Shown here: positions 1 to 64,000 of the stretch, piece by piece
Numbering within the stretch: the stretch's first letter is position 1
Layout of the letters: every line of letters starts with the position of its first letter
Source of the DNA: an uncultured Ruminococcus sp.
GTDB taxonomy: Bacteria > Bacillota > Clostridia > Oscillospirales > Ruminococcaceae
Assembly: GCA_947178575.1 (NCBI GenBank)
Contig: CAMWYX010000001.1
Coordinates: forward strand, 1 to 64,000
Direction of reading: 5' to 3'
DNA: 64,000 bases
Notes under the pieces: generated by a model
What the model saw: only the letters and a program-made list of their open reading frames with translations
Told to the model about the DNA's origin: nothing
Databases searched by the model: none
Translations under genes and position numbers: made by a program

Positions 1-178
1 GTATATAATAAATATATGCCTGTATATCGGTAAATATATGATACATCTCATTTTTTTATTAACTTTCCAATAAAAAAGTCGTTTATACTTTAAGTATAAT
101 TGTTCTGGGAATATATGGCTGTTAAATCGGCGTAATGTGTTTATTTTCGGAAAATATGGGTAAAATTCAGATATAATA

Positions 179-207
179 TTGTAAAATCAGAACATATGTG
201 ATATAAT
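179..207 (+). promoter_or_regulatory. Probable sigma-A promoter of the P-type ATPase gene
   Basis: A TTGTAA -35 (179-184) is followed by a 17-base spacer and a perfect TATAAT -10 (202-207). A TG dinucleotide sits one base before the -10, which makes it an extended -10. The predicted transcript starts about 40 bases before the ATG at 255. Further upstream, bases 1-178 are very AT-rich. They contain a TATACTT-T-AAGTATA inverted repeat (84-98) but no gene. Confidence 0.55.
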
Positions 208-254
208 GAAGTTGATTTACAAAATCCGACAGAAAACGAAAGGCTTATAATAAT

Positions 255-2633
255 ATGAACATAAATAATAATAACGGAGAAATTCCGTCGGTTGAACGTG
301 TACAGGCATCTCCGGATACAGGTCTTACCGCTTCTCAGGTTCTGGAACGCAAAGAAAAAGGATATGATAATCAGCCCGCCGAACCGCCGTCAAAATCAAC
401 CGGAGAAATAATCGCTGATAACTGTTTCACCTATTTCAATTTCATTTTTGTGATACTTGCCGTTCTTATAATATTTGCCGGTACTTATCGTGATTTGACA
501 TTTCTGCCCATAATCATTGCCAATACTTTAATAGGAATTATTCAGGAACTGCGTTCAAAACGTACTCTGGACAAGCTTTCAATGATGAATGCACCTGTTA
601 CATCTGTAATACGTGACGGCAGGGAAATTGAAGTTCCGTCAAGGGACGTGGTGCTTGATGATATTGCGGTATTCCGTGCCGGTTCGCAAATCAGTGCAGA
701 TGCTGTGATAATTGACGGAACAGTATCGGTAAATGAATCACTCCTTACAGGCGAATCGGACGAGATAACAAAAAAATCCGGCGACAAGCTGATGTCCGGA
801 AGTTTTATTGTATCGGGTTCATGCCGTGCAAGACTTGAACACGTAGGTACTGACTCATATATATCAAAGCTCACGATTCAGGCGAAAAAATCACGGAAAG
901 GCGAGCAGTCCGAGATGATACGTTCGCTTAACCGTATCGTGAAGCTTGTGGGAATCGTGATAATCCCTATAGGTATAATATTGTTCTGTCAGCAGTATAT
1001 CCTTGAACATAATGACATCAGCAGCAGTATACAAAGCATGGTTGCAGCGGTTATAGGTATGATACCAGAAGGGCTTTTTCTGCTTGCAAGTACAACTCTT
1101 GCGGTAAGTACGCTCCGCCTTGCGACCGGAAAGGTTCTTGTCCATGATATGAAGTGTATAGAAACTCTTGCACGTGTAGATACTCTTTGCGTGGACAAGA
1201 CGGGTACTATTACCGAGGGAAGAATGAGCGTAATATCTTTTCACAATGCCTGCGACAAGCCGGAAGATGAAATATATCATCTTATAAGTGATTTTGCGGC
1301 TGCTCAGTCTGCTGATAATGCGACTATGCTTGCGGTCAAGAATTATTTCAGTTCTCCCACGGGCTGTAAGATTTTATCGTTTACGGGCTTTTCCTCGGAA
1401 TTTAAATACAGCAGTACATCTCTTGAAAGCGGTAATTATGTAATGGGTGCACCGGAATTTATATCCTGCGGAAATACCGGTGATTTCTCAGAACTTATAG
1501 AAGAAAACAGCAGACGGGGACAAAGAGTTCTGCTTTTCGGAAAATACAGCGGAGTTCCGGACGGAAAAAAGCTGACGGAATCCGTTGAACCGATAGCTTT
1601 TATAATCATAGCGAATCCGATACGCAGGAACGCCCCCGAAACTTTCGGATTCTTTGCGGAGCAGGGAGTTGAGATAAAAGTTATTTCCGGCGATAATCCG
1701 CTTACCGTGTCGGAAATTGCACGTCAGGCAGGAGTAAAGAACGCCGAAAAATATATTGATGCATCTTCACTGAAGACAGATGAATCCATAGAATCGGCAG
1801 TCATGAACTATACTGTTTTCGGACGTGTTACTCCTGAACAGAAAAGAAAGTTTGTGTGTGCACTTAAAAAATCCGGACGGACCGTCGCTATGACAGGAGA
1901 CGGAGTCAATGATGTGCTTGCCTTGAAATCGGCGGATTGTTCCGTGGCAATGGCATCGGGAAGCGAGGCGGCGGCACAGGCATCACAGCTTGTACTTCTG
2001 GAATCGGATTTCTCGAAAATGCCTGATGTCGTAATGGAGGGGCGGAAGGTGGTCAACAATCTGGAACGCTCCGGAAGCCTGTTTCTTGTAAAGAATATAT
2101 TTTCAATTATTATGGCTGTAGTTACGATATTTTTCGGAATCACCTATCCTCTTAAACCGGCACATATTTCGCTTATAAGTCTGTTTACAATCGGTCTGCC
2201 GGGATTTTGTCTTTCTCAGATACCGAACCGTGAACTGATAAAGGGAAAATTTATGTCAAATATTCTGCTTAAAGCACTTCCGGCAGGTATTACAGATGCG
2301 ATAATAGTCGGGGCGATGATAGTGTTCGGAAACATATTCAGCGTATCTCAGGAAGATATATCAACCGCCTCCACGATACTTTTGGGTGTTGTCGGAATGA
2401 TGATACTTTTCCGCATAAGCAAGCCGATGAGCGTGATAAAATGGGGAATATGGGTTACGAGCGGACTTCTCATGATAATAAGCATGGTATTTTTCGGCGG
2501 ATTTTTCAGTGTTTCCGGAATGTCCGTGCGTTGTATACTGTTGTGTATCAATTTCTCAATAATTGCCGAGCCCATGCTCCGTTATCTCACGATGTTTGTT
2601 GAACATGTCAGCAGTATCGGAACGAAAGATTAA
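255..2633 (+). CDS. Cation-transporting P-type ATPase (CtpE-like)
   Basis: This 792-residue membrane ATPase should use ATP hydrolysis to move a cation across the cytoplasmic membrane. Visible motifs are the actuator TGES (about residue 165), the phosphorylation loop DKTGT (Asp314) and the hinge TGDGVND (Asp549), with hydrophobic segments before the actuator, around the IPEGL motif (about 270) and at the C-terminus. The nucleotide-binding domain is short and carries a GAPE motif. The length and short N-domain resemble mycobacterial CtpE, for which calcium uptake is reported, but the ion here is inferred. It is a single gene with its own promoter, convergent with ackA. The AAAGG-like ribosome binding site is weak. 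Confidence 0.85.
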   Translation: MNINNNNGEIPSVERVQASPDTGLTASQVLERKEKGYDNQPAEPPSKSTGEIIADNCFTYFNFIFVILAVLIIFAGTYRDLTFLPIIIANTLIGIIQELRSKRTLDKLSMMNAPVTSVIRDGREIEVPSRDVVLDDIAVFRAGSQISADAVIIDGTVSVNESLLTGESDEITKKSGDKLMSGSFIVSGSCRARLEHVGTDSYISKLTIQAKKSRKGEQSEMIRSLNRIVKLVGIVIIPIGIILFCQQYILEHNDISSSIQSMVAAVIGMIPEGLFLLASTTLAVSTLRLATGKVLVHDMKCIETLARVDTLCVDKTGTITEGRMSVISFHNACDKPEDEIYHLISDFAAAQSADNATMLAVKNYFSSPTGCKILSFTGFSSEFKYSSTSLESGNYVMGAPEFISCGNTGDFSELIEENSRRGQRVLLFGKYSGVPDGKKLTESVEPIAFIIIANPIRRNAPETFGFFAEQGVEIKVISGDNPLTVSEIARQAGVKNAEKYIDASSLKTDESIESAVMNYTVFGRVTPEQKRKFVCALKKSGRTVAMTGDGVNDVLALKSADCSVAMASGSEAAAQASQLVLLESDFSKMPDVVMEGRKVVNNLERSGSLFLVKNIFSIIMAVVTIFFGITYPLKPAHISLISLFTIGLPGFCLSQIPNRELIKGKFMSNILLKALPAGITDAIIVGAMIVFGNIFSVSQEDISTASTILLGVVGMMILFRISKPMSVIKWGIWVTSGLLMIISMVFFGGFFSVSGMSVRCILLCINFSIIAEPMLRYLTMFVEHVSSIGTKD

Positions 2634-2644
2634 ATATAAATATA

Positions 2645-2680
2645 AAACTCTCCGGAAGTTTTTTTCATTCCGGAGAGTTT
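2645..2680. terminator. Bidirectional intrinsic terminator between the P-type ATPase gene and ackA
   Basis: A perfect 13-bp stem (2645-2657 with 2668-2680, core CTCTCCGGAA) closes a T-rich loop and is followed by a T-tract. It lies between two convergent genes and can end transcription from both sides. Confidence 0.85.
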
Positions 2681-2706
2681 TTGTCAGTTTTTTTGTTATT
2701 GTTTGA

Positions 2707-3906
2707 TTATTTGCTGATAAGGGCGAGAGTATCTCTTGCGATAAGAAGTTCTTCATTTGTAGGAACTACCCACACTTCAACCTTTGAATCATCAGCGGAA
2801 ATCTTTGCAAGTTTTCCACGGAGACCGTCATTTGCGGAACTATCGAGTTTTACACCGAAAAATTCCATATTTTCGCATACAGCGGCACGCACATCATAAG
2901 CGTTTTCGCCGATACCTCCGGTAAAGAGAACAGCGTCAAGACCGTTCATTGCGGCGGCGTATGAACCGATATATTTTTTGATTTCGTATACGAGCATATC
3001 GGTAACGAGCTTTGCACGTTCATTTCCTTTTTGTGCGGCGTTGCATATATCACGGTTATCCGAACCTACGCCGGAAACACCGAGGAATCCTGATTTTTTA
3101 TTCATGTAGTCGCTCATTTCGGCAGGAGAAAATCCGTGTTTATCTGCTACGAATGTAACGGCAGAGGGGTCAACCGCACCTGAACGAGTACCCATTACAA
3201 CGCCGTCAAGCGGAGTGAATCCCATGGAAGTATCAACAGATTTTCCGCCGTCAACAGCAGTTATTGACGAACCGTTTCCGAGGTGACATGAAACGATTTT
3301 GAGGTCTTTGATGTCTTTTCCCATAGCTTCGGCAAGTGCGGCAGATACAAAGCGGTGTGAAGTTCCGTGGAATCCGTATTTTCTTACGTGGAGCTGTTCA
3401 TAGTCATCATAGGGAAGACCAAACATATAAGCCTTCGGGGGCATTGTCTGGTGGAAAGCGGTATCAAATACAGCAACCTGCGGAACACCCTCCGGAATAA
3501 CGCTCTTGCAGGCACGGAGAGCGAGAGCGTGTGCGTGGTTATGAACAGGTGCGAGTTCACGGAGTTCGTCGATTTTGTCGATAATTTCATCTGTAACAAG
3601 TACGGATTTATCAAAAACATCTGCACCCTGTACAACACGATGACCTACAGCGGAAATTTCGTCCATACTGTCGATAACCTTTGCGTCACCTGAGGTGAGA
3701 GTCTCGACAAGTTTCATGAAAGCCTCAGTGTGTGTGGGGAATGTGCAGTCCTCGTTGAGTTCTCTGCCGTCGGCTGTTTTATGGGCGATATGACCGTCAA
3801 TACCGATTCTGTCGCAGTTTCCTTTTGCAATAACGCTTTCGTCGTCCATATTGATAAGCTGATATTTAAGGGACGAGCTTCCTGCATTTACAACTAAAAT
3901 AATCAT
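2707..3906 (-). CDS. ackA: Acetate kinase
   Basis: This 399-residue cytoplasmic kinase interconverts acetyl phosphate plus ADP and acetate plus ATP, the final ATP-yielding step of acetate fermentation. Diagnostic ASKHA-family stretches are NAGSSSLKY at the N-terminus, HRVVQG, GFHGTSHRFV, CHLGNGSS, and TGGIGENA near the C-terminus. Full family length. The ribosome binding site AAAGGA lies upstream of the ATG on the minus strand. No pta lies beside it in this window. The neighbour across the divergent intergenic region is tmcAL, whose product also consumes acetate and ATP. Confidence 0.97.
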   Translation of the reverse strand: MIILVVNAGSSSLKYQLINMDDESVIAKGNCDRIGIDGHIAHKTADGRELNEDCTFPTHTEAFMKLVETLTSGDAKVIDSMDEISAVGHRVVQGADVFDKSVLVTDEIIDKIDELRELAPVHNHAHALALRACKSVIPEGVPQVAVFDTAFHQTMPPKAYMFGLPYDDYEQLHVRKYGFHGTSHRFVSAALAEAMGKDIKDLKIVSCHLGNGSSITAVDGGKSVDTSMGFTPLDGVVMGTRSGAVDPSAVTFVADKHGFSPAEMSDYMNKKSGFLGVSGVGSDNRDICNAAQKGNERAKLVTDMLVYEIKKYIGSYAAAMNGLDAVLFTGGIGENAYDVRAAVCENMEFFGVKLDSSANDGLRGKLAKISADDSKVEVWVVPTNEELLIARDTLALISK

Positions 3907-3981
3907 TGATAAAAAATCCTTTCGTTTATGTATTCAGAGTATCCGGAAAATGAACCGATGTCATTATCCTTACAATATATT

Positions 3982-4009
3982 ATTATATACATTTTTTGAA
4001 AAATTTCAA
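3982..4009 (-). promoter_or_regulatory. Probable ackA promoter
   Basis: Read on the minus strand: TTGAAA -35 (4004-4009), 16-base spacer, TATAAT -10 (3982-3987), about 75 bases before the ackA start. The leader to ackA is AT-rich and shows no clear structure. Confidence 0.55.
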
Positions 4010-4079
4010 GTCTTTTTTGTAAATTTTCCGAAAATTTCATGTATATTGCGGAAAATGTTTCCGGATTTCTCTGAAATGC

Positions 4080-4108
4080 TTGCAATTCCGGAAAAAAGGG
4101 AGTATAAT
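4080..4108 (+). promoter_or_regulatory. Probable promoter of tmcAL and the following genes
   Basis: TTGCAA -35 (4080-4085), 17-base spacer, TATAAT -10 (4103-4108). The -10 ends 32 bases before the chosen tmcAL start. The promoter is divergent from the ackA promoter. Confidence 0.6.
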
Positions 4109-4140
4109 ATAATATAATTAAGTATCCGGAAGTGAAACGC

Positions 4141-5307
4141 ATGAAGATAAGCGGAATTGTGTGCGAATATAACCCATTCCACAACGGGCATATGTACCAT
4201 ATCGAGAAAACGAGGGAAAACGGTGCAACTCATATAGTTGCCGTGATGAGCGGAAATTTCGTTCAGCGTGGTGAACCGGCTGTGCTTGATAAATTCACAC
4301 GTGCTGAACTTGCCGTCAAGTCGGGGGTCGACCTTGTAATTGAACTTCCCGTCGCATATTGCCTGTCACCGGCGGAGAAATTCGCTTCCGGAGCTGTGAA
4401 CATACTCGATTCACTGGGCGTTGTTGATGAAATATCATTCGGCAGTGAGTGCGGAAATATTGAAAATCTTATCAGAACGGCATATATTTCGGAGGATTCC
4501 GCACATTCGGAAGATGTTCGTCTGCTTATGGAAAAAGGCTGTACGTATCCGAAAGCACTGCACGATATTATCAGGCGAAAAGATATTGAATCAGCGGAAA
4601 TAATCGCATCGCCGAATAATCTGCTTGCCGTTGAGTATCTCAAAGCACTTAAATCCTCCGGAAGTTCAATAAAGCCCTTTACAGTGGGGCGGGTTGGTAC
4701 ATATCACGACAGCAATATGATTTCCGGCAGATTTGCAAGTGCATCGCATATCCGCAGACTTTTTTATTCCGGAGAAGATTTCGGCGGTCTTATGCCGGAA
4801 ATATGGGAAAACGCTTTGAAAAACGGAAATACGGCTGAACTCCGACAGCTTGAACAGATAATACTTTATTGCGTGCGGACTTCTTCACTTGAAAAAATTG
4901 CCGGAACAGGAGGGGTAAAGGGAATCGCAGAGAGAATTTATAAAAACCGTGCGGAATCCCTTGATAATCTTCTTGAATCTGTAAAATCAAAATGTTTTAC
5001 AATGGCAGGAATAAAGCGTGTTCTTATGTCGCTTCTGATAGGAATAACCAGAGAAGATACGGAGATTCCACCGCCTTATATACGTGTTCTGGCACTTAAT
5101 TCAAGAGGGCAGGAAATTCTTGCTTCCGCCAGAAAAACAAAAAAAATTCCGGTTGGAACTTCACTTTCAAAATTGAGCCGTCTGAATTCCGGTGCAAATC
5201 GCTTTGCCGAAATCGAGAATACGGCTTCTGATGTATATAGCCTTGCGGTGAGAAATCCTGTTCCGGCAGGACTTGATTACACGAGGCAAATAAAGATACA
5301 GGAGTAA
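4141..5307 (+). CDS. tmcAL: tRNA(Met) cytidine acetate ligase TmcAL (YlbM)
   Basis: This 388-residue protein is the bacterial enzyme that makes N4-acetylcytidine at position 34 of elongator tRNA-Met, activating acetate with ATP through an acetyl-adenylate. The nucleotidyltransferase signature EYNPFHNGHMYHI (HxGH type) is at the N-terminus, followed by MSGNFVQRGEPA and the FGSE stretch typical of YlbM. An upstream in-frame GTG at 4132 overlaps the ribosome binding site GGAAG (4128-4132). That site is eight bases from ATG 4141, so 4141 is the better start. The gene is divergent from ackA, and the two products share acetate as substrate or product. Confidence 0.92.
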   Translation: MKISGIVCEYNPFHNGHMYHIEKTRENGATHIVAVMSGNFVQRGEPAVLDKFTRAELAVKSGVDLVIELPVAYCLSPAEKFASGAVNILDSLGVVDEISFGSECGNIENLIRTAYISEDSAHSEDVRLLMEKGCTYPKALHDIIRRKDIESAEIIASPNNLLAVEYLKALKSSGSSIKPFTVGRVGTYHDSNMISGRFASASHIRRLFYSGEDFGGLMPEIWENALKNGNTAELRQLEQIILYCVRTSSLEKIAGTGGVKGIAERIYKNRAESLDNLLESVKSKCFTMAGIKRVLMSLLIGITREDTEIPPPYIRVLALNSRGQEILASARKTKKIPVGTSLSKLSRLNSGANRFAEIENTASDVYSLAVRNPVPAGLDYTRQIKIQE

Positions 5308-5311
5308 AAAA

Positions 5312-6247
5312 ATGAGAAAATTATTTGGTATAACAACAGCTGTTTTTTTTCTTGCTTCGTCAGTATCATGCGGAAACCGTGTGCAGAGAGCAGGAAATGA
5401 TGAAAATATAGTTTTTGAAGCAGAAGCCTTTAAAGATGAAAAAAGCAACGCCGGAACAGAAGAAGAATCAGAAAAGGATAAAGAGAAACCGGAAGAAAAT
5501 AAAGAGGAAATTTACATAGAACCATTGGTTATGCCAAAAGATTATAAACTGAAAAAATCATATGTCATAGACGGATTTGAAACGGTTATGCAAGAACCCG
5601 AACTCCCTACAGGCTGTGAAATAACGGCACTTGCACAGACTCTTATATTTTACGGATTCAATACTACAAAAACAAAATTGTGTGATAATTTCCTTACTGT
5701 TGATTTCAACGGCTACTATACCATGAACGACGCTTATCTCGGCGACCCGTATTCATACAGCGGAAGCGGTTGTAATTCGCCGGTTATTGTCAATGCTGCA
5801 AATGAATATTTCGATTACATAGGTTCGGACTGGAAAGCATTTGATATAAGCGGTTGTGATATAAAAGAAGTTTTCTACGAGGTGGAAAAAGACCGTCCTG
5901 TTGTGGTATGGAGTACCATAAATCAGACGGAATCCCAGCCTGTATTTCAGTTCCGTCTCGGGTGCGGAGAAGATTTTTATTTCAACTGCTATCAGCATTG
6001 TCTGACGGTTTACGGATTTGATTATGATGAAAAAGTGGTTCATGTTGCCGACCCGCTTGTCGGAAATGTCAAATATGACATGGAACGGTTTGAAAGAATT
6101 TTCAAGGATATGGATTCTCAGGCTGTTTTTCTTTCCGGAAATCCGGAAACGGCAGGCGAGGAGTTCACGGATACGGAAGCACGCAAAGAATGGATAAAGA
6201 AAAACAGACCGAAAGAAGAAACAAAATGGCTGAGAAACATAAGATAG
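5312..6247 (+). CDS. Putative lipoprotein with C39-like cysteine peptidase domain
   Basis: This 311-residue exported protein begins with a hydrophobic signal ending in SSVSC, a lipobox-like site with an unusual -3 residue, so it may be a membrane-anchored lipoprotein. A Lys/Glu-rich linker (about 45-75) leads to a domain resembling Peptidase_C39_2. Its likely catalytic Cys is in PTGCE and its His is in QHCLTVYGFDYD, followed by an Asp in HVADPL. The substrate is unknown. It starts four bases after tmcAL stops, with a GGAG ribosome binding site, so it is probably in the same operon. Confidence 0.75.
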   Translation: MRKLFGITTAVFFLASSVSCGNRVQRAGNDENIVFEAEAFKDEKSNAGTEEESEKDKEKPEENKEEIYIEPLVMPKDYKLKKSYVIDGFETVMQEPELPTGCEITALAQTLIFYGFNTTKTKLCDNFLTVDFNGYYTMNDAYLGDPYSYSGSGCNSPVIVNAANEYFDYIGSDWKAFDISGCDIKEVFYEVEKDRPVVVWSTINQTESQPVFQFRLGCGEDFYFNCYQHCLTVYGFDYDEKVVHVADPLVGNVKYDMERFERIFKDMDSQAVFLSGNPETAGEEFTDTEARKEWIKKNRPKEETKWLRNIR

Positions 6248-6254
6248 GAGAATT

Positions 6255-6902
6255 ATGATTAAAGGAGTTATTTTTGACCTTGACGGTACACTTATAGATT
6301 CCATGCAGGTGTGGTATGATGTTGACCGCCGGTTTCTTACGGAAAACGGCGTGGAAAATCCTCCTGTTTCGGTTTCGGAGCGTGTCAGGAAAATGACGAT
6401 TTATGATGCCTCCGCACTCTTTATCAGTGAATTTAATCTGAAATGTACACAGGATTATGTCATAAAAAGAATAGAAGAACTCGTGCGGATTGAGTACGAG
6501 GAAAATATTCAGATGAAACCGTATGTCATGGATATTCTTGATTTCCTTGACAGACGCAGTATTCCGTATGGAGTAGCGACAGCGACATATAAATCCCTTG
6601 CGGAAGCTGTTCTTAAACGGTGCGGAATATACGAAAGATTCAGGTTTCTGCTTTCAGATGCCGATTATCCGAACGGCAAAAGATTTCCGGATATTTTTCT
6701 GGGAGCGTCTGAAATTCTCGGAACTCCGCCGGAATACATTCTTGTGGCGGAGGATTCTCTGCACTGCATAGAAACAGCCAAAAATGCCGGATTCATAACC
6801 GCCGGATTATATGATAAGGCTTCTGAATCCGACATATGCAAAATAAGACAAACGGCTGATTATTATTTTGAAAATCTTAAGGAAATGGAAAGCATAATAT
6901 GA
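6255..6902 (+). CDS. HAD-superfamily phosphatase (beta-phosphoglucomutase/phosphatase type)
   Basis: This 215-residue cytoplasmic hydrolase carries the HAD nucleophile motif DLDGT at residues 8-12. It has a helical cap domain, motif II in VATATY, and the acidic motif LVAEDS. This arrangement is typical of subfamily IA enzymes that act on small phosphate esters. The sequence does not reveal the substrate. The ribosome binding site AGGAG overlaps the end of the upstream gene. The stop codon overlaps the mnmA start (ATGA), so translation is probably coupled. Confidence 0.85.
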   Translation: MIKGVIFDLDGTLIDSMQVWYDVDRRFLTENGVENPPVSVSERVRKMTIYDASALFISEFNLKCTQDYVIKRIEELVRIEYEENIQMKPYVMDILDFLDRRSIPYGVATATYKSLAEAVLKRCGIYERFRFLLSDADYPNGKRFPDIFLGASEILGTPPEYILVAEDSLHCIETAKNAGFITAGLYDKASESDICKIRQTADYYFENLKEMESII

Positions 6903-7987
6903 ATAATAACAAAAAAAGGGTAATGGTAGGAATGAGCGGAGGTGTTGACAGTTCTGTTTCGGCACTTCTTCTCCGGGAACAGGGATATGAAGTCATGGGA
7001 GTTACTCTGAAACTTTTTTCTGACGAAGATATTGTTGAAGCCGAAAAGGAGGGCAAGACCTGCTGTGCACTTTCAGATGTGATGGACGCAAGAAGTGTGG
7101 CTTATCGTCTTGGCTTTGAACATCTTGTATTCAATTTCAAAGATAAATTCCGTGAATGTGTTATGAAAAACTTTACGGAAAGCTATCTGTGCGGACGTAC
7201 ACCAAATCCGTGTATCGAATGCAACAGACACGTTAAATTTGATAAAATGCTCCGCCGTGCAATCGAACTTGAATACGACTACATAGCTACAGGACATTAT
7301 GCTGTAAATGAATACGACGAAAAATCGGGAAGATATTTACTGAAACGTCCGAAAGACAGAAGCAAGGACCAGACATATGTTCTGTATTCGCTTACTCAGG
7401 AACAGCTTTCGCATATCCTTTTTCCGCTCGGGAATCTTGAAAAATCTCAGGTCAGGGAAATTGCGGAAAATGCAGGTCTTGTGAATCACGATAAGCCCGA
7501 CAGTCAGGATATATGCTTTGTTCCTGACGGTGATTACGTGAGTTTTATAAAAAAGTTCACCGGAACAGAAATTCCGGAGGGTGATTTTGTCGATATGCAG
7601 GGGAAAATCCTCGGACGGCACAGGGGAATCATAAATTATACGATAGGTCAGCGGAAAGGTCTCGGAATATCGCTCGGCAGACCGGCATATGTCGTAAAGA
7701 AAGATATTCCGGCAAATACAGTTACTCTCGGAGACGAAAAAGACCTTTACACAAAAAGTCTTATTGCTTCGGACGTTAATCTCATATCGGTTGCCGAAAT
7801 TTCCAAACCTATGAGAGTTACCGCAAAAATCAGATACAGTCAGCACGAACAGCCGGCGGTTGTTTCGTATCTCGGAAACGGAGAATATATGGTTGAATTT
7901 GATGAACCACAGAGAGCTGTGACAAAGGGACAGGCAGTAGTCTTGTATGACGGTGATATTGTTGTCGGCGGTGGAACTATAATATGA
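6899..7987 (+). CDS. mnmA: tRNA-specific 2-thiouridylase MnmA
   Basis: This 362-residue enzyme thiolates U34 of tRNAs for Lys, Glu and Gln, using ATP to adenylate the base and a persulfide sulfur donor. The PP-loop SGGVDSS is near residue 15. The first catalytic Cys lies in TPNPCIECNR and the second in DSQDICFVPDG. The C-terminal beta-barrel region is complete. Full family length. Its ATG overlaps the stop of the HAD gene. It opens a run of RNA-modification genes (mnmA, trmN6-like, rsmI). Confidence 0.97.
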   Translation: MNNNKKRVMVGMSGGVDSSVSALLLREQGYEVMGVTLKLFSDEDIVEAEKEGKTCCALSDVMDARSVAYRLGFEHLVFNFKDKFRECVMKNFTESYLCGRTPNPCIECNRHVKFDKMLRRAIELEYDYIATGHYAVNEYDEKSGRYLLKRPKDRSKDQTYVLYSLTQEQLSHILFPLGNLEKSQVREIAENAGLVNHDKPDSQDICFVPDGDYVSFIKKFTGTEIPEGDFVDMQGKILGRHRGIINYTIGQRKGLGISLGRPAYVVKKDIPANTVTLGDEKDLYTKSLIASDVNLISVAEISKPMRVTAKIRYSQHEQPAVVSYLGNGEYMVEFDEPQRAVTKGQAVVLYDGDIVVGGGTII

Positions 7988-8005
7988 ATTTTACAGGATT
8001 TGAAA

Positions 8006-8731
8006 ATGGAATATAAATTTGAAAAACTTACAGATAAAATATATGTATGTGCAAGTACCGACCACCGCTTCGGTACAGATGCCTTTTTACTTGCGGAATT
8101 TTCACATTACCGCATGAAAGATAAAGTCTGCGACCTCGGAACAGGATGCGGAATAATACCTCTTATAATGCAGAAATATCGTCCGCCACAGATAACATAT
8201 GCGGTTGATATTCAGGAGGGTGCAATTGAACAGCTTAAAATGGGACTCGAAAGAAGCGGGACAAGCGGAATTGTTCCGGTATGTGCTGATTTGAAAGTTC
8301 TGTGGAATGATGCTCCGCTCGGCAGGCTTGACCTTGTGACCTGCAATCCTCCTTATAAAGCGGTTGATTCCGGATTTGAAAGTGTAATCACAGCACAAAG
8401 AATAGCCCGTCATGAAATAATGTGCAATATAGATGATGTCTGTGCCTCGGCGGAAAAGCTTCTTAAGTTCGGGGGAAGACTGTGCGTATGCAATCGTCCG
8501 GAACGCCTCAGCGACGTGATTTACGCCATGAAACAGCATAAAATAGAGCCGAAACGTCTGCGGTTTGTATCAAAGACTCCGGAAGATGCACCTTGGCTGT
8601 TTCTTATTGAGGGAAAAAAAGGTTCAAAGCCGTTCATGCAGGTAGAACCTCAGCTCTATATCCGCTCGGAAGACGGATTTTCCGAGGAACTTAAAAAAAT
8701 ATACAGCATCGGAAAGGAGGAAACCGAATGA
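8006..8731 (+). CDS. tRNA1(Val) (adenine-N6)-methyltransferase-like protein (TrmN6/YabB family)
   Basis: This 241-residue SAM-dependent methyltransferase is probably an N6-adenine enzyme acting on tRNA. The SAM-binding motif is CDLGTGCGIIPL and the catalytic motif is TCNPPY, the NPPY signature of N6-adenine methylation. An in-frame TTG at 8000 exists, but the AGGA ribosome binding site (7995-7998) is seven bases from ATG 8006 and only one from the TTG, so 8006 is preferred. It sits directly upstream of rsmI with an ATGA overlap, the yabB-yabC order known in Firmicutes. Confidence 0.88.
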   Translation: MEYKFEKLTDKIYVCASTDHRFGTDAFLLAEFSHYRMKDKVCDLGTGCGIIPLIMQKYRPPQITYAVDIQEGAIEQLKMGLERSGTSGIVPVCADLKVLWNDAPLGRLDLVTCNPPYKAVDSGFESVITAQRIARHEIMCNIDDVCASAEKLLKFGGRLCVCNRPERLSDVIYAMKQHKIEPKRLRFVSKTPEDAPWLFLIEGKKGSKPFMQVEPQLYIRSEDGFSEELKKIYSIGKEETE

Positions 8732-9549
8732 GCGGAATCCTTTATATAGTCGGAACTCCAATAGGAAATATGGAAGATATAACGCTCAGACAGCTCAGAA
8801 TCCTGAAAGAAGTGGATTTTATCTGTGCGGAAGATACAAGGGTGACAATAAAGCTCCTTAATCGCTGTGAAATAAAAAATGAACTTGTGAGTTTTCACGA
8901 ACACAGCAGCCGGAATGATGCTCAGCGGATAATTGACCGTATTCTTTCGGGTCAGAACTGCGGAATTGTTACAGATGCCGGTATGCCTTGCATTTCCGAC
9001 CCTGGGGAAGTTCTTGTGCGTATGTGTATCGAAAACGGAATTGATGTGAAAGTCGTTCCCGGACCTACGGCTGTTGCTTCGGCGGCGGCGTTGTCGGGCA
9101 TGAACGTCAGACGTTTTACTTTCGAGGGATTTATTCCTGTTTCCGGAAAAGAACGCAGGGAACGTCTTGAACTTCTTAAAAATGAAACGGCTGTAATGAT
9201 TTTTTATGAAGCTCCGCATAAACTCCGGAATACCCTCGCCGATATGGCGGAATATTTCGGCGGAGAACGCAGAATCGCCCTTTGCCGTGAACTCACAAAA
9301 ATTCATGAGGAAGTATTGAGATTTACTCTTGCGGATTCGTTAAAATATTATGAAAGTACAGAACCACGTGGAGAATACGTCATTGTTCTGGAGGGAAAAC
9401 GTCCGGAATCAGCCGTAAAGCCGGATATTGAAAAGGCTCTGGAGCAGGTTCGCCGGCTTGTCGGAATGGGTGAAAAGCCGACAGATGCGTGCAAGGCAGT
9501 CGCAAAAGAAACAGGATTCAGAAAAAGCGAACTCTATTCGGCATTGTAA
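8728..9549 (+). CDS. rsmI: 16S rRNA (cytidine(1402)-2'-O)-methyltransferase RsmI
   Basis: This 273-residue SAM-dependent tetrapyrrole-methylase-fold enzyme 2'-O-methylates C1402 of 16S rRNA in the ribosomal P site. Signature stretches are GTPIGNMEDITLR at the N-terminus, CAEDTRVT, DAGMPCISDPG and VPGPTA. Family-typical length. A strong AAGGAGG ribosome binding site lies at the end of the preceding methyltransferase gene, and the start and stop overlap as ATGA. Confidence 0.96.
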   Translation: MSGILYIVGTPIGNMEDITLRQLRILKEVDFICAEDTRVTIKLLNRCEIKNELVSFHEHSSRNDAQRIIDRILSGQNCGIVTDAGMPCISDPGEVLVRMCIENGIDVKVVPGPTAVASAAALSGMNVRRFTFEGFIPVSGKERRERLELLKNETAVMIFYEAPHKLRNTLADMAEYFGGERRIALCRELTKIHEEVLRFTLADSLKYYESTEPRGEYVIVLEGKRPESAVKPDIEKALEQVRRLVGMGEKPTDACKAVAKETGFRKSELYSAL

Positions 9550-9583
9550 ATCTTTGAATAATATATATTTCCTGTGATGAAAA

Positions 9584-9603
9584 TTTTGTGAAATTTCACA
9601 AAA
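9584..9603. promoter_or_regulatory. Perfect 20-bp palindrome upstream of the PHP gene promoter
   Basis: TTTTGTGAAATTTCACAAAA is a perfect inverted repeat ending four bases before the predicted -35 at 9608. Its position suggests an operator for a dimeric regulator. It has no following T-tract, so it is not a good terminator for rsmI. Confidence 0.45.
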
Positions 9604-9607
9604 ATAC

Positions 9608-9636
9608 TTGTATTTTTTGTGATAATATGGTATAAT
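9608..9636 (+). promoter_or_regulatory. Probable promoter of the PHP phosphoesterase gene
   Basis: TTGTAT -35 (9608-9613), 17-base spacer, TATAAT -10 (9631-9636). A leader of about 65 bases with a weak TTGGT/ACCAA inverted repeat precedes the ATG at 9710. Confidence 0.55.
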
Positions 9637-9709
9637 ATCATTGGTTTAATTTGATAAGACCAAATCATATAATAAAATAATTCAACTGCTTTTTACGGGA
9701 GGTTTTATT

Positions 9710-10552
9710 ATGATTTGTGACCTGCATTGCCACACAAAATTTTCAGACGGCTCACTTGGCGTGGAAGATGTTATTTCTCAGGCAAAACGTGTGGGAATTG
9801 ACTGGATTTCCATTACAGACCACGATACAATGGCATCTTTCAGCCGTGCCGATGTTCTTGCACAGCGTGAGGGACTGAATATACTTCATGGCGTTGAACT
9901 TTCGGCATGGGATAAGGAAAGAAGAAAAAAGGTTCATATTCTCTGCTACGAGCCTCGTAAACCCGACAGACTTGAGGGTCTGTGCCTTAAATCATGCGAG
10001 ATAAGAAAGAACTGTTCCAAAGAAATGATAGAAAAGGTAATGAAAAAATTCCCTGTAACTATCGAAAGTATTCTGAAATATACAACATCATCAAAAAGTA
10101 TCTTCAAACAGCATATTATGCGTGCACTGATAGATTACGGATATGCTCTTGAGTTCTATGGCGGACTCGACAGGTATCTTTTCAATCCTCAGACAGGCTG
10201 TTGTTACGTTGAACGTGAATATCCCGATGTTAATTTCGTCATCGACCTTATACATACTGCCGGAGGAGTGGCTGTAATGGCTCACCCTGCACAGTATGAC
10301 AGCATGAATCTTTTGATTGAACTTGCTGAAAAAGGAAAAATAGACGGCGTTGAAATCGGTCACCATTCCGCCGATTCGGAATATCGCCGTCAGCTTGGAC
10401 AGATTGCGGACAGATATAATCTGATATGCACCGGCGGTTCGGATTTTCACGGACTCTACAACAGTGTACCGGTTCATCTCGGCTGTGAATCCACAGAATA
10501 TGACGAAATCGAGAAGATACTTAAATTTGTCGGAAAAAACAGACGAAAGTAA
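9710..10552 (+). CDS. PHP-domain phosphoesterase (YciV/RNase AM-like)
   Basis: This 280-residue metal-dependent phosphoesterase has all PHP metal-binding motifs: DLHCHTKFSDG at the start, TDHDT, HGVELS, MAHPAQ and GGSDFHG near the C-terminus. Relatives (TrpH/YciV) are 5'-3' exonucleases trimming short RNA or 3',5'-nucleoside bisphosphates. That role is a family inference here. The GGGAGG ribosome binding site is well placed before ATG. It has its own promoter and a palindromic candidate operator. Confidence 0.87.
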   Translation: MICDLHCHTKFSDGSLGVEDVISQAKRVGIDWISITDHDTMASFSRADVLAQREGLNILHGVELSAWDKERRKKVHILCYEPRKPDRLEGLCLKSCEIRKNCSKEMIEKVMKKFPVTIESILKYTTSSKSIFKQHIMRALIDYGYALEFYGGLDRYLFNPQTGCCYVEREYPDVNFVIDLIHTAGGVAVMAHPAQYDSMNLLIELAEKGKIDGVEIGHHSADSEYRRQLGQIADRYNLICTGGSDFHGLYNSVPVHLGCESTEYDEIEKILKFVGKNRRK

Positions 10553-10568
10553 AAAGTTAAATAATATT

Positions 10569-11354
10569 ATGAAAGTTAAAACAAAGAAAGTTAAATCAAT
10601 GATACAGATAATTCTTGCGATTATATTTATTGTATTGTTTGTATTGTTTCTGCTTCCGTTTATCGGTGCAGGAATAATAAATGCCGGCAATGCTGCCGGT
10701 CTGATTGTATGTGCATTTCTTGCGGTGATATGTATTTTTCACCGGAGTTTCGGGGAATTTATAAACCGTCTGCGTGAAAATACCGCCGGAAGAATCGCCG
10801 TCTCTTTATGCGGCGGATTTGTTGTAATATGCCTTGCAGCTGCGGTTGTAATGAGTATTTTCATGATACGTGCAGCCACAGACAAGCCTGTGGGAAATAC
10901 AACTGTTGTTGTTCTCGGTTGTCAGGTGCGGGGAACAAGTCCGAGTCTTATGCTCAGACGCCGGCTTGATACGGCTTACGAATATCTTGCCGAGCATGAT
11001 GAAATATGCGTTGTCGTTTCCGGCGGACAGGGCGGTGATGAGGAAATAAGCGAAGCCGAATGTATGTATCGTTATCTTGTATCAAAGGGAATTTCGGAGG
11101 AACGAATATATATCGAGGATAATTCCGCAAATACTCAGGAGAATATCCGTTTTTCCAGAAAAATTATAGAATCGGAGGGACTGCCGTCCGATATAACAAT
11201 AGTTACCGACGGTTTTCATCAGCTCAGAGCCGATATTTTCGCCAAGCGTGAGGGAATCCGGTCATATAATATATCATCGGGTACGCCGATGTGGCTGCTG
11301 CCGACTTACTGGGTTCGTGAATGGTTCGGCATATTGTATTACAGTATATTCTGA
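10569..11354 (+). CDS. YdcF/SanA-type (DUF218) membrane protein
   Basis: This 261-residue protein has about four N-terminal hydrophobic segments followed by a DUF218 domain. The domain is recognised by VVVLGCQVRG, SGGQGGDEEISEAE, and the ANTQENI and TDGFHQ motifs. Related proteins (ElyC, SanA, YdcF) are linked to envelope integrity, but their biochemical activity is not settled. A longer frame opens at 10464 inside the PHP gene. ATG 10569, just after that gene ends, is the sensible start, although its ribosome binding site is weak and ATG 10600 is an alternative. The stop is 14 bases before the likely start of the protease gene. Confidence 0.78.
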   Translation: MKVKTKKVKSMIQIILAIIFIVLFVLFLLPFIGAGIINAGNAAGLIVCAFLAVICIFHRSFGEFINRLRENTAGRIAVSLCGGFVVICLAAAVVMSIFMIRAATDKPVGNTTVVVLGCQVRGTSPSLMLRRRLDTAYEYLAEHDEICVVVSGGQGGDEEISEAECMYRYLVSKGISEERIYIEDNSANTQENIRFSRKIIESEGLPSDITIVTDGFHQLRADIFAKREGIRSYNISSGTPMWLLPTYWVREWFGILYYSIF

Positions 11355-11368
11355 CAGGGGGGATATTT

Positions 11369-13504
11369 ATAAGATATAAATTTATTGCGGTTTCTGTCGT
11401 GTTATCAATGGCTGTTGCTGTTCCGATGACTTCTTCCGCAGTTATTGCAGATTTCGGCGGAATTTCAGAAAAATCGCAGAGTTACAGCGGATTTTCGCTG
11501 TCTGTTCCGGATTTCAGATTGTCTGACAATTCGGGAATCAACGAAATTGTTCCGTGTCTCAGTTTTGCCGATATTACAGAAAATGTGAATCCGTACAGTA
11601 AATCATCAAATCTGCCGTCAAAATATGATATGAGAGATTACGGCGGAATCAGTTCCGTGAAAAATCAGGGAAGTGAGGGTACGTGCTGGGCACATTCCGC
11701 AATTGCAAGTGCAGAAACGAGCATGATTCGCTCAAATCCAAATATTGACCTCTCGGAATATCACACATCCTACTACACATATTACGGCGATGACCAGATA
11801 AAAAATAACAGCAGTAAACCGGAAGATATTATCAATTCCGGCGGAAATCTCATGTCAGTGGCTAATCTGTGGTCGCAATGGATTGGACCAGTCAGCGAAA
11901 AGAAACTGCCCTATGGAAATCTGGACTTTTTCAACGACAACAACGCAGTTGCAGATATGCAGTACGAATCAAGCTATCACATGAAAAATGCTTTCATGTT
12001 CGATTTTAACAGTGAACGTTCAAATGCAGATGAAGTGAATAATCTTGTAAAACAGTTTGTTTACAGCGGAATTGCAGTTGATGTATCGTTTCATTCGGAT
12101 ATTGCGAAATATTACAGTTCTGAATATAATTCCGCAAGAAGTACAAGAAAGCCGAGATTTGCAAATCATTCGGTTGCAATTGCGGGCTGGGACGATGATT
12201 TTCCGGCGGAAAATTTTGCAGTTCCTGCCGAAAACAACGGTGCATGGCTCGTAAAGAACAGCTGGGGCGATAACAGATTCCGTGACGGCTATATGTGGAT
12301 TTCATATGAAGATTTGTCATTGTGTGAGTTCGGAGCGTTTGAACTTGAAGATTCGGACGAATATGTCAGAAATTTTCATCACGATACATTCGCACCGATA
12401 CAGTCAATGTCAGCATATGACAGTGCAGAGGAAAAAGGTGCATCATATATGGCGAACGTTTTTTATTCCGATACGGAAATGCAGATAGATGCGGTTTCGA
12501 CATATATAACAGCTCCTGATACCGAATACGAAATTACGGTATACAGCGGACTTTCCGATTCCGGAAATCCTGTTTCCGGTACTCCGTCAGCCGTGACAAA
12601 GGGTATCGCACCGAATACCGGAATCGTGGAACTCGAACTCGAAAAAAGTGCCGTTATAGGTGCAGAAGAAAATTTCTCCGTTGTGGTAAAGCTCTATTGT
12701 GCCGATTATCCGTATGTTATTCCGATAGAATCTGTGATGTGGATTCAGGACAGCGAAAGCGGAGATGTTTACAGTCTCGGGCATTACTGCGATTATGAAC
12801 AGATAAAATCCAATACCCAAACCGGTGAGAGCTTCTATAGTCCGGACGGCGAAAACTGGAATGATACGTCAGATGAAGAATATACATATAATGAAGATGA
12901 AAAGGCGTATCTTCTTGAACAGCTTGAAAATGACCTGTATGACGGAATATATCCCGAAGAAACCGAACTTCTTGAAAATGCAGCTTCATCTCTGGCAATG
13001 TATAAGACTTTGTTTTCTATGGGAAATCTTAATATTTCCATGGGAAATATATCGCTGAAAGCCCTCGGCAGACCCGTCAACAGCATTGATTTCAGTCACG
13101 CTTCCGGAATTGTGCATAACGACGAAAAAATATCGCTTTCTGTTAAAAATAATGAAGATGTTTACTATTCCGTGAACGGCGGAGAATATCAGCTCTATAT
13201 CGAGCCTGTGGCAATCGAAAAATTGTCATATGTAAGCGCAACTGCCGATTTTTTAAATTATACGGAAAGATGCTATCTTCCGGAAAATATTGTTCCTGAA
13301 ACCGGCGATGTCGATGCCGACGGAAAAATTGATTCTACAGATGCGAGTTTTGTCCTTTCGCATTATGCCGGAATGTCCACAGGCGGAAATGCAGTCATCG
13401 GAAAACCGCTTCTCGATTATGCTGATGTCGATGGCAACGGTTTTATCGATGCTTCCGATGCAAGTACTATACTTATAATCTATGCCGAAAACTCAACAAG
13501 ATAA
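11369..13504 (+). CDS. Secreted papain-family (C1) cysteine protease with C-terminal dockerin
   Basis: This is an exported protease of about 711 residues. After a signal peptide (hydrophobic core then VPMTSSAVIA), a C1 domain shows the oxyanion Gln in VKNQGSEG, catalytic Cys in TCWAHS, His in NHSVAIAGW and Asn in VKNSWGD. A beta-rich middle follows. The end is a dockerin with two calcium-loop repeats (DVDADGKIDSTDASFVL and DVDGNGFIDASDASTIL), which should dock onto a scaffoldin cohesin. The start is unusual. GGGGGG at 11357-11362 is six bases before ATA 11369, exactly where the signal peptide should begin. The only upstream ATG (11321) lies inside the previous gene and has a poor ribosome binding site. 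The substrate is unknown. Confidence 0.88.
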   Translation: MRYKFIAVSVVLSMAVAVPMTSSAVIADFGGISEKSQSYSGFSLSVPDFRLSDNSGINEIVPCLSFADITENVNPYSKSSNLPSKYDMRDYGGISSVKNQGSEGTCWAHSAIASAETSMIRSNPNIDLSEYHTSYYTYYGDDQIKNNSSKPEDIINSGGNLMSVANLWSQWIGPVSEKKLPYGNLDFFNDNNAVADMQYESSYHMKNAFMFDFNSERSNADEVNNLVKQFVYSGIAVDVSFHSDIAKYYSSEYNSARSTRKPRFANHSVAIAGWDDDFPAENFAVPAENNGAWLVKNSWGDNRFRDGYMWISYEDLSLCEFGAFELEDSDEYVRNFHHDTFAPIQSMSAYDSAEEKGASYMANVFYSDTEMQIDAVSTYITAPDTEYEITVYSGLSDSGNPVSGTPSAVTKGIAPNTGIVELELEKSAVIGAEENFSVVVKLYCADYPYVIPIESVMWIQDSESGDVYSLGHYCDYEQIKSNTQTGESFYSPDGENWNDTSDEEYTYNEDEKAYLLEQLENDLYDGIYPEETELLENAASSLAMYKTLFSMGNLNISMGNISLKALGRPVNSIDFSHASGIVHNDEKISLSVKNNEDVYYSVNGGEYQLYIEPVAIEKLSYVSATADFLNYTERCYLPENIVPETGDVDADGKIDSTDASFVLSHYAGMSTGGNAVIGKPLLDYADVDGNGFIDASDASTILIIYAENSTR

Positions 13505-13717
13505 ACAAATAAATCAACCGGATTATGTGAAAAAATTGTCAGTGTTAGTAAAATACCATAAATTAGAAAGTTTATATATAGTAAGTATGTTCAAAATATA
13601 AGTTACCGTTTTGTAACATTTTAAAAAGTTATTGTTTTTATTATGTGCAAAATCGCCAAAAAAATATGTTGAAAATATAGTGTATGCCCAAAAAATATTA
13701 AAGAACAGCTGAAACTG
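13505..13717. other. AT-rich intergenic stretch with no recognised feature
   Basis: Between the dockerin protease stop and the ABC-importer promoter I see only AT-rich sequence. There is no convincing terminator, ORF or known RNA. It forms the first part of a gap of about 515 bases. Confidence 0.5.
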
Positions 13718-13746
13718 TTGACTTTATCGCAAAAATAATGTATATT
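13718..13746 (+). promoter_or_regulatory. Probable promoter of the sugar ABC operon
   Basis: TTGACT -35 (13718-13723), 17-base spacer, TATATT -10 (13741-13746). Initiation near 13753 would give a leader of about 265 bases before the start codon at 14020. Confidence 0.6.
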
Positions 13747-13752
13747 TATAGT

Positions 13753-14019
13753 ACAGAAAGCAAGAGGTATGACCGTAATGTCATGTTCCACTTGCAACAT
13801 TACAGAAACACAGCCGATGTGGAAAATCCTGTTTTTCCGGCAGACGGTTCTGATGTTGTGTAATGGTCCAGGTTGGACGTTTCCGGATAGTCAGGTATGT
13901 GAAGCAGCCGAAGCGAGGACATTCACCAAGGTAGTGCGGAAATACAGATGTACCGGAACATATTCATTTTTTCATTGTTACACTATGGTAAGTGTACATA
14001 TTTTAAGGAGGAAAAACCA
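13753..14019 (+). ncRNA. Long structured 5' leader of the sugar ABC operon (unassigned)
   Basis: The leader holds several perfect complementary arms. GTAATGT (13775-13781) pairs with ACATTAC (13797-13803). GTCCA (13866-13870) pairs with TGGAC (13874-13878). TTTCCG (13880-13885) pairs with CGGAAA (13937-13942), enclosing GTGAA (13899-13903) with TTCAC (13922-13926). TACACT (13979-13984) pairs with AGTGTA (13991-13996), just before the AAGGAGG ribosome binding site. I do not recognise a known riboswitch class. It could be a cis-regulatory RNA or an mRNA-stabilising leader. An 84-codon frame through it lacks a credible ribosome binding site. Confidence 0.4.
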
Positions 14020-15534
14020 ATGAACACACTTAAGAGAACATTAGCATTAGTTGCTACTCTCGCAATGGCTTCAACAGCTTTCGTAGGCTGCGGCAAGGAA
14101 GAAACTTCTTCTTCAGCTCCGAGCAGCACTCCGGAAAGCAGCTCCACTCCCGAAGAAAGCAGCGATACACCTGCTGACGACGGCGGAGACGATTCCGAAA
14201 CTCCTGCTGATGACGGCGGAGATGATTCTTCTGCTTCTTCAAGCGGTGAAATCGACGCTTCTGTTGGTCAGGGCGGTTCAACTTTCACAGTTGCAGCCTG
14301 GAACCCGGACGACGTTCCTTACCTCATCGCTCAGTGGAAGGGTCTCGACTACTCCACAGTAGCTCAGGACCTTGCTGATGATAAGGTTGACGGAATCAAG
14401 TTCATCTCATTCGGCGTAGGCGGCAGTGACGCTTCCGAGCGTTATGACCAGCTCTTCACAGCAGGTGATGACCTCGACGTTTACTTCTGCGAGGCTGACT
14501 GGGCTCTCAACTACATAAACGACGACACTAAGACTCTCCCGCTCGAAAAACTCGGTCTCGGTGACGACACATGGCCGAATATGTACGGCTATACAGACGC
14601 TATCGGTAAGTCTGAATCAGGCGTTCGTAAGGGCGTTTCATGGCAGGCTGCAGCAGGCGGTTTCGCTTACAGAGCTGACCTCGCTGAAGAATACCTCGGC
14701 GTTACATCTCCTGATGAGATGCAGGCTCAGGTTGACGACTGGGATAAGTTCGTTACAGCTGCTCAGACAGTTTCCGAGGCTTCCAGCGGTGCAGTTGCTC
14801 TCGCTGACTCACTCGGCGGTATGTGGCAGGCATTCGCTTGCGGACGTACACAGCCGTGGGTTAAGGATAATATGCTCGAAATCGATGCTTCATGCCAGGA
14901 ATTTGTTGACACAGCCAAGGCTCTCTGGGATTGCGGCGGCGTAACAAAGAACAGCCAGTGGACAGACGAATGGACAGCTTCAGGCGTTTCAGGCAACACA
15001 ATGGGTTACTTCGTATCTACATGGGGCTTCGGCGGATTCTTCATGGACGCTGCAGGCGGTGTAGGCGGAGACCAGTACGGTAAGTGGGCTCTCTGTCAGG
15101 GACCAACACCTTATTACTGGGGCGGTACTTGGATTGTTGTTAACCCTGCTACTGATAACGGTCAGGAAGCTCGTGACTTCATCGTTTCTGCTACAGCTGA
15201 CGAGGCTCAGATGACAGCTTATGCTACAAACAAGCCTGAGTATGTAAACAACTCTGCTGTAATGGATAGCCTTATCTCAAGCGGTACAGTATTCAATCAG
15301 GATATCACAGGCAACTTCGTGGATAACCAGAATATCTATGCAGAACTCGCTGAGAACGCTAAGGAAATCAACTTCAACGGTCTTATCACACCTTATGACG
15401 CTACAGTTAAGGCTGAATTCGTAGATGCTGTTAAGTCTGAGTGCCTCGAAGGCGGCAAGTCATGGGACGAGGGTCAGGAAGCATTCAAGGACAAGGTTGC
15501 TGAAAAGATTACAACTCTTGACTGGGCTGAATAA
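14020..15534 (+). CDS. Sugar ABC transporter substrate-binding lipoprotein
   Basis: This 504-residue lipoprotein binds a solute, probably an oligosaccharide, outside the membrane and delivers it to the two permeases encoded next. The signal ends in the lipobox FVGC. A Ser/Pro/Asp/Glu-rich low-complexity linker (about 30-85) tethers an extracellular solute-binding domain of the CUT1 type. A longer frame opens at 13948, but AAGGAGG (14005-14011) fixes the start at 14020. Codon choice (AAG, CTC and GGC preferred) differs from most neighbours and looks like that of a highly expressed gene. The sugar cannot be told from sequence. Confidence 0.9.
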   Translation: MNTLKRTLALVATLAMASTAFVGCGKEETSSSAPSSTPESSSTPEESSDTPADDGGDDSETPADDGGDDSSASSSGEIDASVGQGGSTFTVAAWNPDDVPYLIAQWKGLDYSTVAQDLADDKVDGIKFISFGVGGSDASERYDQLFTAGDDLDVYFCEADWALNYINDDTKTLPLEKLGLGDDTWPNMYGYTDAIGKSESGVRKGVSWQAAAGGFAYRADLAEEYLGVTSPDEMQAQVDDWDKFVTAAQTVSEASSGAVALADSLGGMWQAFACGRTQPWVKDNMLEIDASCQEFVDTAKALWDCGGVTKNSQWTDEWTASGVSGNTMGYFVSTWGFGGFFMDAAGGVGGDQYGKWALCQGPTPYYWGGTWIVVNPATDNGQEARDFIVSATADEAQMTAYATNKPEYVNNSAVMDSLISSGTVFNQDITGNFVDNQNIYAELAENAKEINFNGLITPYDATVKAEFVDAVKSECLEGGKSWDEGQEAFKDKVAEKITTLDWAE

Positions 15535-15567
15535 TCAGACTATTTAAGTCAGAACAATTAAAAATAT

Positions 15568-15604
15568 ATATACCTGCGGGGTAGTGTGCTCCGTGGGTGT
15601 ATAT
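15568..15604 (+). promoter_or_regulatory. Intercistronic hairpin between binding-protein and permease genes
   Basis: ATATAC (15568-15573) pairs with GTATAT (15599-15604), with further CGG/CCG pairing inside. T-rich sequence follows. Its position after a binding-protein gene suggests partial termination or 3'-end protection that lowers permease expression relative to the binding protein. This is inference. Confidence 0.4.
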
Positions 15605-15698
15605 TTGTTTATACTCACAGGTTTTGTGTTTTTTGTTGAACTTTTTTAGCAACATTGCAGAATGTGAGTTCAGAAAAATTTCCGAGAGGGTGTGTGTT

Positions 15699-16748
15699 AT
15701 GGCATCAGCTGCGCAGAGACGTATAAAATCAATCAGCTATGCAAAATATGGATATATTTTCATATTGCCGTTTTTTCTTGTTTATTTCTTTTTCCAGTTA
15801 TGGCCTTTGATTAATACATTTATTGTAAGCTTTCAGGGCAACGCAGGCTCAAGCGACTTTGTAGGTATGGATAACTACAACGCTATTCTTTTTGGTGGTT
15901 CAAGAGCAACAAATGCTATTCACAACCGCTTTATGAGTTCGCTTGGCAATACTTTCATTCTGTGGATTGGTAACTTCATTCCGCAGATTGCACTTTCGCT
16001 TTCACTCGCTGTATGGTTTACAGAAGCAAACCTTAAGATTCCGGGTAAGGAGTTCTTCAAGATTGTTATGTATCTCCCGAATATCATTACAGCAGCTTCA
16101 GTAGCCGTTCTGTTCCTCCAGCTCTGCGGACAGTCCGAAACAAACCCTGGTGCACTCAATATGATGCTTCACAAGATAGGTATTGTACACCGTGACGCCG
16201 CTTCAGGAAAGTATGATTCAATCCCGTTCATTCAGGGTGTATGGCAGTCACGTGGTGTTGTTATGTTCATTCAGACATGGATGTGGTTCGGTAACACGAT
16301 GATTATGCTTATGTCCGGTATTCAGGGTATCAACCCGTCACTCTTTGAAGCAGCAAGCATCGATGGTGCTACTGCCGGTCAGGTATTCAGAAAGATTACT
16401 CTGCCGCTTCTTACACCTATTATGTCTTACACACTCGTTACATCTATGATTGGTGGTCTCCAGATGTTCGATATTCCTTTCCTCTACAACAAGGACGGAA
16501 AACCGGGCGAAAGCGTTCAGACCATCGCCGTTATGATTTTCGAGTACTTCCATTCAGTAGGTAAGGAGCAGAAGATGGGTTATGCAGGTGCTGCATCAGT
16601 TCTTCTCTTCTTCATCACTCTTGCACTTGGTATTCTTTCACTCTACATCTCACGTGATAAAGACGAAATCGCTAAGAAGAAGCAGAGAAAGAAAGTTGCA
16701 AAACAGCTTAAGCAGGAAAGTAAACAGTTTGGAGGTTTCTCGATATGA
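15699..16748 (+). CDS. Carbohydrate ABC transporter permease (MalF/UgpA type)
   Basis: This 349-residue inner-membrane permease has six or more hydrophobic segments and the EAA loop EAASIDGATAGQVFRKI near the C-terminus, which contacts the ATPase. Family-typical length. A longer frame opens at 15597, but GAGAGGG just before ATG 15699 supports the shorter start, giving MASAAQRR. It pairs with the next permease (ATGA overlap) and with the upstream binding protein. No ATP-binding subunit gene is nearby, so a shared MsmK-like ATPase elsewhere is expected. Confidence 0.92.
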   Translation: MASAAQRRIKSISYAKYGYIFILPFFLVYFFFQLWPLINTFIVSFQGNAGSSDFVGMDNYNAILFGGSRATNAIHNRFMSSLGNTFILWIGNFIPQIALSLSLAVWFTEANLKIPGKEFFKIVMYLPNIITAASVAVLFLQLCGQSETNPGALNMMLHKIGIVHRDAASGKYDSIPFIQGVWQSRGVVMFIQTWMWFGNTMIMLMSGIQGINPSLFEAASIDGATAGQVFRKITLPLLTPIMSYTLVTSMIGGLQMFDIPFLYNKDGKPGESVQTIAVMIFEYFHSVGKEQKMGYAGAASVLLFFITLALGILSLYISRDKDEIAKKKQRKKVAKQLKQESKQFGGFSI

Positions 16749-17638
16749 GTAAAATGAGTAAAGTATACGGAGAAGCTAACGATAGTTATACCGCCAAGCT
16801 CAGAACAAAATCAATGATTCTGACAGTATGGTTCATCGTACTGACAATTATCTGTCTGCTTCCGCTTTATATGCTTATTATTAATGCTACACGTAACACA
16901 TCTCAGATATCAAATGGTATCAGTGTTCTCCCCGGCAGCGACCTGGGAAATAACCTCAGTACTGTATTCAAGGGCGAAATGAAGCTCTATTACGATGCAG
17001 TAAGCGGTTACAAGAACAGCTTGATAATCACCTGCTGTTCAACAATTCTTACAGTTTTCTTCTCAGCAATGACAGCTTACGGTATTCAGGTTTATGACTT
17101 CAAACTCAAGGAAGTTTCATATACTGTAGTCCTCCTTGTAATGATGGTTCCTATGCAGGTAACATCAGCCGGTTTCGTAAGCTTCATGAACAAACTGGGA
17201 CTTCTCAACTCTTATATACCGCTTATTGTTCCGGCGGTTGCAGCTCCTGCCGTTGTATACTTCATGCGTTCATACATGAAGTCCTCTTTCCCTCTCGAAA
17301 TCGTTGAGGCTGCAAGAATCGACGGCTGTACAGAGCTCAGAACATTCGTTTCTATCGCAATTCCTATGATGAAGCCGGCTATTGCTGTTCAGGCAATCTT
17401 CGCATTCATCGCAAGCTGGAACAACTTCTATACTCCGAGTATGATTCTCGTTGATGGTAAGACTTCAAAGAAGACACTCCCGATGATGGTTCAGGCTCTC
17501 CAGTCATCAGATACACTGAATGACTACGGTGCTGTTTACATGGCTATCGCCCTCAGTATCATTCCTATCGTTATCGCTTATGTATGTCTTTCAAGATTTA
17601 TTATTGCCGGTGTTGCACTCGGTGGTGTAAAGGAATAA
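16745..17638 (+). CDS. Carbohydrate ABC transporter permease (MalG/UgpE type)
   Basis: This 297-residue permease is the partner of the preceding MalF-type subunit. It shows six predicted membrane segments and the EAA motif EAARIDGCTELRTFVSI before the last segments. Its ATG overlaps the upstream stop. It is the last gene of the importer operon and is followed at once by a strong intrinsic terminator. Codon usage resembles the upstream binding protein. Confidence 0.93.
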   Translation: MSKMSKVYGEANDSYTAKLRTKSMILTVWFIVLTIICLLPLYMLIINATRNTSQISNGISVLPGSDLGNNLSTVFKGEMKLYYDAVSGYKNSLIITCCSTILTVFFSAMTAYGIQVYDFKLKEVSYTVVLLVMMVPMQVTSAGFVSFMNKLGLLNSYIPLIVPAVAAPAVVYFMRSYMKSSFPLEIVEAARIDGCTELRTFVSIAIPMMKPAIAVQAIFAFIASWNNFYTPSMILVDGKTSKKTLPMMVQALQSSDTLNDYGAVYMAIALSIIPIVIAYVCLSRFIIAGVALGGVKE

Positions 17639-17650
17639 TCTCAAAAAATT

Positions 17651-17680
17651 ACAGCTCGCTTCGGCGGGCTGTTTTTTTTT
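17651..17680 (+). terminator. Intrinsic terminator of the sugar ABC operon
   Basis: A 9-bp stem (17651-17659 with 17664-17672) with a TTCG tetraloop is followed by a long T-tract. It ends the transporter operon before spoIIIAA. Confidence 0.92.
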
Positions 17681-17709
17681 GCATAAAAATATAATGTACA
17701 GCATATTAT
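17681..17709 (+). promoter_or_regulatory. Candidate sigma-E promoter of the spoIIIA operon
   Basis: GCATAAA (17681-17687) and CATATTAT (17702-17709), separated by 14 bases, resemble the mother-cell sigma-E elements that drive spoIIIA in Bacillus. The match is partial and rests on knowledge of the operon as much as on the sequence. Confidence 0.35.
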
Positions 17710-17731
17710 TTAGAGAAAGGAGCGGAAAATT

Positions 17732-18634
17732 ATGGAATGTACAAGCAATGAAATAATCGCACAGTATCTTCCGCATCGAATCCGTGAACCGCTGATTAAT
17801 CTCGGAATCCGTGAAAATATAAGCGAACTGCGGATAAACAGCGGACGAGCTGCTGCGTTGATATATCCGGACAAAGTAAAATATCTTACATATAGCGGAA
17901 CTACGGCAAGTGCAAACAATACCGCTGTTATAATTGTTACTCCAGCCGAAATATCCCAGATTGTCGATGCTCTTTCACACTATTCGATACACAGCTGTAC
18001 ACGCCAGATGACTGACGGCTGTTTTGTACTCCGTGGAGGAGTACGTGTCGGAATGTCCGGAATATATAATTCTGACGGCGTTCTGACCGATATAACCGGA
18101 TTGAATTTCAGAATCTCCCGTAATGTTGAAGGATGTGCTTCTCATCTTTATGAACTCGTATCAGCTGAAAACTGCGGACTTCTGATATGCGGAGGTGTAA
18201 ATTCCGGAAAAACTACGGTACTGCGTGATTTATGCCGTCTCATAGGAAACCGGCGAAAAACGGTTCTGGTGGACGAGCGTAACGAAATTGCATATACCAG
18301 CGACGGAGTAATTGAAAATGATGTCGGTACGCTGACAAATGTTCTCACCGGAAATACAAGAGCAAAATCAATTGTCTCGGCAGTCCGGACGTTATCGCCG
18401 GATTTCATATTCTGCGATGAATTGTCAACGGCGGAAGATGTAAAAGCAATAACGGACAGTGTGGGCTGTGGAGTTAATTTTTGTGCGACTATCCACGGAA
18501 AAAACTTTGATGAGATTATCAGGCGGAAAATTGCATCAGAACTTGTTAAATTTGGAATATTCAGATACGCAGCAGTAATGGCAGGTTCGGAATATCCCGG
18601 AAAAATAGCGGAAATAAGGAGACTTGCAGAATGA
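17732..18634 (+). CDS. spoIIIAA: Stage III sporulation protein AA (SpoIIIAA ATPase)
   Basis: This 300-residue cytoplasmic ATPase is related to type II/IV secretion ATPases. It should power or assemble the SpoIIIA-SpoIIQ channel linking mother cell and forespore. The Walker A motif is GGVNSGKTT and the Walker B-like region is PDFIFCDEL. The AAAGGAG ribosome binding site is well placed before ATG. It is the first of eight tightly packed genes. The stop overlaps the spoIIIAB start. Confidence 0.95.
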   Translation: MECTSNEIIAQYLPHRIREPLINLGIRENISELRINSGRAAALIYPDKVKYLTYSGTTASANNTAVIIVTPAEISQIVDALSHYSIHSCTRQMTDGCFVLRGGVRVGMSGIYNSDGVLTDITGLNFRISRNVEGCASHLYELVSAENCGLLICGGVNSGKTTVLRDLCRLIGNRRKTVLVDERNEIAYTSDGVIENDVGTLTNVLTGNTRAKSIVSAVRTLSPDFIFCDELSTAEDVKAITDSVGCGVNFCATIHGKNFDEIIRRKIASELVKFGIFRYAAVMAGSEYPGKIAEIRRLAE

Positions 18635-19137
18635 TTTTCAGAATTTCTGCGGCGATAATTTTCACGGTCGCCGGCGGACTTATCGGCTGTTCCCTTGCAG
18701 AAAAACTCAATGAAAAACGCAGGATATGTGCAGAAATAGAACATCTTTTTCAGCGTATCAAAATTTTGCTTAACAGGAAATCGGAGGACGTTTTCGCTAT
18801 TTGCCGTGAACTCAAATCCGACAGTTCTCTTAAATCGCTGAAATTTATCCGTTATCTTCCCGAAAAATTTTCCGCCGGTGAAAATTTCCGCAGAGAATGG
18901 CATAAATCACTTGAAAAAGATGACTGCACAGGACAGGAAGAACGGGAACTTCTGTCCAGACTCGGCGAAATCCTCGGGAGCAGTGATTCTGCAAGTCAGA
19001 TTGAGGCAGTTTCGGGATTACAGGCGGAATTAAAAAAAATAGATGATATACATCGGGAAAATCTTATAAAAAAAGGAAGGCTGTATCGTGCGGCAGGATT
19101 GCTTTTCGGGATAATGGCAGGAATCCTGATACTGTGA
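18631..19137 (+). CDS. spoIIIAB: Stage III sporulation protein AB
   Basis: This 168-residue mother-cell membrane protein has a hydrophobic segment at each end and a soluble helical middle, the usual SpoIIIAB layout with similarity to GspF-type platform proteins. It is identified mostly by its position between spoIIIAA and spoIIIAC and by its size. ATGA overlap with spoIIIAA. Confidence 0.88.
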   Translation: MIFRISAAIIFTVAGGLIGCSLAEKLNEKRRICAEIEHLFQRIKILLNRKSEDVFAICRELKSDSSLKSLKFIRYLPEKFSAGENFRREWHKSLEKDDCTGQEERELLSRLGEILGSSDSASQIEAVSGLQAELKKIDDIHRENLIKKGRLYRAAGLLFGIMAGILIL

Positions 19138-19151
19138 TGAGGTGAGAGGGA

Positions 19152-19346
19152 ATGGATATTGATTTGATTTTTAAAATTGCCGGAACAGGAATAATTGTCG
19201 CTGTTCTTAATCTTGTCCTTAAACGTGCCGAACGTGAAGAACAGGCAATGATGACTACACTCGCAGGACTTATTGTTGTTCTCGTGATAATCGTGCAGGA
19301 AATCGGGGGACTTTTCGAGACAGTAAAAACTGTGTTCGGATTATGA
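19152..19346 (+). CDS. spoIIIAC: Stage III sporulation protein AC
   Basis: This 64-residue protein with two hydrophobic segments is typical of SpoIIIAC, a small membrane component of the sporulation channel. The conserved N-terminal LIFKIAGTGI stretch and a central REEQAMM loop fit the family. Overlaps spoIIIAD by ATGA. Confidence 0.92.
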   Translation: MDIDLIFKIAGTGIIVAVLNLVLKRAEREEQAMMTTLAGLIVVLVIIVQEIGGLFETVKTVFGL

Positions 19347-19738
19347 TAGACAGATGTATTGCAACAGCGGGATTTTGCCTGTGTTCTGCAATTCTTGCGG
19401 TTCTTCTCCGTCAGCATTGCCGTGAACAGTCCATGCTTCTGGCAATAGCGGTGTGTTCGGGGATAATGGTAGGATTTATGGGCTTTGTCGCTCCGATAAT
19501 GACCGATATACGTGATATATTTGCAGGTGCAGGAATATCAGACAGCTATATGACACTCATTTTCAAGGCGACTGCGATAAGTCTTATCACTCATATAACG
19601 TGCGAACTCTGTGCCGACAGCGGAGAATCCGCAATTGCATCGGCTGCGGAACTGTGGGGACGTGGGGCTGTAATTTTCATAAGTCTGCCATTGATAAAAT
19701 CGTTTGTTGAACAAATCAGCGTATTTTTAAAATTATGA
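19343..19738 (+). CDS. spoIIIAD: Stage III sporulation protein AD
   Basis: This 131-residue membrane protein has about four hydrophobic segments and matches SpoIIIAD in size and position. It is a membrane component of the SpoIIIA complex. Translation is coupled to both neighbours through ATGA overlaps. Confidence 0.92.
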   Translation: MIDRCIATAGFCLCSAILAVLLRQHCREQSMLLAIAVCSGIMVGFMGFVAPIMTDIRDIFAGAGISDSYMTLIFKATAISLITHITCELCADSGESAIASAAELWGRGAVIFISLPLIKSFVEQISVFLKL

Positions 19739-20826
19739 GAAAATTAATTATTATAATTATATCGTGTACTGTTGTTTTTTTTAATTTGATTCCGTTCTGC
19801 ACTTATGGAGCGGAATTTGATGATTACGAATCTGAAATAACGGAAGAACTTGAAAATCTTCTTTCCGATTATGACCTCGATATTGACTATGATGATATAA
19901 AAAGTCTTTCAGCTGAAGAACTCTGGGAAAAACTAAAAAATAAAGTTTCGGCTCATCTTAATGCTCCGGTGCGAATGATTTCATCAATATTTCTGATAAT
20001 TGTATTCACATCGGTTACGGGTTCGGCAGGAACGGCAATGTCAAAAAATTCAGCGGATATATACAATATGGTGTGTGCAATGGCGGCGACGGCGGTTATA
20101 GTTCCACAGCTTATGTCGGTTTACAGCCGTATTCTTGACGCTGTAAGGCTTGCCGGAAGTTTTATACTTGTATTTGTTCCGGTATTTTCGGCAGCCGCAC
20201 TTGCCTGCGGAAAATTCACCACAGCCGGAATATATCACATGATGATGCTCGGAGTTTCGGAATTTATAGTCAATCTTTCCGAAAGCTATCTGCTCCCCGT
20301 GCTGGGAATAACGACCGCACTCGGAATAACCGGCGGTGTGTTTCCGGATACATCTCTTGACAGTATTGTTAATCTTCTTAAAAAAGTCGTAACATGGGGA
20401 ATATCCATATCCATGACGCTTTTCACAGGATTCGTCACTCTTAAATGCACCATAACCGGAACAACTGACGGCATGGCAACAAAAACAGTAAAAATGCTTG
20501 TTTCAAATTTTATTCCGATTGTCGGCGGTGCGGTTTCAGATGCATATGCAACAGTAAAGGGAAGTTTTGAAATTATCGGTGGAACAATAGGAACAGCCGG
20601 AATTTTAGGCATCGTTATGCTGACACTTCCGCTTATAATCGAAATTTTTGCATATCGTGGCGTGATGTGGATTGGAACAGCAGCAGCGGATATATTTTCG
20701 GCAGGTTCGGTATCAAAGCTCCTTAAGAGTATAGACAGCGGACTTGCTATAGCTCAGAGTGTGATGATATGTTATTCCGTGATGTTTGTTCTTTGTTCGG
20801 CAATAATTATCAGGTGTTTCGGTTAG
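19735..20826 (+). CDS. spoIIIAE: Stage III sporulation protein AE
   Basis: This 363-residue multi-pass membrane protein begins with a signal-like segment, has an acidic exported stretch (about 25-70), and then several hydrophobic helices with glycine-rich connections. This is the usual SpoIIIAE organisation. It is a core membrane part of the mother cell-forespore channel. It starts within the end of spoIIIAD. Confidence 0.93.
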   Translation: MRKLIIIIISCTVVFFNLIPFCTYGAEFDDYESEITEELENLLSDYDLDIDYDDIKSLSAEELWEKLKNKVSAHLNAPVRMISSIFLIIVFTSVTGSAGTAMSKNSADIYNMVCAMAATAVIVPQLMSVYSRILDAVRLAGSFILVFVPVFSAAALACGKFTTAGIYHMMMLGVSEFIVNLSESYLLPVLGITTALGITGGVFPDTSLDSIVNLLKKVVTWGISISMTLFTGFVTLKCTITGTTDGMATKTVKMLVSNFIPIVGGAVSDAYATVKGSFEIIGGTIGTAGILGIVMLTLPLIIEIFAYRGVMWIGTAAADIFSAGSVSKLLKSIDSGLAIAQSVMICYSVMFVLCSAIIIRCFG

Positions 20827-20861
20827 CATAATCAAAATATACGGATTTTCGGGGGAAATAA

Positions 20862-21320
20862 ATGGAAAATATAAAAACGGCAGTAATTGCAGTATGCGGA
20901 ATATCAGCTGTGCGTTGTATAATCGGCGGAATATCGTCATCGGCAAAGCTGAAAAATAATGTCATGATGATTCTGAATATCATGCTTGCCGTTGTTATGT
21001 CAGCTCCGTTCCTGAACGGTTGTTCGGAATTTGAAATTCCGGAGTTTTCCGGTTACAGTCTTGATTATGACTACAGTCAGGACAAGTATGCTCAGAAACT
21101 CTGCGAAACAACTGCCGAAAATATATCGGAGATTCTTGAACAGCAGTTTTCATCATCGGGAATTTACTGTGAAAAAATTCTTGTTGAGGTTAATATTTCG
21201 GCAGAGTACAGCATATCTATTAGTAGGGTGATGATAATAACCGAGGATTTTGAAGCCGCTGCACTTATTGTTAAAAGCTGTCTGGGAGCGGAAACGGAGG
21301 TTGTGAATGGGGCTGAATGA
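20862..21320 (+). CDS. spoIIIAF: Stage III sporulation protein AF
   Basis: This 152-residue protein has two N-terminal membrane segments and a C-terminal soluble domain, as in SpoIIIAF. Assignment rests on order, size and topology. It overlaps the start of spoIIIAG by 14 bases. Confidence 0.88.
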   Translation: MENIKTAVIAVCGISAVRCIIGGISSSAKLKNNVMMILNIMLAVVMSAPFLNGCSEFEIPEFSGYSLDYDYSQDKYAQKLCETTAENISEILEQQFSSSGIYCEKILVEVNISAEYSISISRVMIITEDFEAAALIVKSCLGAETEVVNGAE

Positions 21321-21825
21321 AAAAATCAAAGGAATGATACAGGGAAAAAGGTCAGCCGTTATTGCTCTCGGGGCTGTGGGAATGGTTCTTATACTGCTTT
21401 CCGGATTTTTGCCGGAGCGTAAGAATTACGAAAAACAGGCAGAAAATGAATCCAGTTCGGATACGGCACAGATTTATTGTGAAGATACCGAAAAACGGCT
21501 TAAGGAGTTTCTTGAAAATATCGACGGAGCAGGAAATGTCGAAGTTTATCTGACTGTCGGTTCAGGGGAACAATATGTATATGCGGCGGAGGAAAAAAAG
21601 GTCAGGACTGACAGCAAGACGGAGGAGGAGGAAAAATATGTGATTGTCGGAGGCGGAAACAGTCGTGAGCCGTTGATAGAGCGTGTTAAAACGCCCGAAA
21701 TAACGGGGGCTGTGATAATATGCACAGGCTGCGGAAATCCCGTGGTTGAGGAACGGATATACAAGGCAGTATCTGCGGCACTTGACATTCCGACCTCTAA
21801 AATATTTGTAACAAAAATGAAATAA
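21307..21825 (+). CDS. spoIIIAG: Stage III sporulation protein AG
   Basis: This 172-residue protein has one N-terminal membrane anchor (about 17-35) and a ring-building-motif-type extracytoplasmic domain. SpoIIIAG forms a large ring in the intermembrane space during engulfment. The CGGAGG ribosome binding site just before ATG lies inside the end of spoIIIAF. The stretch SREPLIERVKTPEI is typical of the family. Confidence 0.92.
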   Translation: MGLNEKIKGMIQGKRSAVIALGAVGMVLILLSGFLPERKNYEKQAENESSSDTAQIYCEDTEKRLKEFLENIDGAGNVEVYLTVGSGEQYVYAAEEKKVRTDSKTEEEEKYVIVGGGNSREPLIERVKTPEITGAVIICTGCGNPVVEERIYKAVSAALDIPTSKIFVTKMK

Positions 21826-21852
21826 TCAAATAATACATAAGGAGAATTTATC

Positions 21853-22416
21853 ATGAAAAGACCAACTGTTATCATAGGAAAAAAACAGATAATTATGACT
21901 TGCCTGACACTGATGCTCGCAGTTGCGGTATACATAAATTACGCCGCAGCACCTAAACTTTCCGATAGTCCGTCAGATACAGTGGAAACGGCAGAAATGG
22001 GAGATACTGTAAATTACGGCGAAACAGAATTTGTCAACGCAGATGCAGAACCTGCACAAGATGTATCCGCTGATTATTTTGCTCAGGCTCGTCTCGACAA
22101 AATGAACAACCGTGATGAAGCTGTTCAGACATTGCAGACAATCATCGGAGGCGGAGACCTTACAGAAAATGAAATGGTTGTAAATGCTCTTGATGCGGTG
22201 GAGGTATCGAAACTTATCGAATCGGAGGGAACTATTGAATCACTCGTAAAAGCTCAGGGTTTTGATGACTGTGTTGCCTATCTTGACGGCGAAACAGCAA
22301 AGGTAGTTATCAAAACCGACGGACTTGACAAGGCTCAGGCTGCTTCGGTAAAGGAAATAATTCTTGACGAAACGAATATTCCGGCTGAAAATATCAGGAT
22401 TTTTGAGGTCAAATAA
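21853..22416 (+). CDS. spoIIIAH: Stage III sporulation protein AH
   Basis: This 187-residue protein has a single N-terminal membrane segment followed by an acidic linker and a C-terminal ring-building domain. SpoIIIAH interacts with SpoIIQ across the intermembrane space. It is the last gene of the spoIIIA operon, with an AAGGAG ribosome binding site. In Bacillus, accB and accC follow here. In this window they are absent and yqhY follows. Confidence 0.92.
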   Translation: MKRPTVIIGKKQIIMTCLTLMLAVAVYINYAAAPKLSDSPSDTVETAEMGDTVNYGETEFVNADAEPAQDVSADYFAQARLDKMNNRDEAVQTLQTIIGGGDLTENEMVVNALDAVEVSKLIESEGTIESLVKAQGFDDCVAYLDGETAKVVIKTDGLDKAQAASVKEIILDETNIPAENIRIFEVK

Positions 22417-22466
22417 TTATCGGTTCTGAAAAACAAAAAATTTATTGAAAAAATTATATAAAGTGG

Positions 22467-22495
22467 TTGAAATGCTGTGAAGAATTTGGTATAAT
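22467..22495 (+). promoter_or_regulatory. Probable promoter of the yqhY-nusB-...-recN operon
   Basis: TTGAAA -35 (22467-22472), 17-base spacer, TATAAT -10 (22490-22495), about 70 bases before the yqhY start. No terminator is evident after spoIIIAH, so read-through from spoIIIA in sporulating cells is possible. Confidence 0.62.
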
Positions 22496-22564
22496 ATAAA
22501 GGTAGGCGTGTATACGGAAAAATAATTAAAAAATACACCTAATTCGTAAAACGGAGGTTCTGAA

Positions 22565-22927
22565 ATGGACGACGTGAAAAAAACCACGGCAGGGTCATTG
22601 ATGATTTCTGAGGACGTTATTATCGCAGTCGCAAGACTTGCCGCTCTTGATACCGACGGTGTGGCAGGACTTGCCGGCAAAGTAAATAAACTGAGCAAAC
22701 TCAGAAAAAACGGTTCTATAACGGTCAGAATGATTGAGGACGTTGCGGCACTGGATATAAAAATCAAGGTAAAAAGCGGCGTCCATGTATTTGCTGTTGC
22801 ACAGGCGGTTCAGAATGCTGTTAAAGATAACGTTCAGTCAATGACCGGCGTTGCCGTTGCAAGAGTAAATGTAACAGTAAGCGGAGTGGTATTTGATAAG
22901 CAGTTAGGAGAATCTGATGGAAGTTAA
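22565..22927 (+). CDS. yqhY: Asp23/Gls24 family protein (YqhY)
   Basis: This 120-residue protein of the Asp23/Gls24 (DUF322) family has the typical ISEDVIIAVARLAAL start and a VAQAVQNAVKDNV helix. In Bacillus, YqhY is encoded beside accBC and nusB and has been linked to the control of acetyl-CoA carboxylase. The acc genes are missing here, so that role cannot be assumed. The ribosome binding site is ACGGAGG. Overlaps nusB by 11 bases. Confidence 0.88.
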   Translation: MDDVKKTTAGSLMISEDVIIAVARLAALDTDGVAGLAGKVNKLSKLRKNGSITVRMIEDVAALDIKIKVKSGVHVFAVAQAVQNAVKDNVQSMTGVAVARVNVTVSGVVFDKQLGESDGS

Positions 22928-23363
22928 TGAAATTAAAGATATTGAAAAAAGAAGCAGAAGCGATGTGCGTGACAGTGCATTCAAACTTGTTTTTGAAAAT
23001 CTTCTGCGTGATGATGATATTCAGGAACTTTATAATGTTGCCGATGAAATCGATGAAATAAATGTCGATGACGATGTAAAAAACATGGTTGACGGAACAC
23101 TTGCTCACTCTGAGGAAATAGACAGAATTATAGAAAGTTACAGCAAGTCCCGTAAACTTTCAAGAATTTCAAAAATCAATCATGCTATACTGAGAATAGC
23201 AGTATATGAATGTCTCTATGATGAGAAAACTCCCGATAATGCCGCAATAAGTGAAGCTGTAAAACTTGCAGATACCTATACTTATCGTGAAGATGTGAAT
23301 TTTATAAACGGAGTTCTCGGAGCATTTTCACGGGACAGGCAGAACGGTGAAGAAAATGCCTGA
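22917..23363 (+). CDS. nusB: Transcription antitermination factor NusB
   Basis: This 148-residue all-helical RNA-binding protein acts with NusE (S10) at boxA of rRNA operons. The N-terminal arginine-rich RSDVRDSAFKLVFE stretch and the C-terminal DVNFINGVLGAF motif are diagnostic. The start lies within the end of yqhY. Confidence 0.95.
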   Translation: MEVNEIKDIEKRSRSDVRDSAFKLVFENLLRDDDIQELYNVADEIDEINVDDDVKNMVDGTLAHSEEIDRIIESYSKSRKLSRISKINHAILRIAVYECLYDEKTPDNAAISEAVKLADTYTYREDVNFINGVLGAFSRDRQNGEENA

Positions 23364-24312
23364 GTTTCTCGGTATTGATACAAGCAATTACACCACGTCC
23401 GTAGCAGTATATGTCAGCGACGAAAACAGGATAGTTCAGTGCAGAAAGCTTCTTCCCGTAAAGGACGGCACACTCGGATTGCGACAGAGCGATGCGGTTT
23501 TTCATCATACGAAACAGCTTCCGGATATAATGGAGGAGCTTTTCTCCGGTTATGGATACGGAAGATTTTCAGCGGTTTCGGCATCTGCAAGACCTCGTAA
23601 TTCCGAGGGGTCATATATGCCGTGCTTTCTGTGCGGTGAGGGATTTGCACGTTCCTTTTCGGCAATAGAAAAAATTCCGCTGTATACAACATCGCACCAG
23701 ACAGGGCATATTCTTGCGGCACTTTATTCGGCAGACAGGCTTGAACTCGTAAATAAACCGTTCATAGCATTTCATGTCAGCGGAGGTACTACAGACTGTC
23801 TGCTGTGCGTTCCGGATAAAGAAAATATTATCAATATAAGCCTGTTATCCACGACTCTTGACCTTAACGCCGGACAGGCAGTCGACAGAACAGGTCTTAT
23901 GCTGGGACTTAAATTTCCATGTGGCAGAGAACTTGAAAAACTTGCGGAAAATGCCGATAAACACAAGAGTATAAAAATAAGACTTAAAGACGGAAACTGC
24001 TGTCTTTCAGGAATCGAAAATCAATGTGCCTCTATGCTGAAAAACGGCGAAAGTCCGGAAAATACAGCCGTATATTGCCTCGATTTCATAGCGGAAACAA
24101 TTATCGCCATGACAGAACACGCAACCGGAAAATATGGTAATCTTCCGCTGATTTTTGCCGGCGGTGTGATGTCCGACAGACTTATACGGAATAAAATTAT
24201 TTCCCGCTTTGAATCGGCTTCGTTTGCACAGCCTGAATTTTCATGCGATAATGCTTCCGGAGTTGCTATATACGGATTTCTTAAATTCCGGAATGAAAAT
24301 AAATGCCGGTAA
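23356..24312 (+). CDS. TsaD/Kae1-like ASKHA-fold protein (M22-type paralogue)
   Basis: This protein of about 318 residues resembles the TsaD/Kae1 family. The start GIDTSNYTTSVAV is an ASKHA phosphate loop, HQTGH is the metal-binding HxxxH, and VSGGTTD and FAGGV are family motifs. It differs from canonical TsaD in the first loop and lacks the usual AGGVAAN end, so it is probably the clostridial paralogue that sits between nusB and xseA, of unknown function. GGTGA (23346-23350) favours ATG 23356, though GTG 23347 is possible. The stop overlaps the first codons of the xseA remnant. Confidence 0.78.
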   Translation: MPEFLGIDTSNYTTSVAVYVSDENRIVQCRKLLPVKDGTLGLRQSDAVFHHTKQLPDIMEELFSGYGYGRFSAVSASARPRNSEGSYMPCFLCGEGFARSFSAIEKIPLYTTSHQTGHILAALYSADRLELVNKPFIAFHVSGGTTDCLLCVPDKENIINISLLSTTLDLNAGQAVDRTGLMLGLKFPCGRELEKLAENADKHKSIKIRLKDGNCCLSGIENQCASMLKNGESPENTAVYCLDFIAETIIAMTEHATGKYGNLPLIFAGGVMSDRLIRNKIISRFESASFAQPEFSCDNASGVAIYGFLKFRNENKCR

Positions 24313-24406
24313 TTACAGTTTCACAGATAAACAGATATATCATTCTTTACTGAAAAATGACAGGAATTTTCAGAGAATAGCGGTAAAGGGCAGTATATCA
24401 GTGTAA
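24303..24406 (+). pseudogene. xseA: Remnant of xseA (exodeoxyribonuclease VII large subunit)
   Basis: From ATG 24303 the frame reads MPVITVSQINRYI, then stops at 24351-24353. Shifting frame near 24336-24341, inside an AT repeat, continues HSLLKNDRNFQRIAVKGSIS and stops at 24404-24406. Together this matches the N-terminus of XseA (consensus VITVSxLNxYI ... IxGEISN) at its syntenic place. The remaining 1 kb or so of xseA, and all of xseB, are gone. It is too short and broken to be functional. Confidence 0.75.
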
Positions 24407-24428
24407 AAGCCCGACAAATAAAAATAAC

Positions 24429-24461
24429 GGAGGTTGGCGGTTCTGTACCGTCGAAATAATT
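24429..24461 (+). promoter_or_regulatory. ispA ribosome binding site separated from AUG by a hairpin
   Basis: GGAGGT (24429-24434) is 27 bases from the ispA ATG. Between them GGCGGT (24436-24441) can pair with ACCGTC (24447-24452), with one G-U pair and a 5-base loop. Folding this hairpin out leaves about ten bases between SD and AUG. No other SD is visible. Confidence 0.5.
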
Positions 24462-25352
24462 ATGAGTAATTTTAATGATATAATGAAAAAATATATTGAG
24501 TTTACAGAAAAAAAACTCAAGGATTATAATAATTACAGTCACGAGAACAGACCGCAGATAAAACTTATAGATGCAATGAATTATTCCCTGAGTGCAGGAG
24601 GAAAACGGATAAGACCGGCTCTTGTTTTTGCATTCTGCGAGGCTCTTGGCGGAGATATGGAAACAGCTTCCGCTCCGGCGTGTGCGATTGAAATGATGCA
24701 TACGTTTTCGCTTATTCACGACGATTTGCCGGCAATGGATAATGATGATTTCCGTAGAGGAAAACCGTCATGTCATAAGGCATTCGGCGAAGCTCTTGCG
24801 GTTCTTGCCGGCGATGCCCTTGCAGTTCTTCCGTTTGAGATAATAGCAGATTCTCCGGAACTTACAGCCGACCAGAAAGTGCTTATAATATCTGTTCTTG
24901 CAAATTCAGTCGGCAGAGACGGCATGATAGGCGGACAGGTTATAGATATGCTCAACGAGGAAAGGGACGATATCGGCGTTGAGGAACTCCGCAATATGTA
25001 CCGTTGCAAGACGGGACAGCTTATTGCTGTTTCCTGCGTTATGGGTGCGGTATGTGCAGATGCTGACAACGAGACAATATGTGCCGCCGCTGAATACGGA
25101 TTCAGACTCGGACTTGCATTCCAGATAATTGATGATATACTCGATATAACAAGTACCACTGAACAGCTCGGAAAGCCTGTCGGAAGCGACGAGGAGGAGA
25201 ACAAGAAAACTCTCGTTTCGCTTTTAGGTATGGAAAAGGCTCAGGAAATGGCTGATAAAGCTACGTCAGAAGCTCTCGAATGGCTTGACACCATTCCAAA
25301 TAATGGATTTCTTCTGGAACTTACTGAAAATCTTCTCAGACGTAAAAATTAA
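24462..25352 (+). CDS. ispA: Farnesyl/geranyl diphosphate synthase (short-chain polyprenyl synthetase)
   Basis: This 296-residue prenyltransferase condenses isopentenyl diphosphate with allylic diphosphates. The first Asp-rich motif is DDLPAMDNDDFRRG (with the two-residue insertion of bacterial short-chain enzymes) and the second is FQIIDDILDI. GGKRIRPAL and the GQ motif in GGQVIDM are present. It sits directly before dxs, so two isoprenoid genes are adjacent. In relatives xseA and xseB precede it. Here only an xseA fossil remains. Confidence 0.94.
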   Translation: MSNFNDIMKKYIEFTEKKLKDYNNYSHENRPQIKLIDAMNYSLSAGGKRIRPALVFAFCEALGGDMETASAPACAIEMMHTFSLIHDDLPAMDNDDFRRGKPSCHKAFGEALAVLAGDALAVLPFEIIADSPELTADQKVLIISVLANSVGRDGMIGGQVIDMLNEERDDIGVEELRNMYRCKTGQLIAVSCVMGAVCADADNETICAAAEYGFRLGLAFQIIDDILDITSTTEQLGKPVGSDEEENKKTLVSLLGMEKAQEMADKATSEALEWLDTIPNNGFLLELTENLLRRKN

Positions 25353-25397
25353 AAGGAGCTGCGAGGAGCTTCAGGTTGTTCCCCGCTATTGTAGAAA
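25353..25397 (+). promoter_or_regulatory. dxs ribosome binding site separated from AUG by a hairpin
   Basis: AAGGAG (25353-25358) is 39 bases from the dxs ATG. GCGAGGAGC (25361-25369) can pair with GTTCCCCGC (25378-25386), with a single A-C mismatch and an 8-base loop. With the hairpin formed, SD and AUG would be about 13 bases apart. A TAG at 25392 blocks any longer reading frame. Confidence 0.5.
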
Positions 25398-27293
25398 ATG
25401 AACGAATATATAAATGACGGCGGCAGGGTCAGTCTGAGTGAACTGTCTTTGCCCGGCGACTTGAAAAAGCTGTCATTGAGACAGTGCAGTTTTCTGTGCA
25501 GTGAAATCAGAAATATGCTTGTTTCAACTGTATCAAAAACAGGCGGTCATCTTGCATCGAATCTGGGTGTTGTTGAGCTTACAATGTCGATTCATCGAAA
25601 TTTCAGTTCTCCTGATGATAAAATCGTATGGGACGTAGGTCATCAGGCATATGTTCACAAGATACTTACCGGCAGGGCGGACAGACTTTCCACGCTCAGG
25701 CAGGAGGGAGGACTTTCGGGATTTCCGAAGCCCGACGAATCACCGCATGATTCTTTTATAGCAGGTCACAGCAGTACATCAATATCTGTTGCCTGCGGTA
25801 TTGCCGAAGCCATGAGGCTGAACAACAGTGAAAACTATACAGTAGCTGTAATAGGTGACGGTGCAATGACGGGCGGAATGGCATATGAAGCTCTGAATAA
25901 TTGCTGTCGCAATACTGATACAAATATGATAGTTATTCTGAATGATAACAATATGTCTATCTCCAAAAGCGTCGGAAGCCTTGAAAAATATCTTACAGAG
26001 CTGAGAAATACCGAAAAATATCTTGATACTAAACGAAAGGTTGAGAGAAATCTTACAAACATTCCGGTAGTCGGAAACAAAGTCGTAAAAAGTGTTAAGC
26101 ACGCTAAAGATGCAATAAAAAATTCAATACTCGCTTCAAATCTTTTCGAGAATATGGGATTTATTTATCTTGGACCTGTCAACGGTCACAGCGTAAAGGA
26201 ACTTGACCAGGCTATGCGTATGGCGAAAACATATCATCGTCCGGTGTTTATACACGTCAAGACGGTAAAGGGAAAGGGGTATCTTCCGGCTGAACAGAAT
26301 CCGGGAGAATATCACGGATTGTCACGTTTCGATACGGCAACAAAAAATCCTGATGTCTCCTCCGGTGACAGCTACTCCGCTATTTTCGGCAGAGAACTTG
26401 TTAATCTTGCAGAATGCGACAACAGAATATGTGCTATAACAGCAGCTATGAAGTACGGAACAGGTCTTCAGTATTTCGGAAAAGCGTTTCCCGAACGTTT
26501 TTATGATGTCGGAATCGCAGAACAGCACGCCGTAACATTCGCCGGCGGACTTGCATCTATGGGAAAAATACCGGTTTTTGCCGTGTATTCGACATTTCTG
26601 CAACGTGCATATGACCAGCTGTTACATGATATAGCAATCAGCAGACTCCATATTGTTCTCGGAATAGACCGAGCCGGAATTGTAGGCGAGGACGGTGAAA
26701 CCCATCAGGGACTTTTTGATGTTTCTATGCTGACCTCTATTCCGAATACAGTTATATATTCTCCGTCATGTGGTGCAGAACTGAAAATATGCCTGAAAAA
26801 AGCTATATACTGTGAAAAAAATATCACAGCAGTACGTTATCCACGTGGAGATGAGGAAAAAGATTCTTACGCCGGTATGATAAGTACAGACTGCATTTTT
26901 GTTCGGACAGTTCCGGCTGATACACTTGTTATATCATACGGCAGAATATTCAACGAGGCATATAAGGCTTACAGACAGCTTAAATCCGAAGGAACGGATA
27001 TAGATTTGCTGAAGCTAACAAAGATATTTCCTGTAGCTGACAAGCTGATATGCGAGATAATGAAATATAAATCTATAATATTCTTTGAAGAATCCGTAAG
27101 CAGCGGCAGTATTTCCGAAAAAATCGGCTGTATGCTTATGGAACATGATTATAAAGGCTGTTACAGACGTGTTGTGGCAGAGGGATTTGTAAAACAGGCA
27201 CTTGTGAAATCGTCACTTGAAAAAATAGGTCTTACAAGCAATAAAATAGCAGAATATATCAGAAATCGGGGTGCTGTAGATGGCGAGGCTTGA
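25398..27293 (+). CDS. dxs: 1-deoxy-D-xylulose-5-phosphate synthase
   Basis: This 631-residue thiamine-diphosphate enzyme joins pyruvate and glyceraldehyde 3-phosphate in the first step of the MEP isoprenoid pathway. Motifs include DVGHQAYVHK, the ThDP/metal motif GDGAMTGGMAYEALNN, and DRAGIVGEDGETHQG. Full length. A 14-base overlap with tlyA suggests coupled translation. The pathway product feeds ispA upstream. Confidence 0.97.
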   Translation: MNEYINDGGRVSLSELSLPGDLKKLSLRQCSFLCSEIRNMLVSTVSKTGGHLASNLGVVELTMSIHRNFSSPDDKIVWDVGHQAYVHKILTGRADRLSTLRQEGGLSGFPKPDESPHDSFIAGHSSTSISVACGIAEAMRLNNSENYTVAVIGDGAMTGGMAYEALNNCCRNTDTNMIVILNDNNMSISKSVGSLEKYLTELRNTEKYLDTKRKVERNLTNIPVVGNKVVKSVKHAKDAIKNSILASNLFENMGFIYLGPVNGHSVKELDQAMRMAKTYHRPVFIHVKTVKGKGYLPAEQNPGEYHGLSRFDTATKNPDVSSGDSYSAIFGRELVNLAECDNRICAITAAMKYGTGLQYFGKAFPERFYDVGIAEQHAVTFAGGLASMGKIPVFAVYSTFLQRAYDQLLHDIAISRLHIVLGIDRAGIVGEDGETHQGLFDVSMLTSIPNTVIYSPSCGAELKICLKKAIYCEKNITAVRYPRGDEEKDSYAGMISTDCIFVRTVPADTLVISYGRIFNEAYKAYRQLKSEGTDIDLLKLTKIFPVADKLICEIMKYKSIIFFEESVSSGSISEKIGCMLMEHDYKGCYRRVVAEGFVKQALVKSSLEKIGLTSNKIAEYIRNRGAVDGEA

Positions 27294-28065
27294 TTCTGAA
27301 CTCGTTGTGCGGAAAATCGCAAGAAGCCGTGAACGTGCAAAGGAAATGATAAAATCCGGAGCTGTCACTGTAAACGGAATATCGGCAAAAAAGCCGTCTC
27401 TTGAAGTATCGGCGGACGATATTCTCGAATCGTCCGAAAAAGAAAAATACGTCGGCAGAGGAGCTTTAAAACTCGAAAGAGCCACAGAATATTTCGGACT
27501 TGTATTTTCCGGCATGATATGTCTCGACATCGGAGCTTCTACAGGCGGATTTACTGAATATATGCTCACGCACGGTGCGGAACGGGTTTACGCTGTTGAT
27601 GTGGGTCATGGACAGCTTGCAGAAACTCTCCGGTCAGATATACGTGTCGTGAATATGGAGAATACAGATATACGCAATGTATCGGCAGATAATACAGGCG
27701 GACAGGTTGATTTTATTTCTGCTGATGTATCTTTTATATCACTCACCAAGATAATACCCAAAATAAGCGAACTTCTTAAACCGGAAGGAACAGCGTCTGT
27801 ATTGATAAAGCCACAGTTTGAAGCCGGAAAAAAAGATATCGGCAAGGGCGGAGTTGTCAGGGACAGGAAAGCACACATACGTGTTATCACCGAACTTGAC
27901 AGCTTTTTCAGGCTGTGCGGACTTATTCCCACAGGATATACGTATTCGCCGATACGTGGAGGAAGCGGTAATATTGAATATCTTGCAGAATTGAAAAAAT
28001 CTGTTTCCGGAATAAATACACATGATTTCAATAAGCTTGTGGACGATGCGTTCCGGAATTTGTAA
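27280..28065 (+). CDS. tlyA: TlyA-family rRNA 2'-O-methyltransferase
   Basis: This 261-residue protein has an N-terminal S4 RNA-binding domain (about 1-60, SGAVTVNG) and a FtsJ-type SAM methyltransferase domain (CLDIGASTGGFTE). TlyA of mycobacteria methylates C1409 of 16S and C1920 of 23S rRNA. Short-form homologues may act on one site only. This one starts directly with the S4 domain. It lies in the classic dxs-tlyA-nadK-argR-recN order. Confidence 0.93.
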   Translation: MARLDSELVVRKIARSRERAKEMIKSGAVTVNGISAKKPSLEVSADDILESSEKEKYVGRGALKLERATEYFGLVFSGMICLDIGASTGGFTEYMLTHGAERVYAVDVGHGQLAETLRSDIRVVNMENTDIRNVSADNTGGQVDFISADVSFISLTKIIPKISELLKPEGTASVLIKPQFEAGKKDIGKGGVVRDRKAHIRVITELDSFFRLCGLIPTGYTYSPIRGGSGNIEYLAELKKSVSGINTHDFNKLVDDAFRNL

Positions 28066-28096
28066 TGTGATAACAGAATACTGACAGGAGGTTCTT

Positions 28097-28951
28097 ATGA
28101 AAGCGGCACTTTTCCCAAATTTTCAGAAAAAAAATGCTCTTAGCTGTGCTCTTGAAGTCTGTGATATGCTTTACAGCTGTGGAATTGAAGTAAGCATAAG
28201 CACCGACTATATCCGTGAATTTAACGGCAGAAAATTTGTTCTGTTTGAGGATATTGAAAAGGCTGTCGGTACATCTGATATATTCATAGCCATAGGCGGT
28301 GACGGTACAATTCTTCGCTGTGCGAAACATCTTATAGGTACGGATATACTTCTTCTGGGCATAAATACCGGAACGCTCGGATTTATGGCAGGTCTGGAGG
28401 CGTATGAGCTTGATAAGCTCGCAGGTCTTAAAACGGGAAAATATGATATTTCACAGCGTATGACAATAGATATGACACTCAACAATGCAGATTCCGGCGA
28501 TGTCTATACTGCTCTCAATGAAATTTCCGTAAGGTCGGGAAGTTTCAGAATATGTGATTTTGAAGTGTATTCGGACGGCTATCTTGTGGGAAAATATCGT
28601 GCCGACGGCGTGCTTTTCAGTACGCCCTCCGGTTCGACTGCGTATGCACTTTCGGCAGGCGGTCCTGTTATTGAGCCTGATTTGGAATGCATAGAAATGA
28701 ATCTCATATGTCCGCATTCTCTGTTTGCACGTGCCACGATGTTTTCGGCATATCGCCGGCTTACTCTTGTAAACAGAACAGCCGGAGACGGTTCGCTTGT
28801 AGTCAGCGTTGACGGCGAACTTGAACGCAGTATCGGCGAAAATGAATCAATAGAAATAGTCAGAGGAAAAAATAATCTCAATTTTGTAAATCTGATAGGA
28901 AATTCATTTCATGAATCGCTTTGCCGGAAGCTGTGCAGACCGATAAAATAG
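28097..28951 (+). CDS. nadK: NAD kinase
   Basis: This 284-residue cytoplasmic kinase phosphorylates NAD to NADP. The ATP/polyphosphate-binding GGDGTIL and the LGINTGTLGFM and TPSGSTAYALSAGG motifs are present. An AGGAGG ribosome binding site lies seven bases before ATG. Typical length and usual position between tlyA and argR. Confidence 0.96.
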   Translation: MKAALFPNFQKKNALSCALEVCDMLYSCGIEVSISTDYIREFNGRKFVLFEDIEKAVGTSDIFIAIGGDGTILRCAKHLIGTDILLLGINTGTLGFMAGLEAYELDKLAGLKTGKYDISQRMTIDMTLNNADSGDVYTALNEISVRSGSFRICDFEVYSDGYLVGKYRADGVLFSTPSGSTAYALSAGGPVIEPDLECIEMNLICPHSLFARATMFSAYRRLTLVNRTAGDGSLVVSVDGELERSIGENESIEIVRGKNNLNFVNLIGNSFHESLCRKLCRPIK

Positions 28952-28964
28952 GAGTAGTAAAAAT

Positions 28965-29420
28965 ATGAAAAATCACCGTCATGATGTTATTCTTGAAATT
29001 ATAGCAGAATACGATGTCGAAACGCAGGAACAGCTTATGGAACTTCTTGCGAAACGTGGAATAAATGCAGCTCAGGCAACTCTTTCACGTGATATACAAC
29101 AGCTTTCGCTTGTAAAACAGCGTGACGAAAACGGAGTTTACCGATATACACTTCCTGCCGCAGCCGCCAAGGAAAAAAATATTTTCGCCGATTCCGTGAT
29201 AGGTGTTGATTATGCACTTAATACAATAGTTCTTAAATGCCGTGCCGGAATGGCTCAGGGAACGTGTGCGGCAATCGATTCGGTTAAGCATGAGGGAATA
29301 GTCGGCACAATAGCCGGCGATGATACTATTTTTATCCTTGCAAGAAGTGAAGCCGACGCCAGAAAACTGGCTAAAAAATTCAAAGTCGATGTACTTAACG
29401 GAAAGCAGGTTATTGGCTGA
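28965..29420 (+). CDS. argR: Arginine repressor ArgR/AhrC
   Basis: This 151-residue regulator has an N-terminal winged helix with ATLSRDIQQLSLVK and a C-terminal oligomerisation/arginine-binding domain with GTIAGDDTIF. It represses arginine biosynthesis genes when arginine is bound. The position next to recN is conserved in Firmicutes. Its stop overlaps the recN ATG by one base. Confidence 0.95.
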   Translation: MKNHRHDVILEIIAEYDVETQEQLMELLAKRGINAAQATLSRDIQQLSLVKQRDENGVYRYTLPAAAAKEKNIFADSVIGVDYALNTIVLKCRAGMAQGTCAAIDSVKHEGIVGTIAGDDTIFILARSEADARKLAKKFKVDVLNGKQVIG

Positions 29421-31081
29421 TGCTGAAAGAGCTTTATATTAAAAATCTTGCCGTAATAAAAGAAGCAGTAATTCCGCTTACCGGCAGACTTAATATCTTT
29501 ACCGGAGAAACCGGTGCCGGAAAATCTATACTGATAAACGGAATAAATGCGGTTCTCGGGCATCGGTGCAGTAAGGAAATTGTGCGTACAGGCTGTTCAA
29601 AAGCTGTTATCACGGCACTTTTTACGGAACTTTCTGAAGAAGTCTGCAACAGGCTCAGTGAACTCGGAATATCCCATGATGATAATGAAATTACCGTAAC
29701 CCGTGAAATAAGTGCAGACGGCGGAAGCATCGCCCGTATTAACGGAAGAACTTCCTCCGCATCTGTTTTAAGGGAAATAGGCGGAATGATGATAAATATT
29801 CACGGACAGCATGATAATCAGATTCTGCTTGACAGCGAGCGCCATATGGGAATACTTGATAATTTCGGCGGAGATATGAGACTTCTTGAATCGTATCGTG
29901 AATCTTTCCGGAAACTCCAGCAGACAGCACGCCGTCTCGGCGAACTCAGAACACAGGAAAAATCACGTATCGAGCGAAAACGCTATCTTGACGAAGTTAT
30001 TTCTGATATAGGAGAACTGGAACTCGAAGCCGGAGAGGACGAGGTTCTGGAACGTGAATACAATACGGCAAAAAATTCCGAACAGACTGTATTTTCGCTG
30101 AAATCAGCGGTTCAGGCCATTTCCGGCGACAATACGGCAAACGATATGATAGCTTCCGCAGAACGTGAATTATCGGCATTTACAGATGATTATGATGCCG
30201 TTGCACAGTTGTATGACAGACTTTCGGCAGTTGAAATAGAACTTTCGGATATAGCTTCCGAACTCGAAAAATTAGCGGATTCTGCAGAACTCGACGGTCA
30301 GAGAACCGAATATCTGCGAAACAGACTTGACTCGATAAACAGAATAAAACGCAAATATATGGCGGATTCCGCAGAGCTTGTGAAACTGTATGAAGATTCC
30401 TGCAATGAACTTTCGCAGATTGAAAGCGGAGACAGTGAAATACACAGTCTCGCCGAAGAACGTGAGGAACTTCTCCGTATCGTGACCGAACAGGCTAAGG
30501 AACTGTTTGAATACCGTGAAACCGTTGCGGAACGCTTTGTGAATCGTGTTTCGGAAGAACTGGAATTTCTTAATATGCAGGGAGTTGTTATCGCCGTCAG
30601 TCATAAAAAAGGAAAGCTCACCGTAAACGGAATGGATACGGTGGAATTTCTGATTTCCGCAAACAGAGGCGAAGAACCGAAACCAATATCAAAAATAGCG
30701 TCGGGCGGAGAACTTTCACGTATAATGCTTGCTCTCAAAAGCGTTATTGCCGACAGGGACAGCATAGATACAATGATATTCGATGAAATAGATACCGGAG
30801 TAAGCGGACGTGCAGCTCAGAAAATCGGGATAAAGCTCCGTGAAATAGGAAAAGTCCGTCAGGTCATATGCGTTACTCATCTTTCTCAGATTGCAGTAAT
30901 GGCAGACAATCACCTTATGATTGAGAAAAAAATCGTTGGCGACCGCACGGAAACAAATGTCACACAGCTTGATTTCTCCGGCAGAACAGCGGAAATTGCC
31001 CGTATAATGGGCGGTGAAAATCCGGAAAGCCTTGTTGTAAAGGCAGCGGAAAATGAATTGCGGAAGGCGGCGGAAATATGA
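29420..31081 (+). CDS. recN: DNA repair protein RecN
   Basis: This 553-residue SMC-like ATPase acts in double-strand break repair. Walker A is TGETGAGKS near residue 30. The middle is a long coiled coil with the HGQHDNQ stretch. The C-terminus has the ABC signature ASGGELSR and Walker B MIFDEIDTGVSG. Complete length. Overlaps argR and the next gene. In many spore-formers spoIVB and spo0A follow recN, but neither is here. Confidence 0.96.
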   Translation: MLKELYIKNLAVIKEAVIPLTGRLNIFTGETGAGKSILINGINAVLGHRCSKEIVRTGCSKAVITALFTELSEEVCNRLSELGISHDDNEITVTREISADGGSIARINGRTSSASVLREIGGMMINIHGQHDNQILLDSERHMGILDNFGGDMRLLESYRESFRKLQQTARRLGELRTQEKSRIERKRYLDEVISDIGELELEAGEDEVLEREYNTAKNSEQTVFSLKSAVQAISGDNTANDMIASAERELSAFTDDYDAVAQLYDRLSAVEIELSDIASELEKLADSAELDGQRTEYLRNRLDSINRIKRKYMADSAELVKLYEDSCNELSQIESGDSEIHSLAEEREELLRIVTEQAKELFEYRETVAERFVNRVSEELEFLNMQGVVIAVSHKKGKLTVNGMDTVEFLISANRGEEPKPISKIASGGELSRIMLALKSVIADRDSIDTMIFDEIDTGVSGRAAQKIGIKLREIGKVRQVICVTHLSQIAVMADNHLMIEKKIVGDRTETNVTQLDFSGRTAEIARIMGGENPESLVVKAAENELRKAAEI

Positions 31082-31614
31082 ATATTTATTCAACACGTCA
31101 CGGACAGACAGATTATAATAAAGCGGAAACAGTTCTCGGAACAACCGATATTCCGCTTAACAGCACCGGAATCCGGCAGGCGGAAAGGCTTGCCGAAGAA
31201 GTGGAATGCATAGGAAATATTGATATAATAATTGCATCGCCTATGTTAAGGGCTCAGACTACCGCAAAAGCTGTCGCCGAAAAATGCGGTATCAAAATAA
31301 TAACCGAAAACCGTCTGCGTGAATGGAATTATGGTATGTATGAGGGCAAATCCCGATTTACCGAGGGATTCGCAGAAAGCAAACATGAATTCGGAGTAAG
31401 AATGGGCAGAAGCGGAGAATCACTGTTACAGCTTGCACACAGAGTATATTCTGCTCTTGACGATATAATAAAGGATTACAACGGCAGAAATATTCTTATA
31501 GTCAGTCACGGCGGAATATGCCGTATAATCGAGACTTATTTCAATGATATGTCAACGTCGGAATTTGACGGCTGGTTTATGGATAATTGTCAGATTATCC
31601 GGTACACTCTGTAG
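31078..31614 (+). CDS. Histidine phosphatase family protein
   Basis: This 178-residue branch-1 histidine phosphatase has the catalytic RHGQTDYN motif at the N-terminus and the second His in VSHGG. ASPMLRAQTTA is the usual phosphate-pocket stretch. Possible roles include a phosphoglycerate mutase-like or alpha-ribazole phosphatase activity, but the substrate is not revealed. ATGA overlap with recN. Confidence 0.88.
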   Translation: MNIYSTRHGQTDYNKAETVLGTTDIPLNSTGIRQAERLAEEVECIGNIDIIIASPMLRAQTTAKAVAEKCGIKIITENRLREWNYGMYEGKSRFTEGFAESKHEFGVRMGRSGESLLQLAHRVYSALDDIIKDYNGRNILIVSHGGICRIIETYFNDMSTSEFDGWFMDNCQIIRYTL

Positions 31615-31623
31615 AGGGGGATT

Positions 31624-33597
31624 TTGATGAGAATCGGTGTTGATTATTATCCCGAATATTGGGACAAGTCTATGTGGGAAAAAGATGCCGAGTTAATGGC
31701 TCGTACAGGTGTAAAGCTTATACGTATCGGAGAGCGTGTGTGGCAGGGAATCGAACCTCGTGAGGGAGAATATAATTTCTCATGGCTTGATGAAGTCATA
31801 TCCGTTTTTTCACGGTATGCTATCGGAACAGTAATCTGTACGCCGACAGGTTTTCCTCCGCTGTGGTTTTATGAGAAATATCTGGAAATAGTACAGATTG
31901 ACGGAGACGGAAGAAAAATCCGCACCGGAACACATAATAACATATGTATAAATTCGCCGGTATTCCGTGAATACGTCCGGAAAATCAATGAAAGGCTTGC
32001 ACGTCATTTTTCCGGAAATACAGCGGTTGCATTGTGGCAGATTGATGATATTCCCGAACAGTATAAATGCCGTTGCGATACGTGCCGTGAAAAATTCAGA
32101 GAATGGCTTATTGAGAAATATGAGACCGTTGATGGAATCAACAAGGCTTTCGGAAACAGTGCGTATATCGGAGAATACAGCAGTATAACCCAGATTCAGC
32201 CGCCTGATGATTATCTGAAAGAATTTCAGAATCCTGCACTTTGTCTTGACTGGTACAGGTTCAAAAGTGACTGTATTGACGATTTCGTCCATGATTCGAT
32301 AATGACAATACGCATGGAAAATCCGAAAGTTCCGGTTACAGCAAGCATGAAATTCTGTGAGAATGCTCCGGATTTTTATAAGATTTATAATTCGCTTGAT
32401 TTTGTTTCATGTGATGATTATCCTCCGCTGAAAGTACCGTCAGACCATGAGGAATATTATTCCCATGCGTTTCACAACGATTTTCTGCGTGGAATAAAAA
32501 ACCGTAAATTCTGGATAACAGAACATATCGGCAGAACTTCCGGAATCCGTTCATATATATCTCCCACACCGGAGCAGGGAATGATAACAGGATATGCACT
32601 TCAGGCAATAGTCCACGGTGCGGATACCGTATTTTATTCACGCTGGAGAACTCCATTGACCGGAACGGATATGTATTCCCACGGAATTTTTGACCACAGC
32701 AATATCCCTAACCGCCGGTTTGCCGAATTTTCGGAACTGTGCAGACGTATACATCAGCTGAAAGTGCTTGATGATACGTATATTTCATCGGACGCTACAA
32801 TAATTTATTCTCCTGAAGATGATGAGGCGTTCAGGATACAGCCTCAGGCGGAAGGATTCAGCTATATAAAACAGATTCAGGCGTTTCATTCCGCACTGAC
32901 CCATTTCGGAGCAAATGTTGATGTAATCCCTCCCGATGCTGATTTATCGGGATATAAGCTGGTAATTGTGCCGTCGCTTTATGTGAATCGTAAAAGAGTT
33001 ACCGAAAATATATACCGTTTTGTAATAAACGGCGGAACGGTCGTTCTGACGACCCGAAGCGGAGTCAAGGACGGAAACAACAACTGTATAATGGATACGT
33101 TGCCTACTGTATTCAAGGAACTCATCGGTGCAGAGATAACGGAATTTAATCCGACAGGTCTTTCGGAGCAGTCAATACGTGATTTCGCCGGCAATGAGTT
33201 TGTATGCCGATACTGGTGTGATATAATGCACCTTACGTCCGCCCGTGCATACGCTGAATACAACAGCGATTCATTCCGGTGTATGCCGGCAGTTACTATG
33301 AATCGTTACTGTGGCGGTGTTGCGTATTATGTCGGAACTGTGTGCAGTCGTGATTTTTATGAAAGTTTTGTTTCAAATCTTATGATGCAGACCGGAATTC
33401 CTAAGCTGAAAGGTCTTCCGGACGGCGTGGAGGTCACAACAAGAAAAAACAACAGAGACGAATATATATGTTTTTTCAATAATTCCGGAAAAGATGTTTC
33501 AATACCGCTTCCGAAGCCTATGTATAGTATTGTAAACTCAACCGGCAGGGACAGGCTTGAACTCAGACCTTTTGAGATGGATATAGTGAGGAAATAA
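31624..33597 (+). CDS. GH42-like beta-galactosidase family protein lacking the usual acid/base Glu
   Basis: This 657-residue protein has the full GH42 layout: a TIM barrel starting GVDYYPEYW, Zn-type cysteines (Cys108 and KCRCDTC), a trimerisation domain and a C-terminal beta domain. The nucleophile region FWITEH keeps Glu300. The acid/base region, normally WQxDNEYG, reads WQIDDIPEQ (138-146), so the expected Asn-Glu pair is Asp142-Ile143. No signal peptide. It may hydrolyse poorly, use another residue (Glu145) or be non-catalytic. It follows the histidine phosphatase gene with an AGGGGG ribosome binding site and is close to dtd. Confidence 0.85.
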   Translation: MMRIGVDYYPEYWDKSMWEKDAELMARTGVKLIRIGERVWQGIEPREGEYNFSWLDEVISVFSRYAIGTVICTPTGFPPLWFYEKYLEIVQIDGDGRKIRTGTHNNICINSPVFREYVRKINERLARHFSGNTAVALWQIDDIPEQYKCRCDTCREKFREWLIEKYETVDGINKAFGNSAYIGEYSSITQIQPPDDYLKEFQNPALCLDWYRFKSDCIDDFVHDSIMTIRMENPKVPVTASMKFCENAPDFYKIYNSLDFVSCDDYPPLKVPSDHEEYYSHAFHNDFLRGIKNRKFWITEHIGRTSGIRSYISPTPEQGMITGYALQAIVHGADTVFYSRWRTPLTGTDMYSHGIFDHSNIPNRRFAEFSELCRRIHQLKVLDDTYISSDATIIYSPEDDEAFRIQPQAEGFSYIKQIQAFHSALTHFGANVDVIPPDADLSGYKLVIVPSLYVNRKRVTENIYRFVINGGTVVLTTRSGVKDGNNNCIMDTLPTVFKELIGAEITEFNPTGLSEQSIRDFAGNEFVCRYWCDIMHLTSARAYAEYNSDSFRCMPAVTMNRYCGGVAYYVGTVCSRDFYESFVSNLMMQTGIPKLKGLPDGVEVTTRKNNRDEYICFFNNSGKDVSIPLPKPMYSIVNSTGRDRLELRPFEMDIVRK

Positions 33598-33598
33598 T

Positions 33599-34033
33599 AT
33601 GAAAATAGTTTTGCAGAGAGTATCATCGGCAGACGTGAAAGTTGACGGAAAAGTCTGCGGAAAAATAGATGACGGATTCCTTTTGCTTTTCGGAGTAGGA
33701 CACGACGATACAGAAGACGATTGCCGGCGTTTAGGGGATAAGATAATAAATCTCAGGATATTTTCAGACGGGAACGGAAAAATAAACCGTTCCTTGTCGG
33801 ACGTGGACGGCGGATTGCTGATAGTTCCGCAATTTACGCTCTATGCGGATTGCCGTCACGGAAACCGTCCGAATTTCATTCAGGCAGGTAAGCCCGATAA
33901 AGCCGAACGGCTTTTCAATTATTTCACGGATTATTGCAGAAGTAAGGGAAAGCACGTCGAAACCGGAATTTTCGGTGCTGACATGAAAGTAAGCCTTGTC
34001 AATGACGGACCGTTCACGCTGATTCTTGAGTAG
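33599..34033 (+). CDS. dtd: D-aminoacyl-tRNA deacylase (DTD)
   Basis: This 144-residue homodimeric enzyme removes D-amino acids mischarged on tRNA. VLQRVSSADVKVDG at the start, QFTLYADCRHGNRP in the middle and NDGPFT near the end (the Gly-cisPro gateway) are diagnostic. The usual SQFTL reads PQFTL here. It begins one base after the GH42 gene ends. Confidence 0.93.
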   Translation: MKIVLQRVSSADVKVDGKVCGKIDDGFLLLFGVGHDDTEDDCRRLGDKIINLRIFSDGNGKINRSLSDVDGGLLIVPQFTLYADCRHGNRPNFIQAGKPDKAERLFNYFTDYCRSKGKHVETGIFGADMKVSLVNDGPFTLILE

Positions 34034-34047
34034 ATTTCTTAATGAAT

Positions 34048-34090
34048 AAAATCACCTCGTCAGGGAATAATTTCTCAGAGGTGATTTTTT
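34048..34090 (+). terminator. Terminator-like hairpin that also carries the SD of the next gene
   Basis: AAAATCACCTC (34048-34058) pairs perfectly over 11 bp with GAGGTGATTTT (34078-34088), and the T-tract runs to the ATG at 34091. The 3' arm is itself the Shine-Dalgarno (GAGGTGA), six bases before the start codon. The same hairpin can therefore end dtd transcription or, in a read-through mRNA, hide the ribosome binding site of the penicillin-binding protein gene. Confidence 0.8.
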
Positions 34091-35683
34091 ATGCGTAAAT
34101 CCGGCGAACATGGAATACTTATACTGACATCTGTTTTTTTTCTGATGTTTTTCGGAATCTCCCTGAATTTTTTAAGATTGTCCACAGAACAGGAACACGT
34201 TCAGACAGCCCGTGAAAGTTCTTTTATAACGATTCATGCCGGCGACAGTTTCGGGACAATATATGACAGGAATTTCAAACCGCTTGTAAATGAAAAAAAC
34301 AAAATAGTAGCTGTAGCTCTGCCGTCAGCCGTGGAACTCACAGAGATTGAGGAAATCGCAGAGGATAAAGCGGAAGCAACCGAAAAATATTCTGAGGGAA
34401 AGCCGTTTGCGTTCAAATGCAGAAAAAAGGGAACTGAATCGGCAGGTCTTACATTTTTTGAGATACCCGAAAGATACAGCGGAAATGTTCTTGCTCCGCA
34501 CACTATCGGCTATATATCAGAAAACAGCGGTGCTTCGGGTCTGGAATATGCTTTTGATATGCTTCTCAGGACAGGAAATACCGAAAACAGTGTCACATAT
34601 CCTACAGACGGATTCGGTCGTATACTGATAGGCGGTGAAAAAACAGTAATCCGAAGTGAAAAGACGGAATCCGGTGTTGTGACTACTCTTGACAGTGAAA
34701 TACAAAACATTTGCGAAAAAGCAGGAAGCAACATCGAAAAAGGTGCGGTAATTGTATCAGATGTAAAAAACGGCGAAATACTTGCACTTGCAAGCTTTCC
34801 GGAATATGATGTAACTGATATTTCGGATTCACTTGACGACGAAAACAGCCCGATGATAAACCGTGCTTTATATTCATACAGCGTCGGTTCGATTTTCAAG
34901 CTGATAACGGCAGGAGAGGGAATCAATGAGGGATTTTCGGGATATGTCAGCGAATGTACCGGAGAATGTGATATAATCGGGCAGATTTTCCGCTGTCACG
35001 ATTCGGACGGTCACGGAGTACAGAATATGGAATCTGCTATTGTACATTCGTGCAATCCGTATTTCATATCGCTCAGCAGATGTTTCGATATAAAATCATA
35101 CCGCAGCTTTGCCTATTCTATGGGGTTCGGACGTGAAATACATCTTTGTGCCGGAATGATTTCGTCAGCCGGAGTTCTGCCGTCTGCAAAGGAACTCCTT
35201 GTTCCGGCGGAGCTTGCCAATTTTTCTTTCGGACAGGGAAAACTGACCGCCACACCGCTTCAGATAAATCAGATGACCTGTGCAATAGCAAATGGCGGAA
35301 ATCTGATAATGCCAAGAATCGTCAGGGGAATAACCGTTGACGGCGAAACGGTGGGAAACGAAAAATCTCAGCTCCGTTCAAAAGTGATGACCGCTGAAAC
35401 CGCCGCAGAACTCAGAAAAATGATGATTGCAGTAATATACGAGAATGAAAATTCAAATGCTTCTCCGGATTATGTCAGAGCCGCCGCTAAAACTTCGACA
35501 GCACAGACCGGACGGTTCGACGAGAACGGCGAAGAATTATGCCACAGCTGGATAACAGGTTTTTTCCCTGCAAGTTCCCCGAGATATGCCGTTACTGTTC
35601 TGGTGGAGGACGGCGGTTATGGTAATGATTCGGCTGCACCGGTTTTTAAGGATATTGTCAATATGATGTGCCAGAGAAAGTGA
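34091..35683 (+). CDS. Penicillin-binding protein, transpeptidase (PbpA/PBP2-like)
   Basis: This 530-residue membrane-anchored D,D-transpeptidase cross-links peptidoglycan. There is one N-terminal membrane segment, a short dimerisation-like region and a transpeptidase domain with SIFK (Ser267, Lys270) and SCN (320-322). The third box reads KTS (467-469) instead of KTG. The N-terminal part is short compared with division or elongation PBPs, so it resembles PbpA/SpoVD-like class B enzymes. The ribosome binding site lies inside the hairpin at 34048-34088. No terminator follows before the alaS promoter. Confidence 0.88.
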   Translation: MRKSGEHGILILTSVFFLMFFGISLNFLRLSTEQEHVQTARESSFITIHAGDSFGTIYDRNFKPLVNEKNKIVAVALPSAVELTEIEEIAEDKAEATEKYSEGKPFAFKCRKKGTESAGLTFFEIPERYSGNVLAPHTIGYISENSGASGLEYAFDMLLRTGNTENSVTYPTDGFGRILIGGEKTVIRSEKTESGVVTTLDSEIQNICEKAGSNIEKGAVIVSDVKNGEILALASFPEYDVTDISDSLDDENSPMINRALYSYSVGSIFKLITAGEGINEGFSGYVSECTGECDIIGQIFRCHDSDGHGVQNMESAIVHSCNPYFISLSRCFDIKSYRSFAYSMGFGREIHLCAGMISSAGVLPSAKELLVPAELANFSFGQGKLTATPLQINQMTCAIANGGNLIMPRIVRGITVDGETVGNEKSQLRSKVMTAETAAELRKMMIAVIYENENSNASPDYVRAAAKTSTAQTGRFDENGEELCHSWITGFFPASSPRYAVTVLVEDGGYGNDSAAPVFKDIVNMMCQRK

Positions 35684-35698
35684 ATTTTAAAAAAACTA

Positions 35699-35727
35699 TT
35701 GACATTTACAGGGATTTGGATTATAAT
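35699..35727 (+). promoter_or_regulatory. alaS promoter (perfect consensus)
   Basis: TTGACA (35699-35704), 17-base spacer, TATAAT (35722-35727), both perfect. The leader of about 60 bases shows no T-box features. Confidence 0.85.
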
Positions 35728-35796
35728 TGTATTGTGTTTGATTGTATCGGCATCAGCTGAATATGATTATTGCAGAATGAAAAGGAGTAAAAATAT

Positions 35797-38433
35797 ATGC
35801 AGTGGACAGGACTTAATGACCTTCGTGAAAAATATCTGTCTTTTTTTGAAAGTAAAAATCATACAAGAATGGCAAGTGCATCGCTTGTTCCGCAGGGAGA
35901 CAAAAGCCTGCTTCTTATAAATTCAGGTATGGCACCGTTAAAGAAATATTTTCTCGGACAGGCTGTTCCTCCGAATGTGAGAGTAACAACGTGTCAGAAA
36001 TGTATCAGAACTCCGGATATAGAAAGTGTGGGCAAAACTGCCCGACACGGTACATATTTTGAAATGCTCGGTAATTTCTCTTTCGGTGATTACTTCAAGC
36101 CCGAAGCCGTTGCATGGGCTTGGGAATTTCTCACCGGTGTGCTTGAAATACCGGCTGACCGCCTCTGGATAACCATTTATGAAAGCGATGACGAGGCAGA
36201 ACAGATTTGGGAAAATAATATAGGTATTCCGCATGACAGAATTATCCGTCTCGGCAAAAAGGATAATTTCTGGGAACACGGTTCAGGCCCTTGCGGTCCT
36301 TGCAGTGAAATACATTTCGACCGTGCCGGAGCAGGAAGAAAACTCGACCGTGCCGGATTTGAAGCCGAGGGCGATAAGGATAATATAATAGAAATCTGGA
36401 ATCTTGTATTCAGTCAGTTCGACAGCGACGGAAACGGCAATTATGCCGAAATGAAAAGCAAGAATATCGATACCGGTATGGGTCTCGAACGTCTCGCCTG
36501 CGTTATGCAGAACGTTGACAATATCTTTGAAGTAGATACTGTACAGAATATAATGAAACATATTTCGTCAATCGCAGGAACTGAATACAAAAAAGATGCA
36601 AAAACTGATGTTTCTCTCCGTGTTATTACCGACCATATCAGAAGTACAACTTTTATGGTAGGTGACGGAATTATGCCGTCAAATGAGGGCAGAGGATATG
36701 TACTCCGCCGGCTTCTCAGACGTGCGGCTCGTCACGGAAGACTGCTCGGAATAGACCGCCCGTTCCTCTGCGAAGTATGTGAGACTGTTATAAATGAAAA
36801 TGCCGGAGCTTATCCCGAACTCGCCGAAAAGCGTGAATATATAAAGAAAATCATAGGCGTTGAGGAAGAGGCTTTCGCTAAGACAATCGATAAGGGAACA
36901 GATATGCTAAGCGGATTTATATCCGTTCTTGCCGGACAGGAAAAAAATGTTCTCAGCGGAGATGATGCTTTCAAGCTCGCCGATACATACGGTTTCCCGA
37001 TAGACCTGACTATTGAAATATGTGCCGAAAAGGAAATAATCGTCGATGTTGAGCGTTTCAGGGAACTCGCACAGGAGCAGAGAGCAAAGGCAAAAGCCGA
37101 CCATCTTGCCAAAGCCGGTTCGTCATGGGCTGACAGCAGTGTAAAGGTTAATGCTCCGAAAACAATATTTACCGGATATACCGACTATACCGCCGAAAAT
37201 GCGGAAATACTCGCAATTTATAAGGACGGTTCGGAAGTTGAATCCGCTTCCGAGGGCGATGATGTGATTATCGTTCTTGACAGAACTCCTTTCTATGCAG
37301 AAAGCGGCGGACAGGTCGGCGACACGGGAATTATTTCAGACGGTGTGAATACGGTCATGGTTGCAGATACGATGAAATCTGAGGGTCATTTCCTGCATAT
37401 TGCATCGGTTACAGAGGGAACGGTCAGAAAGGGCGACAAGGTTAATGCCGTCATTAATAAGTCACGCCGTGAATCAATCATGAGAAATCATACTTCTGCA
37501 CATCTTCTCCAGTATGCTCTCCGTCAGGTTCTCGGAGACCATGTTCATCAGGCAGGACAGCTCGTTAATGAAAAGGCGTGCCGTTTTGACTTCAATCATT
37601 TCAGCGGACTTACAGAATCCGAAATCGCAGAAGTTGAGAATCTTGTCAATGCCGAAATAATGAAAGCTATTCCGGTAACTATGGTTGAGATGCCTATAGA
37701 AGAAGCAAGAAATCTCGGTGCAATGGCGTTGTTCGGCGAAAAATACGGTGATACTGTACGTGTTGTGACAGCCGGAAATTCAATTGAGTTCTGCGGAGGT
37801 ACACATATATCAAATACTTCACAGATAGGACTTTTCCGCATAGTTTCGGAAAGTTCCGTTGCAGCCGGTGTAAGACGTATCGAGGCTGTTACCGGTATGG
37901 GTGTGATGGAACTTCTCAACGAATACCGAAATACTATTCTCAAATCCGCAAAGGCATTTAAACTTGCCAATGTGAATGAACTTCCTGAGAAATGTACTGC
38001 TGTTGCCTCTGAACTCAAGGAAAAGGACAAGGCTCTTGAAAGTCTCGGACAGCAGATTGCAAATGCCAAAGTTTTTGCTATCTTTGACAATGCACAGGAA
38101 GTAAACGGAGTTAAGCTTGTTTCGGCAAAAATGGGCGGTTCTGCTCCCGATGCTCTCCGCAAACTCGGTGACAGCGTAAAGGAGAAAAAAGAAGCCGTTG
38201 TGGCATTGTTCGCTGGTGTTGTCGGTGAAAAGGGTACGCTTTATTGCGTATGTACAAAGGAAGCAGTTGCAAAGGGTGCAAATGCCGGAAAAATTGTCCG
38301 TGAAATATCCGCACTCACAGGCGGTAAGGGCGGAGGACGTCCCGATAGTGCTATGGCAGGTATCGGAGACATCTCAAAGCTTGATTCCGCTATGGATAAG
38401 TTCGCAGATATAGTGAGCGGATTTATAAAGTAA
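35797..38433 (+). CDS. alaS: Alanyl-tRNA synthetase
   Basis: This 878-residue class II synthetase charges tRNA-Ala. The catalytic core begins WTGLNDLREKYLSFFES. The editing domain has the zinc motif HTSAHLLQ and CGGTH, and the C-terminal DHHA1 domain ends with GKGGGRPDSAMAG. Full length. AAGGAG ribosome binding site. It has its own consensus promoter and is monocistronic or followed by the small element at 38460. Confidence 0.97.
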   Translation: MQWTGLNDLREKYLSFFESKNHTRMASASLVPQGDKSLLLINSGMAPLKKYFLGQAVPPNVRVTTCQKCIRTPDIESVGKTARHGTYFEMLGNFSFGDYFKPEAVAWAWEFLTGVLEIPADRLWITIYESDDEAEQIWENNIGIPHDRIIRLGKKDNFWEHGSGPCGPCSEIHFDRAGAGRKLDRAGFEAEGDKDNIIEIWNLVFSQFDSDGNGNYAEMKSKNIDTGMGLERLACVMQNVDNIFEVDTVQNIMKHISSIAGTEYKKDAKTDVSLRVITDHIRSTTFMVGDGIMPSNEGRGYVLRRLLRRAARHGRLLGIDRPFLCEVCETVINENAGAYPELAEKREYIKKIIGVEEEAFAKTIDKGTDMLSGFISVLAGQEKNVLSGDDAFKLADTYGFPIDLTIEICAEKEIIVDVERFRELAQEQRAKAKADHLAKAGSSWADSSVKVNAPKTIFTGYTDYTAENAEILAIYKDGSEVESASEGDDVIIVLDRTPFYAESGGQVGDTGIISDGVNTVMVADTMKSEGHFLHIASVTEGTVRKGDKVNAVINKSRRESIMRNHTSAHLLQYALRQVLGDHVHQAGQLVNEKACRFDFNHFSGLTESEIAEVENLVNAEIMKAIPVTMVEMPIEEARNLGAMALFGEKYGDTVRVVTAGNSIEFCGGTHISNTSQIGLFRIVSESSVAAGVRRIEAVTGMGVMELLNEYRNTILKSAKAFKLANVNELPEKCTAVASELKEKDKALESLGQQIANAKVFAIFDNAQEVNGVKLVSAKMGGSAPDALRKLGDSVKEKKEAVVALFAGVVGEKGTLYCVCTKEAVAKGANAGKIVREISALTGGKGGGRPDSAMAGIGDISKLDSAMDKFADIVSGFIK

Positions 38434-38513
38434 AATTTTATCCTGTTTTCGGCAGAATACCCCCACTTCTAAGCGAAGCGAAAGTGGGGGATGAATGCCA
38501 TCTGAAAAACGTA

Positions 38514-38543
38514 TTGACAAATCATATTAAATTGTTGTATAAT
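38514..38543 (+). promoter_or_regulatory. Consensus promoter inside the small element
   Basis: TTGACA (38514-38519), 18-base spacer, TATAAT (38538-38543). Transcription would begin near 38550 at the first arm of the structured RNA and could run into the HIT gene. Confidence 0.7.
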
Positions 38544-38550
38544 AAAGATG

Positions 38551-38643
38551 TCCTGATAGTTAAGATATGCGGTTACATTGTCGAATCGTACAGTGTGTAA
38601 AATCTTAAGCGTCAGTTAGTCTTCTGTAAAAATGAAATCAGGA
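38551..38643 (+). ncRNA. Candidate structured RNA, nested-stem domain
   Basis: Three nested stems are visible. TCCTGAT (38551-38557) pairs with ATCAGGA (38637-38643). TTAAGAT (38560-38566) pairs with ATCTTAA (38602-38608). ACATTGT (38575-38581) pairs with ACAGTGT (38590-38596) with one G-U. It starts almost exactly at the predicted transcription start. Family unknown. Confidence 0.45.
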
Positions 38644-38665
38644 GTAAAATAATAATTAAATTAAA

Positions 38666-38811
38666 AGTAGTGTTGTGGACTTAACAGTCCTATACAGTAG
38701 TGGCGAAGTGGATACGCCTGTAAGAATAAGGGCTGCCTAATTTTTCGGGTGGAAACTTAAATGCCAATCTTCTTACGAAGCCCCCACCTCTATAGGTGGA
38801 GGAGAGTTCAC
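38666..38811 (+). ncRNA. Candidate omega-RNA-like right-end RNA of the element
   Basis: Consecutive hairpins lead to the right-end palindrome. GGACT/AGTCC has a 4-base loop (38677-38690). GGCG pairs with CGCC (38702-38705 with 38715-38718). GTAAGAA (38720-38726) pairs with TTCTTAC (38770-38776). By position this resembles the RNA that overlaps the right end of TnpB-carrying IS200/IS605 elements. No TnpB gene is present, and the assignment is by analogy only. Confidence 0.35.
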
Positions 38812-38863
38812 TCCGGTGCGGATATTTTTGACGTGCTGGAATAATGTAAAAGGAGAAAAAAAT

Positions 38864-39217
38864 ATGGACTGCTTGTTCTGTAAAATTATAGCAGGGGAAA
38901 TACCCAGTACAAAAGTTTATGAGGACGAATACGTTTATAGTTTCAAGGATATTGCCCCGATTGCTCCGGTGCATAATCTTATAATCCCGAAACAGCACAT
39001 CTGCTGTGCAAACGGCGTAAATGAGGAAAATTCAATTTCGGTGGCAAAAGTTTTTGAAGCAGCCGCCAAGATTGCGAAATCCGAAGGAATCGAAAGCTAT
39101 CGTATTATCAATAACTGCGGAGAAGATGCAGGTCAGACCGTTTTTCATCTGCATTTTCATATGGTTGCCGGAGTTAAAATGGGCTGGGGTCCGGAATCAC
39201 TCGGAAAAACTGAATGA
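38864..39217 (+). CDS. HIT family protein (histidine triad nucleotide-binding)
   Basis: This 117-residue protein has the histidine triad HLHFHM near the C-terminus and the N-terminal DCLFCKIIAGEIPS stretch of the HinT branch, which hydrolyses adenosine phosphoramidates and adenylates. A longer frame opens at 38816, but AAAGGAG before ATG 38864 fixes the start. It is followed closely by a phosphoribosyltransferase gene. Confidence 0.94.
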   Translation: MDCLFCKIIAGEIPSTKVYEDEYVYSFKDIAPIAPVHNLIIPKQHICCANGVNEENSISVAKVFEAAAKIAKSEGIESYRIINNCGEDAGQTVFHLHFHMVAGVKMGWGPESLGKTE

Positions 39218-39228
39218 GGAAAAATATA

Positions 39229-39768
39229 ATGGGCAATACGTATAAAATGACTATAGCAGGGCTGGAGCGTGAACTTCCGCTCTGCCCTCTGAACGATAAA
39301 CTCGATATAGCCGCGTTTGTTATGTTTTCAGATGTGGAGATAACAGTCGCATCTGCTTCGGAACTTCTGAAAAAAGTACCGGATTTCGATGTTATACTCA
39401 CCGCCGAGTCAAAAGGAATCCCGCTCGGCTACGAAATGGCAAGACAAAGCGGTAAACCGTATGTTGTAGCAAGAAAATCCGTCAAGCTGTATATGAGCGA
39501 GCCGGTTTCGGTTACAGTAAAATCAATAACCACCGAGGCAGAGCAGACATTGTATCTGTCGGCTGAAAAATCGGAAATGATAAGAGGAAAAAAGGTTCTT
39601 GTAGCAGACGATGTTATAAGTACCGGAGAATCGCTGAAAGCCCTTGAAAAACTTGTGGAATGTGCAGGCGGTGAAGTATCGGCAAAAACGGCAGTTCTTG
39701 CAGAGGGAGACGCAGCTGAAAGAACCGATATAGTATTTCTCGAAAAACTTCCGCTGTTCTTTAAATAA
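39229..39768 (+). CDS. Adenine/xanthine-type phosphoribosyltransferase
   Basis: This 179-residue type I phosphoribosyltransferase has the PRPP-binding loop VLVADDVISTGESL, the basis for saying it links a base to PRPP. TAESKGIPLGYEMARQSGKPYVVARK resembles the Apt/PurR pattern, so purine salvage or a purine-sensing role is likely, but the base is not certain. ATG 39214 lies inside the HIT gene. GAGG at 39216-39220 places the start at 39229. Confidence 0.82.
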   Translation: MGNTYKMTIAGLERELPLCPLNDKLDIAAFVMFSDVEITVASASELLKKVPDFDVILTAESKGIPLGYEMARQSGKPYVVARKSVKLYMSEPVSVTVKSITTEAEQTLYLSAEKSEMIRGKKVLVADDVISTGESLKALEKLVECAGGEVSAKTAVLAEGDAAERTDIVFLEKLPLFFK

Positions 39769-39773
39769 GTGAT

Positions 39774-41729
39774 ATGAAGCGAAAAATAATCGGGGCGGCA
39801 GCGGCGTATATGTCGGGATTGTTTTTCGCTTCATTTTTCTGCGGAATTTCAGGCATTATAATGATTTCATGCGTTTTCTTTTCAATGCTGATTCTGCAGA
39901 AAATGGGGAAATTCAGCATTTCCGATATTATTGCAATGTCAGTTATTTTTGTTACGGCGTTTTCGGTTAACCGGCTGTATACTGTCATGTATGTGGATAT
40001 GCTGAGAGGTTACAGCGGATATACCGGCGGTTTCACGGGAAAAATCGTTGATTATGATGTTTATGCCGGCGATTTCGCAGTGTATGTGCTTGACGGCGTG
40101 ATTGATGTCGGTCAGAAAGCAAAAATAATAGTTAAATCAAACGAACTCGATGCCGGATACGGCGATATTCTGACAATTGAAAGCTGTGAATTTGCAAAGA
40201 CAGAAAGCAGTTATCTTTTTGACAGCAAAACGTATAACAGTTCACGCCATATTTTTCTGGAGGCAGTTAAAACGGACGGAATAAGCGTATCACATGGTAA
40301 ATCCGGAAAATTACATCAATGTATTGCGGATTTCCGTGCCGGAATGATAAACCGTCTATGTGTGGCAGTCGGCAGGGAAGCCGGCGGATTTCTTTCGGGA
40401 ATGATGTTCGGCGAAAAACAGTATATCGACAGCGGTACAAAATCGGAACTGTACCGGACAGGAATCGGTCATATTCTGGCGGTATCGGGACTTCATGTAT
40501 CTGCTGTTTCGGCGTTTCTGATGATGATTTTTAAACGTCTTAATATAAACAGATTTATCCGTTTCGGAATTGTAAACGCCGTGATTCTGTTTGTTATTGC
40601 ACTTGCTAATTTTCCTGTATCGGCGATACGTGCGGTAATTATGACTGATATGATATATTCGGCGGAACTTTTCCGTCAGCAGAATGATTCTCTCAATTCG
40701 CTTGCGGTGGCGGCTCTTGCTATATGTATCGCCGACCCTTACGCCTTGTACAGCAGCGGATTTATTCTTTCGCTTTCGGGTACGGCAGGAATAGCCGTTT
40801 TTGCACCATATATGACTGGAAATATTGATTCCGAAAAAATCGGAAAGACTGGAAAAATGTTTCTGAATGCTTTGTTTACATCAATTGCGGTTACTCCGGC
40901 TACGATGTATTATTTCAGCGAAGTTTCAATAATATCTCCGCTCACGAATGTTATTCTTGTTCCGATGTGTATGACGGCGATGTTTTTTGGTGTTCTGTTT
41001 GTGGTTACAGGAGGTATATTTGATGTAATTCTGTACCCTGCGGAATTAATGATAAATACAGTATTGAAAATATCCGATAAAACAGCGGTACTTGGATTTG
41101 CTCATATTTCAAAGATAAGCGGAGCAGTACCGCTGATTTTTATAATTATGGCATTGATAACGGTGTTCATATATCTGTTTTCTGGAAACAGGCGTTCAGT
41201 GCTGAATTTCATAGTGATTTCAGCTGTTATCAGTACAGCATTATTTGCTGTTATGCGTCATGTGTATTCGGAAAAACTTGTTGTTGCGGTTTTTGGCAGA
41301 GATGATGATTATAATTATTCGGCTGTGATTTCGTATCATAATAAAATTATCGTTGCGGATATAAGCGGAAATAATAAATCCGCATCATATGTAAGGAAAT
41401 ATATTGCCGAAAACGGTCTCGGAATAAATTCTCTGATTCTTACCGAATCCGTACATTCGCAGTATTCGTTATACGAAAAAGCACTGAAATTGTCTCCTCC
41501 TGAAAATATATACGCTGTATGCAGTACACGGACGCATAATGAATATTTTGAAACCATTGACGGAAACGAAACTGTATTTGATGCCGGTGATTATATCGTT
41601 AAGATTGAATACGGCTGTATTACTATAGTTTCGGAAACAGATACAATTATTGTTCCGGCAGATTCTCAGCCGTACATGATAAGTCCGGACGGCGGAGAAG
41701 TCAATGCCGAATTGAGAATATACAGATAG
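39774..41729 (+). CDS. comEC: ComEC/Rec2-type competence membrane protein with degenerate beta-lactamase domain
   Basis: This 651-residue protein has N-terminal membrane segments, an OB-like exported region (about 80-170) and the competence domain with GIGHILAVSGLHVSAVSAF. ComEC forms the channel for single-stranded DNA uptake. The C-terminal metallo-beta-lactamase-like domain (about 500-651) has lost its markers. DVGQGD reads VFGRDDD, the DGG position reads DISG, and the HxHxDH motif reads TESVHSQY. It starts six bases after the previous gene with a poor ribosome binding site. It precedes holA, a common Firmicute order. Confidence 0.88.
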   Translation: MKRKIIGAAAAYMSGLFFASFFCGISGIIMISCVFFSMLILQKMGKFSISDIIAMSVIFVTAFSVNRLYTVMYVDMLRGYSGYTGGFTGKIVDYDVYAGDFAVYVLDGVIDVGQKAKIIVKSNELDAGYGDILTIESCEFAKTESSYLFDSKTYNSSRHIFLEAVKTDGISVSHGKSGKLHQCIADFRAGMINRLCVAVGREAGGFLSGMMFGEKQYIDSGTKSELYRTGIGHILAVSGLHVSAVSAFLMMIFKRLNINRFIRFGIVNAVILFVIALANFPVSAIRAVIMTDMIYSAELFRQQNDSLNSLAVAALAICIADPYALYSSGFILSLSGTAGIAVFAPYMTGNIDSEKIGKTGKMFLNALFTSIAVTPATMYYFSEVSIISPLTNVILVPMCMTAMFFGVLFVVTGGIFDVILYPAELMINTVLKISDKTAVLGFAHISKISGAVPLIFIIMALITVFIYLFSGNRRSVLNFIVISAVISTALFAVMRHVYSEKLVVAVFGRDDDYNYSAVISYHNKIIVADISGNNKSASYVRKYIAENGLGINSLILTESVHSQYSLYEKALKLSPPENIYAVCSTRTHNEYFETIDGNETVFDAGDYIVKIEYGCITIVSETDTIIVPADSQPYMISPDGGEVNAELRIYR

Positions 41730-41743
41730 GGCGGAGGTTTTGA

Positions 41744-42832
41744 ATGCCGAAAATAAATTCGGGAGAGCTGACAGCATCTCTTAAAAAAGGTCAGCTCAGC
41801 AGACTATATTATATCTTCGGCGGAGATGTTGCCGGAGTTACAAAAATGACAAGATTGATTATAAATACAGCTGTAGGCGGAAATGAGGAATTTGCCCTTA
41901 CACGCTTTGACGGCAGACGGCTTGATATATCTCAGCTTGCCGATACGGCGGGACAGTTCAACATGATGTCGGATTACAACTGCATATTGATAAACGACTA
42001 CAACTGTGAAAAGCCGTATGAGGATATGCGTGGACGTTCCGCAGATGATGTCACAAAAAAACTTCTTGCCGTACTTAAAGATATACCTCCGCAGACAGTG
42101 ATAATATTCAATGTCACCGGATTTGAAGTAAAAGTCCAGCGTGATTTCCGTTCGGGGCAGAATATAATAAAGGACAAGAATAAAAAATTAGCCGATTTTG
42201 TGGCAAAGAACGGCATATTATGCGAATTTCCCGTAAAGACTTCCGGAGAGCTTTCAAAAATCATCACCGCTGAAGTTTCAGCTCAGGGCGGAAAAATATC
42301 ATTGCAGAATGCCCGTGAACTCGCAGATATGTGCCTTTGTGACGGAGTAATTATCGAAAATGAAATCGCAAAGCTCTGTTCGTATGCAGACGGCAGGGAA
42401 ATAACACGTGAAATGATTCACGAAATGGTTCACGAACAGAATGATACAACCGTATATAATCTTGCGAATGCGGTTGTCTCGCTTAATGCAGATTTGGCAT
42501 TTGAAGCTATAGATGAACTGAATGTGGGAAATGAAAACCGTGTAATTGTTCTGGGGGCGATAACAAATGCGTTTCTTGACCTCTACCGTGCGGCGTGTGC
42601 ATTAAAAGCAGGAGTATCGGCTGAACAGGTTACCGCCGACTTTGAATACAGAGGACGTGCTTTTGCCGTCAGAAACGCTTTCAGGGATTGTTCCGGAATG
42701 AGTATCGAACGGCTCAGAAAGTGTATAATAATACTCCGCAATACGACAATGAGATTAAATTCCACAGCGTCTGACCCTCGTACAGCTATAGAACAGGCAG
42801 TTGTGCAGATGCTCGAAATAAATGACAGGTGA
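41744..42832 (+). CDS. holA: DNA polymerase III subunit delta
   Basis: This 362-residue clamp-loader subunit opens the beta sliding clamp. The sequence is divergent, as is normal for HolA. The YYIFGGDVAG start, the central AAA-like domain and the C-terminal collar helices match. The place after comEC is the usual Firmicute synteny. CGGAGG ribosome binding site. It overlaps an alternative start of the next gene. Confidence 0.9.
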   Translation: MPKINSGELTASLKKGQLSRLYYIFGGDVAGVTKMTRLIINTAVGGNEEFALTRFDGRRLDISQLADTAGQFNMMSDYNCILINDYNCEKPYEDMRGRSADDVTKKLLAVLKDIPPQTVIIFNVTGFEVKVQRDFRSGQNIIKDKNKKLADFVAKNGILCEFPVKTSGELSKIITAEVSAQGGKISLQNARELADMCLCDGVIIENEIAKLCSYADGREITREMIHEMVHEQNDTTVYNLANAVVSLNADLAFEAIDELNVGNENRVIVLGAITNAFLDLYRAACALKAGVSAEQVTADFEYRGRAFAVRNAFRDCSGMSIERLRKCIIILRNTTMRLNSTASDPRTAIEQAVVQMLEINDR

Positions 42833-42836
42833 CAAG

Positions 42837-43436
42837 ATGATAAAGATAAAGGAAGCAGTAATAGTTGAGGGAAAATACGATAAAATAAGACTTTCCGGAA
42901 TTATCGACGGCGTTATAATTGTAACAAACGGGTTCAGGATATTCAAGGATACGGAAAAATTACAGCTGATACGTTATTATGCGGAAAAAACGGGTATAAT
43001 AATACTGACCGATTCGGACAGTGCAGGGAGAAAAATCCGGGGATATATAAAGGGAGCTGTAAAAAACGGAAGTGTAAAGAACGTGCATATTCCCGATATT
43101 TTCGGCAAGGAAAGACGTAAGGAAAAACCGTCCGCCGAGGGAAAGCTTGGAGTTGAGGGAATAGATTCGGATATAATTCTTGAGGCATTTAAAAAAGCCG
43201 GAATAACTGCATCTCAGCGGAATATTCCGCCGGATATAACAAATCTTACAATGTTTGAGACCGGTCTCAGTGGCAGACAGAACAGCTCGGAGCTCAGAAA
43301 ACGGCTTCAGAAAAAACTCGGGCTTCCGTCTCTCATGTCGGCTTCCGCACTTCTTGAAGTTCTCAATACTATGATGACAGCGGAGGAACTTGCGGAATGC
43401 GTACATCAGCTACAGGGGGACGGCAATGATATATAG
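42837..43436 (+). CDS. rnmV: Ribonuclease M5 (Toprim)
   Basis: This 199-residue nuclease matures 5S rRNA precursor together with L18. The Toprim motifs are VEGKYDK near the start and LTDSDSAGRKIR, and the C-terminal domain is complete. An in-frame ATG at 42822 is less likely, because AGGTGA (42826-42831) is five bases before ATG 42837 and the MIKIKEA start matches relatives. It overlaps the next gene by 11 bases. Confidence 0.92.
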   Translation: MIKIKEAVIVEGKYDKIRLSGIIDGVIIVTNGFRIFKDTEKLQLIRYYAEKTGIIILTDSDSAGRKIRGYIKGAVKNGSVKNVHIPDIFGKERRKEKPSAEGKLGVEGIDSDIILEAFKKAGITASQRNIPPDITNLTMFETGLSGRQNSSELRKRLQKKLGLPSLMSASALLEVLNTMMTAEELAECVHQLQGDGNDI

Positions 43437-44808
43437 CAGTCTTGGATTTATATATTTATTTTTTCCGGCATCGCTTATAATCTATTATGCCGTTCCGAGG
43501 AAAGCAAAAGATATTGTGCTTTTTTTAATGAGCTGTGTATTTACCGGACTTATGGGATTGAAAATTCTTGCGTTTACTGCGTTATATATAGCGGTAAATT
43601 ATATTGCTGCACATCTTACATATCGTATGGCGGTGGTTAAGAGGAGACAACTCCGGCTGATACCGTGCAGTATCGGAATATTTTTTGATATTCTTATGAT
43701 TTTTGGTTTCAGGTCGGAATATTTTTCATTTATAACTGCACCTCTTAATCTTCCTGACGGTGTTTTTCCGATTGGAATATCGTTCTTTACTTTATCGGCG
43801 GTGGGATACCTTATGGAAATATACCGTGGAGAAGTAAAGGCGGATATGAATATAGTACGTTTTTCACTGTATCTTATTATGTTTCCGAGGCTTATATTCG
43901 GTTCTTTGATGAGTTACAGCGTGTTTGTATCGGCATTGAGACGACGGCGTATGAATATTATGGAAATAGGCAGAGGGCTTTCACTCTTTGTCAAGGGACT
44001 TGGAAAAAAAGTAATAGCTGCTGATTCTCTTTACGCTCTGTACAGTGCAGTTGTCAGCACAGATACAGGAAATCTTTCATTGGTATCGGCATGGCTTGGT
44101 GTAATATCATATGTACTTTGTCTTTATTTTACGATGTCCGGATTTTCAGATATGAGTACAGGGCTTTGCAGATGTTTCGGATTCAGATTTCCGGGTGGGT
44201 TCAATTATCCGATGTTCAGCGGAAAGATACGTTTTTTTGCGGCAAAATGGCAGGTTCAGGCGGTTCAGTGGTTCAGACGGAATATCACCCGTCCGCTGAC
44301 TGTTCTTATTGATAATCCGAGACTGAACAAGATTATATTTATTTTAGTATGGGCAATAGGCGGATTCTGGTATGGATTTTCAGTCGGAAGCATGATATTC
44401 GGTTTTCTTATGGGAACGGCGATTATAATTGAAAACAGGTTCAGAAATCTGAAATTCATGAAATCCAACGGAATACTTTACACATCTTTTGCTGTCATGC
44501 TTATGTCGGTATTTCTTATGTCGGACGAAATATCAGATGCTTTCCGCTATTTATGGGCAATGGTCGGCGGAAACGGTACAATTGCCGATTCGCTTGCCGC
44601 ATATTTTGCAAGATATTATATAGTAGTGCTTCTGGCAGCCGTGTATGCTTCAACGGATTTGTTCAAGAATATGGTTGTAAGAGTTGAAAACAGCCGGTTC
44701 AGATGGGCAGTTTATGTATTTTCTCCGGCGGTATCGCTTCTTCTTCTGATGATATGTACTGCAATGATGTCATATTCCGGAAGTTCGGGAATACTTCTGT
44801 TGATGTAA
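43426..44808 (+). CDS. MBOAT-family membrane protein without the catalytic histidines
   Basis: This 460-residue multi-pass protein has the AlgI/DltB-type MBOAT organisation: SCVFTGLMGLKIL near the start, FPIGISFFTLSAVGYLMEIYRG, and FNYPMFSG. In active AlgI-like O-acyltransferases the next motif is WHISL and the active-site motif is GLWHG. Here they read WQVQA (Gln276) and GFWYG (Tyr316), so both histidines are lost. GGGGGA before ATG 43426 fixes the start over the longer frame from 43390. The next gene encodes a DHHW-type partner that is degenerate in the same way. Acyl transfer by the known mechanism is unlikely. Confidence 0.82.
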   Translation: MIYSSLGFIYLFFPASLIIYYAVPRKAKDIVLFLMSCVFTGLMGLKILAFTALYIAVNYIAAHLTYRMAVVKRRQLRLIPCSIGIFFDILMIFGFRSEYFSFITAPLNLPDGVFPIGISFFTLSAVGYLMEIYRGEVKADMNIVRFSLYLIMFPRLIFGSLMSYSVFVSALRRRRMNIMEIGRGLSLFVKGLGKKVIAADSLYALYSAVVSTDTGNLSLVSAWLGVISYVLCLYFTMSGFSDMSTGLCRCFGFRFPGGFNYPMFSGKIRFFAAKWQVQAVQWFRRNITRPLTVLIDNPRLNKIIFILVWAIGGFWYGFSVGSMIFGFLMGTAIIIENRFRNLKFMKSNGILYTSFAVMLMSVFLMSDEISDAFRYLWAMVGGNGTIADSLAAYFARYYIVVLLAAVYASTDLFKNMVVRVENSRFRWAVYVFSPAVSLLLLMICTAMMSYSGSSGILLLM

Positions 44809-44821
44809 GTGAGGTAGCAAA

Positions 44822-45904
44822 ATGAAATTATCAAAAAAAATAACCGCCGGAATACTGATAATATTCATAGTGATGATGCCGGTGATTATGATACTGAAAA
44901 AATCTTTCAGGTTTCCGGAAGTCAGTCTGAAAGGTCTTTCCGACGGAAGTTTTGTACATGAATTTGAAGAACTTTTTGCAGACGGATTTTCATGGCGCAG
45001 TATGTGGGTATCGGCAAGTGCAGAGATAAATTCATGCATCGGAGAACCGATAATCAACGGCGTATACATCACGGACAGTAGACTTATTGATACAGGTTCA
45101 GCCGTTCAGTTTGACGCAGAAAAAACCGCCGGTATTGTGAACAGTTTTTCGGAAAAATGCACCGGAGCGGTTTATTTTGCTGCAATTCCTACATCAGCCG
45201 GAATATATCGGGATATTCTTCCGGAATATATGTCCGGAACTACAGAAAAACAGAAAGCCGATATTCTGTATGAAAAACTCAATACCGACATACGAAAGAT
45301 AGACGCATACAGCATACTTAAAATGCTTAGTGACAGTTATATATATTACCGTACCGATACAAAATGGACTTGTTACGGGGCGTATTGCGTTTATCGGACT
45401 GTTGTCCAGAAACTCGGATTCATGCCGGTATCGTATGATAAATATACAATACGTCACATGACTGACGGCTACAGGGGAAATCTTTACAGCAGAACACAGT
45501 ACACAGAATCAAAATCAGACCAGCTTGATATATATGAATATAACGACGGAACAGAAACCACAAGCTGTACTGTATATGACAATCACGGAGGAAAGTATAA
45601 ATGTGAACTCTATAATACAGATGCAGTCGAAACTGATAATATGTATGACCTGTATCTGTACAGCGGACAACCGCTCGTAAAAATAAATACAACAGTGAAC
45701 AATGACCGTCATCTCCTTGTTATAGGTGATGAATTTGTGCTGAATTTTGTACCTTTTCTTACAAAGCATTACAGCGAAATATCTGTGCTTTTCCCTGAAT
45801 ATATGGAAAAGGAAACAGATTATTTTGTTGATACAGACAAATATGAACAGACGCTCATACTTCTTGGCATGGATAAAATGAATATACTGGAGATGATTAA
45901 GTAA
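44822..45904 (+). CDS. DHHW-family (AlgX/SGNH-like) exported protein without catalytic residues
   Basis: This 360-residue protein has an N-terminal membrane anchor (about 8-25) and an exported domain of the DHHW type. That domain normally works with an MBOAT protein to acylate a surface polymer. The name-giving motif TDHHW reads TDTKW (178-182), and the serine motif GDS reads GDE (302-304) in LLVIGDEF. Ser, His and His are therefore all missing while the surrounding framework (NFVPFLTKHYSEI) is kept. The gene is 13 bases after the MBOAT gene with a GTGAGG ribosome binding site. Confidence 0.75.
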   Translation: MKLSKKITAGILIIFIVMMPVIMILKKSFRFPEVSLKGLSDGSFVHEFEELFADGFSWRSMWVSASAEINSCIGEPIINGVYITDSRLIDTGSAVQFDAEKTAGIVNSFSEKCTGAVYFAAIPTSAGIYRDILPEYMSGTTEKQKADILYEKLNTDIRKIDAYSILKMLSDSYIYYRTDTKWTCYGAYCVYRTVVQKLGFMPVSYDKYTIRHMTDGYRGNLYSRTQYTESKSDQLDIYEYNDGTETTSCTVYDNHGGKYKCELYNTDAVETDNMYDLYLYSGQPLVKINTTVNNDRHLLVIGDEFVLNFVPFLTKHYSEISVLFPEYMEKETDYFVDTDKYEQTLILLGMDKMNILEMIK

Positions 45905-45906
45905 TT

Positions 45907-46677
45907 ATGAAAGCTTTGATAACAGGTGCGACATCGGGAATAGGAATGAGTATAGCAAAAAACCTCCGGAAAAGAGGCTGGGAACTGATACTCACCGGCA
46001 GAAATGAGAAAGTTCTGAAGCATATGCAGAAAGTTTTCGGCGGTACGGAAATAATTACCGCTGACCTTTCGGTTAAATCTGATGTGTTCAGGGTGTATGA
46101 TTTCTGTAAAGATAAAAATATTGATATGCTCGTGAATAATGCCGGATACGGAATATTCGGAAGATTTGACGAAACCAATCTCAATGACGAAATAGATATG
46201 ATAAATGTGAATATCACGGCGGTTCACATATTGATGAAATTGTTTCTGCGTGATTTCAGATACCGGAATTACGGAATAATACTCAACGTGGCATCATTGG
46301 CAGGATTTCTGACAGGACCGCTTATGTCGTCATACTATGCATCAAAGAATTATGTTGTACGTCTTTCAATTGCGGTTGCGGAGGAACTCCGGCGTGAAAA
46401 ATCAGATGTTAAGATTACGGTTCTGTGTCCCGGACCTGTCAGCACCAATTTCAACAGCCGTGCAGGTGTAACGTTCAGCGTGAAGCCTTTATCGGCGGAT
46501 TATGTGGCTGATTATGCCGTCAGAAAGGCTCTTTCAGGACAACTTATTGCAGTTCCCGGATTGATGATGAAAGCCGGAGTTGCTCTGTCGGGATTTGTTC
46601 CGCACCGGATTCTGGCAATGCTTGTGTATGGAATCCAGAAACGCAAGGAATCCGCCGACGGTACGGAAAAAATATGA
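45907..46677 (+). CDS. Short-chain dehydrogenase/reductase
   Basis: This 256-residue classical SDR has the cofactor motif TGATSGIG, NNAG, a catalytic Ser in NVASLAG and YxxxK as YYASK. Arg at the second strand (TGRN) hints at NADP preference. The substrate is unknown. The C-terminal hydrophobic stretch suggests membrane association. Two bases after the DHHW-like gene and overlapping the next membrane-protein gene by ATGA, so it probably belongs to the same envelope-related operon. Confidence 0.87.
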   Translation: MKALITGATSGIGMSIAKNLRKRGWELILTGRNEKVLKHMQKVFGGTEIITADLSVKSDVFRVYDFCKDKNIDMLVNNAGYGIFGRFDETNLNDEIDMINVNITAVHILMKLFLRDFRYRNYGIILNVASLAGFLTGPLMSSYYASKNYVVRLSIAVAEELRREKSDVKITVLCPGPVSTNFNSRAGVTFSVKPLSADYVADYAVRKALSGQLIAVPGLMMKAGVALSGFVPHRILAMLVYGIQKRKESADGTEKI

Positions 46678-47219
46678 AAAACATAAGTTATAGGGTTGCT
46701 CTCGGCGGAATAGTATCCGCATTGTGTCTGCTTTGTATGTTTCTCGCCGGAATAATGCCGTTGTTTTATCTTCTTCTTCCGATGGCTGCGGGAGTTTTGC
46801 TGATGATAATAGCGGAGGAAGTAAGTCTCAGCTGGGCTTGGCTGACATACGCATCGGTTAGTCTGCTGTCGCTTTTCATCACGGCTGATAAGGAATCGGC
46901 TCTCATATTTATAATGCTTTTCGGGCATTATCCGATATTACGGATTTATCTCGGCAGACTTAAACCGCACGGACTGCGGAATCTGATAAAAACAGCGGTA
47001 TTCAATTTATGTGCAGTCAGCTTTTTTTATGTGACTACGTTTGTATTCGGAATAGACCAGATGATGGACGATATGGGCGATTACGGAAAATACGGTGCAA
47101 TTGTTTTTCTTATATTTGCAAATGTGATATTCGTGCTGTATGACTTCAATCTTGGTGCGACGTATGTTTTATATATAAAAAAGCTCATGCCACGACTTTT
47201 AAGGAAAAGGCGGCAGTAA
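46674..47219 (+). CDS. Uncharacterised integral membrane protein
   Basis: This 181-residue very hydrophobic protein has about five or six membrane segments and a basic C-terminus (RLLRKRRQ). I do not recognise a family with confidence. The size and helix pattern are reminiscent of small substrate-binding membrane components, but no motif supports that. Coupled to the SDR gene by an ATGA overlap and followed two bases later by the GTPase-nuclease fusion. Confidence 0.7.
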   Translation: MKNISYRVALGGIVSALCLLCMFLAGIMPLFYLLLPMAAGVLLMIIAEEVSLSWAWLTYASVSLLSLFITADKESALIFIMLFGHYPILRIYLGRLKPHGLRNLIKTAVFNLCAVSFFYVTTFVFGIDQMMDDMGDYGKYGAIVFLIFANVIFVLYDFNLGATYVLYIKKLMPRLLRKRRQ

Positions 47220-47221
47220 TC

Positions 47222-49774
47222 ATGAAAAATATAACATTGGGAATTACTGCTCATGTCGATTCCGGAAAAACAACTCTTGCAGAGGCAATGCTGTACGAAT
47301 GCGGTGAAATCCGGAAACTCGGCAGAGTAGACAGCGGAAATTCATTTCTTGATACCGATTCGATAGAGCGTGACAGGGGAATAACCATATTTTCAAGCAG
47401 AGCAGAAATAAACAGCGGAAACACACATATAACATTGCTTGATACTCCTGGTCATGTGGATTTTTCCGCCGAAACCGAAAGAACAATGCAGATTTTAGAT
47501 TATGCTGTTCTCGTAATAAGCGGAACTGACGGAGTTCAGAGCCATACATCAACATTGTGGAAACTTCTGAGAAAATATGAAGTTCCGGTTTTTATATTTG
47601 TGAATAAAATGGATTTGCTCACAGCTGACAGAAATGCAGTTCTTGAACGGCTCAGACAGAAACTTTCGGACAGATGCACCGATTTTTCGGATAATGAGGA
47701 AATATACGAAAATTCAGCGTCATGTGACGAAGAACTCATGGAAATTTATCTTGAACACGGCGGACTGACCGATTCCGAAATTAAAAAAGCCGTTTCGGAA
47801 CGGAGAATCTTCCCGTGTATGTTCGGCTCTGCTCTCAAAATGAACGGTATATCCGAATTTCTTTCTGTTATTGACAGGTTCACAGACGAGCCGGAACGAT
47901 ATGAGAAGTTCGGAGCTAAAGTATATAAAATATCCTATGACAGCAAAGGCACACGTCTTACTCATCTTAAAGTAATGGGCGGAGAACTGAAAGTCCGGAG
48001 CGAAATTAAATATACTGATTCAGACGGCAGGGAAATCACCGGAAAAGTAAGTTCTGTGCGTTTCTGTTCCGGCGGGAAGTTCCGCACCGCCGAATCTGCA
48101 AAGGCAGGGGAAGTCTGTGCGGTTACAGGTCTTGACGGGACATATTCCGGTCAGGGAATCGGCTGTATCAGGAACTCCGACAGAGCAGTTCTCGAACCGG
48201 TAATGACATACTGTATTAATCTTCCGCCTGAAAAGAATGTTTTTGAAGCTCTTAAAGATATGCGGAAGCTCGAAGATACAGAACCACAGCTCCATATTGT
48301 CTGGAATGAGGAACTGAGAAAAATATATGTTCAGCTTATGGGTGCGGTTCAGATTGAAGTATTGTCACGCATAATATCGGAACAATATGGATATGACGTG
48401 ACATTCGGGAGCGGTTCGGCAACGTATAAGGAAACGATTTCTGGAATCGCCGAGGGTGTGGGTCACTATGAACCATTGCGCCACTATGCGGAAGTTCATC
48501 TGATACTTGAACCTCTCCCACGAAACAGCGGACTTGTATTTGATACGTCCGTACCGGAAGACGTTCTTGACCGTAACTGGCAGAGGCTCATACTTACGCA
48601 TTTAGAGGAAAAAACACACAGAGGAGTTCTGACCGGTTCGCCTGTAACCGATATGAAAATAACACTTGTCGCCGGAAAAGCACATCTGAAGCATACGGAG
48701 GGCGGTGATTTCCGTCAGGCAACTTATCGGGCTGTACGTCACGGTCTGAGAAATGCGGAAAGTATACTTCTTGAACCATATTACGAATATGAAATTGAAA
48801 TCCCGTCGGAATATACAGGGCGTGCAATTGCCGATTTACAGCATATGTCGGCGGAATTTGATTCACCCGAAATTGTCGGGGAATCGGCAGTTATCAGGGG
48901 AAATGCTCCTGTTTCGGAACTCAATGACTATCAGTCGGAGATAATCGGCTACACACACGGAAAAGGACGGATTTCGTGCATAAACTGCGGTTATCGGGAA
49001 TGCCACAATTCAGATGAAGTGATAGCTTCCATAGGTTACAACTGTGACAGCGATATTGAAAATACTGCGGATTCGATATTCTGTAGTCACGGAGCAGGGG
49101 TTAATATAAAATGGAATGAAGTATACAGTTATATGCATATTCCGAGCTGTCTCGCTCCGGAGAAAAATAATCCGGAAACCAGAGAACCGTCACGCCGGAA
49201 TAATTCCGGAGAAGTTTCGGAAGAAGAACTGATGGAAATTTTCGAGCGTACATACGGAAAAATCAAAAAAGAACAGAACCCACGCAGAACATTTAAAACC
49301 GTAAAAGAACCGAAAGACTATTCAAAGCCGGTCAGTCTCCCAAAATATGAGGGGGCGGATTATCTTCTGGTTGACGGATATAATATTATATTTGCGTGGG
49401 ACGAACTGAAAAAAATCGCCTCCGAGAATCTTGATTCCGCAAGAGCAGAACTGATAAATATGATGTGCAGTTATCAGGGTTGTACCGGATATGAAATAAT
49501 AGTCGTATTTGATGCGTACAGAGTAAAGGGCAGACACCGTGATGTTGAAAAATATTACAATATCAGCGTGGTATATACAGGCGAATCCGAAACCGCCGAC
49601 AGCTATATTGAACGTGTTACCCATGAACTTTCAAAAACTCATCGTGTGCGTGTTGCCACATCAGACGGACCGGAACAGATGATAATTTTCGGTAACGGTG
49701 CTATGAGAGTTTCGGCATCAGAACTGAAAAAACGTCTTGACGATGCTGACAGGGAAATGAAAAAATATATATGA
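47222..49774 (+). CDS. TetM-like ribosomal-protection GTPase fused to a YacP/Rae1-type NYN nuclease
   Basis: This 850-residue fusion has two parts. Residues 1 to about 640 are an EF-G/TetM-like GTPase with G1 AHVDSGKTT, G2 RGITI, G3 DTPGHVD, G4 NKMD and a TetM-type C-terminus (GRISCINCGYRECHN, FCSHGAGVNIKW). After a charged linker (about 645-705), residues 707-850 are an NYN domain starting ADYLLVDGYNIIFAW. Its acidic positions VDGYN, FDAY, TADSY and TSDGPEQ are retained. Free-standing YacP (Rae1) of Bacillus cuts mRNA in the ribosomal A site, the site TetM-like factors also enter. Tetracycline resistance is not implied. A ribosome-rescue or quality-control role is inference. Confidence 0.9.
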   Translation: MKNITLGITAHVDSGKTTLAEAMLYECGEIRKLGRVDSGNSFLDTDSIERDRGITIFSSRAEINSGNTHITLLDTPGHVDFSAETERTMQILDYAVLVISGTDGVQSHTSTLWKLLRKYEVPVFIFVNKMDLLTADRNAVLERLRQKLSDRCTDFSDNEEIYENSASCDEELMEIYLEHGGLTDSEIKKAVSERRIFPCMFGSALKMNGISEFLSVIDRFTDEPERYEKFGAKVYKISYDSKGTRLTHLKVMGGELKVRSEIKYTDSDGREITGKVSSVRFCSGGKFRTAESAKAGEVCAVTGLDGTYSGQGIGCIRNSDRAVLEPVMTYCINLPPEKNVFEALKDMRKLEDTEPQLHIVWNEELRKIYVQLMGAVQIEVLSRIISEQYGYDVTFGSGSATYKETISGIAEGVGHYEPLRHYAEVHLILEPLPRNSGLVFDTSVPEDVLDRNWQRLILTHLEEKTHRGVLTGSPVTDMKITLVAGKAHLKHTEGGDFRQATYRAVRHGLRNAESILLEPYYEYEIEIPSEYTGRAIADLQHMSAEFDSPEIVGESAVIRGNAPVSELNDYQSEIIGYTHGKGRISCINCGYRECHNSDEVIASIGYNCDSDIENTADSIFCSHGAGVNIKWNEVYSYMHIPSCLAPEKNNPETREPSRRNNSGEVSEEELMEIFERTYGKIKKEQNPRRTFKTVKEPKDYSKPVSLPKYEGADYLLVDGYNIIFAWDELKKIASENLDSARAELINMMCSYQGCTGYEIIVVFDAYRVKGRHRDVEKYYNISVVYTGESETADSYIERVTHELSKTHRVRVATSDGPEQMIIFGNGAMRVSASELKKRLDDADREMKKYI

Positions 49775-49787
49775 TATTTCATGTCTG

Positions 49788-49896
49788 CAACCGGAATATC
49801 GCAGAAAGCAACCGCCGGTTGACAAATTGTAAAGTCCGGTTGATTGAAATACAGCGAAGTTTATGGTAGAATGAGTACAGTAAAAAATTCAACCGG
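49788..49896. promoter_or_regulatory. Cluster of CAACCGG/CCGGTTG half-sites around the HTH-gene promoter
   Basis: Copies are CAACCGG at 49788-49794, the abutting pair CAACCG-CCGGTTG at 49809-49821, CCGGTTG at 49836-49842 (against the -35), and CAACCGG at 49890-49896 over the ribosome binding site. The arrangement suggests an autoregulatory operator for the HTH protein encoded next. Confidence 0.5.
49844..49872 (+). promoter_or_regulatory. Probable promoter of the HTH regulator gene
   Basis: TTGAAA -35 (49844-49849), 17-base spacer, TAGAAT -10 (49867-49872) with an upstream TG (extended -10). The leader to ATG 49908 is short. Confidence 0.62.
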
Positions 49897-49907
49897 AGGT
49901 ACTTTTT

Positions 49908-50408
49908 ATGATACTCGCAGACAAGATTATTGAACTCAGGAAAAAAGCCGGAATGTCTCAGGACGAATTTGCGGAACAGATGAACGTCAGCCGTCAGTCC
50001 GTATCGAAGTGGGAGGGTGCGCAGTCCGTTCCCGACCTCAGTAAGATACTTAAGATGTCGGAAATTTTCGGCGTATCGACCGACTACTTATTAAAGGACG
50101 ATTTTGAGAAAACTTCTCCGGAAGTTTCCGGAATCGTCTCCGACAGCGAACCTCTCCGTCAGGTATCTATGGAGGAAGCCAATCAGTTTCTTGAAGTAAA
50201 CAGACGGTCGGCGTTCAAAACGGCTCTGGGTGTTGCACTCTGTATATTGTCTCCTGTTCCTATTACTGTTTTTTCTGAATTATCGGTCATACTTTCAAAT
50301 ACTTTGGGAACTGTTTTTCTGTTTATTATGGTTGCCGTAGCGGTGGGACTTTTTATTTCGGCAGGTGCGGAAAAAAGCCTTTCGGCTATCTTACAAAAGA
50401 GGGTATAG
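49908..50408 (+). CDS. XRE-family HTH regulator with membrane domain, N-terminal part (frameshifted)
   Basis: This 166-residue product has an N-terminal helix-turn-helix (LRKKAGMSQDEFAEQMNVSR, residues about 10-29) and two hydrophobic segments starting near residue 105. The frame leaves its family pattern after an A6 run (50371-50376) and stops at 50408. In the -1 frame the sequence continues FGYLTKEGIDTAYGVDGML into the next reading frame. The intact protein would have about 320 residues, the length usual for this HTH-membrane family. The fault could be a real mutation, a sequencing error or slippage. CGGAGG ribosome binding site. Confidence 0.8.
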   Translation: MILADKIIELRKKAGMSQDEFAEQMNVSRQSVSKWEGAQSVPDLSKILKMSEIFGVSTDYLLKDDFEKTSPEVSGIVSDSEPLRQVSMEEANQFLEVNRRSAFKTALGVALCILSPVPITVFSELSVILSNTLGTVFLFIMVAVAVGLFISAGAEKSLSAILQKRV

Positions 50409-50431
50409 ACACGGCATACGGCGTTGATGGA

Positions 50432-50872
50432 ATGTTAAAAGAAAAGAAGTCCAGATTTTCGCCTGTTCACACAAAAGATTTAATTATAGGCACTGCAATT
50501 TGTATACTTTCGCCTGTGCCCTTATCTTTAATAGGTGTAATATTTTCTGAAGACGATTTTCTGAACTGTATGGGTGCAGGATTGTTACTTATAATTGTAG
50601 CTGTCGGCATATTTTTAATTGTAAAATCATCTTTGATTAAAAACGGATTTTCAAAAATGCTTGAAGAAGATAAATTTTCACGTGAAAGAAAATTGAAAGA
50701 AAAACAGCATATCGGCGGAATTACCGGAAGTTACTGGCTTATCGTGCTGGCAGGATTTTTTGCATACAGCTTTATAACATCTGACTGGGGAAGAAGCTGG
50801 ATTGCATTTCCGGTTGCCGCACTTCTTACGCCTATAGTGTATCAGATAGAAAAGCATATCAAATCAAAATAA
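50432..50872 (+). CDS. C-terminal membrane part of the same frameshifted HTH protein
   Basis: This 146-residue frame has four hydrophobic segments (AICILSPVPLSLIGVIF, a second near 45-65, then GSYWLIVLAGFFAY and a terminal pair). It repeats the ALCILSPVP-type motif of the upstream part, as full-length relatives do. ATG 50432 lacks a clear ribosome binding site, and the family-like reading continues upstream in this frame to about 50376. It is most likely not an independent gene but the second half of the protein from 49908. Confidence 0.6.
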   Translation: MLKEKKSRFSPVHTKDLIIGTAICILSPVPLSLIGVIFSEDDFLNCMGAGLLLIIVAVGIFLIVKSSLIKNGFSKMLEEDKFSRERKLKEKQHIGGITGSYWLIVLAGFFAYSFITSDWGRSWIAFPVAALLTPIVYQIEKHIKSK

Positions 50873-50893
50873 TTAATTTTTCGGTTATATAAG

Positions 50894-50929
50894 AAAAGCC
50901 CTGATTCTGTCGAAAGAATCAGGGCTTTT
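50894..50929. terminator. Bidirectional terminator between the HTH gene and the oad operon
   Basis: A perfect 15-bp stem (50894-50908 with 50915-50929, core GCCCTGATTCT) with a 6-base loop has A and T runs on either side. It serves the two convergent transcription units. Confidence 0.9.
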
Positions 50930-50949
50930 GATATGTTTATCAGAATTTA

Positions 50950-52167
50950 TTATCCGAAAACTGCAAGGAGGAATCCGGCAGCAATTGCAGAGCCGATAAC
51001 TCCGGCAACGTTAGGACCCATTGCGTGCATAAGCAGGAAGTTAGACGGATTTGCTTTCTGTCCCTCAATCTGCGAAACTCGTGCCGCCATAGGCACGGCA
51101 GATACTCCGGCTGAACCGATAAGCGGATTTATCTTTCCGCCCGTGAGTGCATACATAAGCTTGCCTACAAGAAGTCCGCCCACTGTTGAGAAGCAGAATG
51201 CTGTAAGTCCGAGAACGATTATGAAAAGAGTCTGCAAATTCAAAAAGCTGTCGGCGGCTGTTGTTGCACCGACTGAAATTCCGAGGAATACAGTTACAAT
51301 ATTCATGAGAGCATTCTGAACCGTATCGGAAAGACGTTCAGTAACTCCGCATTCCCTCCAGAGATTGCCGAGCATGAGACAGCCGATAAGCGGAGCTGTC
51401 GACGGAAGGAGAAGTATTACAAACATTGCGACTATAATCGGGAAAAGAATTTTTTCTGTTTTGGAAACAACTCTGTTCTGTTCCATCTTGACTTTGCGTT
51501 CTTTTTCAGTTGTGAGAAGTCGCATAAGAGGCGGCTGAATCATCGGGATAAGAGCCATATAAGAATAGGCGGCGATTGCTATAGGTCCGAGAAGTTCCGG
51601 AGCAAGTTTTGTTGTAAGGAAAATAGCTGTAGGACCGTCCGCACCGCCGATAATTCCTATAGCGGCAGCCTGATTTCCGGTGAATCCGAGGAGTACAGCC
51701 CCGAAAAATGCGAGAAATACGCCCATCTGTGCAGCAGCTCCGAGGAGGAGGCTTTTAGGGTTTGCAATAAGAGGTCCGAAGTCCGTCATTGCACCTACAC
51801 CCATGAATATCAGTGACGGATAAATTCCGGCTTTTACTCCTATGTACAGAATATCGAGCAGTCCGCCCTCTGACATTATCCGCCCGTAGCTGTGATAATA
51901 TTCGCTGTTATGGTCGAGAAAATCCGACCACAACTGGGGGTGATACAAAGCGTCGGTTGATTCCGGCGTGAAGTATGAGAGATTGACAAGCAGACAGCCG
52001 AATGCTATTCCGACAAGGAGAAGGGGTTCAAACTTTTTCTTGATTCCGAGATAGAGGAGAACGCAGGAAACGGCAATCATGATAAGATTTTTCCAGCCTC
52101 CGTCAACGAGGAAGCTGTGAAATCCCGAACCTTCCCACAAGTCTTTGAGGGTCTGAAGAATATCCAT
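50950..52167 (-). CDS. oadB: Na+-translocating decarboxylase beta subunit (OadB)
   Basis: This 405-residue multi-pass membrane subunit catalyses decarboxylation of carboxybiotin coupled to Na+ export. The conserved [10 protein letters not shown] loop with the essential Asp and the [18 protein letters not shown] stretch are present. Family-typical length. It is the last gene of the minus-strand operon oadA, gamma-like, biotin carrier, oadB. GGAGGG ribosome binding site 13 bases after the biotin-carrier gene. A shared terminator follows. Confidence 0.95.
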
Positions 52168-52179
52168 TTTCCGCCCTCC

Positions 52180-52575
52180 TTATGCTATGATAACAAGCGG
52201 TGAACCGGTATCTACAACTGCTCCCTTGCTTGTGACAATCTGTGCAACAGTTCCGTCTTTCGGGGAGACGATTTCGTTTTCCATTTTCATGGCTTCGAGA
52301 ATAACAAGAATCTGACCTGATTTCACGGTGTCGCCCTGATTTACTTCAATCCGGAGAATATTTCCGGGCATAGGTGCGGAAACCGTTTCACCGGCAGCAA
52401 GATTAACCGGAGCAGGAGCTGGTGCAGGTGCGGAGACGACAGGTGCAGGAGTTTCCGGAACGGCAGTCTGTGCCGGAGCAGGTGCAAGAGCCTCATACTC
52501 GTCAAGAAGTATTGCCTTTCCCTTTTCGACTTCTACTTCATACGTTTTTCCGTTGAGAGTAACTTTATATTTCAT
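52180..52575 (-). CDS. Biotin carrier subunit of the Na+-pumping decarboxylase
   Basis: This 131-residue protein has a short N-terminal segment, an Ala/Pro-rich flexible linker (about 30-60) and a C-terminal biotinyl domain with ILEAMKMENE, whose lysine carries biotin. It shuttles CO2 from the carboxyltransferase (OadA) to the membrane subunit (OadB). In many oxaloacetate decarboxylases this domain is fused to the alpha subunit. Here it is separate, as in clostridial and methylmalonyl-CoA-type systems. AAGGAGG ribosome binding site. Confidence 0.93.
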   Translation of the reverse strand: MKYKVTLNGKTYEVEVEKGKAILLDEYEALAPAPAQTAVPETPAPVVSAPAPAPAPVNLAAGETVSAPMPGNILRIEVNQGDTVKSGQILVILEAMKMENEIVSPKDGTVAQIVTSKGAVVDTGSPLVIIA

Positions 52576-52577
52576 AA

Positions 52578-52964
52578 TTATTTGACCTCCTTGATTGAAA
52601 TAAACCGCAGTTCGTTGAGCGGAGTCTGCATTTTATCGGCAACGATAGCCATAATCATAGCGGCTTCCTTATCCGGTACGTTATAGAGTTTGACGTGACC
52701 GGCAGAACCCGGAGCAGCAGGGGCAGGGGGTTCGGGAACGGGTTCGGGCTTTTTTTCGACGATTTTTTCATCAACTTTAGCGGCAGCGGCTTTTGATTCC
52801 TTGCTTTTGAATATCGAGCCTGTTATATACAGAACGCACATCAGGAGAACAAGACCGAAAAATACAACGCAGTATCCGAAAATTGCCGTTACTGCGGCAT
52901 CGCCTATGCCGATTTTTGTACCGCTTTCCGCCGACTGAACAGCTGCGAGAAGATACATATTCAT
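52578..52964 (-). CDS. Na+-pump decarboxylase gamma (OadG-like) subunit
   Basis: This 128-residue protein has one membrane segment (about 28-50), a Lys/Glu then Pro/Ala-rich cytoplasmic stretch and a small conserved C-terminal part. This fits the OadG family, which links alpha and beta subunits and helps assembly. It lies between oadA and the biotin carrier gene, with an AAGGGGG ribosome binding site. The Pro-rich tail is longer than in minimal OadG proteins. Confidence 0.82.
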   Translation of the reverse strand: MNMYLLAAVQSAESGTKIGIGDAAVTAIFGYCVVFFGLVLLMCVLYITGSIFKSKESKAAAAKVDEKIVEKKPEPVPEPPAPAAPGSAGHVKLYNVPDKEAAMIMAIVADKMQTPLNELRFISIKEVK

Positions 52965-52976
52965 ACAGTTGCCCCC

Positions 52977-54374
52977 TTACATTTCCTCGATTGTGTAAAC
53001 GGCTTCGTTTTCCTCCTGTGCCTTGCGGTTCTGGAGGAATTTAATTGTCTGGTCAGGATAGCAGATATAACTCATTACATCTTCTTCGCATCGGCAGAGG
53101 TCGCCGAGGGCTTCTTTTGCGATTCTGAAATCTTCGCCGGTACGTTTTTCATCTTCCGCACGGCAGTCAACGGGCATATCGTCTCCGAGAACTTTTTTGG
53201 AAAGGTCGGGGTCTATCGGTGCAGGAGCGATTCCGTATTCGCCTTTTATGTAGTTCTTGACTTCTTTTGAAATATTTTTATAGCGTTCGCCGACGAGTAC
53301 ATTTGTTACAGCCTGATTTCCCACCATCTGCGAAAGCGGAGTTACAAGAGGCGGATAGCCGAGGTCTGCACGTACTTTCGGGATTTCGGCGAGTGCGGCA
53401 TCGAATTTGTCCATAGCGTGCATATCGGTGAGGTTTGCTATCATATTCGAGAGCATACCGCCGGGGACTTTGTACACAAGAGCCTGAGCATCTGTGGCAA
53501 GGCTTTTAGGATTGAGCTGACCGTTATCGATATACTTCTGCTTGATGGGCTTGAAAAAGTCGTTCACTTTGTTTATGATGTCCTCGTCAAGACCGCAGTC
53601 GATTCCGTACTGCTGGAGAGCGTAGAACATAGTTTCCGTGGAGGGCTGAGAAGTTCCGCCGGAGAACGCAGAGCAGGCAGTATCAATTACATCGATTCCG
53701 GATTCGATTGCTTTCAGAATGGTCATGTATGCCATTCCGGTGGTGCAGTGAGTGTGGAGAATAAGCGTCATATCGCCGATAGCGTCCTTTATTCCTTTGA
53801 TAAGGTGTTCGGCTTCATACGGTGACATAGTACCTGCCATATCTTTCAGGCAGATTGTATCGAATCCCATTTTTTTGAGTTCACGGCACATTTCGATATA
53901 CTTTTCAACGGTATGGACAGGGCTTTGAGTGTAGGAGATACAGCCGGAAGCGACCGTCCTTTTTTTTGCGAATTTCTTTACCGAACTGAGAGCAGTCTCG
54001 ATATTTCTAAAATCGTTGAGAGCGTCGAAGATACGGATAACATCGATTCCGTTTTTGATTGAAAGTTCGATGAATTTTTCAACGACATCATCGTGATAGT
54101 GCTTGTAGCCGAGAAGATTCTGACCTCTGAGGAGCATCTGCAATCTTGTATTCGGGAGATTTTTCCGGAGATTGCGTAATCTTTCCCACGGGTCTTCATT
54201 AAGATAACGCAGGCATGAGTCAAATGTTGCTCCGCCCCAGCACTCGATTGAATAATATCCTGCCTTGTCCATATCGGCGAGTATTTCTTCATAATCACTG
54301 TATGGCAGACGGGTTGCCATTAAAGACTGATTGGCATCACGCAGGACTGTTTCTGTAATCTGTACTTTTTTCAT
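52977..54374 (-). CDS. oadA: Oxaloacetate decarboxylase alpha / pyruvate carboxylase subunit B-type carboxyltransferase
   Basis: This 465-residue cytoplasmic carboxyltransferase moves the carboxyl group of oxaloacetate to biotin. The core starts ITETVLRDANQSLMATR, with CLKDMAG and LHTHCTTG metal-site motifs, followed by the C-terminal PYC_OADA-type domain. The biotinyl domain is not fused and is encoded downstream. First gene of the operon, GGAGG ribosome binding site, promoter at 54508-54536. In a succinate- or acetate-forming fermenter it would couple oxaloacetate decarboxylation to a sodium gradient. Confidence 0.94.
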   Translation of the reverse strand: MKKVQITETVLRDANQSLMATRLPYSDYEEILADMDKAGYYSIECWGGATFDSCLRYLNEDPWERLRNLRKNLPNTRLQMLLRGQNLLGYKHYHDDVVEKFIELSIKNGIDVIRIFDALNDFRNIETALSSVKKFAKKRTVASGCISYTQSPVHTVEKYIEMCRELKKMGFDTICLKDMAGTMSPYEAEHLIKGIKDAIGDMTLILHTHCTTGMAYMTILKAIESGIDVIDTACSAFSGGTSQPSTETMFYALQQYGIDCGLDEDIINKVNDFFKPIKQKYIDNGQLNPKSLATDAQALVYKVPGGMLSNMIANLTDMHAMDKFDAALAEIPKVRADLGYPPLVTPLSQMVGNQAVTNVLVGERYKNISKEVKNYIKGEYGIAPAPIDPDLSKKVLGDDMPVDCRAEDEKRTGEDFRIAKEALGDLCRCEEDVMSYICYPDQTIKFLQNRKAQEENEAVYTIEEM

Positions 54375-54394
54375 GTATTATTCCTCCTTGTAAA

Positions 54395-54470
54395 GCAGAA
54401 TATATTTCCGGATATTCTGCCGAATGTTGCATATTCAGAATTATTCAAATGATTCTGAACAGATATTTGA
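54395..54470 (-). promoter_or_regulatory. Structured leader of the oad operon with alternative hairpins
   Basis: GCAGAATAT (54395-54403) and ATATTCTGC (54412-54420) form a 9-bp stem next to the oadA ribosome binding site. TTCAGAAT (54434-54441) and ATTCTGAA (54452-54459) form a second stem. TTCAAAT (54444-54450) and ATTTGAA (54464-54470) form a third that cannot coexist with the second except as a pseudoknot. The CAGAAT/ATTCTG word recurs and could also be protein-binding. The rest of the 351-base intergenic region holds only the two divergent promoters. Confidence 0.45.
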
Positions 54471-54507
54471 ATTAACTGCACAAAGTCAGATAAATCATAC
54501 ACAGAAT

Positions 54508-54536
54508 ATTATAGCACATTGCAAAATAAATTTCCA
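54508..54536 (-). promoter_or_regulatory. Probable promoter of the oad operon
   Basis: On the minus strand: TGGAAA -35 (54531-54536), 17-base spacer, TATAAT -10 (54508-54513) preceded by TGC (extended -10). It gives a leader of about 130 bases. Confidence 0.55.
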
Positions 54537-54614
54537 GTGTTTTTACTGATTTTTTATTTTAATTATATATATCCGTGTTTTAATACGTTTTCTGACGAAT
54601 TTTAAGTTTTTTTC

Positions 54615-54643
54615 TTGACATTTGGAATATTATGTATTATAAT
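54615..54643 (+). promoter_or_regulatory. Consensus promoter of the VanY-like gene
   Basis: TTGACA (54615-54620), 17-base spacer, TATAAT (54638-54643), both perfect. About 75 bases of leader to ATG 54726 with an AGAGGA ribosome binding site. Confidence 0.82.
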
Positions 54644-54725
54644 AAAAGATATACATAGAAATAAAATGAAACCTGTGCCTGAATACACACTGAACAGGCT
54701 TTAAGAACAAAACGAGAGGAATAAA

Positions 54726-55652
54726 ATGAGAAAAAAACATATACGCTGGGGAAAGCTGATTAGCGCAATGTTTGGTGTGTCTTGTGTTATTTTCTTTGCT
54801 GACGGATTTCGCCGTCTTGTTTCAAGGGACAGAACTTCCGAAAAAATAACCGAAATCGGAACTTTTCTTCATACCGGAGAAAGTCCGGACGGGAAAAATG
54901 AAAAAATAAATAAAATTAATTCGGCAGGTTCAGGATATAAAACAGAGATACTCACATCGGACAAGCTTTCTCAGGGCTATCTTGCCCTTTCCAATGCAGT
55001 GAATCCTCCGTCGGCAGTTTCATTGCAATACTTTGTCAATCTGTATGACAATAAAAACGAGTTCTATGATGTAATGGATAACACCGCCATACTTAACAGG
55101 GAAGCGGCATTTGCTCTTAACCGTCTGATGGCAGATTATACGGCTGCAACATCACTTACGAATTTTATCGTGTGCGGAACTACCGGAACATATACCGCCA
55201 TGGATTGGGCAATTCCAAGAAGCTGTCCCGATTCTTCGGCAGGAAATTCCGTCGATTTGGCAATAAAAAATAACGGCGAAATAATAGAATATGACGGTCT
55301 CGACAGCGAAAGCTGGATTATCCGGAACTGTCACCATTACGGATATGTCGTCCGCTATCCCGAGGGCAAGGAGGATATAACCGGTGTTGAATATGCTCCG
55401 TGGCATCTGACATATGTCGGACAACCCCACGCTTCAGCAATGAAAGAATTTGATATGTGTCTCGAAGAATATGTTTCGGCTATCGGCAGACTCAATAATT
55501 CACAGTTTGTATATGATGTCGGGATAGATAAGTATGAAGTCTATTATGTGCCGACTTTCGGTGATTCTACAGAAATAAAAGTTCCCGAAAACAGGGACTA
55601 TAATGTATCCGGCGACAATTACGGCGGATTCATAATAACAGCAAAAAAATAA
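54726..55652 (+). CDS. VanY-like (M15B) exported protein with lost catalytic residues
   Basis: This 308-residue protein has an N-terminal membrane anchor (about 10-27), a linker and a domain aligning with VanY D,D-carboxypeptidases, best seen in YGYVVRYPEGKEDITG and PWHLTYVG. The zinc motif SxHxxGxAxD reads SxxxDSSAGNSVD, with Ser170 in place of the first His, while Asp177 remains. The general-base Glu before PWH is Ala224, and His227 remains. Peptidase activity by the known mechanism is therefore unlikely. A peptidoglycan-binding or regulatory role is inference. It is next to a DacF-like protein with the same kind of loss. Confidence 0.75.
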   Translation: MRKKHIRWGKLISAMFGVSCVIFFADGFRRLVSRDRTSEKITEIGTFLHTGESPDGKNEKINKINSAGSGYKTEILTSDKLSQGYLALSNAVNPPSAVSLQYFVNLYDNKNEFYDVMDNTAILNREAAFALNRLMADYTAATSLTNFIVCGTTGTYTAMDWAIPRSCPDSSAGNSVDLAIKNNGEIIEYDGLDSESWIIRNCHHYGYVVRYPEGKEDITGVEYAPWHLTYVGQPHASAMKEFDMCLEEYVSAIGRLNNSQFVYDVGIDKYEVYYVPTFGDSTEIKVPENRDYNVSGDNYGGFIITAKK

Positions 55653-55688
55653 AAACGGTTCGGAATGCTGTATTCTGAGCCGGTTTTT
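55651..55688 (+). terminator. Intrinsic terminator after the VanY-like gene
   Basis: A long stem (55651-55666 with 55672-55688) with a single bulge and a T-run. The left arm overlaps the stop codon of the VanY-like gene. Confidence 0.75.
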
Positions 55689-55734
55689 CATATTATAAGC
55701 CTTTTCTGCATAAAATATATGGGGTGATATTTTT

Positions 55735-56865
55735 ATGAAGAAAATCTGTATAATCATAGCCGTCATATTAACAGCGGGGCTGATATTTCCGGAAAATATC
55801 CACGCCGAAGACATTTCCGGAACATCTGCATACGTCCTTATGGAAGCCTCAACAGGTATGGTTCTTGAGGAGGAAAACAGCAGTAAACATCTTAATATCG
55901 GCTATCTCAGCAAGCTGATGACCATACTTCTCATTGCGGAAGATATTGAGACGGGAAAATATCTGCTTTCAACAGAACTGACCGCCTCGGAAAGCGTAAA
56001 AGATACAAAAGGTTCTGTAATATGGCTCGAAACCGGAGACCGAATGACTGTTGACGAACTCCTGAAAGCTGTGATTGTCGGAAATGCAAATGATGCCGTC
56101 ACAGTTCTTGCGGAAAAATCGGAAAGAAATATCGAAAATTTCACTATGCGTATGAACAGCGAGGCTTTCGACCTCGGTCTTAGAGATACCGCATTTCTGT
56201 CACCTTATGGATATTACGACGAGCGGGAATATTCCACCGCCCATGACGTTGCTGTTATATGTTCGGAATTGACAGAATATGATTTCCTTAAACCGTATTT
56301 CAAAATATGGCGTGATTTCATAAAAGAGGGTAAAACAGAACTCGTCAACGAAAATACCCTTTCACGGACATATGAAAATCACGCCGGATTCAAGGCATCA
56401 CATTCCGAACAATCCGGATTCTGTATCGCCGAAGCAGGAGAAAACGAAAGCGGAATCTGCTATATATCCGTGATTTTAAATGCACCGGACAGCGATACCT
56501 TATTTAAAGAAGCAAGACAGCTCATAAAAAAGGGATTCAGTAATTATAAGGTGACAGCGACAATGTTTCCGGACGAAATGCTCATGCCCGTTAAAGTCCG
56601 GAGCGGTCGGGAAACAGCAGTCGAAATATCCCTGCGGAGACAGAGCAGACTTGTTGTTCCGAAAAGTGTCGCAGAACTCAGTACAGCCGTAGTTATTCCG
56701 GAATATCTTAACGCTCCTGTTAAACAGGGGCAGGTCATAGGGACGGCTGCTTTCTACAGCGAGAAAAATCAGGTGTGTGAAATAGATATAATCGCTGAAA
56801 ATGATGTAGAAAAACTTGATTTTCTGTATGTGTTCAAGGAGATGTTGTTAAATATGCTGAAATAA
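55735..56865 (+). CDS. DacF-like (S11) exported protein with all three active-site boxes degenerate
   Basis: This 376-residue protein has a signal peptide ending near residue 24 (NIHA), an S11 D,D-carboxypeptidase domain and a C-terminal beta domain (PBP5_C-like). The fold-level match is strong (SAYVLMEASTGMVL, LETGDRMTVDELL, NANDAVTVLAE). The serine box SxxK reads YLSK (57-60), SxN reads NAN (117-119) and KTG reads KAS (220-222). The acylated serine is thus missing, and so are partner residues. It is likely a pseudo-enzyme that may bind peptidoglycan. About 80 bases after the VanY-like gene, separated by a terminator. Confidence 0.82.
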   Translation: MKKICIIIAVILTAGLIFPENIHAEDISGTSAYVLMEASTGMVLEEENSSKHLNIGYLSKLMTILLIAEDIETGKYLLSTELTASESVKDTKGSVIWLETGDRMTVDELLKAVIVGNANDAVTVLAEKSERNIENFTMRMNSEAFDLGLRDTAFLSPYGYYDEREYSTAHDVAVICSELTEYDFLKPYFKIWRDFIKEGKTELVNENTLSRTYENHAGFKASHSEQSGFCIAEAGENESGICYISVILNAPDSDTLFKEARQLIKKGFSNYKVTATMFPDEMLMPVKVRSGRETAVEISLRRQSRLVVPKSVAELSTAVVIPEYLNAPVKQGQVIGTAAFYSEKNQVCEIDIIAENDVEKLDFLYVFKEMLLNMLK

Positions 56866-56918
56866 TCTGTTGAAATTTGTTTAGATTTCACAAAAGTGGA
56901 TTTAGTTTATAAAGGTAC

Positions 56919-56947
56919 TTGAAAAATTTTCAAAAATATGGTATGAT
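56919..56947 (+). promoter_or_regulatory. Probable pgi promoter
   Basis: TTGAAA -35 (56919-56924), 17-base spacer, TATGAT -10 (56942-56947) with an upstream TG. A small AACGGC/GCCGTT hairpin (56965-56970 with 56976-56981) lies just before the GGAGGT ribosome binding site. Confidence 0.6.
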
Positions 56948-56996
56948 ATATTTGATAATTTGATAACGGCTTATTGCCGTTTATGGAGGTAATAAA

Positions 56997-58331
56997 ATGT
57001 CATTAAAGCTTAACACAAAATATCTTCAGGATTTCGTCAATGCTGATGAACTTGAAGGCATAAAAGCTCAGGTTGAAGCCACTGCGGTTTCACTTCACAA
57101 CAAATCCGGTCTCGGCAATGATTTCCTCGGCTGGGTTAATCTTCCCACTGACTACGACAAGGAAGAATTTGCAAGAATAAAGGCAGCTGCCGAAAAAATT
57201 CAGAAAAATTCCGATATTCTTATCGTTATCGGAATCGGCGGTTCATATCTCGGTGCACGTGCTGCTATCGAACTTCTTAAATCGCCACTTTACAATAATA
57301 TGAAAAAGGATACTCCCGATATTTACTATGTCGGCAACAGCATAAATCCGACTTATCTCAACGAGATAATCGCTCTCTGCGATGGCAAGGATTTTTCTGT
57401 TAACGTAATATCCAAATCCGGTACAACTACAGAACCCGCTCTCGCTTTCCGTATCTTCAAGAAAATGGTTGAAGATAAGTACGGCAAGGAAGAAGCCAAA
57501 AACCGTATCTTTGCAACCACCGACAAGGCAAGAGGAACTCTCAAGAATCTTTCCGATACCGAGGGCTACGAAACATTTGTAATTCCGGACGATGTAGGCG
57601 GACGTTTCTCTGTTCTTACAGCTGTAGGACTTCTCCCGATTGCCGTTGCAGGCTGTGATATTGATGCACTCATGAAAGGTGCTGCAAAGGCTCAGGCTGA
57701 TTTCTGCGCCGATTTTGACAACAATGACTGCTATAAGTATGCCGCTCTCAGAAATATCCTCTACAGAAAAGGAAAATCCGTTGAAATGCTCGTTTCCTAT
57801 GACCCGAGTTTCGTTATGATGTCCGAGTGGTATAAACAGCTTTTCGGCGAAAGCGAAGGCAAGGACAACAAGGGTATTTTCCCGTCTTCCGTTACTTTCT
57901 CGACAGACCTGCATTCAATGGGTCAGTATATTCAGGACGGCGCCCGCATTATGTTCGAGACCGTTGTTGACATCAAAAATCCGAAGTCAGACCTTTTCCT
58001 TGAGGAAGATGCCGAAAATCTCGACGGTCTGAACTTCCTTACAAATCAGAATATGTCCGTAGTAAACCGTCGTGCTTTCGAGGGAACTGTTCTCGCTCAC
58101 ACAGAGGGCGGAGTTCCGAATATTATTCTTGAACTCGACGACACTACAGAAGAAAACGTCGGATATATGATTTATTTCTTCGAGAAAGCCTGTGCAATCT
58201 CAGGATATGTCCTCGGAGTAAATCCGTTCAATCAGCCGGGCGTTGAAAGCTATAAGTCCAATATGTTCGCTCTCCTCGGTAAACCCGGATACGAGGGTGC
58301 AAAAGCTGAACTTGAGGCAAAACTCGGTTAA
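56997..58331 (+). CDS. pgi: Glucose-6-phosphate isomerase
   Basis: This 444-residue cytoplasmic enzyme interconverts glucose 6-phosphate and fructose 6-phosphate in glycolysis. [21 protein letters not shown] and the C-terminal [12 protein letters not shown] are diagnostic of the shorter bacterial form. GGAGGT ribosome binding site. It has its own promoter. Codon choice leans towards that of well-expressed genes. Confidence 0.97.
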
Positions 58332-58362
58332 TCCGATTTGCAAATAAATCAGGCATATGACA

Positions 58363-58405
58363 CATGAGAACCGCTTTAATCTGACTTCTTAAGCCGGTTC
58401 TCATG
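58363..58405 (+). promoter_or_regulatory. Long hairpin between pgi and the P-loop gene
   Basis: CATGAGAACCG (58363-58373) pairs perfectly with CGGTTCTCATG (58395-58405), with more pairing inside the 21-base loop. No T-tract follows, so it is not a normal terminator. A second palindrome, GTCTTTAAAGAC (58417-58428), lies just before the next AAGGAG. It could be an RNA-processing or stability element. Confidence 0.5.
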
Positions 58406-58442
58406 AAAATAACACTGTCTTTAAAGACGGAAGGAGTAATTT

Positions 58443-58850
58443 ATGATTAAGCTTATCACAGGCAGAAGAGGTACAGGTAAGACCAAAATTCTTATCGACC
58501 AGATTAACGAGACTGTAAAGTCTACAAGCGGAAATATCGTCTGCATCGAAAAAGGCGACAACGTAAGACGTTCTATCAGCTATAAAGTAAGATGGTGCGA
58601 TGTTGAGCAGTTCGGTATCGAGGGCGTTGACGCTTTCTACGGATTCGTTGCCGGTATGCTCGCAGGAAACTATGATATAAAAGACATCTACGTTGACGGA
58701 ATTTTCAGAATAGTCGGCAGAGATTACGAGGCTTTCGGTGCAATGCTCGAAAAGCTGGACAAGCTCACAAGCGATGATACAAATGTTGTGTTCACTGTTT
58801 CGGCAGATATTGAGGAACTTTCAGAAAACGTAAAACAGTTCGTAAAATAA
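58443..58850 (+). CDS. Small P-loop ATP-binding protein of unknown function
   Basis: This 135-residue protein starts with a Walker A motif (GRRGTGKT, residues 7-14) and has a Walker B-like strand ending in IYVDG near residue 80. It has no recognisable partner domain. It probably belongs to a conserved clostridial family of single-domain P-loop proteins whose role I do not know. AAGGAG ribosome binding site. Lies downstream of pgi behind a long hairpin. Confidence 0.75.
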   Translation: MIKLITGRRGTGKTKILIDQINETVKSTSGNIVCIEKGDNVRRSISYKVRWCDVEQFGIEGVDAFYGFVAGMLAGNYDIKDIYVDGIFRIVGRDYEAFGAMLEKLDKLTSDDTNVVFTVSADIEELSENVKQFVK

Positions 58851-58890
58851 AATTAAGAAACCGATTTTTCAAAATTTTCCGGATTTGCTA

Positions 58891-58919
58891 TTGACATATG
58901 CGGAAAATTAGTGTATAAT
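58891..58919 (+). promoter_or_regulatory. yceD-rpmF promoter (perfect consensus)
   Basis: TTGACA (58891-58896), 17-base spacer, TATAAT (58914-58919). Short leader to ATG 58951. Confidence 0.85.
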
Positions 58920-58950
58920 ATACTTTGTAATGCTCTGAAGGATTTGTAAT

Positions 58951-59406
58951 ATGATTATTAATTTAAAACAGCTTTTCAGTATCACGGGCGAAAGCATGGA
59001 TATTGACTACAGCATCAGTCCGGAACAGCTTGAAGGCATAAAGGGCTGTGTTCTTAGTTCTCCTATGACTGTCAGAGGCAGGATTTTTAACAGGGCGGGT
59101 GTGGTGTATCTTAAGTATACCCTTGAAGCTCCGCTTCTTGTTGCTTGCGACAGATGTCTGAAAGAACTGGTTAAAATCTGTAAGTTTGACTGTGAGCATA
59201 TTGTTGTCCCCTCTGTCAGCGGCGATAATGATGATTATATCGTTGCCGACGGCGAGAGCATTGAGCTGAATGAAATCGCAGTTTCTGATTTGCTGTTGCT
59301 GTTGCCTACCAAAAATCTCTGTAAGCAAGACTGCAGGGGATTGTGTATGGTTTGTGGCTGTGACCTTAATGAAAAAATCTGCGAACATCAAACAATCGAG
59401 TCGTGA
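58951..59406 (+). CDS. yceD: YceD/DUF177 family protein
   Basis: This 151-residue protein of the DUF177 family has the conserved CDRCL motif (about residues 70-74), an acidic middle and a C-terminal cysteine cluster (LCKQDCRGLCMVCGCDLN). Members are almost always encoded with rpmF and have been linked to 23S rRNA or large-subunit assembly. AAGGA ribosome binding site. It is 24 bases upstream of rpmF. Confidence 0.9.
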   Translation: MIINLKQLFSITGESMDIDYSISPEQLEGIKGCVLSSPMTVRGRIFNRAGVVYLKYTLEAPLLVACDRCLKELVKICKFDCEHIVVPSVSGDNDDYIVADGESIELNEIAVSDLLLLLPTKNLCKQDCRGLCMVCGCDLNEKICEHQTIES

Positions 59407-59430
59407 GACTCTTAATAAGGAGGTGCCAGA

Positions 59431-59616
59431 ATGGCTGTACCAAAGAGAAAAACTTCCAAGGCAAGACGTGACAAGAGACGTTCTGCTGTATGGAAGCTCG
59501 ATACACCCGCAATGTCAAAATGCAGTAACTGCGGTGCTTTCAAAGCTCCACACAAAGTCTGCAAGGCGTGCGGATTCTACAAGGGCGTAAAGGTTCTTAA
59601 TCTTGATGAGGAATAA
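59431..59616 (+). CDS. rpmF: Ribosomal protein L32
   Basis: This 61-residue large-subunit protein begins MAVPKRKTSKARRDKRR and keeps the four zinc-ribbon cysteines (CSNCG and CKACG), so it is the zinc-containing form. An AAGGAGGTG ribosome binding site lies just before ATG. In many bacteria plsX follows. Here a terminator and a radical SAM gene follow. Confidence 0.98.
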   Translation: MAVPKRKTSKARRDKRRSAVWKLDTPAMSKCSNCGAFKAPHKVCKACGFYKGVKVLNLDEE

Positions 59617-59634
59617 GCAGTCCGATACATGAGG

Positions 59635-59666
59635 AGGAGAGGAGGCGTGACTTTCTCTCCTTTTTT
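59635..59666 (+). terminator. Intrinsic terminator after rpmF
   Basis: AGGAGAG (59635-59641) pairs with CTCTCCT (59655-59661), followed by a T-tract. Confidence 0.75.
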
Positions 59667-59691
59667 GTAGAAATATGTCTATAGGAGTTTT

Positions 59692-60984
59692 ATGGTTGAA
59701 ATTGTAAACATAATTGCCGGTTCTCCCTGCGATTCCTGCGGAATCCGCAAAGGTGACACTCTTCTTAAAATAAACGGTCATTGCATCACCGACGTGCTTG
59801 ACTATATGTACTATGCCGCCGAATCAGATGTCCGTCTTGATATTCTCCGTAACGGCGAGGAACTTGTCTTTGAAATCAAAAAAAATGAATACGATGACCT
59901 CGGTCTTGGATTCAGCACTTTTCTTATGGACAGCAAACAGCGGTGTTCCAACAGGTGTATTTTCTGCTTTATAGACCAGATGCCTCCGAATATGCGTGAA
60001 ACACTCTATTTCAAGGACGATGACGCAAGACTTTCATTTCTTCACGGAAATTATGTCACGCTGACTAATCTCGAACAGTCGGATATTGACAGAATAATCG
60101 CCATGAAGATAAATATAAATGTATCTGTCCATACCACAAATCCCGAACTTCGTGTTAAAATGATGCGGAATAAGTTTGCCGGAGAAAAACTTAAATATAT
60201 AAAACAGATGACAGACAGCGGTATCAGGCTGAATTGTCAGATAGTCTGCTGTCCTGAAATCAATGACGGTGCAGAACTTGAGAGAACTCTCAACGACCTT
60301 GGCAGTCTTATGCCGAATATCGAAAGTATCGCAGTTGTTCCGGTCGGAATCACAAAATACCGTGAAAATCTCTTTCCGCTTACTGTTTTTTCAAAAGAGG
60401 GAGCAGGCGAAACTATTGATATTATTGAAAAGTTTCAGAATAGATTTATAGAAAAATACGGCAGACGAGTTGTTTTCCCGTCAGACGAATTTTTTATTAC
60501 CGCAGAACGTGAACTTCCGGATTCCGGATATTATGAGGATTATCCTCAGTATGAAAACGGAGTGGGGATTCTGCGTTCGCTTATTGACGAGTTCGGCGAT
60601 GCACTTGAAGATGCCGAATTTTCCGGAATCCGTCACGTAACCGTTGCAACCGGAAAAGCTCCGTATCCGGTGATTAAAATGCTTGCGGAACGTGCGGAAA
60701 ATAAGTTCAGCGGTCTTAAATGCGATGTCTTTCCTGTAAGAAATGATTTTTTCGGCGAAACTATCACCGTTACCGGACTTATTACCGCACAGGATTTGAT
60801 AAATCAGCTTAAAGGAAAAGACCTCGGCGAAAGGTTGCTTATATCGGAGTCCATGCTTATGACCGGAAGTAATATTTTTCTTGACGATATGACTACAGAT
60901 GATGTTGAACGTGAACTTTCAACAGAAATCACAGCTGTTAAAAATGACGGATATGAACTGCTTGACGCAATTCTTTACAGCTGA
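59692..60984 (+). CDS. DUF512 radical SAM protein with PDZ-like N-terminus
   Basis: This 430-residue protein has an N-terminal PDZ-like domain (about 1-62, GSPCDSCGIRKGDTLLKING). A radical SAM-type cluster CSNRCIFC (Cys85, Cys89, Cys92) follows, with the conserved IDQMPPNMRETLYFKDDD stretch. The C-terminal DUF512 domain completes it. The family is widespread in Clostridia, and its reaction is unknown to me. The placement before der is common. AGGAG ribosome binding site. Confidence 0.9.
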   Translation: MVEIVNIIAGSPCDSCGIRKGDTLLKINGHCITDVLDYMYYAAESDVRLDILRNGEELVFEIKKNEYDDLGLGFSTFLMDSKQRCSNRCIFCFIDQMPPNMRETLYFKDDDARLSFLHGNYVTLTNLEQSDIDRIIAMKININVSVHTTNPELRVKMMRNKFAGEKLKYIKQMTDSGIRLNCQIVCCPEINDGAELERTLNDLGSLMPNIESIAVVPVGITKYRENLFPLTVFSKEGAGETIDIIEKFQNRFIEKYGRRVVFPSDEFFITAERELPDSGYYEDYPQYENGVGILRSLIDEFGDALEDAEFSGIRHVTVATGKAPYPVIKMLAERAENKFSGLKCDVFPVRNDFFGETITVTGLITAQDLINQLKGKDLGERLLISESMLMTGSNIFLDDMTTDDVERELSTEITAVKNDGYELLDAILYS

Positions 60985-61042
60985 TAATCCTAAAATACAG
61001 TATATTTAATCTGAATTTAAATTCAAAAGGAAGTGATTTTAT

Positions 61043-62371
61043 ATGCCATTATCAATTGTCGCAGTTGTCGGACGACCGAATGTAGGAAAATCCACGCTTT
61101 TCAACAAGCTGATAGGTCAACGGCTTTCGATAGTCGAAGATACCCCAGGTGTTACACGTGACAGAATATACTCAAAGTGCGAATGGCGTGGCAGGGAATT
61201 TATGGTTGTCGATACGGGCGGAATCGAGCCAGAAAGCACTGATGTTATACTTGCTCAGATGAGGAGACAGTCACAGCTTGCCATCGAAAAGGCGGACGTT
61301 ATTATATTTGTAACAGATATACGGTGCGGAGTTACTCCGGACGATTACGCCGTTGCCGAAATGCTCCAGAAAAGCGGAAAACCGGTTATTCTCTGCGTGA
61401 ATAAGGTTGACAGTCTCGGCGAGCCTCCTATGGAATTATATGAGTTCTATAACCTCGGTCTCGGCGACCCTTATCCGGTTTCGTCGGTTCACGGTCACGG
61501 AACAGGAGATATGCTTGACGAAGTTTACAAATATCTTCCGGATTCCGGCGAAGCGGAGTATGACGAGGAATATATAAAAGTTGCCGTAATCGGAAAGCCG
61601 AATGCCGGAAAATCTTCGCTGATAAATAAAATCGCCGGTGAGGAACGTGTTATCGTTTCCGATATTGCTGGAACAACACGGGATTCAACCGATACCGTAA
61701 TCGAAAACGAATACGGAAGATTTGTATTTATAGATACGGCAGGTATACGTAAAAAATCAAAGGTTACCGAAAAAGTGGAACATTACAGCGTTCTGCGTGC
61801 ATATATGGCGGTTGACAGGGCTGATGTCTGTGTTATTATGCTCGATGCGACAGAGGGATTCACGGAGCAGGATTCAAAAGTCGCCGGATACGCCCACGAA
61901 CAGGGAAAAGCCTGCGTTGTTGCAGTCAATAAATGGGATTTGATTGAAAAAGATGACAAGACTATGCAGGAGTTCCGCACAAAACTTGAAAATGATTTCA
62001 GCTTTATGAGTTATGTTCCGTTTGTCTTTATATCGGCAAAGACCGGTCAGCGTATCAATAAGCTGTATGAACTTATCAAGTATACCAACGACCAGAACAG
62101 CATGAGAATATCAACAGGAATGCTTAACGATGTTCTTGCATATGCTACTACAAGAGTACAGCCTCCGTCGGATAAGGGCAGACGGCTGAAAATTTACTAT
62201 ATGACACAGCCGTCAACAAAACCGCCTACGTTCGTTACTTTTGTAAACAAGGCTGACCTGTTTCATTTTTCCTACAGAAGATATATTGAAAATCAGATAC
62301 GTGCAACTTTCGGACTTGAGGGAACACCAGTGCGTTTCGTTGTGCGTGAAAGAGGAAAGGACGATAAATAA
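61043..62371 (+). CDS. der: Ribosome-assembly GTPase Der (EngA)
   Basis: This 442-residue protein has two tandem GTPase domains: GRPNVGKSTLF with DTGGIE and NKVD, then GKPNAGKSSLI with DTAGIRKK and NKWD. A C-terminal KH-like domain follows. It matures the 50S subunit. AAGGAAG ribosome binding site. Its stop overlaps the plsY start as TAATG. The der-plsY-gpsA order is conserved in Clostridia. Confidence 0.98.
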   Translation: MPLSIVAVVGRPNVGKSTLFNKLIGQRLSIVEDTPGVTRDRIYSKCEWRGREFMVVDTGGIEPESTDVILAQMRRQSQLAIEKADVIIFVTDIRCGVTPDDYAVAEMLQKSGKPVILCVNKVDSLGEPPMELYEFYNLGLGDPYPVSSVHGHGTGDMLDEVYKYLPDSGEAEYDEEYIKVAVIGKPNAGKSSLINKIAGEERVIVSDIAGTTRDSTDTVIENEYGRFVFIDTAGIRKKSKVTEKVEHYSVLRAYMAVDRADVCVIMLDATEGFTEQDSKVAGYAHEQGKACVVAVNKWDLIEKDDKTMQEFRTKLENDFSFMSYVPFVFISAKTGQRINKLYELIKYTNDQNSMRISTGMLNDVLAYATTRVQPPSDKGRRLKIYYMTQPSTKPPTFVTFVNKADLFHFSYRRYIENQIRATFGLEGTPVRFVVRERGKDDK

Positions 62372-63039
62372 TGAAAGTACTGGCAGCAATATTAATAGCC
62401 GCAGCTATCGGCTATTTTCTGGGAAGTATCAATTTTTCAATAATTGTAGTGAAACTCATGAAAGGCGAGGATATACGGAAAGTCGGAAGCGGAAATGCAG
62501 GTCTCACGAATACGTATCGCTGTTACGGTCCGTCATGTGCAGGAATCACGCTCGCCGGTGACCTCGGAAAAGGTATTCTTGCAGTTTCATTGTCACAGCT
62601 TTTGGCAAGTCTGCTGAATGCAGGTTTCAAGCCAGACAACGATGTGACATATATAGGATTCATTGCGGGATTCTTTGCTATAATTGGTCATGTTTACCCG
62701 ATATATTACGGATTCAGAGGCGGTAAAGGTGTTCTGGTAGGTGTATCGGCATTTTTACTTATAGAGCCTCGTGTATTCTTTGCACTTATAATCATTTTTG
62801 CCGTAATGCTGGCAATATCGAAATATGTATCTGTATCTTCGCTTATTTCTGCTTCATATGCTCCGCTTGCGGTGTTCCTGATGTCGGTTATCGTTGACGG
62901 AGCAGGATTTTTAAGAAGTCTGCTGTATTTTGTACTCTGTCTGCCCATGACTTTAATGATTGTCTATATGCACCGTTCAAATATCCGTCGTCTTATGGCA
63001 GGGCAGGAAACAAAATTTACATTTAAATTCAAGGTGTGA
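62371..63039 (+). CDS. plsY: Acyl-phosphate:glycerol-3-phosphate acyltransferase PlsY
   Basis: This 222-residue membrane enzyme makes lysophosphatidic acid from acyl phosphate and glycerol 3-phosphate. The motifs GSINFSIIV, VGSGNAGLTNTYR, GHVYPIYYGFRGGKGV and the later membrane helices are present. It works with GpsA, encoded next, which supplies glycerol 3-phosphate. Confidence 0.96.
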   Translation: MKVLAAILIAAAIGYFLGSINFSIIVVKLMKGEDIRKVGSGNAGLTNTYRCYGPSCAGITLAGDLGKGILAVSLSQLLASLLNAGFKPDNDVTYIGFIAGFFAIIGHVYPIYYGFRGGKGVLVGVSAFLLIEPRVFFALIIIFAVMLAISKYVSVSSLISASYAPLAVFLMSVIVDGAGFLRSLLYFVLCLPMTLMIVYMHRSNIRRLMAGQETKFTFKFKV

Positions 63040-63070
63040 TTCATACTGAATTGCAGGAAAGGGGGGCATT

Positions 63071-64000
63071 ATGGCTGATATTGTTATACTCGGTTCAGGC
63101 GGATTCGGTCTGAGCCTTGCGGTTTCAGCATATAATACAGGTAATCACAGTGTAACGGTGTGGTCTAAATTTCAGCAGGAAATCGATGATATACGAGCAC
63201 ACGGCGAACACAGGCAGAAACTTCCTAACGTTAAGATTCCGGAGGATATCAGGCTTACAAGTGATATTTCGTGCATAAAGGGCTGTGATATGCTTATATT
63301 CAGTGTTCCGTCAGGTTTTGTGCGTTCTGTTGCAGGACTTGCCAAACCGTATGCCGATGATAATATGGTTGTTGTAAATTCCGGAAAAGGAATTGAAGAA
63401 GAAAGCCTGAAGCTTCTCAGCGAGGTAATCACGGAAGAACTCGGAACAGATAAGCTTGTGGTGCTTTCCGGTCCGTCCCACGCCGAAGAGGTCGCACGTG
63501 GAATCCCGACAACTATCGCCGCAGCATCTTATAATAAAAACGCTGCAAAATATGTTCAGGAACAGCTCGGAAGTCATAATCTGAGAATATATCTCAATGA
63601 TGATGTCAAGGGCTGTGAACTCGGAGGCGCACTGAAAAATATTATTGCTCTGTGCTGTGGAATCTGCGACGGAATGGGAGGAGGAGACAACACAAAAGCT
63701 GCTCTGATGACCCGTGGAATCCACGAAATAGCAAAACTCGGAACGGCTGCCGGTGCAAAAATTGTTACATTCAGCGGTCTTACCGGTATCGGCGACCTGA
63801 TTGTGACGTGTACAAGTGTTCACAGCAGAAATGCCCGTGCCGGAAGATTAATCGGTCAGGGAATGTCTCCCGAAGAAGCCGTCCGTCAGGTCGGAACTGT
63901 CGAGGGTTACGCCTGCTGTAATGCTGCGTATAAGCTTGCTCAGAAACTGGGCGTTGAAATGCCTATAACAGAACAGCTCAACAAGGTTCTTTTTCACGGC
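63071..64000 (+). CDS. gpsA: Glycerol-3-phosphate dehydrogenase [NAD(P)+], partial
   Basis: The open frame of 310 codons runs off the window end. The enzyme reduces dihydroxyacetone phosphate to glycerol 3-phosphate for phospholipid synthesis. Visible motifs are the cofactor loop GSGGFG, VVNSGKGIEEES, LSGPSHAEEVARG, the catalytic Lys in GGALKNIIAL, and SGLTGIGDLIVTCTS. GGGGGG ribosome binding site before ATG. Most of the protein is present and perhaps the last 20-40 residues are missing. Confidence 0.97.
   Translation, partial: MADIVILGSGGFGLSLAVSAYNTGNHSVTVWSKFQQEIDDIRAHGEHRQKLPNVKIPEDIRLTSDISCIKGCDMLIFSVPSGFVRSVAGLAKPYADDNMVVVNSGKGIEEESLKLLSEVITEELGTDKLVVLSGPSHAEEVARGIPTTIAAASYNKNAAKYVQEQLGSHNLRIYLNDDVKGCELGGALKNIIALCCGICDGMGGGDNTKAALMTRGIHEIAKLGTAAGAKIVTFSGLTGIGDLIVTCTSVHSRNARAGRLIGQGMSPEEAVRQVGTVEGYACCNAAYKLAQKLGVEMPITEQLNKVLFHG

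Follow-up and report, generated by a model that had tools for sequence, protein, structure and literature searches.

The window analyzed here (64,000 nucleotides from an uncultured Ruminococcus sp., positions 1 to 64,000 of contig CAMWYX010000001.1, forward strand) contains one gene that joins an EF-G/Tet-type translational GTPase to a NYN nuclease domain, and on balance, by a little better than an even chance, this gene encodes a Rae1-type ribosome-dependent mRNA endonuclease that has its own translational GTPase and stands in for free Rae1 in most of the genomes that bear it. Sequence comparisons suggest a Rae1 in which a GTPase that would bring the nuclease to ribosomes has taken the place of the docking tail. 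The architecture has been on record since 2015, when ten Clostridiales species were described in which Tet proteins had acquired a YacP-like NYN domain (Atkinson 2015, PMC4342817, as given in excerpted passages of that paper); within the literature searched, the placement of the GTPase in a non-Tet clade, the loss of the Rae1 tail and the linker helix are new. No functional study of a GTPase-NYN fusion was found in the open-access literature searched, outside of which the main Rae1 papers (Leroy 2017, Condon 2018) lie.

One reading frame carries the GTPase, a linker and the nuclease domain

The first-pass annotation of this DNA had described a single frame with GTPase motifs, a linker and a complete NYN domain, and Pfam analysis of the 850-residue product confirmed this description. 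GTP_EFTU matched residues 3-220 (8e-52), EFG_IV residues 402-512 (4e-18) and EFG_C residues 516-597 (5e-18), while NYN_YacP matched residues 715-848 (E 7e-49; 166.5 bits against a cut-off of 24.6); EFG_C and NYN_YacP, the two families by which that annotation proposed to check its assignment, were thus both found. The features of the gene and of the gene directly upstream are collected in Table 1.

Table 1. Features of the fusion gene and its upstream neighbor (positions in the window)
Feature	Positions	Strand	Basis or remark
181-aa protein directly upstream	46674..47219	+	hydrophobic by eye, no Pfam match
Fusion ORF	47222..49774	+	ATG start, 850 aa, intact
G domain, residues 1-220	47222..47881	+	P-loop AHVDSGKTT, DTPGH and NKMD present
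Domains II and III, residues 221-400	47882..48421	+	Pfam EF-G_D2 and EFG_III below cut-off
Domain IV, residues 401-512	48422..48757	+	Pfam; highest conservation of all segments
Domain IV tip GKAHLKHTEGGDFRQ, residues 485-499	48674..48718	+	unlike TetM/O/W/B(P) and EF-G
Domain V, residues 513-590	48758..48991	+	Pfam EFG_C, predicted structure
Cys-containing C-terminal extension (C594 ... FCxxG), residues 591-642	48992..49147	+	alignment
Variable linker, residues 643-712	49148..49357	+	mostly low model confidence
Linker helix SEEELMEIFERTYGK, residues 666-680	49217..49261	+	fusions only
NYN_YacP/Rae1 nuclease domain, residues 713-850	49358..49771	+	D718, D764, D793, E797, D815

An AlphaFold2 model of the fusion, built on a 70-row alignment and replacing an earlier structure model (pLDDT 73.6), had a mean pLDDT of 84.2 and a pTM of 0.63; pLDDT fell below 50 at residues 649-666 and 678-705, with a helix at residues 667-678 between them. 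Structural comparison of the GTPase part bore out a five-domain EF-G fold, with a large rmsd in many rows. In the 70-row alignment, domain IV was the top segment (mean pairwise identity 0.77, with 40 of 112 columns invariant), and identity was 0.60 in the G domain, 0.63 in the NYN domain, 0.30 in the linker and 0.71 in the linker helix. When residues 600-850 were compared with sequence clusters, at least 7999 matched, so the fusion is more than chance; the 120 matches listed were the same fusion or pieces of it.

The nuclease domain has lost the Rae1 tail

The NYN domain aligned with B. subtilis Rae1 (5mq8/5mq9) over 136 residues with an E-value of about 1e-29. The acidic residues D718, D764, D793, D815 and E797, which we take to be the catalytic acids of a PIN-like active site, did not vary in any of the 24 fused and 22 stand-alone rows, and the acidic residues that the first-pass annotation had pointed out were therefore all kept on alignment (46/46 rows). 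The domains differ in what follows the last active-site Asp. Stand-alone Rae1s have 63-68 residues after it (20 of 20 measured, one skipped) and end in a terminal L[ED]x[IMLFV]R[RKL] motif (LExxRR type) in 21 of 21 cases, versus 0 of 98 fusions, the window's included, by a pattern that was drawn up from the stand-alone tails after inspection, 12 of the 21 being from one family (f38). Fusions have 30-79 residues after this Asp, fewer than 50 in 57 of 98 and 35 after D815 in the window's protein, and the tail motif is missing also from the 41 fusions with at least 50 residues there; three fused rows were unmeasurable, and two phage-collection rows were left out of the count.

At the same place B. 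subtilis Rae1 has FEKLRR, one letter off the strict pattern, and the second R is R166 by alignment to 5mq9. Rae1 R166P is one of the efp suppressors that were assigned to loss of function on the ground that knock-outs behave alike (PMC6613710, excerpted passages), and R166P is presumed to be a loss-of-function allele. From the comparison of tails, we infer that the C-terminal tail would help Rae1 to reach the ribosome and would have been given up once the GTPase took that job. The loss of the tail with the fusion was probably one evolutionary event, and if the fusion arose once, the correlation weighs as a single case.

In the NYN tree, the fused domains and two stand-alone NYNs (from G209 and G225) formed a 100/99 clade. 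These two stand-alone proteins (L072 and L074, respectively) keep the tail motif, and both genomes have unfused GTPases; the two may be pre-fusion relatives. AU tests on the origin of the fusion gave p values of 0.42 (NYN), 0.29 (GTPase) and 0.38 (unfused as one clade), by which a single origin is neither shown nor rejected.

The linker holds a second feature of the fusions. A strict pattern for ELMxIFExTYG was matched by 73 of 103 fusions but by none of 23 unfused and none of 22 stand-alone proteins, an absence that is partly trivial because neither of the latter groups has a linker. The 30 fusions missing the strict pattern mostly have a recognizable variant (e.g., EEIDxIxNxTYYANQGKK), Agathobacter least so. 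The conservation of one short helix within a linker that is otherwise free points to a docking element.

The fusion probably stands in for free Rae1 in most genomes that bear it

A NYN_YacP match was present in 192 of 293 genomes of the class sample. The 150 NYN matches listed (149 genomes) lay in frames of at least 700 aa (85), of fewer than 250 aa (59) or in between (6), and the 43 further NYN genomes comprised 13 with a long GTPase frame and 30 without a strong GTPase, the latter being taken as the stand-alone type. With domains IV-V and the extension as the query, and 140 bits or more counted as a strong match, the GTPase was found in 123 of the 293 genomes and was joined to, or broken beside, a NYN in 103 of them; the recurrence of the architecture in Clostridia, supposed in the first-pass annotation, is thereby supported. 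Long frames (at least 780 aa) held 97 of the 123 matches and all 97 genomes were NYN-positive, a count that is partly circular because the frame is long by virtue of the NYN in it. In six genomes (G044, G062, G172, G185, G190 and G235), the frames of the GTPase and the NYN were short or broken and lay on the same contig. G190 (L036) has two frames in place of one, a frame of 285 aa for the G domain and another of 618 aa for everything else including the NYN; this is a broken gene, a frameshift or an assembly error.

The other 20 GTPase genomes were unfused, 13 with a stand-alone NYN and 7 without a NYN match, the GTPase being broken in one of these (G203). An intact-looking unfused GTPase occurred without any NYN_YacP match in six genomes (G025, G028, G054, G068, G178 and G288), and the GTPase may thus be of use to a cell that lacks a nuclease partner from this family. 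Among the 59 genomes with a listed stand-alone-size frame, a fused and a stand-alone form were seen together only in G284, and four genomes of the class sample had two NYN matches in all. The window's own genome, whose assembly is 91% complete, contained no second PF05991 (NYN_YacP) match, as would be the case if stand-alone yacP were missing from it, which had been raised as a point to check. In most genomes bearing the fusion, the fusion thus more probably stands in for free Rae1.

A NYN was present in 71 of 148 genomes sampled from the window's family, in 68 of them in a frame of at least 842 aa and in three in shorter frames (G298, G301 and G373); the other 77 of 148 had no NYN match, which makes the function dispensable. 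Going by frame size, a genome of this family has either the fusion or no NYN at all, the latter in about half of the cases. The phylum-wide sample was NYN-positive in 229 of 398 genomes.

It is unlikely, although of the competing accounts this one fares best, that the two halves do separate jobs on one chain, the NYN then being plain Rae1 and the GTPase an EF-G-like factor or accessory translocase. Such a division would be consistent with the 13 genomes in which unfused GTPase and stand-alone NYN are separate genes and with the six that have the unfused GTPase and no NYN match; it is also consistent with H488, which stands in the EF-G His column in 46 of 47 fused and unfused rows (S in L. salivarius), the EF-G His of that column serving translocation. 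Against such a division, fusion is the rule among genomes with the GTPase (103 of 123), and a coupling of the two halves is suggested by the linker helix and by the missing Rae1 tail.

The GTPase belongs to a clade apart from the Tet proteins

The GTPase parts of 24 fused and 23 unfused relatives were aligned with TetM, TetO, TetW, a Tet mosaic, TetB(P) and EF-G. Fused and unfused GTPases together formed one clade apart from the Tet clade, with support of 100 and 98 in a quick tree and of 100/98 for each of the two clades in a careful tree, the rooting of which is weak because five rows were dropped and one long EF-G branch was the outgroup. The Tet clade (TetM/O/W/B(P)) excludes the window's GTPase. 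Fused rows formed a 98/95 clade in the careful tree, with the unfused L. salivarius protein nested within. By sequence, then, the GTPase of the fusion is not a Tet protein and belongs to a sister clade of Tet; the label "TetM-like" given to it at first is accordingly loose. Neither the NCBIfam model tet_protect (419.8 bits versus a cut-off of 775) nor the EF-G equivalog (285.3 versus 659.4) was reached.

The domain IV tip reads HxKHTxGGDFR in the clade, versus YYSPVSTPADFR in TetM/O/W and FFSPASTPADFR in TetB(P), and the window's protein has HLKHTEGGDFR instead of the Tet-type loop YSPVSTPADFR. H491, T492, G495, D496 and F497 were constant in 47 of 47 fused and unfused rows, and K490 in 45 of 47. 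The Cys-containing extension (C594 in 46 of 47, FCxxG) is shared across the clade, whether or not a NYN is attached, and none of the 5 Tet and 2 EF-G rows in the comparison has it.

Excerpted passages of Atkinson 2015 (PMC4342817) state that Tet-NYN proteins may be a new resistance mechanism, and a protein of this kind, protecting against tetracycline or another A-site drug with the RNase domain adding a mechanism, would explain why TetO and TetM are the closest solved structures by sequence, why 9 of the 10 source-named homologues among the 120 matches listed are called TetM/TetW/TetO/TetS, and why two named fusions lie on records labeled plasmid. We regard it as improbable, however: the tet_protect score, the separate clade and the tip all speak against it. 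Tet domain IV loops dislodge tetracycline (PMC4342817, same passages), and all 24 fused and all 23 unfused rows have another sequence in place of this drug-displacing tip. Moreover, the stop codon of the upstream 181-aa gene lies 2 nt before the fusion ATG, which leaves no space for a leader between them, and no leader or attenuator was matched by Rfam in 40000-56000, although Rfam is blind to a Tet-type leader peptide. The tree and the tip thus support the earlier suggestion that the protein is something other than a resistance factor.

A role in rRNA or tRNA maturation or in ribosome assembly, in which the NYN would process stable RNA and the GTPase would act like BipA, is given similarly little weight. 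Maturation of rRNA and tRNA has been put forward as the function of the NYN family (a proposal cited in PMC4342817, excerpted passages), but B. subtilis Rae1 is described as translation-dependent, with the A site as its proposed place of action (PMC10100781 and PMC6613710, likewise in excerpt).

Genomic neighborhood, replicons and phage records

The same-strand run up to the fusion consists of a multi-pass protein (no Pfam match; MBOAT-like by eye), DHHW, a short-chain dehydrogenase and the 181-aa protein, and may be an operon. Given their 2-nt spacing, the 181-aa gene and the fusion are probably on the same transcript. Downstream, at 50950-54374 on the minus strand, lie genes of a decarboxylase complex: Pfam identified OAD beta, and inspection by eye added a small subunit, an alpha-like subunit and a biotin-carrier-like protein. 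Five or six related loci have similar decarboxylase genes close to the fusion. Across 81 loci (flanks up to 8 kb, many shorter), no neighbor family that could mark a conserved partner gene occurred in more than 12.

Two named fusions (L086 and L093) are on replicons labeled plasmid, non-mobilizable, in Monoglobus pectinilyticus and Agathobacter rectalis; NCBI names the first "translation factor GTPase family protein" and the second TetM/TetW/TetO/TetS. The Monoglobus replicon is 518 kb, with a recombinase gene near the fusion, and that of A. rectalis is 252 kb, with a BrnT/CopG-type toxin-antitoxin pair upstream of the fusion. Ligilactobacillus salivarius megaplasmids, including that of UCC118 (hits H53-H85), carry a relative of the GTPase that is mostly annotated as tetracycline resistance. 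The single L. salivarius copy examined (L087) is unfused, lies inside the fused branch and adjoins an ISL3 transposase; it is possibly a copy that lost its NYN.

The whole fusion was also present in two faecal phage-collection records, MT835563 (L084) and MT835514 (L085), both unverified "Bacteriophage sp." The 5 of 21 larger ORFs scanned in MT835514 include AddB, FeoB, a tRNA synthetase and a radical SAM protein, and because of these genes the record was read as bacterial contamination and phage carriage by it was rejected. Of the 5 of 17 larger ORFs scanned in MT835563, three had no match and the other two gave a peptidoglycan-binding/endolysin-like protein and an HTH-acetyltransferase. The fusion was not found on viral contigs in two single-sequence scans, which detect close relatives only. 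A defense or abortive nuclease set off by phage-disturbed translation, as the patchy presence in the family might suggest, is highly improbable, since the sole PADLOC match is weak (LeoA over the GTPase part, 18.4 bits) and no neighbor family recurs widely.

A proposed sequence of events on the ribosome

Under the favored account of a ribosome-dependent mRNA endonuclease, the GTP-bound fusion would bind ribosomes whose A site is free, docking at the factor-binding site, and the constant tip of domain IV would test the decoding center. GTP hydrolysis would then withdraw domain IV while the tether holds the NYN nearby, and the NYN would cut the A-site mRNA. The cut mRNA would be degraded, and the ribosome on truncated mRNA would be handed to the usual rescue factors. 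Genes for SmpB and an RqcH-type (NFACT) protein are present in the genome; for tmRNA, nine weak matches were obtained in the 91%-complete assembly, none over the cut-off, and six of the nine loci, as well as the SmpB locus, showed tRNAs only.

Domain IV of EF-G/TetM-type factors occupies the decoding site. Because EF-G and TetM put domain IV there, domain IV and the NYN could not act in the A site together, and with one A site for both they must act in turn, although the order of events given above is a guess. Sequential action is favored; the alternative is cutting on a neighboring ribosome. Delivery in one step, by contrast, meets a steric problem in that domain IV sits where Rae1 is thought to cut. 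The first-pass annotation had the fusion deliver its nuclease to stalled or drug-bound ribosomes; such delivery may be envisaged, and nothing in the analysis points to drug-bound ribosomes. Tentatively, and with some doubt, a more specific form of the scheme may be put forward: having taken over the ribosome docking of the tail, the GTPase would make the protein a GTP-gated A-site mRNase in which the tip reads a stalled decoding center, cleavage is permitted by GTP hydrolysis, and up to that point the linker helix keeps the nuclease docked or restrained.

If the account is true, a GTPase cycle controls on-ribosome mRNA cleavage in a large part of Clostridia, and the question of what brings Rae1 to the ribosome becomes directly testable through an exchange of tail and GTPase. 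The common tetracycline-resistance label, carried by nearly all of the named homologues among the matches listed, is called into question, and such labels could inflate resistance surveys of gut metagenomes.

Comparison with known systems

The Tet-NYN proteins of Atkinson 2015 (PMC4342817, excerpted passages) have the same domain order and are also from Clostridiales; compared by domain order only, they differ in being called Tet, whereas the window-type GTPase lies outside the Tet clade. TetM, TetO, TetW and TetB(P) share the GTPase domain order and the DFR of the tip with the fusion, at about 29-33% identity, but have neither the HxKHTxGG tip, the Cys extension nor a NYN. B. subtilis Rae1/YacP (5mq8/5mq9) has the NYN domain and the active-site acids in common with the fusion; Rae1 stands alone and has an LExxRR-type tail, whereas the NYN of the fusion sits behind a GTPase and is tailless. 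The unfused GTPases of the clade, from Clostridium-like genomes, L. salivarius megaplasmids and Paenibacillus cellulosilyticus, have the tip and the Cys extension of the fusion, and identity is 42-48% when the GTPase is compared and 45-55% when domains IV-V are; unlike the fusion, they are proteins of 624-724 aa that lack the linker-helix pattern and the NYN.
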